From positions 1 through 32,022 of the forward strand of contig CAIKZY010000165.1 in the NCBI GenBank assembly GCA_903832025.1: DNA of 32,022 nucleotides, written 5' to 3'. Every line of letters begins with the position of its first letter. Position 1 is the stretch's first letter. A model generated the notes under the pieces. That model saw only the letters and a list, made by a program, of their open reading frames with translations. It searched no databases and was not told the DNA's origin. Below are positions 1 to 32,022 of the stretch, in pieces. The position numbers and the translations under genes were made by a program. The stretch is from an uncultured Actinomycetes bacterium (GTDB lineage Bacteria > Actinomycetota > Actinomycetes > S36-B12).

Positions 1-1079
1 ACTCGTGCGTCCTGCCAGGCTCGGGCCACCTCTGACTCAGTCATGTACCCGTAGCCGCCGTACAGCTGCACACACGCATCAGTCACGCGAGACTGCACTT
101 CCGACGTGAACAGCTTCGCCTTCGAGGCATCTGCTGTCGACAACTCTCCCAAGGTGTGAGACTCCACGCAGCAGTCAACCCACGCCTGCGCCACGTCGAC
201 ACTGGTCATCAAGTCCGCGAGCAGGAAGCGGTTGTGCTGGTGTGAGCCGATGGCCTGGCCGAATGCTGTCCTGGTGCGGGCGTACTCGATGGTGCCTTCA
301 AGCGCATAGCGCGCATGGCTGAGGTTGCAGACCGCTGAAGCCAAGCGCTCGGTCGGTAGGTGCTTCATCATGTACGAGAATCCCGCGTTGATCTCGCCGA
401 GGACGTTCTCCTTGGGAACGCGCACCTCTTCAAAGAAGAGTTCAGCCGTGTCTCCTTCGCGTTGGCCGACCTTCTCGAGCTTTCGGCCACGCTCGAAACC
501 TGGCATGCCCGCCTCGACCACGAGCAGGGTGATTCCCTTCGACCGGCTACCAGGAAGGGTTCGGGCGGCGACGACGACGAGATCAGCACTGATCCCATTG
601 GTGATGAAGGTCTTGGCGCCGCTGAGGATCCAATCCTCGCCGTCGGGGGTGGCGCGTGTAGTGAGAGCCGCAAGGTCCGAGCCCCCGGATGGCTCCGTCA
701 TGGCAATGGCCGTCACGATGTCGCCCGAGCAGAAACCAGGGAGCCATCGTTCCCGCTGTTCGTCGTTGGCCAAGCGCACCAGGTAGTTGGACATCACATG
801 GGTGTGCACGCCAAAGGCCGCCGAGTAGGCAAGACCCGGCCGCGTGAGTTCCTCGTCGAACACCGCGTTAAAGCGATAGTCGGTTGTGCCGCCGCCGCCG
901 TACTCCTCAGGAACGCTCAGGCCAAGCAATCCCTGGGACCCGGCCGCCAGCCATGCCTCACGCGAGATTGCTCCGTCTCTGATGAATCTCTCGCGATTGG
1001 GCATGATCTCGCGTTCGACGTATTCGCGTACAACCTTGCGGAACGCCTCGTGGTCCTCGCCGTAGAGTGTGCGACGCAT
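1..1079 (-). CDS. acyl-CoA dehydrogenase, 3' end cut by window edge
   Basis: This FAD enzyme family catalyses alpha,beta-desaturation of acyl-CoA thioesters in beta-oxidation-like pathways. Translation from the ATG at 1079 (GGGAG four bases upstream) gives 359 residues that continue past base 1. Family signatures are visible: an AMTEPSGGSDL flavin/substrate segment, FITNG, an R-T-AFGQ-I stretch, and YGGYGYM near the cut end. Only about 20-30 residues seem to be missing, but they include the segment (IYEGT-like) that usually carries the catalytic glutamate, so activity cannot be judged. It is the third gene of a leftward run after the enoyl-CoA hydratase and SDR genes, separated from the SDR by 101 bp that contain an inverted repeat. 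The family is clear; the substrate is unknown. Confidence 0.93.
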   Translation of the reverse strand, partial: MRRTLYGEDHEAFRKVVREYVEREIMPNRERFIRDGAISREAWLAAGSQGLLGLSVPEEYGGGGTTDYRFNAVFDEELTRPGLAYSAAFGVHTHVMSNYLVRLANDEQRERWLPGFCSGDIVTAIAMTEPSGGSDLAALTTRATPDGEDWILSGAKTFITNGISADLVVVAARTLPGSRSKGITLLVVEAGMPGFERGRKLEKVGQREGDTAELFFEEVRVPKENVLGEINAGFSYMMKHLPTERLASAVCNLSHARYALEGTIEYARTRTAFGQAIGSHQHNRFLLADLMTSVDVAQAWVDCCVESHTLGELSTADASKAKLFTSEVQSRVTDACVQLYGGYGYMTESEVARAWQDAR

Positions 1080-1130
1080 CTTGCTCCCGACTCCGCTAAC
1101 CCCAGTGAATTGGGAACTTACCGTTCTCGA

Positions 1131-1155
1131 GGTAATCGTCCCATTGACGATTACC
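1131..1155. promoter_or_regulatory. inverted repeat upstream of acyl-CoA dehydrogenase
   Basis: Perfect 9-bp arms GGTAATCGT and ACGATTACC are separated by 7 bases. The repeat sits 52-76 bases upstream of the acyl-CoA dehydrogenase ATG (1079, minus strand) and downstream of the SDR stop. It could be a regulator operator for an internal promoter or an RNA hairpin in the polycistronic message. There is no T-run, so a classical terminator is less likely. Confidence 0.45.
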
Positions 1156-1180
1156 CCTGCAACCGATCACCGACACAGGC

Positions 1181-1963
1181 CTAGACAGCGGTCCACCCAC
1201 CATCAACCACCAATACCTGCCCGGTGACAAAGGAACTTGCGTCACTAGCCAGGAAGAGCAGGGCGCCGTCCAGCTCATGGCTCATACCGGCCCGGCCCAT
1301 CGGCGTTGACCGCTGGATCCACTTGACGGATCGCTCGTCGCTGAACAGCTCGTCTGTCATCTCGCTGGGAAACCAACCGGGCGCAAGTGCATTGACCCGG
1401 ATTCCCCGCCGAGCCCATTGCGCGCCGAGTTCCCTTGTCAGACTGATGACGGCGCCTTTGCTCGCCGCATAACCGGCCTGAGGGATCACTCCGCTGGCGA
1501 CTATGCCCAGGATGGACGAGACGTTGATGATGGTCCCGCCGCGCTCGCTTTCGAGCATGTGGCGGGCGACCATGTGGCTTACGCGGAACGTCCCGGTGAG
1601 ATTGACGTCCACCACGCGTTGGAACTCATCAGGGGACTCGCTCTCCGCCGGCACTGAGGTGGCGAGCCCGGCGCAGTTCACGAGGATGTCGACCCGCCCG
1701 AATCTGTCGACCGTGGAGTCGACCAGTGCCGTGCAGTCCGTATCACTGGTGACGTCGCATCGAACCGGGACGAAGCGATCTCCGAGCTCCTCGGCAACCG
1801 ACTGGAGGTTCGGCAGGCGGCGAGCGCCCGCAACAACGTCGGCTCCAGCAGCGTGCAAGACCCGACCAAAGCGAGCGCCAATCCCGCTTGAGGCGCCGGT
1901 GACAATCGCGACCCTTCCCGTCAGGTCGAAACTGGGAAGGAACGAGTCGGCCGAGGTGCTCAC
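1181..1963 (-). CDS. SDR family oxidoreductase
   Basis: A classical short-chain dehydrogenase/reductase of 260 residues, the usual length. The nucleotide-binding motif TGASSGIG is at about 22-29, NCAG at about 97-100, the structural Asn at 121, the catalytic Ser near 149-150, and YAASK with Tyr165/Lys169. The C-terminus ends in the typical FVTGQVLVVDGGW. It probably oxidises a hydroxy or reduces a keto group of a CoA-linked or free intermediate using NAD(P). The GTG start at 1963 overlaps the TGA of the upstream enoyl-CoA hydratase gene as GTGA, so the two are probably translationally coupled. The exact substrate is not deducible. Confidence 0.93.
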   Translation of the reverse strand: MSTSADSFLPSFDLTGRVAIVTGASSGIGARFGRVLHAAGADVVAGARRLPNLQSVAEELGDRFVPVRCDVTSDTDCTALVDSTVDRFGRVDILVNCAGLATSVPAESESPDEFQRVVDVNLTGTFRVSHMVARHMLESERGGTIINVSSILGIVASGVIPQAGYAASKGAVISLTRELGAQWARRGIRVNALAPGWFPSEMTDELFSDERSVKWIQRSTPMGRAGMSHELDGALLFLASDASSFVTGQVLVVDGGWTAV

Positions 1964-2853
1964 GATGCTGAATCACTGGTGCGCGGGTGAACTGGCGGGG
2001 CCTCTCGCCAATCGACTACACCGTACTCCGGCGTGCCCATATGGAACTCGCCACGAGTCACTTCGGCCCAGTGTGCGTGATTGAGTTGGTGGAGCGAGAA
2101 GCATGCATTGAGGGCGTTCGAGAAGCCCATGTTGTCAACGGACTGATTCACCGATTCCTTGATCAGCAGCGCGGCCATGGTTGGCATCTTGGCTATCCGG
2201 CGTGCGAACTCCAGGGTCTTGTCTGACAATTCGCTTGCGGGAAAGATCTTGCTCACCATGCCGAGCTCATAGGCTTCCTTGGCCTCCATCGAGTCTCCGG
2301 TGAGCAGCAGTTCTTTCGCCCGGCGGGGTCCAAACTCCCATGGATGACCGAAGTACTCGATGCCGCACATGCCGAGGCGTGTGCCAACGACGTCCGCAAA
2401 GGTCGTTTCCTCGTCAGCAGCGATGAGGTCGCAGGCCCAGGCCAACATCAGCCCCGCCGCAAAGACGGTTCCATGAACCTGAGCGATCGTGATCTTTCGA
2501 AGGTTGCGCCAACGCCGAGTGTTGTCGAAGAAGAAGTGCCATTCCTGCAGCATCCTCGCCTCGGTCCCTTGGCGGCTTCCGCCGTGGCTTCGCATGGTTG
2601 GGTGCTGCTGGGGGCCTTCTTGACGCTCCCGGATATCGTCCGCCGATCCGAGGTCATGCCCCGAAGAGAACATCTGACCCGTACCGCCCAGGATGACGAC
2701 GCGCACGCGATCATCCGCTTCGGCACGCTCGAAAGCGTTACCCAGTTCGACCAGCAGACCGCGGTTCTGTGCGTTTCGCGTTCTGGGCCGATTGAGCATG
2801 ATGCGAACCACCGCAGCATCGTCCAACTCTTCGTAGGTCAGGTATTCGTACAT
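1960..2853 (-). CDS. enoyl-CoA hydratase/isomerase family protein
   Basis: A crotonase-superfamily protein of 297 residues. The ATG at 2853 is chosen over longer in-frame starts because GAGAGG lies 8 bases upstream and the product then begins with a typical crotonase N-terminus (MYEYLTYEEL). It contains the oxyanion-hole segments SSGHDLG near residue 65 and VHGTVFAAGLMLAWACDLI in the middle, then a DVVGTRLGM stretch. It most likely hydrates or isomerises an enoyl-CoA. The glutamates of standard hydratases are not obvious in the usual positions, so another crotonase reaction, such as ring hydrolysis, is possible. It is the first gene of the leftward operon with the SDR and acyl-CoA dehydrogenase. 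Confidence 0.9.
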   Translation of the reverse strand: MYEYLTYEELDDAAVVRIMLNRPRTRNAQNRGLLVELGNAFERAEADDRVRVVILGGTGQMFSSGHDLGSADDIRERQEGPQQHPTMRSHGGSRQGTEARMLQEWHFFFDNTRRWRNLRKITIAQVHGTVFAAGLMLAWACDLIAADEETTFADVVGTRLGMCGIEYFGHPWEFGPRRAKELLLTGDSMEAKEAYELGMVSKIFPASELSDKTLEFARRIAKMPTMAALLIKESVNQSVDNMGFSNALNACFSLHQLNHAHWAEVTRGEFHMGTPEYGVVDWREAPPVHPRTSDSAS

Positions 2854-2892
2854 TGAGGTCCTCTCGTGAGGTAGATGTCGTGCCGACTGCCC

Positions 2893-2931
2893 GGTCAACA
2901 CGGGCCGCCGAACTGGTCAAGCCGCCGAACT
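2893..2931. repeat. imperfect direct repeat upstream of the enoyl-CoA hydratase gene
   Basis: GGTCAA followed by CCGCCGAACT occurs twice, at 2893-2914 and 2915-2931, with spacers of six bases and one base. It lies 40-78 bases upstream of the hydratase ATG. It may be a regulator site or chance. Confidence 0.3.
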
Positions 2932-3205
2932 CGTCTACCCGGGAGCCATACCGGAGGCCTCTCCGAACACCTGTGCCACGTTCCGTCGCGTGCTTGCGGA
3001 CCCGATGGAACATCAGGAGAATACCCATTAGTTTGCTGGGGAGGCAAGGGATCGTGAGGTGATTCAGGGGATGTGGGCAGAGTCACGTTCGCGATACTGG
3101 GGTGTCGGTCACTTCGGTTGCCGGGTGCCCGGGCCAGGGGCAGCCCCCCTGCGTCGAGGCGTCCAGACCCGTCGGGAGCAACGTCTCGACGTGTCAGGCG
3201 CTTCC

Positions 3206-3234
3206 TTGACGGGTCGTAGTGGCAGGCATATGGT
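3206..3234 (+). promoter_or_regulatory. candidate sigma70-type promoter for the acyl-CoA ligase gene
   Basis: TTGACG at 3206-3211 and TATGGT at 3229-3234 are spaced by 17 bases, a good match to the actinobacterial housekeeping consensus. Transcription would start near 3241, giving a leader of about 110 bases. Confidence 0.5.
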
Positions 3235-3351
3235 CCACCAACCCCTACCTCACTAGGTACGGCGGCATTGGTGGCGCCTCAGAAAGGTCCCTGAGTTGGA
3301 TGGCATTGCCGCGTTCGACTGGTGGGCGCGCCGCGTGAAGGGTGTTGAGAA

Positions 3352-4947
3352 GTGACGTCGCGCGGAACCATCGGTGCGCTGGCCCTCGGTGGCCTGGATG
3401 CACGCGGTGATCGACCATTCCTGCACTACTTCACGACCGCATACTCCGGGAACGAGATTCGTGCCGATGTAGACGCGTTGGCCCTCGCCCTGTCAGCCAG
3501 CGGAGTCGGACCAGGTGACCGCATCGCGGTGCAGATGCAGAACATCCCCCAATTCGTCATTGTCGCCATTGCCGCCTGGTCGATCCGGGCGGTTGTCGTG
3601 CCGCTCAACCCCATGTACAAGGAACGGGAAGTGGCCGTCGTTCTGGGCGACTGTGAGCCGTCCGCGATCGTTGTGCAGGACGATCTGTACGAGGCGGTCG
3701 TTCGGCCCGCGCTCGGGCCGGACTCGAGCGTCGTGGTGATCACGACCTCGGTCCTCGACTACCTGCAGGGATCTCGGCCCCCGGCTCTCGAAACGGTGAC
3801 CAAGCACCCGACACCGGTCGGCGCGGCGGATTTCGTCGCGCTCATCGAAGACCACCGCAACCGTTACCGGGATGCCACGCCCAGCGAGCCGGATGACGTC
3901 GCAGCCTTGATCTACACGTCGGGGACCACCGGGCCGCCGAAGGGCGCCGTGATCCTTCAGCGGAACCTCGCCTATACGGCTGGCAGTTTCGCCACCTGGG
4001 CAGGTGTCACGGAAGCAGACGTTGTGATGGGGCTGGCGCCGTTCTTCCATGTCACGGGATTGTCTGTGAACCTCGGCGTTGCGCTCGCGTCCGGGAGCCA
4101 GCTCGTTCTCGCCTCTCGGTTCGAGCCAGTCGAGGCTCTGCGGCTGATGTCGGCGCATCGCGCGACCTACTCGGTCGCCTCCATCACAGCGTATATCGCG
4201 CTGATGAACGCACCGACGTTCGCGGAGACCGACCTCCACGCGTTTCAGCGTGTCTTCAGTGGCGGCGCCCCTATCGCCGCATCGACTGCGCAGTCCTGGC
4301 GGGACGGGGCCGGCTCGACCATCCGCAACGCCTACGGCTTGAGCGAAACGGCCTCGGTGTCCCACGCTGTGCCGTTGGATGCGGAGCCGCGCGTCGATCC
4401 GAACTCCGGTGCCCTGTCGATCGGAATCCCCATTCCGGGCACAACTGCGGAGATCGTCGACGAGGCGGGACGCCCCGCAGCCGTGGCGACATCTGGTGAG
4501 ATCGTCATCTCCGGGCCGGGCGTGATGCGCGGCTACTGGCAGCGGCCGGTTGAGACGGAGCAGGCGCTTGTCTCAGGACGCCTGCATACCGGTGACATCG
4601 GGTTCACCGATGCGGATGGCTGGTTCTACATCGTCGACCGCATGAAGGACATGATCATCGTGTCCGGGTACAAGGTCTGGCCGCGAGAGGTCGAGGACGT
4701 CCTCTACCAGCACCCTGCTGTGCGCGAGGCCGCAGTTGTGGGCGTCCCCGATGACTATCAGGGGGAGGCGGTCAAGGCGTTCGTGAGTCTCAGGCCGGGC
4801 GCTGAGGTGTCAGCGGACGAGCTCATCGACTTCTGCCGGGAGCGGATGGCGGCCTACAAGCGGCCCCGGTCAGTCGAGTTCCTTGGGGAGGTGCCGAAGA
4901 CGGCAAGTGGGAAGATCCTCCGCCGCGAGGTTCGCGGGGGGCCTTAG
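3352..4947 (+). CDS. class I adenylate-forming acyl-CoA ligase
   Basis: An ANL-superfamily ligase of 531 residues that activates a carboxylic acid to its CoA thioester through an acyl-AMP. The P-loop-like A3 motif YTSGTTGPPKG is at about 187-198, followed by APFFHVTGL, the YGLSET segment, the TGD motif (LHTGDIG), the hinge region DRMKDMIIVSGYKVWP, and the C-terminal PKTASGKILRRE with the catalytic lysine. The GTG start has AAGGG nine bases upstream. It heads the rightward half of the cluster and would commit the acid substrate to the CoA-dependent steps encoded by the flanking dehydrogenase and hydratase genes. Chain-length or aromatic specificity cannot be read from the sequence. Confidence 0.95.
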   Translation: MTSRGTIGALALGGLDARGDRPFLHYFTTAYSGNEIRADVDALALALSASGVGPGDRIAVQMQNIPQFVIVAIAAWSIRAVVVPLNPMYKEREVAVVLGDCEPSAIVVQDDLYEAVVRPALGPDSSVVVITTSVLDYLQGSRPPALETVTKHPTPVGAADFVALIEDHRNRYRDATPSEPDDVAALIYTSGTTGPPKGAVILQRNLAYTAGSFATWAGVTEADVVMGLAPFFHVTGLSVNLGVALASGSQLVLASRFEPVEALRLMSAHRATYSVASITAYIALMNAPTFAETDLHAFQRVFSGGAPIAASTAQSWRDGAGSTIRNAYGLSETASVSHAVPLDAEPRVDPNSGALSIGIPIPGTTAEIVDEAGRPAAVATSGEIVISGPGVMRGYWQRPVETEQALVSGRLHTGDIGFTDADGWFYIVDRMKDMIIVSGYKVWPREVEDVLYQHPAVREAAVVGVPDDYQGEAVKAFVSLRPGAEVSADELIDFCRERMAAYKRPRSVEFLGEVPKTASGKILRREVRGGP

Positions 4948-5161
4948 CGACTGCCCCATCGCGAGCCGAACCAGAATGTCCGGGGCCGACGTGATTAGGC
5001 GATCAGCGAATGAAGGAAGCGCGGTGCTAGGCAGGAGGCCGCATCAAGGTGTCCGCGTCCTGATCTATACTCACCGGCGTGCCGCTCCACTCCAGTGGGT
5101 TCGGTGCCGCCGCGAACGTCCTCGCGATCACACGACATAGTTGAACGAACAGGAGAATGCT

Positions 5162-6082
5162 GTGAGTGACGGTCGCGACCTGGGTGTGTTCCTTCCCTAC
5201 GAAAGTTCACCAAGCCGGTTTGCACAGGCGGCTGAAGCCGCTGGTTTCGATCGTCTTGCCTATGGCGAGCATGTGCTCTTTCGCCGGCGCGTGCTCAACG
5301 CATTCATTGCACTCGCGGCCGCATCTTCGGTCACGGCTCGTATTCGACTTCTCTCTGCCCTCACTCTCCTCCCGCTCTACCCGCCCGCTCTGGCCGCCAA
5401 GTTGGTCTCGTCGCTCGACGTGGTCTCCGACGGCCGCTTCGACTTCGGTGTGGGCGTCGGCGGCGAGTTCCCGGCGGAGTTCGAGGTCAGCAGTGTCGAC
5501 CTGCCTTCGAGGGGACGTCGCACTGACGCAACGCTCGTGGCGATGCGGGAACTCTTCACCGGCGAAGCGGTAGCGCATGTCGATGGCGAAACGGACTTTG
5601 CGGCTGCGTCGGAGTTGATGCGTCCCAAGCCGGTCCAGCAGCCTCAGCCGCCCATCTGGGTTGGCGGCCGCAGCGAACGAGCCATTTCTCGAGCAGCACA
5701 GTACGGCAACGTGTGGCTGCCCTATCTCATGACGGCCGAGCGACTGACCGCCAGCGCCGAGGTGCTGTCGCAGCGTGCCGCTGACTTCGGTCGCACGACT
5801 GCCGTGCGCATTGCGGTGTCGTGCTTCGTCTACATCGATCGTGACGAGTCGAAGGCTGCTCGGGAGGCCAAGGCCTACGTCTCCAAGCTTTACGAGATCG
5901 AGGAAGACACCATCGCCCGACACGTCATCACAGGCAGCAGCGAGCAGGTCGCGGGGCGATTGACCGAGTTCTATGAGGCCGGTGCGACGCATGTGCTGTT
6001 GAACATGTGCGCCGAAGGGACCGATGCCGACGCGATGCTGGTTCGCGGGGGCAACGAGGTTGGGCCACTGGTTCGAGCCTGA
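5162..6082 (+). CDS. LLM class (F420-dependent type) oxidoreductase
   Basis: A luciferase-like monooxygenase-fold protein of 306 residues. The GTG at 5162 is preferred over TTG at 5141 because AGGAG is six bases upstream. Visible family segments are GFDRLAYGEHV, LPLYPPALAAKLVSSLDVVSDGRF-FGVGVGGEFP, and QPPIWVGGRSERAISRAAQYGNVWLPY. Actinobacterial members of this kind commonly use reduced F420 or flavin for hydride transfer or oxygenation. A TATACT -10-like element lies at 5066-5071, about 95 bases upstream, without a clear -35. It lies between the ligase and amidohydrolase genes and probably modifies the same substrate. The cofactor is inferred from the family, not shown. Confidence 0.88.
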   Translation: MSDGRDLGVFLPYESSPSRFAQAAEAAGFDRLAYGEHVLFRRRVLNAFIALAAASSVTARIRLLSALTLLPLYPPALAAKLVSSLDVVSDGRFDFGVGVGGEFPAEFEVSSVDLPSRGRRTDATLVAMRELFTGEAVAHVDGETDFAAASELMRPKPVQQPQPPIWVGGRSERAISRAAQYGNVWLPYLMTAERLTASAEVLSQRAADFGRTTAVRIAVSCFVYIDRDESKAAREAKAYVSKLYEIEEDTIARHVITGSSEQVAGRLTEFYEAGATHVLLNMCAEGTDADAMLVRGGNEVGPLVRA

Positions 6083-6160
6083 GCGATTTGTCTGGGCAAG
6101 CGCATGAGGTCCGTGGATCGCACGGGCAACGATAGGCGTCGAATCAACCTTTCCTGAGGG

Positions 6161-6189
6161 TTGACACCCGTGTCGGCGTCTGGTGAGAT
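6161..6189 (+). promoter_or_regulatory. promoter of the amidohydrolase gene
   Basis: TTGACA at 6161-6166 and TGAGAT at 6184-6189 are spaced by 17 bases; the same arrangement is conserved in the second copy of the block. Transcription would begin near 6196, inside the palindromic operator. Confidence 0.65.
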
Positions 6190-6191
6190 AC

Positions 6192-6219
6192 GAACAGCCA
6201 TTCGTACGAATAGCTGTTC
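6192..6219. promoter_or_regulatory. 28-bp palindromic operator, probably for a TetR-type repressor
   Basis: The left half GAACAGCCATTCGT and the right half ACGAATAGCTGTTC are reverse complements at 13 of 14 positions, centred on a perfect ATTCGTACGAAT core. The site covers the predicted transcription start, the classic position for steric repression. The only regulator gene in the window is the tetR at 12023-12733, whose divergent control region contains the sister site. Confidence 0.7.
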
Positions 6220-6254
6220 ACGAGAAGGGATCCCTCTGGTGGACTTGGGTTGCG

Positions 6255-7160
6255 ATGAACATCGTTGACGCACAGCTCCACGAGCCCGGACCTTGGATGG
6301 ATTGGGACGGCGCGCCTGACTCCATCCGTGATGGGGTGTTGACGGAGGCCCTGCTCAGTGGCATGGATGCGGTCGGGGTCGACCGGGCGGTGCTCTTCCC
6401 GACCTCTGCTGAGTACGAGGGTTGGGCGCAGCAGGTCGCCTCGACCTGGCCAGACCGGTTCACGTGTGTTCGATGCTTCGACTACGGGAGCCCGGTGGGA
6501 GCAGGCTTGCTCGACCCCATGTCGGCCGATGTTGAGGCTCGTGTCGCTGAGTTGCGTGATTCGTCGCATGTCAGCGGACTTCGCATGGTTGTGAGCTTTG
6601 TTCCCGAAGGTCTGCGCCGCTTTCAGGATGGGCTATGGGACGGTGCAATCGAGGCGTGCGAGAAGTACGAGATGCCACTCTTCGTGTACTGCTCGGGCCA
6701 TCTCGAGATTGCCCGGTCGATCGCGATGAGGTACCCCAATCTCAGGTTGGTGGTGGACCATCTGGGTGTCAAGCAGCCTCCATCGGAGGAGATCGAGAGC
6801 CCGACGTGGCGTGGCATCCCTGAGCTAGTTGAGCTTGCTCGCTTTCCTCATGTCGCCGTCAAGATGTGTGGTGTTCCAAGTCTTTCATCCGAGCGCTACC
6901 CGTACGAGGATACCTGGGAGCACGTGCGTCGGGTCGTCGACGCCTTTGGCGCGGACCGGGTGATGTGGGCATCCGACAACAGCCGATTCCGTGGTCGCCA
7001 CGGATGGCGGCCACGCTTTTCCGGGGATAGTGCACAGGCGGTCATGGATAGCCCGACGTACGCAGAGTCCCTGTCGCTCTTTCGAGATACAGCGGTGTTG
7101 ACGGAAGACGAGAAGCATTGGGTGCTCGGGGCTACAGCGCGGCGAGTTCTTGGCTGGTGA
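6255..7160 (+). CDS. amidohydrolase family protein (TIM-barrel, amidohydrolase_2 type)
   Basis: A metal-dependent hydrolase/decarboxylase-fold protein of 301 residues. The ATG at 6255 is used because no in-frame start lies closer to the conserved GAGAAGGGATCCC segment; the ribosome site is therefore weak. The N-terminus has DAQLHEP where canonical members have HxH, a common QxH variant. Later come VVDHLGV (metal/base His), HVAVKMCGV and VMWASDN (metal Asp region). The protein may hydrolyse a C-C or C-O bond or decarboxylate a ring-cleavage intermediate. It is preceded by the copy A promoter/operator, so it is probably controlled by the TetR protein encoded further right. No specific substrate is assigned. 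Confidence 0.85.
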   Translation: MNIVDAQLHEPGPWMDWDGAPDSIRDGVLTEALLSGMDAVGVDRAVLFPTSAEYEGWAQQVASTWPDRFTCVRCFDYGSPVGAGLLDPMSADVEARVAELRDSSHVSGLRMVVSFVPEGLRRFQDGLWDGAIEACEKYEMPLFVYCSGHLEIARSIAMRYPNLRLVVDHLGVKQPPSEEIESPTWRGIPELVELARFPHVAVKMCGVPSLSSERYPYEDTWEHVRRVVDAFGADRVMWASDNSRFRGRHGWRPRFSGDSAQAVMDSPTYAESLSLFRDTAVLTEDEKHWVLGATARRVLGW

Positions 7161-7253
7161 TGCGTCCCGGGTATCGTCGGTTCGTTTCGCTGGGGTGCGC
7201 GGCCATCAACGGTCACAAGTATAGATTGACGTTTACAACAAGAGAGGCAGGAT

Positions 7254-9083
7254 ATGTCAGGCAGCGATAGCCCGGGTACCGGCGAGAACCAGCAAGTTAC
7301 CGACTCTGGACGGGTCGACGTCGACACCCTGCGGCAAAAGTTTCGCGAGGAGCGCGAGCGGCGGTTGCGCCCTAATACGAACGATCAGTTCCCGGAACTG
7401 ATCGGCCCACTGGGCGATTTTCTGTCTGACCCCTATGTCGATCCGGATTTCACTCGCCCCCCCATCGACGACGAGGTCGATGCGCTCATAGTTGGTGGAG
7501 GCATGAGTGGACTTCTCGCGGCCGCCGAGCTTCGAAAGGCTGGCGTGAAGCGAATTCGAATTGTGGAGAAGGGCGGAGACTTCGGTGGAGTCTGGTACTG
7601 GAACCGGTATCCGGGTGCGAGGTGCGATGTTGAATCGTACATTTACATGCCACTGCTCGAGGAAACGGGATACATGCCGAGCGAGAAATACGCGCGTCAG
7701 CCTGAAATCTTCAAGTATCTCCAGCTTGTGGGCCAGAAGTTTGACCTCTACGACGACGCACTGTTCCAGACGGAACTAACGCAACTGGAGTGGGACGAAA
7801 CTAGCCAGAAGTGGCAAGCGCAAACCGACCGCAAAGATCGCATCGCTGCAAAGTATGTCGTACTCGCGGCCGGCGCCCAGCACCGACCGCGGCTGCCAGC
7901 GATCCCCGGCATTGAAGAGTTCAAGGGGCACATGTTTCACACTAGCCGGTGGGACTTTGGTTACACCGGCGGCGACGAAAATGGGGAGATGCGAGGGCTA
8001 GCCGACAAACGTGTCGGCGTCATCGGTACCGGAGCAACCGGTCTCCAGTGTGTGCCGACGCTCGCTGAGAGCGCGAAGGAGTTGTTCGTCTTTCAGCGGA
8101 CTCCATCCACTGTCGCCGAGCGAAACAACCGTCCAACCGACCCGGGGTGGGTAGAGGCTCTCCGCCCCGGTTGGCAGCGGGAGCGAATGACCAACTTCGT
8201 CAGCTTGGCGCTCGGCATCGAGGTATCAGAGGATCTTGTCGATGACCGCTGGACTTACGCGTGGAGGAAGCTGGGGAGGGGTTTTGTAGACCCGCCCGAG
8301 GGTGCACCCAGCAGCGACGTTTCGGAGTACGAGCGTCACGACATGGAACTCCTCGATGAAATTCATGCGCGCATCGACGGCATCGTCGAGGATAAGGAAA
8401 CTGCGGAGGCGCTGAAACCATATTATCGGTACTGGTGTAAGCGTCCAGGATTTCACGATGACTACCTTAAAACGTTCAATCGCCCGAACGTCAAGCTGGT
8501 CGATACACACGGTCGAGGCGTGGATGCGATTACCCCGAGTGGCGTTGTCGTCGATGGCCAAGAATACGAACTCGATTGCCTGGTCTTTGCCACTGGATTC
8601 GACGTCGGTCACGGCTACCTCAATTCAGGCGCCTTTGATGTGATAGGGCGAGATGGTCTAAGGCTCTCAGAGCAGTGGGGGAACGGTGTTCGATCCTTCC
8701 ACGGCTTCTTCGCCGCGGGGTTTCCAAACTGCTTTTTCACGGGCTTTACTCAAGCGGGATTCACTGCGAACGTCGTCCACACACTGTGGGAGCAGGCAGC
8801 CCACATCGCGCACGTTGTGGGCTGTGTTGAAGATGCGTCAGCGTCGACCGTGGAGACCACAGGCGAGGCCGTGGACGAGTGGCAGGACGAATACGCAAAC
8901 CCGAATCCAGCGACCATCAAGTTTTGGGAGGACTGCACACCCGGATACTTTAATAGCGAGGGCAATGCTCGAAATCCCGAAGGACTTCTTGCCGGTTACT
9001 ATCCGAAGGGCGCACTGGTGTACTTCGACCTCCTTCGTGAGTGGAGGGAGGAAGGCTCTCTCCGCGGTCTCGTCGTGAAGTAG
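7254..9083 (+). CDS. flavin monooxygenase, Baeyer-Villiger type
   Basis: A class B flavoprotein monooxygenase of 609 residues. The first dinucleotide-binding motif GGGMSG is at about 80-85 and the second, GTGATG, near 258. The Baeyer-Villiger fingerprint FxGxxxHxxxW is seen as FKGHMFHTSRW at about 222-232, and an ATGFD motif sits near 446. Such enzymes use NADPH and O2 to insert oxygen beside a ketone, giving an ester or lactone. An N-terminal extension of about 75 residues precedes the FAD domain, as in long-form family members. AGGCAGG precedes the ATG. In this cluster it fits ring-ketone oxidation, and the neighbouring hydrolases could process the product. The substrate is unknown. Confidence 0.93.
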   Translation: MSGSDSPGTGENQQVTDSGRVDVDTLRQKFREERERRLRPNTNDQFPELIGPLGDFLSDPYVDPDFTRPPIDDEVDALIVGGGMSGLLAAAELRKAGVKRIRIVEKGGDFGGVWYWNRYPGARCDVESYIYMPLLEETGYMPSEKYARQPEIFKYLQLVGQKFDLYDDALFQTELTQLEWDETSQKWQAQTDRKDRIAAKYVVLAAGAQHRPRLPAIPGIEEFKGHMFHTSRWDFGYTGGDENGEMRGLADKRVGVIGTGATGLQCVPTLAESAKELFVFQRTPSTVAERNNRPTDPGWVEALRPGWQRERMTNFVSLALGIEVSEDLVDDRWTYAWRKLGRGFVDPPEGAPSSDVSEYERHDMELLDEIHARIDGIVEDKETAEALKPYYRYWCKRPGFHDDYLKTFNRPNVKLVDTHGRGVDAITPSGVVVDGQEYELDCLVFATGFDVGHGYLNSGAFDVIGRDGLRLSEQWGNGVRSFHGFFAAGFPNCFFTGFTQAGFTANVVHTLWEQAAHIAHVVGCVEDASASTVETTGEAVDEWQDEYANPNPATIKFWEDCTPGYFNSEGNARNPEGLLAGYYPKGALVYFDLLREWREEGSLRGLVVK

Positions 9084-9159
9084 CCGTACTCCGTGGCCGG
9101 CAAACCATGCCTTCCTGCTGTCGTGGACAGCGATCGTCGAGCCGGATCGGCACGACAGA

Positions 9160-10173
9160 ATGTCTAGTTCCGACGTTCCCTCCGCACCTGTGCCCGCTCT
9201 GCTGCGGCCCGCCGCCATAGATGTCCATGCCCACTTCGTGACGCCTCGCTATCGCGCATCGGCTCTCGCCCATGGCGCCGGCCAGCCGGATGGCATTCCC
9301 GCGCTACCGGAGTGGGAGCCGAGCGCGGCGTTGAAGGTGATGGACGACGTCGGAATTGCGGCAGCCCTGCTCTCGCTGTCGTCGCCGGGGACGACGTTTG
9401 TCCCCGACCCTGCCGAACGGGCAGGACTCGCAGCAGCGATCAATCAGGACGGTGCCGCCGTCGTGGCCGCCCATCCCGATCGCTTTGGGCTGCTGGCGAC
9501 CCTCCCGTTGCCGGATATCGATGCCGCTGTAGCGGGAATCTCCCACGCCTTTGATGAATGCCACGCGGACGGAATCGGGATGCTGACACATACCGACGGT
9601 GTCTATCTTGGAGATCCCCGGATGGATCCCGTCCTTGCGGCGCTGGATGAGCGGGCCGCGGTTGTCGCCATCCACCCGACCTCGCCGTGCGGCTGGGAGC
9701 AGGTGTCATTCGGGCGACCTCGATCGATGGTCGAGTTTCCTCTTGACACTACGCGTGCCGTCTTCAATCTCGCTCTGTCGGCTGCCTTCACGCGATTCCC
9801 TCGGATCCGCTGGATCGTGCCGCATGCGGGCGCGGCACTGGCGGTGCTGGTCGATCGGGTCGAACTCTTCTCTCGCTCGATCATGCCCACCGATCCTCCC
9901 GTGGACCTCCTTCACGAACTTGGCCGGTTGCACTACGACCTTGCCGGCGTGCCGTTGCCAAGGGCCCTCCCGGCCCTTCTGGGCCTCGTCAACGTGTCCC
10001 AGTTGCTCTACGGCAGCGACTTCCCCTTCACCCCTGCCGGACGCGTCCATCATCTGGCACTCGCCCTCCAGGAGACCGATCACCTCACCAACCCAGCGCG
10101 GACCGCCGTCCTCCATGCGAACGCGGCGAGGCTGTTCCCGCGACTTCAGGCTGACGCCAGCCCGAGCGCGTAG
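9160..10173 (+). CDS. amidohydrolase family protein, ACMSD-like
   Basis: A 337-residue TIM-barrel metal-dependent hydrolase/decarboxylase. Metal-ligand candidates are well preserved: DVHAH (His23, His25), AIHP (His near 172), VPHAG (His near 222) and YGSDFPF (Asp near 287). This pattern matches the aminocarboxymuconate-semialdehyde decarboxylase branch, which contains decarboxylases and C-C hydrolases acting on ring-derived acids. It begins 76 bases after the monooxygenase stop and is probably cotranscribed with it. It is not a close paralogue of the amidohydrolase at 6255, which has the QxH variant. Confidence 0.88.
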   Translation: MSSSDVPSAPVPALLRPAAIDVHAHFVTPRYRASALAHGAGQPDGIPALPEWEPSAALKVMDDVGIAAALLSLSSPGTTFVPDPAERAGLAAAINQDGAAVVAAHPDRFGLLATLPLPDIDAAVAGISHAFDECHADGIGMLTHTDGVYLGDPRMDPVLAALDERAAVVAIHPTSPCGWEQVSFGRPRSMVEFPLDTTRAVFNLALSAAFTRFPRIRWIVPHAGAALAVLVDRVELFSRSIMPTDPPVDLLHELGRLHYDLAGVPLPRALPALLGLVNVSQLLYGSDFPFTPAGRVHHLALALQETDHLTNPARTAVLHANAARLFPRLQADASPSA

Positions 10174-10288
10174 TGGGGGTGCAGTGGGGGTGCTGAGACG
10201 GGAATCGGGCCGTGGCATTGGCGCATCGGCATCGCGCAGTCGGACAGCCAATGGCCCTGCCACGAGTCGATCGACGACGCCTACGCCC

Positions 10289-11197
10289 TCACGCCCGCGG
10301 ATCCGCCCCACCCCGTTGCCTCGGCGCACTGCTGCGTCCGGAGAGCTGCTCGATGATCATGATGAGCGCTGAATGATCGAGGCCTCCCAAGCCCTGGGCC
10401 TTGAGTGAGGCTACGAGTTGCGCAACGACCGCCCCGACAGGAATGACTACTCCGGCATCGCGCGCCGCCGCCGTGACGATGCCCATGTCCTTGTCGTGCA
10501 AGGCGATCCTGAATCCCGGGTCGAAGTTGCGGGCGAGCATCGAGGTGCCCTTGCGTTGCATCACGGTGCTGCCCGCCAGTCCGCCACCGAGCACCTCCAA
10601 CGCGGCCTCAACATCAATGCCGTAGGCATCAAGGAACACCATCGCCTCGGCGAGGAGTGCGATGTTGCCCGCCACAATGAGCTGGTTGGCCGCCTTGACC
10701 GTCTGTCCGGAGCCGTTTGGGCCGACGTGGACGATGGTCTTCCCGACCGCGGTCAGAACAGGCTGAGCGGAGGCGAAGTCGTCAGCGTCCCCACCGACCA
10801 TGATCGACAGGACGGCGTCGATCGCCCCTTGCTCACCTCCGGAGACGGGAGCATCGAGGACACGGAAGCCCTGCGCCTTGCCGTCGGCCGCCAACTGTGC
10901 GGAGACGTCCGGCCGGATGCTGGAGAAGTCGATGACGAGCGTGCCCGGCCTCGCCGACGCGAAGACGGCAGCCATCACCTCGGCCACGTCTGGGGAGTCC
11001 GGCACCATTATGGCGACGACGTCTGCGTCCGCCGCCGCCTCGGCGACGCTCCTGACACCCCGCCCGTTCGCGGTGAGCAACGCATCGACAGCGCTCCTGC
11101 TGCGGTTGTAGCCGACGACATCGAAGCCGGCCTTCACGAGGTTGCGTGCCATCGGGGCACCCATGATGCCCAGGCCGACGAAGCCAATGCTCGTCAT
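10289..11197 (-). CDS. NAD(P)-dependent beta-hydroxyacid dehydrogenase (GarR/HIBADH type)
   Basis: A member of the 3-hydroxyisobutyrate / 2-hydroxy-3-oxopropionate reductase family, 302 residues. The ATG at 11197 is preceded by AGAAGGAG five bases upstream. It shows the Rossmann motif GFVGLGIMGAPMA at 5-17, DAPVSGGEQGA (substrate loop), VKAANQ with the catalytic lysine, and a GGLAGSTV...RNFDPGFRI...HDKD C-terminal pattern. That last pattern resembles tartronate semialdehyde reductases more than true HIBADHs. The role is reversible oxidation of a short beta-hydroxy acid. It is transcribed towards the amidohydrolase and has its own upstream inverted repeat. Confidence 0.9.
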   Translation of the reverse strand: MTSIGFVGLGIMGAPMARNLVKAGFDVVGYNRSRSAVDALLTANGRGVRSVAEAAADADVVAIMVPDSPDVAEVMAAVFASARPGTLVIDFSSIRPDVSAQLAADGKAQGFRVLDAPVSGGEQGAIDAVLSIMVGGDADDFASAQPVLTAVGKTIVHVGPNGSGQTVKAANQLIVAGNIALLAEAMVFLDAYGIDVEAALEVLGGGLAGSTVMQRKGTSMLARNFDPGFRIALHDKDMGIVTAAARDAGVVIPVGAVVAQLVASLKAQGLGGLDHSALIMIIEQLSGRSSAPRQRGGADPRA

Positions 11198-11567
11198 GAT
11201 TGCTCCTTCTGGATCTAGTGCCGTTCGCGAGGGAACTGTCTGTGCAAAGAACAGACGGCGTGGATGGGAGCCCGACCGGACCACCGTAGCCGAGGTGTTC
11301 GAGTCGCCCGAGCCAGCCACTCAACACTCGCCTGTCGCGTCCGACAGGTCCGGCCTCGAGAATCCTCCGGGGGTAGATCGACACGAGATGCGGGAGTCCG
11401 ATTTATGCTCGTCCGGCACGACGGACACGTTGCCTCGGGGTGGTAGGTTCCGTACAGAAGACACTAATGACGGTTCTCGTGTCGTCGGCGACGACGACGC
11501 AATCCTGGAAGGACGCACTGACTATGCATCTGAAGCTTGAGCCGGAGTCCACCGCTGGGACGACCGC
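11198..11567. other. divergent intergenic region, GarR-like / SnoaL-like genes
   Basis: About 370 bases separate the leftward dehydrogenase from the rightward SnoaL-like gene. It contains one clear inverted repeat (11238-11256). TTGCCT (11430-11435) and TACAGA (11453-11458) are spaced by 17 and could be a weak rightward promoter. I see no convincing gene. Confidence 0.5.
11238..11256. promoter_or_regulatory. inverted repeat upstream of the GarR-like gene
   Basis: Perfect arms GTCTGT and ACAGAC flank 7 bases. The site ends 41 bases upstream of the dehydrogenase ATG, a plausible operator position. Its sequence differs from the palindrome at 6192-6219. Confidence 0.4.
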
Positions 11568-11969
11568 ATGAACCCGGCGGACGAAGTGGCGATCATTCAC
11601 CTCTATGCCGATTACAACAGGACGATCGATGAGGGCGACATCGAGGGCTGGGTCGCGACGTGGGCGACTGACGGCACCTTCGAGCTTCCGTCTCGGGCAT
11701 ACAACGGTCATGGGGAACTGCGGGACTTCGGCCAGCGTCGCACCTCGAGCCTTCCGTCGCAGCCCGTCGGTTCACAGCGGCACTGGAACGCCGAGGTGCA
11801 GGTGAGCGGCGACGGAGACTCTGCGAGCGGGAGTTGCCTGCTGATGGTTGCCGGCCAGGACCGCTCGTCCGGCACATGGGTGGTCGTCGCACGGGGCAGA
11901 TACATCGACGAACTCACCAAGGTCGATGGTCACTGGGCGTTTCGCCGAAGGACTGCGGCCCTCGACTGA
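11568..11969 (+). CDS. SnoaL-like / nuclear transport factor 2-fold protein
   Basis: A 133-residue protein of the cone-shaped alpha+beta barrel fold. The N-terminal helix segment IIHLYADYNRTIDEGD followed by WVATWATDGTFELPS is the hallmark of SnoaL_4-type proteins, and the C-terminus carries YIDELTKVDGHWAFRRR. Members act as small-molecule isomerases, dehydratases or cyclases, or as subunits of ring-hydroxylating systems; many have unknown roles. Here it lies next to the regulator gene within the catabolic cluster and may handle a ring intermediate. It ends 53 bases before the convergent tetR gene. Confidence 0.82.
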   Translation: MNPADEVAIIHLYADYNRTIDEGDIEGWVATWATDGTFELPSRAYNGHGELRDFGQRRTSSLPSQPVGSQRHWNAEVQVSGDGDSASGSCLLMVAGQDRSSGTWVVVARGRYIDELTKVDGHWAFRRRTAALD

Positions 11970-12022
11970 TGCGCGAGTGCGGCCTGCGCGCGAGCCGCAC
12001 CGCGTCGGACAACCGGAAGCCG

Positions 12023-12733
12023 TTACCCGGAGGCGGATTTCTTGCGAGCCGATTTGCGCTCCGCTCGCGCAGCCCCATGGGTCGACTCGACATCAGCACC
12101 GAGTTGTCGCAATGCCATTTCCGCGTAGTGGTCGGCGATCTCGTCGAGCGTCAGAGGGCCGCCCTCCTGGAACCATTGCGAGACACCGATCCCCATCTCG
12201 AGCAAGGCGTAAGTCGACAGTTGAGCGGAGGGCGTGGCGAAGGCTCCCGTGTTGATGCCGCGCTCGATCATCGCCTGCCACCGACGCGCGTACGTGCGCC
12301 TCTGCTGCCGCACCTCGCGTTGATGTTGCTCCTCGAGGCTCGCGATCTCACGGTTTCCCACTCGCACGTCGCGTCGATGGGTCGCGTGGTAACGCACATG
12401 CACCTCCATGGCCAGACGCAGCTCGGCAGCAGGATCCGCACTGTCCTGCGCCTGCTTGATCGACTCGTCGAACACCCGGATGAGCTCGCGCATGGTGGTG
12501 AGCATGATGTCCGCCAGCAGGATCTGCTTCGACGGTAGGTGGTTGTACAGGCTCGAGGCGCGAATGCCGACAACGCGGGCGATGTCCTCCATGCCGGTTC
12601 CGTAGTATCCCCGCTCGGAGAACAGGGTGAGTGCCGCCTCCCGGATTTCCAGCATCCGTCCAGTGAACTGGCGCTCCGCAGGCTTGCCCGCCGTCCACGT
12701 ACCAGGGCCGACAACGCCTTGAACTCCGCTCAC
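12023..12733 (-). CDS. TetR family transcriptional regulator
   Basis: A one-component repressor of 236 residues. An extension of about 25 residues precedes the TetR DNA-binding domain. REAALTLFSERGYYGTGMEDIARVVG is followed by IRASSLYNHLPSKQILL, with the helix-turn-helix at about 49-68. The remaining residues form a ligand domain, and the C-terminus is a basic tail rich in Lys/Arg. The GTG start has GGAAGG eight bases upstream. It is divergent from the acyl-CoA dehydrogenase-CorA fusion gene, and the shared region contains the copy B promoter/operator. I infer that it represses that gene and the amidohydrolase at 6255, with an acyl-CoA or pathway intermediate as a likely inducer. Confidence 0.93.
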   Translation of the reverse strand: MSGVQGVVGPGTWTAGKPAERQFTGRMLEIREAALTLFSERGYYGTGMEDIARVVGIRASSLYNHLPSKQILLADIMLTTMRELIRVFDESIKQAQDSADPAAELRLAMEVHVRYHATHRRDVRVGNREIASLEEQHQREVRQQRRTYARRWQAMIERGINTGAFATPSAQLSTYALLEMGIGVSQWFQEGGPLTLDEIADHYAEMALRQLGADVESTHGAARAERKSARKKSASG

Positions 12734-12884
12734 ACGTCAGTCCTTCCATTCGCGGCTGGACGCACGCAAGACAACGGGCAAAGTCGCGGCACCGCCTCCC
12801 GCACCGCCGTCGTGTTCGGGCGATTGGCCGAGAGTAGCAGTGCCGACCCTGTCCGATGCTGAAGCCCCACCGGGTACATGAGGG

Positions 12885-12913
12885 TTGACACTCGTCCCCG
12901 TGTCTGGTGGGAT
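12885..12913 (+). promoter_or_regulatory. promoter of the acyl-CoA dehydrogenase-CorA fusion gene
   Basis: TTGACA at 12885-12890 and TGGGAT at 12908-12913 have 17-base spacing, exactly as in copy A. The predicted start falls in the operator. GGAGAAGGGAT then serves as the ribosome site for the ATG at 12964. Confidence 0.65.
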
Positions 12914-12915
12914 AC

Positions 12916-12943
12916 GAACGGCCATTCGTGCGAATTGCTAATC
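12916..12943. promoter_or_regulatory. operator, degenerate copy of the 28-bp palindrome
   Basis: The left half GAACGGCCATTCGT is nearly the same as in copy A, but the right half GCGAATTGCTAATC is symmetric with it at only 9 of 14 positions. The inner ATTCGT/CGAAT core remains. This may be a weaker binding site, appropriate for an autoregulated divergent region. Confidence 0.6.
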
Positions 12944-12963
12944 GGGAGAAGGGATCCCCGCGA

Positions 12964-14601
12964 ATGGACCTCGCCGTCTCCCCGCAGGTGAACGACCTCA
13001 TCCAGCGGACTCGCGAGTTCGTTCGGCTGGAAGTACTGCCCTCCGAGGACCACTTCGGTGGTGTCGCTCAGGGCGAGCCTTGGCGGATTTCGCTACAGGA
13101 GGCTGCCCGACGATACGGCATATTCGGGCCGCACCTTCCCACCCGCTACGGTGGCGCCGGCCTGGGACTCGCTGACCGCGCCCCGGTGTTCGAAGAGGCA
13201 GGGTATTCACTCTTCGGAGCACTGGCGATCAATGCCGCCGCGCCTGACGAGGGGAACCAGCACCTCCTGGGCCATGTTGCCAACGACGCACAGCGCGAGC
13301 AGTATCTGACGCCTTTGGCTCACGGGGAGATTAGATCAGCCTTCGCCATGACTGAACCTGCTCCCGGGGCGGGCTCCGACCCGCGCGCGCTTCGAACGGC
13401 GGCGGCCCGAGTCCCAGGCGGCTGGCGAATCGACGGGTTGAAACACTTCATCACGGGCGCGGACGGCGCCGCATTCACCATTGTCATGGCTCGAACCTCT
13501 GGTGCTGCGGGTGACGCGGACGGCGCCACGATGTTCCTTGTCGACGCAGACAATCCCGGGATGATCGTGACGCGCCACCTTCCGACGATGGACAAGAGCA
13601 TGATCGGTGGGCACTGTGAAGTCCGGTTCACCAATTGCCTTGTCGCCGACTCAGCGGTCCTCGGCGAGGTGGACCAGGGTTTCCGCTACGCCGGTGTCCG
13701 GCTGGGCCCGGCTCGTATGACGCACTGCATGCGGTGGCTCGGCGCCGCCCGGCGCGCGCATGAGTTCGCTGTGAACTACGCCGCGGAACGGGAGGGTTTC
13801 GGCGAACGACTCGCCAACCTCGGCATGACTCAACAGATGATCGCGGACTCCGAAATAGATATCGCTGCAGCTCGAGGGTTGATTCTGCGCTCCAGTTGGG
13901 AGATCGATCAAGACATGGAATCGAACGACTCGACCTCGATCGCGAAGACGTTCGTCACCGTGCGCACCGGGCAGATCGGGGATCTTCGTCCGATCAGGGA
14001 GCGCGTGGAGACAACGTGGGAGATTCGCGCGAACGGCCCGCGTGGTGCGCTCTACGCCATCATGGATGCCGTTGTCGATGAATACCTGCATGACTCCGAT
14101 GAGATCTCGTGGGGCATCGAGGAAATCGAGACGGTCGTATTCGATGTGCGCTACCCGCAAATCCCGGCCGACCGCATCTATCGCCTGAAGCGGGAGAACA
14201 TCGAGATCCGACGGGGCAGTGCTCCCTTGCTCGGACTTGCACAGGACATGGTCAATGCCAGGGCACCGTGGGTGCCCGCCGGACTGCGCGCGAACTTTCA
14301 GGATGTCGGCGACCACTTGATGCGCGTCAATGATGCCGTCGAAGCGGCGGACAATCTGTTGCTCTCACTGCTCACCACGGCCACATCCTTGCAAGATCAT
14401 CAGCAGAACAGCGATATGCGCAAAATCTCGGCGTATGCATCCATGGCCTTGGTGCCCACCATGATCGCCGGCATCTATGGCATGAATTTCGACAACATGC
14501 CTGAGCTGCACTGGCAATACATGTATTACGCGGTCTTGGGACTGATGGGGACGGTCGTTGGATTCCTGTATTGGCGATTCAAGAAGTCCGGCTGGCTGTG
14601 A
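12964..14601 (+). CDS. chimeric gene: truncated acyl-CoA dehydrogenase fused to truncated CorA
   Basis: One uninterrupted frame encodes 545 residues of two unrelated families. Residues 1 to about 328 are an acyl-CoA dehydrogenase of the ACAD10/11-like branch (RYGGAGLGL, AMTEPAPGAGSDP, LKHFITGADGA, ERLANLGMTQQMIADSEIDI, SSWEIDQ). From about 331 on it is CorA-type Mg2+ channel: TVRTGQIGDLRPIRERVE, DRIYRLKRE stalk helix, first membrane helix, the YGMNF signature at 505-509, NMPEL, second membrane helix and RFKKSGWL end. The dehydrogenase lacks its last 80-100 residues, including the usual catalytic Glu region; CorA lacks its N-terminal cytoplasmic portion of roughly 100-130 residues. The ATG at 12964 has a good ribosome site. 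Function as either protein is doubtful. Confidence 0.85.
   Translation: MDLAVSPQVNDLIQRTREFVRLEVLPSEDHFGGVAQGEPWRISLQEAARRYGIFGPHLPTRYGGAGLGLADRAPVFEEAGYSLFGALAINAAAPDEGNQHLLGHVANDAQREQYLTPLAHGEIRSAFAMTEPAPGAGSDPRALRTAAARVPGGWRIDGLKHFITGADGAAFTIVMARTSGAAGDADGATMFLVDADNPGMIVTRHLPTMDKSMIGGHCEVRFTNCLVADSAVLGEVDQGFRYAGVRLGPARMTHCMRWLGAARRAHEFAVNYAAEREGFGERLANLGMTQQMIADSEIDIAAARGLILRSSWEIDQDMESNDSTSIAKTFVTVRTGQIGDLRPIRERVETTWEIRANGPRGALYAIMDAVVDEYLHDSDEISWGIEEIETVVFDVRYPQIPADRIYRLKRENIEIRRGSAPLLGLAQDMVNARAPWVPAGLRANFQDVGDHLMRVNDAVEAADNLLLSLLTTATSLQDHQQNSDMRKISAYASMALVPTMIAGIYGMNFDNMPELHWQYMYYAVLGLMGTVVGFLYWRFKKSGWL
13945..13962 (+). other. recombination (or assembly) junction inside the fusion gene
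   Basis: Acyl-CoA dehydrogenases read SMAKxFVSEA at this place and CorA proteins read FVxTVRHG; the observed protein reads SIAKTFVTVRTG. The switch therefore falls in or beside the shared Phe-Val codons, at about 13951-13956. No insertion sequence, target duplication or att-like repeat is visible around it, so microhomology joining is the simplest explanation if it is real. Confidence 0.65.
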
Positions 14602-14615
14602 TGCCAGCGCCAGCT

Positions 14616-15206
14616 CTAGCGGACGGTGACCGATTCGTTGCCCCATGGGGTGATCGGTGCGTCCGCAGTTGCCTGAAAGGCCGTCGGCAGGTCCTCCACG
14701 ATATGCAGCGTTGCCGCTAATCGCCCCACCCCGACGAACAGGGCACACTGCAGGCCGATCTCGACGATCTCGCCTTCGGTGAAATGCCTGCCCAGTTCGT
14801 CGTAGAAGTCTTGGTCGATAGCCAGATGGTTACTGGCGAACAGGTCCGCGTATCGCACGGCCAGGCGCTCTGCATCGGTCAGGTCCGGTGCTTGGTACGG
14901 CTGTTCCAGCGTGCAGACCAGCTCCTCGGTGAGTCCGTCGTCAACAGCGTCCTGGTAGCGAATGGCCATGCAACTTCGGCACTGATTGTGGAAGGCAATG
15001 CGCAGGCGCATCAACTCCACCATGCGGCGCGGCAACTGGCCCTTCTTCAAGGCCCGAGTGAACGCGGTCAGTGGCTCGGCGAGATCGGGTCGATGTCCGA
15101 TGATGGAGCCCACCGCCAGCTCCAGCGGCGTGCGCTCTTGTGCCTTGATGAGTTCGGCATATTCGGGGGGAAGCTCATCGACGCTGAGGCGGCGGACCCT
15201 GGCCAT
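14616..15206 (-). CDS. carboxymuconolactone decarboxylase / AhpD-like family protein
   Basis: A 196-residue all-helical CMD/AhpD-superfamily protein. The ATG at 15206 is preferred over upstream frames because AAGGGAG is six bases before it. The signature region reads RLRIAFHNQCRSCMAIRYQDAVDDG, giving a CxxC pair at 76/79. The histidine that follows four residues after the second Cys in AhpD peroxidases is Arg here. It also has the typical LTDAERLAVRYADLFASNH second repeat. It could be a thiol-dependent peroxide or alkyl-hydroperoxide reductase partner or simply a family member of unknown reaction. Its stop is 14 bases from the convergent fusion gene's stop. Confidence 0.88.
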   Translation of the reverse strand: MARVRRLSVDELPPEYAELIKAQERTPLELAVGSIIGHRPDLAEPLTAFTRALKKGQLPRRMVELMRLRIAFHNQCRSCMAIRYQDAVDDGLTEELVCTLEQPYQAPDLTDAERLAVRYADLFASNHLAIDQDFYDELGRHFTEGEIVEIGLQCALFVGVGRLAATLHIVEDLPTAFQATADAPITPWGNESVTVR

Positions 15207-15351
15207 GAGCACTCCCTTGACGAACGGAATCCCATCGTAGATCCCGCGGTGGCTCATCAGCGGGCAAACCGGCCAACCCGGTGATGCCACCACAGGGCCA
15301 TGCGGGAAAAATGAGGCGTGATCGGGATGAGCCGGTCATGTCCTGCAGGCG

Positions 15352-16236
15352 GTGAGCATGCTCTACCCGATCCTCATCGCATACGCGATCGGGGCCCTGA
15401 CGGGTTTTTGGGCGAGCAAGCGGCCGGCGTTGACCCAGCGGTGGCATCACGTGGTTCGTGCCGAGCTCCTGATCACTACGGTGACACTGTCGATCACGGC
15501 CGCATGGCGGATCACTTCGTTGTCCCAGGTGCTGTGGCCCGCGCTGATTGCGTTGATCTTGTTCATCATGCTCGGGCTGACATGGTTGACCGAGAGCGAA
15601 CCATCGCGAGCCAGCAAGGCGAGCTTGCATGCGTGGGCCACCACGCCGAACACCGGCTTCTTCGTGCTGCCTGCCTCAGCCTCACTTGCCGGACCGGCAG
15701 GGGCGGTGGCCGGTGTCCTGCTGGACCGACTCAGTGCAGTGATTTTCGCCTCGTACGTGCACCTCTTGCGCAAGCATGCACCCCGAACGCAGCGAACGGT
15801 GACGTTCTGGATCGACCAGTCTCCGATCGTGGCGATGACGCTGGGAATTGCGCTCCACCTGGTAGGCCCTGCCCCGGCCTGGACCGCAACGTTGACGCAG
15901 TGGGCGTCCCCGCTGATGGCGATGATCGGGGCCAGCATCTACGTCGGGTCATTGCTGCATCCCAGTCAGCGGATCGACCCTCGGCCGGGTATCAAGCGGT
16001 GGGCAGTGCTGACCGCGACGCGCAGTTTGCTGCTGGTGCCGTTGATCGTATTCGCGCCCACGCCGGCGTTGCGTTTGGTGTCGATCCTGTGCGTGCTGTC
16101 GATTCCGGCCTTTGGTGCCTTGCAGATGTCAACGGTGTACGGCTACTCCGACTCGGTCGTTGCCGCTGCTGCCCGATATTCGTGGATCTTGGGCGCCATC
16201 GGACTGCTCGTTGGGTACCTCGGACTGCATCACTAG
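15352..16236 (+). CDS. membrane transporter, AEC (auxin efflux carrier)-like
   Basis: A polytopic membrane protein of 294 residues with about eight to ten hydrophobic segments. The middle part, TPNTGFFVLPASASLAGPAGAVAGVLLDRLSAV, resembles the conserved central segment of AEC permeases (NTGFxGxP...), and overall length is typical of the family, which exports or takes up organic acids. GTG at 15352 or ATG at 15358 could be the start; GTG gives the full hydrophobic N-terminus. Its TAG at 16234-16236 overlaps by three bases the stop of the convergent ParB-like gene. The family assignment is moderate and no substrate is implied. Confidence 0.6.
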   Translation: MSMLYPILIAYAIGALTGFWASKRPALTQRWHHVVRAELLITTVTLSITAAWRITSLSQVLWPALIALILFIMLGLTWLTESEPSRASKASLHAWATTPNTGFFVLPASASLAGPAGAVAGVLLDRLSAVIFASYVHLLRKHAPRTQRTVTFWIDQSPIVAMTLGIALHLVGPAPAWTATLTQWASPLMAMIGASIYVGSLLHPSQRIDPRPGIKRWAVLTATRSLLLVPLIVFAPTPALRLVSILCVLSIPAFGALQMSTVYGYSDSVVAAAARYSWILGAIGLLVGYLGLHH

Positions 16237-16687
16237 GAGCTTGTGGGTGACGTCCATGTCGTGGGCACACCGGGATAGTCGATGATGCGGCACGGAATCA
16301 ACTCGTTCTCGCTCAGGTGATAGCTGGCACACACTCGGTGGTACCCGTCGGCGATGATTGCCGGCAGTCCCAGTCGGCCGTTGCCCCGCACGATCAGCAC
16401 CGGTGACAGCAACTGCCCATTCTTGACTTTCTGCAGATCGCGTTGCACTGCCCAGTCATCGGCTCCCAGGAGCGGCAGGTGCGTGGCCCGCAGCAGGTCC
16501 TTGGCCGGATGCTGCTCGATGGGAGCCGCCTTGAGCAGGTCGGCGACATGGCCGCAATTTCCTTGGCGCAGATCAGGGACAGGTACGACTGAGCAGCCGG
16601 ATAGTCGTGATCGTCCGGATCATGCTTCCAGATTTCCGCGGGCACGGGAATCGTGATGACCTTCTTCTTGCCCTGCTTGTCCGCCAT
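16233..16687 (-). pseudogene. ParB-like nuclease-domain protein, interrupted by a -1 frameshift
   Basis: Translation from the ATG at 16687 (AAGGAG six bases upstream) gives MADKQGKKKVITIPVP...YLSLICAKEIAA, then loses sense at about 16550. The next frame continues directly with VADLLKAAPIEQHPAKDLLRA, LLSPVLIVRGNGRLGLPAIIADGYHRVCASYHL and a TAG at 16233-16235. Restoring one C in the GGCC run (GCGGCC to GCGGCCC) would rejoin the two into a protein of about 150 residues. The DGYHRVCASYH segment resembles the ParB/Srx-type domain seen in small actinobacterial proteins of unknown function. The lesion is either a real mutation or a homopolymer error. It lies 62 bases downstream of the glycosyltransferase gene. 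Confidence 0.75.
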
Positions 16688-16749
16688 GTGCGCTCCTTCC
16701 GGCCTCGACTCTACGGGGTTCGGTGCCAGTGCGTGATGAGACGGCGCGG

Positions 16750-17901
16750 CTAGGACACCCACCACCCGTGCGTGAATCGATACGTCCAGTACGCCAGCGC
16801 CGGCAGTGCCACGATCAGGTACACCCATCGCAGCCACCGGTAACGCGTCAGCAGCGTTCCCAATGCCAGCCAGACCGGAAAGAGCACGACCAGCGTCCTG
16901 GGCACGGACAGGTATACCGAACTGGTTGCCAAGGACACGGCAGTCACTGCGATGTATGCCAACTCTGCCCACGCCCGGCTTCTGATGAGCCAGACAGCGA
17001 CGATCACGATGATCGCCATCGCGGCGATCTCGAAAGCGAATCGTGAGGGCTCGGTGGCGGTATTGCCTGGCGTTGCGGCGATGAACATGTGATGCCAGGT
17101 CTTCAGCAGTGCGTGAACGGGATCTGTCAGGTGCCGATGCCAATAGATGCGCTGGGCATCGTTCCAGGCAGTCCAGGACCCGGTGATGGCCCTGAGATAT
17201 GTCAGGTACCCGAGCGTGACCACGAAGGGCAGCGCGACCCATCCCAGATTCCGCCAGCGCACCGGTCGTGTGGTGACCAGCATGACCAGCAATCCGATCC
17301 CCAGGAACAGGCCGTTGATACGGACCAGGGCAGCTGCGCCGGCCAGCAGTCCGGCCCAGGCCCATTGCTGGCGGCGGGCAAACCACCAGGCCCAGAACGC
17401 CGCGGCGCAGAACAGTCCCTCGGTGTACGCAGCGGTGAGGAAGACCGCTGTCGGCGCAGCAACCCATGCGATCACCGTCCACCGACCACTGATCCCGGCC
17501 AGGGCCGCCAAGCGATCCAGGGCCATCGCCGCGGCGAAGCCGGCAATGACGGAAACCAGCAGACCCGCCCACGTGCGGTCCAGGGACATCAATGCGCCAG
17601 CGCGCATCAGCGCGGGCAGCCCTGGAAAAAAGGCGACGTTGTAGTGGAAGTCCTTGTGCAGTTCGACAACCCTTGGACCGACATATCCGTACTTGGCGAT
17701 GCTGTCGAACCAGACGGTGTCCCACTGGAACCATTGCTTGGCGATGGATGCTGGCGACAGGCCGGGCTGAAGGGTGCGCCATCCGCCGATGATCGCCGCA
17801 GCGAACACGAACACTCGAGAGGCGATCCAGATCAGGGCAATGCTGGTCGTGCTGTGTGCGTTCCGGCTCCGGCCTGGACCGCTGCGCAGGAGGCTGGTCA
17901 C
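16750..17901 (-). CDS. GT-C fold membrane glycosyltransferase, PIG-V-like
   Basis: A 383-residue polytopic membrane protein. The N-terminal membrane helix is followed by a loop with QWDTVWFDSIAKYGY (about 59-73) and FHYNVAFFPGLPALMR (about 85-100), the pattern of PIG-V-type mannosyltransferases (WDxxWF...GY, FFPxxP). About eight further hydrophobic helices follow. Such enzymes transfer a sugar from a polyprenyl-phosphate donor on the outer face of the membrane. Its GTG start at 17901 overlaps the TGA of the upstream GT-C gene as GTGA, implying translational coupling and a shared envelope-glycan role. Acceptor and sugar are not deducible. Confidence 0.82.
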   Translation of the reverse strand: MTSLLRSGPGRSRNAHSTTSIALIWIASRVFVFAAAIIGGWRTLQPGLSPASIAKQWFQWDTVWFDSIAKYGYVGPRVVELHKDFHYNVAFFPGLPALMRAGALMSLDRTWAGLLVSVIAGFAAAMALDRLAALAGISGRWTVIAWVAAPTAVFLTAAYTEGLFCAAAFWAWWFARRQQWAWAGLLAGAAALVRINGLFLGIGLLVMLVTTRPVRWRNLGWVALPFVVTLGYLTYLRAITGSWTAWNDAQRIYWHRHLTDPVHALLKTWHHMFIAATPGNTATEPSRFAFEIAAMAIIVIVAVWLIRSRAWAELAYIAVTAVSLATSSVYLSVPRTLVVLFPVWLALGTLLTRYRWLRWVYLIVALPALAYWTYRFTHGWWVS

Positions 17902-19445
17902 TGAATGGCCTGCGCCGTTACTGCGTACAGCGTGCCGTCTGCGGTCACGGCGACCATGTGCACGTGCAGTCCGAGCGCTCGCAGGACATCCGGTGTCGCC
18001 GCAGCAACGGCATGGGTGCCATAGGCCAGGTATCTGACCTCTCCGCTGCGAATTTGCTTCACCAGCACGGCGACCTTCTTGGCACTGACGTTCGTCGCGC
18101 CCTTGCCGGTGAGCAGCGGAATGGCTTTCACCGGAGAGCGCCCGGTATTCCAGTTCATCTGCCACGGGTCGGTTGCGGCAATCACGGTGCCATCGGGTAC
18201 CTGCTGCGCTCGTGCGGTCAGTGCTGATTGGCGTGAGACGACGGAGTTGTAGCCCACGCCAGCCTTCCAGGCCCGATGGACATAGACCCCCGCCTGCAGC
18301 GCTGAGGCGACCGCCACAGCCAGCACCAGCACCACGGCGGCAACGCCGAAGTCGTGCGCACGCACCACGGCATACGAGGAGTCCTGCCCGGCGATCCACT
18401 GACGAATCCCGATGGCTCCGTACGCGGCCAGGATCAGCATGGGAACGATGGCAGGTGCCGACAGGCGAACGCTGACCGGATCGAGCAGGCTCGTTGCCTC
18501 CGAGCCCCAGATGGCAAGCCAGTACACCGCTGCGAACACCACGATGATGGCCATGGCCGAACTTCGCGCGGTGACCGTGCGGTACACCCCGGCAATGACC
18601 AGTGCAATGAGCACGCACGCGATGACCGGAGCCAGGAGCCGCGCCAGCGATGCCAGCGTTGTCCCGGGAAGCCAGTACAGGCCCAGTGCAGTGAACGTGT
18701 CCTTGGCAATGCGCCCGGGACCAAATCCGCCGGGCTCGCGCTGGCCGAGCACGGACACCCCGAGGTGGTGATTGCGCAGTCCGATGGCGACCAGTCCGAT
18801 GGCGGATAGCACCACTGCCACTGCCAGGCGAAGTGCGCGCATGGATGCCGATGCCCTGGGCAGGACGGCGGCGGTCAGGGCGACGATGATCAAGATCGCT
18901 CCGGCGTACCGAAGGCTGGTTGCCGCGCTGATCAGCAGCGACATGCTGATGAGCGTGGCCCAGCGTGCCTTCACCGTGACAAAGCGAACTGCAAGCAGAA
19001 GCACCCCCAGGCAGATGGTCGTGAACCAGGGCTCAGTCCATGCCATGGAGAACACTGCGGCGGTACCGGCGGCCGTGGCGGTCAGGAGCGCAATGAGCAA
19101 CGCAGCCGTCTGACTGCCCAGGCTGCGCACACTGAGGAGGTAGCTCACGATCACCGCACCCACTCCTGCCAGTACGTTCAGCGCAACGACCGCACCCTGC
19201 AGTGAGATGCCCAGCCAGGCAGCGCCTGCCAGGATGATGGGGTACCCGGGAGGAAATACCGTCAGCGGTACCCCAAAGAGATTCGTGAGCTCGCCGTACT
19301 GGTGAAGGTGCTGCGCGGTCGACAGGTAGGTCACTGAGTCGGGGGAGATGCCCGGTCCGTGCCGTGAGGCAATCAGGCTCAGGATGCCGACCAGCGCTGC
19401 CAGGATGCCAACGACCAGCATTGGCCGGCGATGTAGCGCGCCCAT
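17898..19445 (-). CDS. GT-C family membrane glycosyltransferase
   Basis: A 515-residue integral membrane protein. The ATG at 19445 is chosen because AAGGGAG is four bases upstream; the longer open frame before it is Arg/His-rich and not plausible. After the first membrane helix, an extracytoplasmic loop carries SPDSVTYLSTAQHL with Asp36, the position of the catalytic or metal Asp in GT-C enzymes, and then VFPPGYPIILAG. About ten further helices and a soluble C-terminal domain of about 100 residues follow. It is probably a polyprenyl-phosphate-sugar dependent transferase acting on envelope glycan or glycolipid. It is the first gene of a two- or three-gene leftward operon. Confidence 0.82.
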   Translation of the reverse strand: MGALHRRPMLVVGILAALVGILSLIASRHGPGISPDSVTYLSTAQHLHQYGELTNLFGVPLTVFPPGYPIILAGAAWLGISLQGAVVALNVLAGVGAVIVSYLLSVRSLGSQTAALLIALLTATAAGTAAVFSMAWTEPWFTTICLGVLLLAVRFVTVKARWATLISMSLLISAATSLRYAGAILIIVALTAAVLPRASASMRALRLAVAVVLSAIGLVAIGLRNHHLGVSVLGQREPGGFGPGRIAKDTFTALGLYWLPGTTLASLARLLAPVIACVLIALVIAGVYRTVTARSSAMAIIVVFAAVYWLAIWGSEATSLLDPVSVRLSAPAIVPMLILAAYGAIGIRQWIAGQDSSYAVVRAHDFGVAAVVLVLAVAVASALQAGVYVHRAWKAGVGYNSVVSRQSALTARAQQVPDGTVIAATDPWQMNWNTGRSPVKAIPLLTGKGATNVSAKKVAVLVKQIRSGEVRYLAYGTHAVAAATPDVLRALGLHVHMVAVTADGTLYAVTAQAIQ

Positions 19446-19614
19446 GACTCCCTTTGGTGGTGTTGGGTCAGCACGGGCGTTGTGCCCTCGGTGAGCATCG
19501 TGCAGGTGTGAGGTGTCAGGAACGTGAACACGACATTGCCTGTTCGGTCTGAGTCTAGTCGCACGGCCGCCCGGGTGCACCTGCTCTTCAGCGGCAGATC
19601 AGCAGAGGTGAGCC

Positions 19615-19968
19615 TTACCGCTGAGCCAGGTGCGCCATGCGAACGGAGATCAGTTTGCCGACCAGTTCTCGCGGCAGGGGTTGATCAACGCCAAAGCGAA
19701 GAGCCCCGGCAGTGCGCTGATAGCCGCCCAAGTCCTCGATGAGTTCGCCGAGAACCGAACCGGAGTGAGGGAAGTACGACAGGTGGGCCTTGAACGCCGC
19801 GATGCCGGCGACCGCTTGTCCGTTGATGGAGAAACAGGGCATGCGGTAGCGCATGCCCTGCTCGGCTGCGGGGAGAAACGACAGGATTGATTCCCGCACC
19901 GTCTGCAAGGTTGCGGCCTTGGGCTGGGGTAGGCCCAGGATGTACTGATCGACCTCTTGTGTGCTCAC
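19615..19968 (-). CDS. DUF1801 domain protein (YdhG-like)
   Basis: A small cytoplasmic protein of 117 residues. The GTG at 19968 with GGAG seven bases upstream gives the typical start STQEVDQYI. The family pattern is clear: the helix LQTVRESILSFLPAAEQGMRYRMPCFSINGQAVAGIAAFKAHLSYFPHSG followed by TAGALRFGVDQPLPRELVGKLISVRMA. These proteins adopt a YdhG-like fold; their biochemical role is generally unknown and some relatives are suspected iron- or metal-related chaperones. It stands alone, divergent from the small hydrolase-like gene at 20108. Confidence 0.87.
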   Translation of the reverse strand: MSTQEVDQYILGLPQPKAATLQTVRESILSFLPAAEQGMRYRMPCFSINGQAVAGIAAFKAHLSYFPHSGSVLGELIEDLGGYQRTAGALRFGVDQPLPRELVGKLISVRMAHLAQR

Positions 19969-20107
19969 CGGTGTCTCCGATACCGCGCAGGGAATCTCCG
20001 AAAGTCTACGCACGTGGCACTGCGGAACCACGGTGCACTCATCGGCGTCTGATCGGTACTGCGCGTCGATCGGTGCGCGGGAGCGCAGGACGACGTAGAG
20101 GAGCCGC

Positions 20108-20626
20108 ATGACTTCGCAGATCACCGGCATTGGCGGCATCTCGCTCCGCGTTCACGGTGACACGGAATTCGCCGAGCGAGCGGTCATCGTCTTTCCTGAA
20201 CCCAGCGCTGATCACGAGGCGCTGCTTGCGCGCGAGTCCTTGTGCGAACACCTTGCGCATGCAGGCCAGGTGGTGGTCGTCGAGGTGGATGTGCGTGGCG
20301 ACGAGCAGGTCGCAGACCTGGCCGGTCAGGTTCTGGACTGGACGCTGGAATGCATCGAGGTCATGGACGGCCTGGTCGTGGTGGGTGAAGGCGCAGGCTG
20401 CGATGTCGCTGAGCAGTTCGTGGCCGCCGACGTGGAAGCCGAGATCGGGGCCATCACGGCAATCGTGTTGTTCCAGGACGGTGATCATGACGGCGGGTTG
20501 TTGACACTCAGGACACCCGATCGTTGGCCGTCTACGCACATGTATCCGCTTCGCACTCCGGCGACCGCTCGCATCGCTGCGATCCTGGAAGCACTTGAGC
20601 ACGCGAAGTCGGTCGAGGATCGGTGA
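20108..20626 (+). CDS. small alpha/beta-hydrolase-like protein lacking the nucleophile
   Basis: A 172-residue protein with GAGGAG before the ATG. It alternates predicted strands and helices: RAVIVFPEP, then QVVVVEVDVRGDEQVADLAGQVLDWTLE, then DGLVVVGEGAGCDVAEQFVA, then ITAIVLF. This is the order of an alpha/beta-hydrolase core, with VDVRG matching the common DxRGxG region and GEGAG in the place of the nucleophile elbow GxSxG. Glu replaces Ser, and no obvious catalytic Asp/His follow. It could be a non-catalytic relative or a binding protein; this is inference from pattern only. It lies just upstream of the PAP2 gene and may be cotranscribed with it. Confidence 0.6.
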   Translation: MTSQITGIGGISLRVHGDTEFAERAVIVFPEPSADHEALLARESLCEHLAHAGQVVVVEVDVRGDEQVADLAGQVLDWTLECIEVMDGLVVVGEGAGCDVAEQFVAADVEAEIGAITAIVLFQDGDHDGGLLTLRTPDRWPSTHMYPLRTPATARIAAILEALEHAKSVEDR

Positions 20627-20667
20627 CAAGCTGATTCGGCACCGCATGCATCCTGCAAGATGAGCAC

Positions 20668-21537
20668 ATGCCCGTCCACGTTGTCACGCAGGGATTGGGC
20701 TGGATGCCCTGGAAACCGGCGCTGGCGCTGGCCGCGATCTTGGCGGTGGTGTGGCTGAGCCTTCGTGGGTTTGCGCGCACCCGGGTTGGCGCGCAGATCG
20801 CTTCCCAATTGGCCTTGATGATGGCCTTGTACGCGCTGTGGCAGTTGGCAGGAAGCTATGGATCGCCAGATCCGGCGGTGGCGGTTGCGCGCGGAGCATG
20901 GTGGGCATCGCTGGAGCAGCATCTGGCGATGCCGAGTGAGGCGTGGATCCAGGGTCCGGTTCTTGGTCACCTGTGGGTGATGTCAACGGCAGATATCTAT
21001 TACTCCGCGGTGCACGTTCCGGTATTTCTGATCGTCCTGGGCTGGGTGTTGTTCATGCGCCGGGCGGACTGGCCATTTGTCCGCACAACCGTCGTGGTGC
21101 TCACCGGAGTCTGCTTGGTGATCCAGTACATCGCGGTTGCTCCGCCACGGCTTGTTCCTGGACTTGGCGTGGTCGATACCGGCAAGCTCGATCACCATTC
21201 GGTGTACGAGGTCATCGCCGGTGCCAATCAATACGCCGCCATGCCATCGGTGCATGTGGCGTGGGCGGCGGCAGTGGCGTTGACCATCGTGGTGGTGGCC
21301 CGCTCACCCTGGCGCTGGCTGTCACTTGCCTATCCGTTGTGCACGTGGTGGGTCGTCATCGTCACCGGCAACCACTTCATCGTCGATGGGCTGGTGGCCA
21401 TTGCCCTGCTCGCGGTGTCGGCGGGTATTGCGTGCGTGATTCCTTCACAACGACCGGTGCGATGGTCTCGGTCGGGCAACGCGCCGCCACGTGCTGACGA
21501 TGCAGTCAGCGCATCGCCAGCACGTGGCACGGCATGA
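20668..21537 (+). CDS. PAP2-superfamily membrane phosphatase / phosphotransferase
   Basis: A 289-residue integral membrane protein with about six hydrophobic helices. It has the conserved sites of the inositolphosphotransferase Aur1/Ipt1-like PAP2 branch: APPRL at 158-162, MPSVHVAWA with the catalytic His at 196, and GNHFIVDGL with His236 and Asp240. Members dephosphorylate or transfer phospho-headgroups of lipids on the outer face of the membrane. The C-terminal tail of about 40 residues is Ala/Ser/Pro/Arg-rich and probably disordered. It starts 41 bases after the preceding gene and ends 11 bases from the convergent lysozyme-like gene. Confidence 0.85.
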   Translation: MPVHVVTQGLGWMPWKPALALAAILAVVWLSLRGFARTRVGAQIASQLALMMALYALWQLAGSYGSPDPAVAVARGAWWASLEQHLAMPSEAWIQGPVLGHLWVMSTADIYYSAVHVPVFLIVLGWVLFMRRADWPFVRTTVVVLTGVCLVIQYIAVAPPRLVPGLGVVDTGKLDHHSVYEVIAGANQYAAMPSVHVAWAAAVALTIVVVARSPWRWLSLAYPLCTWWVVIVTGNHFIVDGLVAIALLAVSAGIACVIPSQRPVRWSRSGNAPPRADDAVSASPARGTA

Positions 21538-21548
21538 CGGTCAAGCGG

Positions 21549-22214
21549 CTAGCAGTGCCAGCGTCCGCCGACCCATGCGCGCACGCCTGAACGAAGGCCC
21601 TTGTAGTTGGCGATCGTGTAGAACGCGGCGTCCTGCCAGTACCGCGACCATTTGCTCATGGGCATGGTGCGCAGATGCGCCAGGATGGACTGCGCGGCGG
21701 CTGTGCCCAGCACATGTTGATGCTCAGGCAGCAACATCCAGGTCACGCCGCGCGCAAGCGCGGGAGAGACTTGATAGGCACCTCGATAGGTACCTGAGCG
21801 TGACACTGCGGTGTAGTGCGCCTCACTCTCGCGAAGGATGATGCACTGGCGCAGTCGCTCCTGGCTGGCGTGAAAGTACTTGCCCCGATACATGCTCGGC
21901 ATGAGCCCGGACAGGTCCTTGGTCATGGCACTTCGCGTCGTGAGGACGATCATCGCGTGCTGCTTGGACTGGAGCTGTACGGCGGGGGAGATCACTGGTG
22001 CCGGAATCGGCGGAATCGCACCCAGGTTCTCCGTTGCCAGGGGGATATCCAGGGCGATCGCCGGCTGCACCTGAAGATCAGTCGGGGTGACCGCGTGGGC
22101 GGCGGGAGCGACCAGCGCGCCGCTGATGGCGGTGGCCAGGCAGATGACTGCGACCGGCAGTCGTCGGCGACCGCGTGGGGTCGAAGTCGGGCAGAGCGAA
22201 TTGGTGTCAGACAC
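21549..22214 (-). CDS. secreted lysozyme/transglycosylase-like protein
   Basis: A 221-residue exported protein. The GTG at 22214 with AGAAGG five bases upstream yields a classic signal peptide: RGRRR, hydrophobic VAVICLATAISGALV, and cleavage after AHA near residue 41. A linker rich in Ala/Pro/Gln precedes a domain of about 110 residues starting CIILRESEAHYTAVSRSGTYRGAYQVSP. This resembles the resuscitation-factor/transglycosylase fold, in which the Glu in this motif (Glu129) would be catalytic. The C-terminus ends AWVGGRWHC, and Cys124 could pair with the terminal Cys. It likely cleaves or remodels peptidoglycan. A long structured leader precedes it. Confidence 0.75.
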   Translation of the reverse strand: MSDTNSLCPTSTPRGRRRLPVAVICLATAISGALVAPAAHAVTPTDLQVQPAIALDIPLATENLGAIPPIPAPVISPAVQLQSKQHAMIVLTTRSAMTKDLSGLMPSMYRGKYFHASQERLRQCIILRESEAHYTAVSRSGTYRGAYQVSPALARGVTWMLLPEHQHVLGTAAAQSILAHLRTMPMSKWSRYWQDAAFYTIANYKGLRSGVRAWVGGRWHC

Positions 22215-22404
22215 GGGAGCCTTCTCTGCACCACGCGTTCGCGTGGCGCTCGTGAGCCAGATGACCGCCCCGGCAGACATCGGTCCGTCTGCGGAGCTAC
22301 CAGGGTCCGCACCGGTCCGGACGAGTCTCACGTCCGGCCGTCATGGTGCGAAGCCATCCCGCCTGCGGCGGGGACTCACGGTTGCCTTGAACCAGGTTCA
22401 GGGC
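22215..22404 (-). ncRNA. structured 5' leader of the lysozyme-like gene (candidate cis-regulatory RNA)
   Basis: From its predicted start near 22404 to the GTG, the transcript has about 190 bases with many stems. In minus-strand order they are a TGAACC/GGTTCA palindrome (22388-22400), CCCGCC/GGCGGG (22358-22372), ATGG/CCAT (22343-22357), CCGGACG/CGTCCGG (22317-22337), TGCGGA/TCCGCA (22290-22311), and CCACGCG/CGCGTGG (22231-22246) right before the ribosome site. The loop of the 22317-22337 hairpin (GACT) can pair with AGTC upstream, a possible pseudoknot. Signature motifs of the ydaO (c-di-AMP) riboswitch were not found. Regulatory function is inference. Confidence 0.4.
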
Positions 22405-22410
22405 CTTAAA

Positions 22411-22439
22411 AACCTATGCAGGCAAACAGGTTTTCGCAA
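22411..22439 (-). promoter_or_regulatory. candidate promoter of the lysozyme-like gene
   Basis: On the minus strand TTGCGA (22439-22434) and TAGGTT (22416-22411) are spaced by 17 bases. The inverted repeat AAAACCT/AGGTTTT (22409-22415 and 22428-22434) overlays the -10 and spacer and could be an operator. Confidence 0.45.
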
Positions 22440-22628
22440 AAGTCCTCCGCGGGCGACACGCCGAACGCATCGCCAAGGCAGTCCGTTTTGCACGTTTTTG
22501 CGGCGTGATCTTGTTAACGCTCGCCCATGCTGGAAGCGTGACATGGATCACGCCCTCATGGCGGTGCTTGCACGCTGGGACAGGGGCTGGATGCACCTGT
22601 TGGCCATGGCTTTCGCGAGGCGTCACTA

Positions 22629-22643
22629 ATAGGCAAAACCTAT
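22629..22643. promoter_or_regulatory. OxyR-like binding site upstream of ahpC
   Basis: ATAG and CTAT are separated by exactly 7 bases, the unit of the known OxyR consensus. They lie 22 bases upstream of the putative ahpC -35. A second unit seven bases on would read ACTG-N7-TGAT, a poor match, so the site may be a single good unit. No oxyR gene is present in the window. Confidence 0.5.
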
Positions 22644-22665
22644 CTAAGAAACTGTCACAAGTGAT

Positions 22666-22694
22666 TTGCGCTATGACCGATGCGTATCTAGCGT
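22666..22694 (+). promoter_or_regulatory. candidate ahpC promoter
   Basis: TTGCGC (22666-22671) and TAGCGT (22689-22694) are spaced by 17 bases. The leader would be about 35 bases. The weak -35 suits activator-dependent expression from the OxyR-like site just upstream. Confidence 0.45.
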
Positions 22695-22734
22695 TAGGCA
22701 CGTACCACTCCTCCGACACAAGGAACTCACTGTC

Positions 22735-23298
22735 ATGGCACTCATCAACACCGAGATCAAGCCGTTCAGCACCGTGGCCTACCGCAATGGCGCATTCGTC
22801 GATGTCAGCGATGCTGACGTCAAGGGCAAGTGGGCCGTCTTCTTCTTCTACCCTGCTGACTTCACCTTCGTCTGCCCAACCGAATTGGGCGACTTGGCCG
22901 ACCACTACGACGAACTGCAAAAGCTGGGCGTCGAGGTGTACTCGGTTTCCACCGACACCCACTTCACGCACAAGGCATGGCACGAGACCTCCGAGACCAT
23001 CGGAAAGATCAAGTACTTCATGCTCGGTGACGCCTCGGGTGCGATCACGCGGAACTTCGACGTGATGCGCGAAGGCGCAGGCCTGGCCGATCGCGGCACC
23101 TTCGTGATCGACCCGCAAGGTGTCATCCAGGTCATGGAGATCACCTGCGAGGGCGTCGGCCGCAACGCTGCTGAGCTGGTTCGCAAGATCAAGGCAGCGC
23201 AGTACGTCGCCGCGCACCCCGGTGAGGTCTGCCCGGCCAAGTGGGAAGAGGGCGAGAAGACCCTGGCTCCCTCGTTCGATCTGGTGGGCAAGATCTAA
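22735..23298 (+). CDS. ahpC: alkyl hydroperoxide reductase subunit C (typical 2-Cys peroxiredoxin)
   Basis: A 187-residue AhpC of normal length. The ATG at 22735 follows AGGA by about 11 bases and gives the standard start [11 protein letters not shown]. The peroxidatic Cys47 lies in [10 protein letters not shown] and the resolving Cys166 in [20 protein letters not shown] matches enteric AhpC closely. It reduces H2O2, peroxynitrite and organic hydroperoxides in the cytosol and is itself recycled by AhpF, encoded 81 bases downstream. A terminator-like hairpin between the two probably sets a surplus of AhpC over AhpF. An OxyR-like site precedes the promoter. Confidence 0.96.
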
Positions 23299-23313
23299 CA
23301 CCAACTCGTTGAC

Positions 23314-23345
23314 GGCGGACGCTGCCCGACTGGGCGGCGTCCGCC
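23314..23345 (+). terminator. intercistronic hairpin between ahpC and ahpF
   Basis: GGCGGACGC (23314-23322) and GCGTCCGCC (23337-23345) are perfect complements. The inner bases also pair (one G-T wobble, one G-C, then CCC/GGG), giving a 14-bp stem with a GACT loop. No T-run follows, so it may be a partial terminator or an mRNA-processing/stability element that lowers ahpF relative to ahpC. Confidence 0.6.
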
Positions 23346-23379
23346 TCGGCTCACATCCGTTCTGGCCAATGGAGATCCA

Positions 23380-24960
23380 ATGCTTGACGCTGCCATCACT
23401 GAACAACTCAAGACGCACTTGCAGAAGATCACTGCGCCGATCACCTTGCGTGCCACCCTTGACGGCGGGGACAAGTCGGCTGAGCTGCGCGAACTGCTCG
23501 AAGAAGTCGGTGCCTTGTCCGAGCAGATCACGGTGGACCTGACCGGGCAGGCCTCGCGCTGCCCGTCGTTTGACATTGTTCGCGACGGAACCGATGTGCA
23601 TGTGTGCTTTGCCGGTATCCCGATGGGACATGAGTTCACCTCATTCGTCCTGGCGCTCCTGCAAGTCGGCGGCCATCCGTCCACTGCATCAGAGCAGGTG
23701 TTGCAGCAAGTTCGCGACCTCACCGGCGAATTCCGATTCGAGACGTACTTCTCCCTGAGCTGCCAGAACTGCCCCGACGTCGTTCAGGCGCTGAACCTCA
23801 TGGCCATCGTGAATCCGCGCGTCAGCCACGTGGCCATCGATGGGGCGCTATTCCAGGACGAGGTCGAGCGTCGGCAGGTGCTGGCTGTTCCCACGGTCTA
23901 CCTGAATGGGGAAGTCTTCGGCTCCGGGCGCATGTCCCTGGAAGAGATCGTGAACAAGATCGACACCGCAGGCGCTGCGCGACAGGCCCAGGCGCTGGCC
24001 CAGAAGGAGCCATTCGAGGTGCTGGTCGTAGGCGGGGGACCGGCCGGCGCCGCTGCAGCGATCTATGCCGCGCGCAAGGGCATTCGAACCGGAGTGGTCG
24101 CCGAGCGCTTTGGCGGGCAGGTCCTGGACACCATGGGCATCGAGAACTTCATCTCGGTGCAGCACACCGAGGGTCCGCAGATGGCAGTTGCGCTGGAGCA
24201 GCATGTCCTGGAATACGACGTGGACATCATGAACACCCAAACTGCAGCGGCGCTTCTCCCGGCTGATGCAGCGGGCCTGGTCGGCGTGCAGCTGGCCAGC
24301 GGGGCGACGCTGCGAGCCCGTTCAGTCGTGCTGTCAACCGGTGCACGCTGGCGCTCAATGAATGTGCCCGGTGAGCAGGAATACCGCAACAAGGGCGTCA
24401 CCTACTGTCCCCATTGCGACGGACCGCTGTTCAAGGGCAAGTCGGTCGCGGTCATCGGCGGCGGAAACTCCGGCATCGAAGCCGCCATTGACCTCGCTGG
24501 CGTCGTCGCGCACGTCAGCGTCATCGAATTCGACACCATGCTGCGGGCCGATGAAGTGCTGCAGCGCAAACTGGCATCCCTGCCGAATGTCGATGTCACG
24601 CTCAACGCACGAACGACCAGCGTTGAAGGCGATGGATCCAAGGTCACCGGCCTGGTCTACGAAGACCGTGCCACCGGCCAGGAGCACCGCAGGGAACTGG
24701 ACGGCATCTTTGTCCAAATCGGCCTGCTGCCCAACACCGAATGGCTCAACGGAGCCGTTGACCTGTCCGCGCGTGGGGAGATCGAGATCGACGCGGCCGG
24801 GCGCACGTCCATGCCCGCGGTGTTTGCTGCCGGCGACTGCACAACGGTGCCCTACAAGCAGATCGTGATCGCAATGGGTGCCGGCGCCACGGCCGCATTG
24901 AGCGCCTTCGACCATCTCATTCGTTCCTCAGCCCCAGCCGCTGCCTCCTCGGCAGCCTGA
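23380..24960 (+). CDS. ahpF: alkyl hydroperoxide reductase subunit F
   Basis: A 526-residue flavoprotein disulfide reductase with the full AhpF layout. Residues 1-200 form the tandem thioredoxin-fold domain, with redox CQNC at 128-131. The thioredoxin-reductase-like part follows: FAD motif GGGPAG at 218-223, the active-site CPHC at 343-346, the NADH motif GGGNSG near 361, and the C-terminal FAD motif [19 protein letters not shown]. It passes electrons from NADH to AhpC. The AhpC/AhpF pairing differs from the AhpC/AhpD arrangement familiar from mycobacteria. The Ala/Ser-rich tail is dispensable-looking. Confidence 0.95.
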
Positions 24961-24972
24961 CCCGCGATTGGC

Positions 24973-25962
24973 GTGACCGTGATGCAGCAGCGAACGCTTG
25001 GATCCCTGACGGTGTCAGATCAGGGGCTGGGATGCATGGGAATGAGCGCAGCCTATGGGCAGCCGGACTCCCATGCCGGCATGCGCACGATTCAAGCCGC
25101 CCTGGGCCTGGGCATCACGTTCTTTGACACTGCGGATGTGTACGGCGGTCACTCCGCCAACGAGCGACTTGTGGGGCAGGCCCTTGCCGCGGTTCGCGAT
25201 CAGGTGGTCATCGCGACCAAATTCGGTATCGAGATCAACGACGCGGGCCAGAAGGTCGGTATCAACGGCACCCCGGAATACGTGCGGGCCTGCTGTGATC
25301 GATCCCTGACGGCGCTCGGAACCGACTACATCGACCTGTACTACCAGCATCGAGTCGATCCGGATGTGCCGATCGAGGAGACGTGGGGAGCCCTGGCCGA
25401 GCTGGTTACCGAGGGCAAGGTCCGTGCGCTGGGCATCAGTGAAGCGGCTCCGGAGACCATTCGCCGTGCTCACGCAGTGCACCCCATCAGCGCAGTGCAA
25501 AGCGAATGGTCCTTGTGGACGCGCGATGTCGAGCGCAATGGCGTGCTGCAGGCCACCCGTGAATTGGGCATTGGGTTCGTGCCATTTTCCCCACTCGGGC
25601 GCGGTTTCTTCGCGGGAAGCATCACCTCCCGAGAGCAGCTCCAAGATGGGGACATGCGGCGCAGCAACCCCAGGTTTGCCGAGGAGCATTTGCAGACCAA
25701 TCTGCAGCTCGTGCGCCAGATCGCGGCCATCGCGGCCGAGCTGGGAATCAGCACGACGCAACTGGCGTTGGCCTGGCTCCTGGCCCAAGGCGATGATGTG
25801 GTGCCCATCCCGGGAACCAAGCGCGTGGAATATCTCATTGACAATGCGGGTGCCAGTGATGTGCGGCTCAGCGCCGACGTGCTCGAGGCGATCGATCGCG
25901 CCACGGCTCCGGAAGCGGTGGCCGGTGACCGCTATTACGACATGAGTGAGGTCTATCGATAG
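24973..25962 (+). CDS. aldo/keto reductase (AKR13-like)
   Basis: A 329-residue NADPH-dependent TIM-barrel oxidoreductase. It starts with [24 protein letters not shown] and carries the catalytic tetrad pieces [15 protein letters not shown] (Asp, Tyr), VVIATKFG (Lys) and [10 protein letters not shown] (His). The cofactor-loop pattern [15 protein letters not shown] is present. Starts at GTG 24973 or ATG 24982 are both possible; neither has a strong ribosome site. It follows ahpF by 12 bases and may belong to the peroxide-stress transcript, reducing carbonyls from lipid peroxidation; that link is inference. Confidence 0.9.
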
Positions 25963-26057
25963 CCGTCCGTCGCCGACGAGGTTGTCCGCGTAGGAGGGGC
26001 TGGCGATTTTGCCTGCCGTACGGGTGGGCGTGGTTGGGGTTTCGTACGCATTGATGA

Positions 26058-28451
26058 ATGCGTAGCGTGCTGATCCCTGTGACTGCCCTGGCCCTCATTG
26101 GAGCAGGAGCGTTTGCCCTGCCCGCCATATCGTCGGCGGCCAATGCCAGCGGTGGTGTCTATGACACCTGGACTACTTCCGGCAACGGGGGCGATGTGTC
26201 CTTTGCTGGATCAGAGCTGGCGGCCATGACCTTCACCGCCAAGGACTCCACCGAACAGGTCGCGAAGTCAGCCACCATGGGTGCCGGCACACCGTTCGGC
26301 GAGCGCTTTGGCTCATCAAGCGGTCACGCGTACCTACTGTCGGGACTGGCCAGCGGCCATTCCGAGGGCACAGTCACCTTTGAACTGTCCAAGGCGCCGA
26401 CGGCCGGAACGTGGGGATTTGCCCTGGGCGATGTGGATGCTGAGGACGTCACGATCACCGCCACATCACAGTCCGGAGCTGCCATCAATACCGACTCCTG
26501 GTTCAAGGGGGCCTTCAACAGCATTACCGGCGATACCGATCAACCGACCTGGGATGCGGCGACGCAGACGCTCAAGGGCTCCGGAAAGGACACCAACGGA
26601 GCAAGCGCCTGGTTCGAGCCCAATGGCGCGATCAAGACCATCACCTTGACCGAGAAGAAGGTCACCGGTTTTCCGTCGTACCAAATCTGGATCGCCGCCG
26701 ATGCGGTCGGATCGGCAGTGGTGGACGGCAAGGTCAGCATCTGTCATCGAACCTCGAGCAAGACCAACCCGTACAACCTCATCTCCGTGTCCACTGCATC
26801 AATCACCGGAAGCAATGGACATGACTCACACACCGGCGGGATATACCCCGCGGCCGGCTGGGGCGACATCATTCCGCCGTTTAATACATACCCGGGATTG
26901 AATTGGCCCGCGGGACAGGCGATTTGGGAAGCAGGCTGCACCATCACCGCTGCATCGGCTGCGCCTCAGTCCATGCCGGTGGTTCACCCTGAAGTCACCA
27001 GCTCCACCGGAACGCCATCTGCCACCGCTTCGGTTCATGCTTATGCCTCCAGCTCTGGCGCAGTGGCGTCATCGACGGCCTCGGTCGAAGCCGCCTCGAA
27101 CACCGGTTCGCCGTTGTCGAGCCCCAGCGCAACTGCTTCACAGCTCGATCGACCTACCCCGGCAACCATCGCAGGTCAGGCGACAGATGCCTCGTGCGAG
27201 AACACCACGACATATCTGGTCAACGGCGATTTCGAGGAGCCGGTCCTGCCGGCCAAGTCCTACCGGCAAATCAATGAGTCCCTGGTTCCGGGCTGGAGCA
27301 CGACCGCGACCGACAAAAAGATCGAAATCTGGTCCACTGGCTACAACGGCGTGAATGCGCCGGATGGCAATCAATTTGCCGAACTCAATGCCACTCAGGA
27401 CTCCGAGTTGTACCAAACCGTGGACACCGTTCCCGGTCAGGAATTGGTCTGGACCCTGTATCACCGGGCTCGTGGCGCCGGCGCATCCGGAGACACTATG
27501 TCCGTCAACATCGGTCCGGACGCACATGCGCCGAATTCCACGACAACCTTCACCGATGCCCTGAGCGCTGGTTGGGTGCTGCACACGGGCACCTACGTCG
27601 TGCCTGCCGGTCAAACCGCGACCCGGTTCGGCTTCGCATCCGGGGCGACGGCTTCGGGAAACAAGAGCATCGGCAACTTCCTGGATCACGTGTATTTCAC
27701 GACCAAGCACTGCCTGGCACCTGAGGCCACGCAGCCGCCCGCCAATCCAGAGCCATCGGTGAGCCCCAGCGCCTCGGGTACCGCGACTGCGAGCCCAAGC
27801 GCAAGCGCCTCGGGTACCGCGACTGCGAGCCCAAGCGCAAGTTCAGGTGCCAGCACAAGTGCCAGTGCCACCGAACCGACTCCCTCAGTCACCGTGACAC
27901 CCAAGCCATCCGCCAGCGAGACCGGCACCCCTGGCCAGACCTCAGAGTTATCGATCCCGAAGACACCGCAAATCCCCACTGAGGCAAAGCCCACGGATGT
28001 GCTGCCTCCTGCCCATGGACAGGCGGAGCTCGTGGACGGCAAGGTGAATTACACCCCAGATCCTGGATTCACCGGCACCGACCATGTTGTCGTGATCGTG
28101 ACTGACCCGACCGGCAAGTCGTCGGAGGTGGTCATCCCGGTGTCCGTGGGGAAGGAACAAGTCGCGGTGAACCTGCACTTGCCTTCGCAGGTCACTGCCG
28201 GGACGACCACGCTGATTGCTCAGCCGGTGTTGACCAACGCGGGTCAGCACGCTGCCGTTCAGGTGGATTGCGGACCCCTGCTTCGTACCAAGAGCGCCGG
28301 CGATGTCTCCTACTGCGTTGTTCACCACGTCGGCGGGAAGTGGTCGGTGACCGCACAATCCGGCATTGGTGTCCGCGTGATGCTGACCGCACCTGCCAAG
28401 GGCTCGTACTTGGCCTACCACCAGGAGCAGTTCTTCCGCGTTCAGCCGTAG
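26058..28451 (+). CDS. large modular secreted protein
   Basis: A 797-residue exported protein with a signal peptide (LIPVTALALIGAGAFALP, cleavage near 27-30). Domains in order are an uncharacterised beta-rich module (about 35-220) and a small Cys-bounded module, ICHRTSSKTNPYNL to YPGLNWPAGQAIWEAGC (228-294), seen in other actinobacterial surface proteins. A Ser/Thr/Ala linker (295-380) precedes a carbohydrate-binding-like jelly-roll (386-552; LVNGDFEEP, PGWSTT, NQFAELNAT). A low-complexity Ser/Ala/Thr/Pro linker (560-640) holds a 36-bp DNA repeat. An Ig/cadherin-like module follows (about 645-698; NYTPDPGFTGTDHVVV). No LPxTG motif or C-terminal membrane helix is present, so it is probably released or loosely bound. 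Function unknown; adhesion or glycan binding is a guess. Confidence 0.8.
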   Translation: MRSVLIPVTALALIGAGAFALPAISSAANASGGVYDTWTTSGNGGDVSFAGSELAAMTFTAKDSTEQVAKSATMGAGTPFGERFGSSSGHAYLLSGLASGHSEGTVTFELSKAPTAGTWGFALGDVDAEDVTITATSQSGAAINTDSWFKGAFNSITGDTDQPTWDAATQTLKGSGKDTNGASAWFEPNGAIKTITLTEKKVTGFPSYQIWIAADAVGSAVVDGKVSICHRTSSKTNPYNLISVSTASITGSNGHDSHTGGIYPAAGWGDIIPPFNTYPGLNWPAGQAIWEAGCTITAASAAPQSMPVVHPEVTSSTGTPSATASVHAYASSSGAVASSTASVEAASNTGSPLSSPSATASQLDRPTPATIAGQATDASCENTTTYLVNGDFEEPVLPAKSYRQINESLVPGWSTTATDKKIEIWSTGYNGVNAPDGNQFAELNATQDSELYQTVDTVPGQELVWTLYHRARGAGASGDTMSVNIGPDAHAPNSTTTFTDALSAGWVLHTGTYVVPAGQTATRFGFASGATASGNKSIGNFLDHVYFTTKHCLAPEATQPPANPEPSVSPSASGTATASPSASASGTATASPSASSGASTSASATEPTPSVTVTPKPSASETGTPGQTSELSIPKTPQIPTEAKPTDVLPPAHGQAELVDGKVNYTPDPGFTGTDHVVVIVTDPTGKSSEVVIPVSVGKEQVAVNLHLPSQVTAGTTTLIAQPVLTNAGQHAAVQVDCGPLLRTKSAGDVSYCVVHHVGGKWSVTAQSGIGVRVMLTAPAKGSYLAYHQEQFFRVQP
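27768..27839 (+). repeat. two perfect 36-bp tandem repeats in the linker of the secreted protein
   Basis: Copies at 27768-27803 and 27804-27839 are identical and in frame, each encoding 12 residues (SASGTATASPSA). Such repeats change number by slippage and vary linker length without frameshift. Confidence 0.9.
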
Positions 28452-28460
28452 AGGCAATCC

Positions 28461-28844
28461 TTATGCGCTGATCGCATCGAGTTGGGCTACGTATGCGGCA
28501 AGGCTCGCCGGCGTCAGGACATCGGTTGCCGCTTCGGCCAGAGTCTGACGGGCGCGTGCGGCAAGGCGTCGTGCCCCAACGGTGTTTGCGCGACCCTGAT
28601 GGCACAGTGCTGCCCCAGCCTGCGCTAATCCCTGCCACAGGAGTCGTTGCTCGACGGGGCAGGTGCGCCACATGTGCTCGAAGATTTCGTGGGCGTAGAA
28701 GGGGTAGCCATCGGCAGCCCACCGTGCGGCCAGGTCCAATGCGTCCTGCGGCACCATGACAGGCGCAAGAGCCAGTTCAGCGACGGCGCTGGCATCGCCG
28801 GCATCCACCCATCGACCGAAGCGATCGCGTGCGCGCAGTGCCAT
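28461..28844 (-). CDS. DUF309 family protein
   Basis: A 127-residue helical protein. The family core is evident: DGYPFYAHEIFEHMWRTCPVEQRLLWQGLAQAGAALCHQGRANTVGARRLAARA, with the conserved H-E-x-x-E and L-W-Q-G-L segments. The biochemical function of DUF309 is unknown. The ATG at 28844 lacks a clear ribosome site. It follows the inositol-phosphatase-like gene by 44 bases and is probably cotranscribed. It ends 9 bases from the convergent secreted-protein gene. Confidence 0.87.
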   Translation of the reverse strand: MALRARDRFGRWVDAGDASAVAELALAPVMVPQDALDLAARWAADGYPFYAHEIFEHMWRTCPVEQRLLWQGLAQAGAALCHQGRANTVGARRLAARARQTLAEAATDVLTPASLAAYVAQLDAISA

Positions 28845-28888
28845 GTCAGCAGGATGTCACGGACGCATGATGTCAGGGCCGATCGATG

Positions 28889-29677
28889 TCACGGAAGCAG
28901 GTCGCGAATGGTCGGGTAGATCGCCGGACTGGCCGCAAAGACAGCCCCGCCGGTCACCAGGCCATGCTCGGCGAGGAAGTCATTGGTGATGCCGCCGGCC
29001 TCGCGAATGATCACCAGTGCCGCCAGACAATCCCAGGAGTTGATGTATGGCTCGATGTAGCCGATCAGCTGGCCGCACGCCACGTAACACAAGCTCAGGG
29101 CCCCGGATCCGTTGCGGTGGTACATGCCCCCCTGCCGGGCCATTTCGCCCATCACGTGCACCAGCTGCTCGATGGTGGTGTTGCGTGAGTAGCCCACGGA
29201 GACCACGCCTTCGGTAAGACTTGTCGCGGCCCGTACCGCAATGCGCCGGCCATTGCAGGTTGCGCCGTGGCCGAGTCTGGCGGCGAACAGTTCATTGGTG
29301 ACCGGGGCGTACACCACGCCGATGAGCATCTGGTCGCCAAGGGCAAACGCGATCGACACGCACCAGGTCGCCATGCCCATCAAGAATGGTTGCGTGCCGT
29401 CAATCGGGTCCACGACCCACACCCCGGTGTGCGAGTCGACTTCCTGTCCGCCGGTTTCCTCGCCGACGAACGCATCACCGGGGAAGCGATCTGCCAGCGC
29501 CTGGCGAATGACCAGTTCGGTGTCGTAGTCGGCTTGGGAGACGAAATCCTGTGGTCCTTTGCTGGACACCTTCAGGGTGTGCGGCTGCTGGAAATACTCC
29601 AGCGCAACCTGCCCGGCTCGCTGCGCGAGATCGACGGCAAAAGCCAGCCGGGCTGCCAATTGCGCATCATCAAGCAC
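28889..29677 (-). CDS. inositol monophosphatase family protein
   Basis: A 262-residue Mg2+-dependent phosphatase of the IMPase/FBPase/HisN-like superfamily. Metal-site motifs are intact: DFVSQADYDTE near 44-53, GEE at 72-74, DPIDGT at 90-95, and SWDCLAALVIIREAGG with Asp216. The residues after DPIDGT are QP where most members have xN. Possible substrates include inositol phosphate, histidinol phosphate, fructose bisphosphate or 3'-phosphoadenosine nucleotides; the sequence alone does not separate them. The GTG start at 29677 is assigned from homology to the N-terminal helix; the ribosome site is weak. Confidence 0.9.
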   Translation of the reverse strand: MLDDAQLAARLAFAVDLAQRAGQVALEYFQQPHTLKVSSKGPQDFVSQADYDTELVIRQALADRFPGDAFVGEETGGQEVDSHTGVWVVDPIDGTQPFLMGMATWCVSIAFALGDQMLIGVVYAPVTNELFAARLGHGATCNGRRIAVRAATSLTEGVVSVGYSRNTTIEQLVHVMGEMARQGGMYHRNGSGALSLCYVACGQLIGYIEPYINSWDCLAALVIIREAGGITNDFLAEHGLVTGGAVFAASPAIYPTIRDLLP

Positions 29678-29767
29678 TGCCTCAGCGTAGGGCAGGTCAA
29701 TGGTGGAACAAATCGGCTCGCACCAGGGCCAGCCTCAGGGCCTGCTCAGTGGGACCAGGGAACAATC

Positions 29768-30763
29768 GTGCCAATGCACCCTCGCCTTCGACTTTCCCTG
29801 CTCACCGCAGCGGTGGCAGTGGTGTCGCTGGTAGCCGGATGCACCGCCGCAGGGCCGACTGCAACCGCGAAACCGCCGGCCACTCGCAGCGCGCAGCCAG
29901 CCCCCACGCCGACCGGGCCGCCGGTGGCGTTCACCTGGACAGCCGTGAACCGCCAGGTGGCAGGTGGATTCCCGTTGCAGATCGCCCACGCCGATGCCGG
30001 CAAGATCGTGATGCTCTGGATGAACGCCGCCGAGTTGAACTTCCGATTCATCCCGGGTACGAAATATCCCGAGTTCAGTCCGGTTCGCAGCGTGGACGTG
30101 CATCCCTCCTCGTGGGTTCCCACGATGCTGGCGGCTTTCAACGGTGGATTCAAGATGTCCGATCATGCCGGCGGATACGCCTACAACGGCAAGGTCATCA
30201 CTGCCTTGAAGAACGGCTACGCAAGCTTGATCAACGGCCGCGATGGGTCCGTGCAGGTGAAGGTGTGGCAGCAGGGGATGCCGGTGACCCCGACCCTGGC
30301 CATCCGGCAGAACCTGAAACCGCTGATCGCCAACGGCGTGCTGCACGCCTCGGCAGCCGATGCACCCAATCGCTGGGGCAAGTCGCTCCGCAATGCACAG
30401 CACGCCGATCGAACTGCACTTGGCGAGCTACCCAACGGCAATCTGATCTTCATCACCGGCAATCACGTCACTGCCTACGATCTGGGACTGGAGTTACAGC
30501 ACGCGGGAGCGGTGACCGCCATGATCTTGGACATGAATCACACCTGGCCGACCGGGTATGTCTACGACGCACCGGTCGGACGTCATGATCCGGTCGGGCA
30601 CAAGATTCTGGCCGAGACCTACTATCCGCCGTCGCTGTACTACACGCGGTACAAGAAGGACTTCATCGTCGTCAGCGCACGTGCCAGTAGCACCACGGCG
30701 CTTTCGGCACCCAATGCGCCGGCTCCGTCGGCGGTGACGTCCTCAGGCTCCAATGTCGGATAG
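29768..30763 (+). CDS. lipoprotein with phosphodiester glycosidase (NAGPA-like) domain
   Basis: A 331-residue exported lipoprotein. The GTG at 29768 has AGGGA about six bases upstream; ATG at 29774 is an alternative. A signal peptide ends in the lipobox LVAGC, so the mature protein would be anchored by its acylated Cys. A Thr/Ala/Pro linker leads to the catalytic-like domain: LAAFNGGFKM, YNGKVITALKNGYASLIN, RTALGELPNGNLIFITG and AMILDMNHTWPTGYVY. This pattern matches the phosphodiester glycosidase family named for the mammalian uncovering enzyme (NAGPA). Bacterial members are mostly uncharacterised and may act on wall or teichoic glycans. Its 3' end overlaps the convergent aldo/keto reductase gene by 21 bases. 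Confidence 0.85.
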   Translation: MPMHPRLRLSLLTAAVAVVSLVAGCTAAGPTATAKPPATRSAQPAPTPTGPPVAFTWTAVNRQVAGGFPLQIAHADAGKIVMLWMNAAELNFRFIPGTKYPEFSPVRSVDVHPSSWVPTMLAAFNGGFKMSDHAGGYAYNGKVITALKNGYASLINGRDGSVQVKVWQQGMPVTPTLAIRQNLKPLIANGVLHASAADAPNRWGKSLRNAQHADRTALGELPNGNLIFITGNHVTAYDLGLELQHAGAVTAMILDMNHTWPTGYVYDAPVGRHDPVGHKILAETYYPPSLYYTRYKKDFIVVSARASSTTALSAPNAPAPSAVTSSGSNVG

Positions 30764-31627
30764 ATCCGCCAGAGCCTGATCATCGAGCTGCACATCGGCC
30801 GCACCGCAGTTGTCCCGAAGGTGCTCCAAGGATCCGGTGCCGGGAATCGGCAGGATGACCGGCGACCGCTGCAGCAGCCAGGCCAGTGCAACCTGACTGG
30901 GACTGACTGACAGCCGAGCCGCCGTGCGCGCCACCGGTCCGTCGGCCTGCAGCAACTGCCGGTTGCCGAGCGGGAACCACGGAATGAATCCCATGGCGTT
31001 GTCGTGGCAGTAGTCGACCAGCGCTTCACTGGACCGAACCGCGACGTTGTACATGTTCTGCACCGACACCACATCGAAGTACGTGCGAGCGATCTCCACG
31101 TCTGCCACGGAGACCTCCGACAGGCCAACATGGCGGATGAGGCCCTCGGCTTGCATAGCCGCGATCTCCCCGAACTGCTCTTCCACCGGTGTTCGGGGAT
31201 CGATTCGGTGCAACTGCCACAGGTCGATGCGGTCCACGCCCAGGCGCCGCAGCGACATCTGCACGCATTGGCGCAGGTATGGCGCCCTGCCGACAGCATC
31301 CCAGGCATCAGGCCCCTGCCGGGTCAGACCGCCCTTGGTCGCCACCAGGATGCCGTCATAGGGATGCAGCGCCTGCTTGATCAGATCCTCGCTAATGAAC
31401 GGTCCGTAGGAATCTGCCGTGTCGATCAGGTTGACCCCGAGCTCGGCGGCACCGCGCAGCACGGCGATGGCCTGGGCAGGATCGGCCGGATCGCCCCAGA
31501 TGCCCGGACCGACGATGCGCATCGCGCCAAAGCCAAGTCGGACGACTGTGACGGGGTCAGCCGAGTTTGCTCCGAGGGTGAATGTGCCAGCAGCTGCAAC
31601 AGAACTCATGGCGACATCTAAGCCCAT
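30743..31627 (-). CDS. aldo/keto reductase
   Basis: A 294-residue NADPH-dependent aldo/keto reductase, distinct from the one at 24973. The ATG at 31627 is chosen for AGGA eight bases upstream; ATG at 31609 is an alternative. Visible elements are VVRLGFGAMRIVG, NLIDTADSYGPFISEDLI (Asp, Tyr), ILVATKGG (Lys), DLWQLHRIDP (His), and the cofactor loop ILPIPGTGSLEHLRDN. It probably reduces an aldehyde or ketone. It is separated from the upstream mmsA-like gene by a strong hairpin, so it is likely transcribed separately. The 3' end overlaps the lipoprotein gene. Confidence 0.9.
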   Translation of the reverse strand: MGLDVAMSSVAAAGTFTLGANSADPVTVVRLGFGAMRIVGPGIWGDPADPAQAIAVLRGAAELGVNLIDTADSYGPFISEDLIKQALHPYDGILVATKGGLTRQGPDAWDAVGRAPYLRQCVQMSLRRLGVDRIDLWQLHRIDPRTPVEEQFGEIAAMQAEGLIRHVGLSEVSVADVEIARTYFDVVSVQNMYNVAVRSSEALVDYCHDNAMGFIPWFPLGNRQLLQADGPVARTAARLSVSPSQVALAWLLQRSPVILPIPGTGSLEHLRDNCGAADVQLDDQALADLSDIGA

Positions 31628-31690
31628 GGCCGGTTTCCTGCTTCGGGCACCGACGGCACTGCAGCGCCGGTAGCGGACCACCGCACACTG

Positions 31691-31723
31691 CGATCGCCCG
31701 ACAGCACTGCTGTCGGGCGATCG
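31691..31723. terminator. perfect 15-bp-stem hairpin
   Basis: CGATCGCCCGACAGC and GCTGTCGGGCGATCG are perfect complements with a three-base loop. It lies 34-66 bases after the stop of the aldehyde dehydrogenase gene (minus strand) and just upstream of the aldo/keto reductase start. No T-run follows on either strand, so it is probably a Rho-independent-like GC hairpin terminator as often found in actinobacteria. Confidence 0.7.
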
Positions 31724-31757
31724 TGGTGAGCCACTTCGTGGCCGTGCGGGTGTGCTG

Positions 31758-32022
31758 TCAGCGCGTGCGAGGAAAACCTAGGTCAACGCTGGAGGTCGAT
31801 GGGTCGGGCCAACGAGAGGTGACCGTCTTGGTCCGCGTGTAGAACTCAATGCCTGCGGGCCCGTACATATTGCTGTCACCGAACAGCGAGGACTTCCAGC
31901 CACCGAAGCTGTAGTAGGCCACCGGTACCGGGATCGGCACGTTGATGCCAACCATCCCGACGTTGATGTCGAACTGGAATTGCCGCGCAGCCCCGCCATC
32001 ACGAGTGAAGATCGCGGTGCCG
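31758..32022 (-). CDS. mmsA: CoA-acylating methylmalonate-semialdehyde dehydrogenase, C-terminal part only
   Basis: The last 88 codons run off the right edge of the window. The sequence [49 protein letters not shown] followed by [20 protein letters not shown] is the highly conserved end of MmsA. This CoA-dependent aldehyde dehydrogenase converts methylmalonate semialdehyde to propionyl-CoA in valine or inositol breakdown. The catalytic Cys lies outside the window. A strong hairpin follows the TGA. The family is certain from this tail; the exact substrate (methylmalonate or malonate semialdehyde) is less so. Confidence 0.93.

Follow-up and report, generated by a model that had tools for sequence, protein, structure and literature searches.

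The open reading frame at positions 12964-14601, which joins the first part of an acyl-CoA dehydrogenase (ACAD) to the last part of a CorA channel, is probably a chimeric join of a foreign catabolic segment to the host corA in a draft genome and not a fusion gene. The window (the whole 32,022-base stretch of DNA that was analyzed) is the complete contig C165 of draft G000, a 2.21-Mb draft in 187 contigs that is 98% complete and 0.4% contaminated, and that is probably a metagenome bin because its nearest named relatives are bins. At the join the assembly forks into two continuations, and the composition of the DNA breaks at the same place. The junction is therefore most likely a product of assembly, or at best the scar of a broken gene, and not a new protein.

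To describe the two halves, Pfam profiles and alignments with homologues were used. The frame is a single ORF of 545 amino acids, and the stop-to-stop frame would permit a GTG start at 12907. It matched Acyl-CoA_dh_N, Acyl-CoA_dh_M, positions 1-97 of the 150 of Acyl-CoA_dh_1, and positions 78-292 of the 292 of CorA (PF01544). The homologue alignment placed the switch from ACAD to CorA within KTFV/TVR, with ACAD similarity extending up to SIAKTFV and CorA similarity starting from TVR; at this point the ACAD homologues read SIAKTFVAEA and the CorA homologues FVITVRFGQIGDL. A sequence-only reading of this DNA had described about 328 ACAD residues and 215 CorA residues in one frame with the junction at Phe-Val codons, and the alignments, together with contig C187 described below, gave 331 and 214, which is within 3 residues, and the same Phe-Val position in KTFV/TVR. 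The breakpoint at 13956/13957 (after residue 331) is fixed exactly because the identity to C187 stops at 13956. That reading was also correct, by Pfam coverage and alignment, as to what each half keeps and lacks. The CorA half carries the GMN signature (YGMNF) and, by aligned sequence only, the two C-terminal helices, and it is missing the N-terminal part of the cytosolic domain (profile positions 1-77). The ACAD half has an incomplete C-terminal domain from which the catalytic-base or IYDGPSE region is missing; this region is found on C187 and on L082, a related contig. The in-frame state at the junction is little evidence alone, as it has a chance of 1 in 3.

Table 1. Features of the window around and on either side of the junction.
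Positions	Strand	Feature	Evidence
1..13956		Foreign catabolic segment: ACAD, SDR, ECH, AMP-ligase, luciferase-like, 2 amidohydrolases, flavin monooxygenase, HIBDH-like, TetR	Composition; 7224-13956 colinear with L082
12964..13956	+	ACAD10/11-like acyl-CoA dehydrogenase 5′ part, residues 1-331	Profiles, alignment with homologues
13867..13956	+	90-base stretch shared without mismatch with the end of C187	Search of own genome with junction DNA, alignment
13956..13957		Junction, where the assembly forks; composition change-point computed at 13953	C187 alignment, Markov change-point
13957..14601	+	3′ part of the host corA, encoding the last 214 residues with YGMNF and the two C-terminal membrane helices	PF01544, alignment
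13957..32022		Segment of genome-typical composition; right end shares a 78-base overlap with contig C60	Composition, contig-end overlap

Searching the draft itself with the junction DNA recovered C187 (L162), a 3,799-base contig of the same draft. The end of C187 is identical to window positions 13867-13956 at 90 of 90 bases, and the two sequences part at exactly 13957. Past the fork, C187 encodes AEAIGRIVDRAVQICGG...IYDGPSEAHRW, which is the ACAD C-terminus that is absent from the window; next comes an APH-family kinase gene, and after it an AMP-ligase gene on the opposite strand. Because C187 and C165 share these 90 bases and then part at the fusion point, one assembly holds two ACAD continuations, and an alternative continuation at the join within the same assembly is expected of a chimeric contig. 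The concern about a chimeric assembly, already voiced from the sequence alone, thus stands, while an 'in-frame fusion' in the biological sense is left without support, since the proper ACAD continuation lies on C187.

Branch points that were left unresolved do occur in this draft, because contig ends overlap by 78 to 106 bases (78, 97 and 106 besides the 90 seen here). These other lengths led us to reject a fixed assembler k-mer as the sole cause of the 90-base overlap. The overlaps of 106 and 97 bases were noted at the end of L180 (C3) and between the end of L183 (C6) and positions 43-139 of L235 (C162). Just past the junction, the ACAD and corA continuations matched at 18 of 36 bases in register, as compared with 6-10 at shifts of 1-3, and the alignment showed no resemblance between CorA and ACAD homologues upstream of the junction. 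An ordinary shared k-mer of at least 21 bases is unlikely because the homologous CorAs do not carry the ACAD sequence upstream of the junction. Given the in-register agreement and the missing upstream resemblance, a template switch, an inexact join or recombination over short homology fits better than a long shared k-mer.

To locate the composition break, tetranucleotide profiles were compared with 70 six-kb bins drawn from stretches sampled on the other contigs of the genome. The profile of positions 1-13956 lay beyond all of these bins (70/70), and the six-kb bins within 13957-30000 fell at the 9th to 54th percentile of the genome's own bins. C187 was as foreign in composition as the left part of the window, and C60 was host-like. 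A Markov change-point analysis whose foreign model was trained on 1-12000 only, so that the position of the fork was not used, placed the boundary at 13953, three bases off the fork; training the model on L082 instead moved it to 14213. A composition boundary at the junction is also what a genomic island would produce, and it supports the earlier view that the junction parts a foreign catabolic segment from ordinary chromosome. By composition, the ACAD and CorA halves have shared one sequence for a short time, if at all. Atypical composition was also seen in contigs L318 (C61), L322 (C67) and L325 (C73), which carry an ISL3-type transposase, integrase-family genes and an AbiEii-like gene.

The closest intact ACAD was that of L082, contig C344 of G088 (Kiruna3_bin-1975), which belongs to another genus of the same family. 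The ACAD part of the window shares 94% amino acid identity with the intact ACAD of L082, and positions 7224-13956 are colinear with L082 at 89% DNA identity. The entire C187 is likewise colinear with L082, at 92% identity, directly after the block that matches 7224-13956; the left part of the window followed by C187 is therefore the homologous gene order, as both are colinear and consecutive in L082. A kinase gene lies 3′ of ACAD on C187 and in L082, and the window has no APH-family kinase gene after its ACAD part. No further L082-like continuation past C187 was found in G000. The identity to L082 is a mosaic of 73-83% over 7.2-9.2 kb and then mostly 87-99%; the mosaic boundary (about 9.2 kb) separates the flavin monooxygenase gene from the second amidohydrolase gene, and the composition is atypical in both genomes. 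The left segment is not clearly native G088 DNA; it may be mobile or come from a third organism, because L082 is atypical within G088 as well. Among the other sampled genomes of the phylum, the matches to the left segment reached only 66-74% identity. G088 also has an uninterrupted corA on another contig. For the ACAD part compared with L082, dN/dS came to about 0.27 (0.032/0.119), which is consistent with a working ACAD gene before the join.

On the corA side, the genome searches covered the readable contigs, those of about 3 kb and longer (25 of the 121 sampled were shorter), and within this range the window corA was the only CorA match. The same searches found no N-terminal half of corA, no corA-side fork or reciprocal product, and no second boundary between host and island. 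A deletion or inversion, proposed from the sequence alone, gains no independent support, as neither the corA N-terminal half nor a reciprocal product was found in the searched contigs. The corA neighborhood is fixed in many family members. In G000 this family-wide locus corresponds to L295 (C135), positions 1861-3571, from which corA and its UppP neighbor are gone, and a histidine-phosphatase gene abuts a luciferase-like gene; the phosphatase match extends to 2499 and the match of the next gene starts from 2495. With corA and UppP absent there, this locus was rejected as a source of the other corA half. In both genomes of the same genus, G001 and G002, corA also lies away from the family-wide locus. 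Window positions 16278-16550 are 73% identical to a gene near corA in G002, which fits the reading of the right part as host DNA. The right part further contains long minus-strand frames with no Pfam match (16394-19580) and a thioredoxin-like domain fused to a pyridine-nucleotide disulphide oxidoreductase, in an AhpF-like layout (23380-24960).

No match spanning both halves was found among 59 relatives, 85 family members or 80 contig loci. The fusion is thus unique to C165 among the sampled genomes, and an established fusion family, which would have shown as many homologues with the same fusion, was rejected. Plasmid records gave matches to the ACAD half only (65-73% identity) and none across the junction at 80% coverage, and the junction 33-mer was not found in viral contigs. 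There is no tRNA at the junction or anywhere in the window, and no integrase or transposase among the scanned genes around the junction. A literature search on CorA without its N-domain returned nothing usable.

If the join is chimeric, the 3′ part of the host corA would have been attached, at 13956/13957, to a foreign segment whose intact ACAD runs into an APH-family kinase gene, as on C187 and L082. C165 would then have taken the corA path, which we infer to be an artefact, and the proper ACAD continuation would have been left over as the short contig C187. The source may be a library molecule that was itself chimeric, or an inexact join led by the short local resemblance just past the junction. 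Chimeric contigs are well documented, above all for species of low to intermediate coverage (PMC7881036). Against this explanation, a contig with the corA N-terminus, predicted if the host corA is intact, was not found in the searched range, and the join requires either some junction-bearing reads or inexact joining. The main alternative, which we rate as less probable, is that the junction is genuine. At least some of the population would then carry a foreign catabolic island that entered the host corA or recombined with it, so that both corA and the island's ACAD were cut; C187 would be a second intact copy in other cells or in an unintegrated form, and the frame a pseudogene scar. The failure to find the corA N-terminus in the searched contigs would be expected from this, corA is already gone from the family-wide locus in G000, and the junction has few bases in common at most, which is typical of illegitimate recombination. 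The related segment is compositionally foreign in G088 too and hence looks mobile, and the binning of C187 with the host despite its foreign composition hints that it shares the host's abundance. However, the second boundary and the integrase or transposase were both missing from what was searched, and the intact ACAD continuation calls for a second copy that is 100% identical over the overlap. A real and recent illegitimate recombination in the living population, between a catabolic island with a relative in another genus of the same family and the host corA, whose open ACAD-CorA frame may even be translated, is somewhat doubtful.

A duplication in one genome, in which the ACAD segment is present twice, once intact (into C187) and once cut short in corA, the assembler having merged the upstream part that both copies share, would account for the exact identity of the two ACAD continuations over 90 bases up to the junction. 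However, C187 ends inside the shared stretch, as any unresolved fork would, and the upstream 4.8 kb is seen once in the searched genome, although a collapsed repeat would look alike; we consider this very improbable. A functional bifunctional ACAD-CorA channel protein that was established by selection has hardly any credibility. The frame is open across the junction, both parts have good profile scores and the dN/dS of the ACAD part can be cited in its favor, but this ratio mirrors intact ACADs that predate any fusion, the fusion is known from C165 only, the ACAD is without the end of its C-terminal domain (IYDGPSE motif) and the CorA without the start of its cytosolic domain, and the composition leaves the halves little or no time together.

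With a chimeric join preferred, the case is an example of a draft-genome join giving rise to an in-frame 'novel fusion protein'. Such joins can be recognized without reads when the base at which an alternative continuation leaves for another contig of the draft is also the site of a composition step. Were the junction real, a catabolic island would have been acquired at the expense of the only CorA in the searched genome.

The window resembles the interspecies or island/host chimeric contigs of metagenome assemblies in that a foreign segment abuts host DNA, the proper continuation lies on another contig and there is a composition step. It differs in that no long shared repeat, usual in such contigs, is evident at the join and in that the frame stays open. 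Compared with the CorA Mg2+ channel (PF01544), the window shares the C-terminal 214 residues with YGMNF and both helices, and not the N-terminal part of the cytosolic domain. ACAD10 and ACAD11 are polypeptides with a kinase and a dehydrogenase that phosphorylate 4-hydroxyacyl-CoAs and feed them into beta-oxidation (PMC12440821, PMC11342911). L082 and C187 appear to be the two-gene counterpart of this type, with ACAD directly followed by an APH-family phosphotransferase (kinase) gene (L082 6543-8854; C187 2466-3797), and the window differs from it in having neither the C-terminal motif region nor the kinase gene. By analogy, the ACAD and kinase pair is a candidate for bacterial 4-hydroxy acid catabolism.
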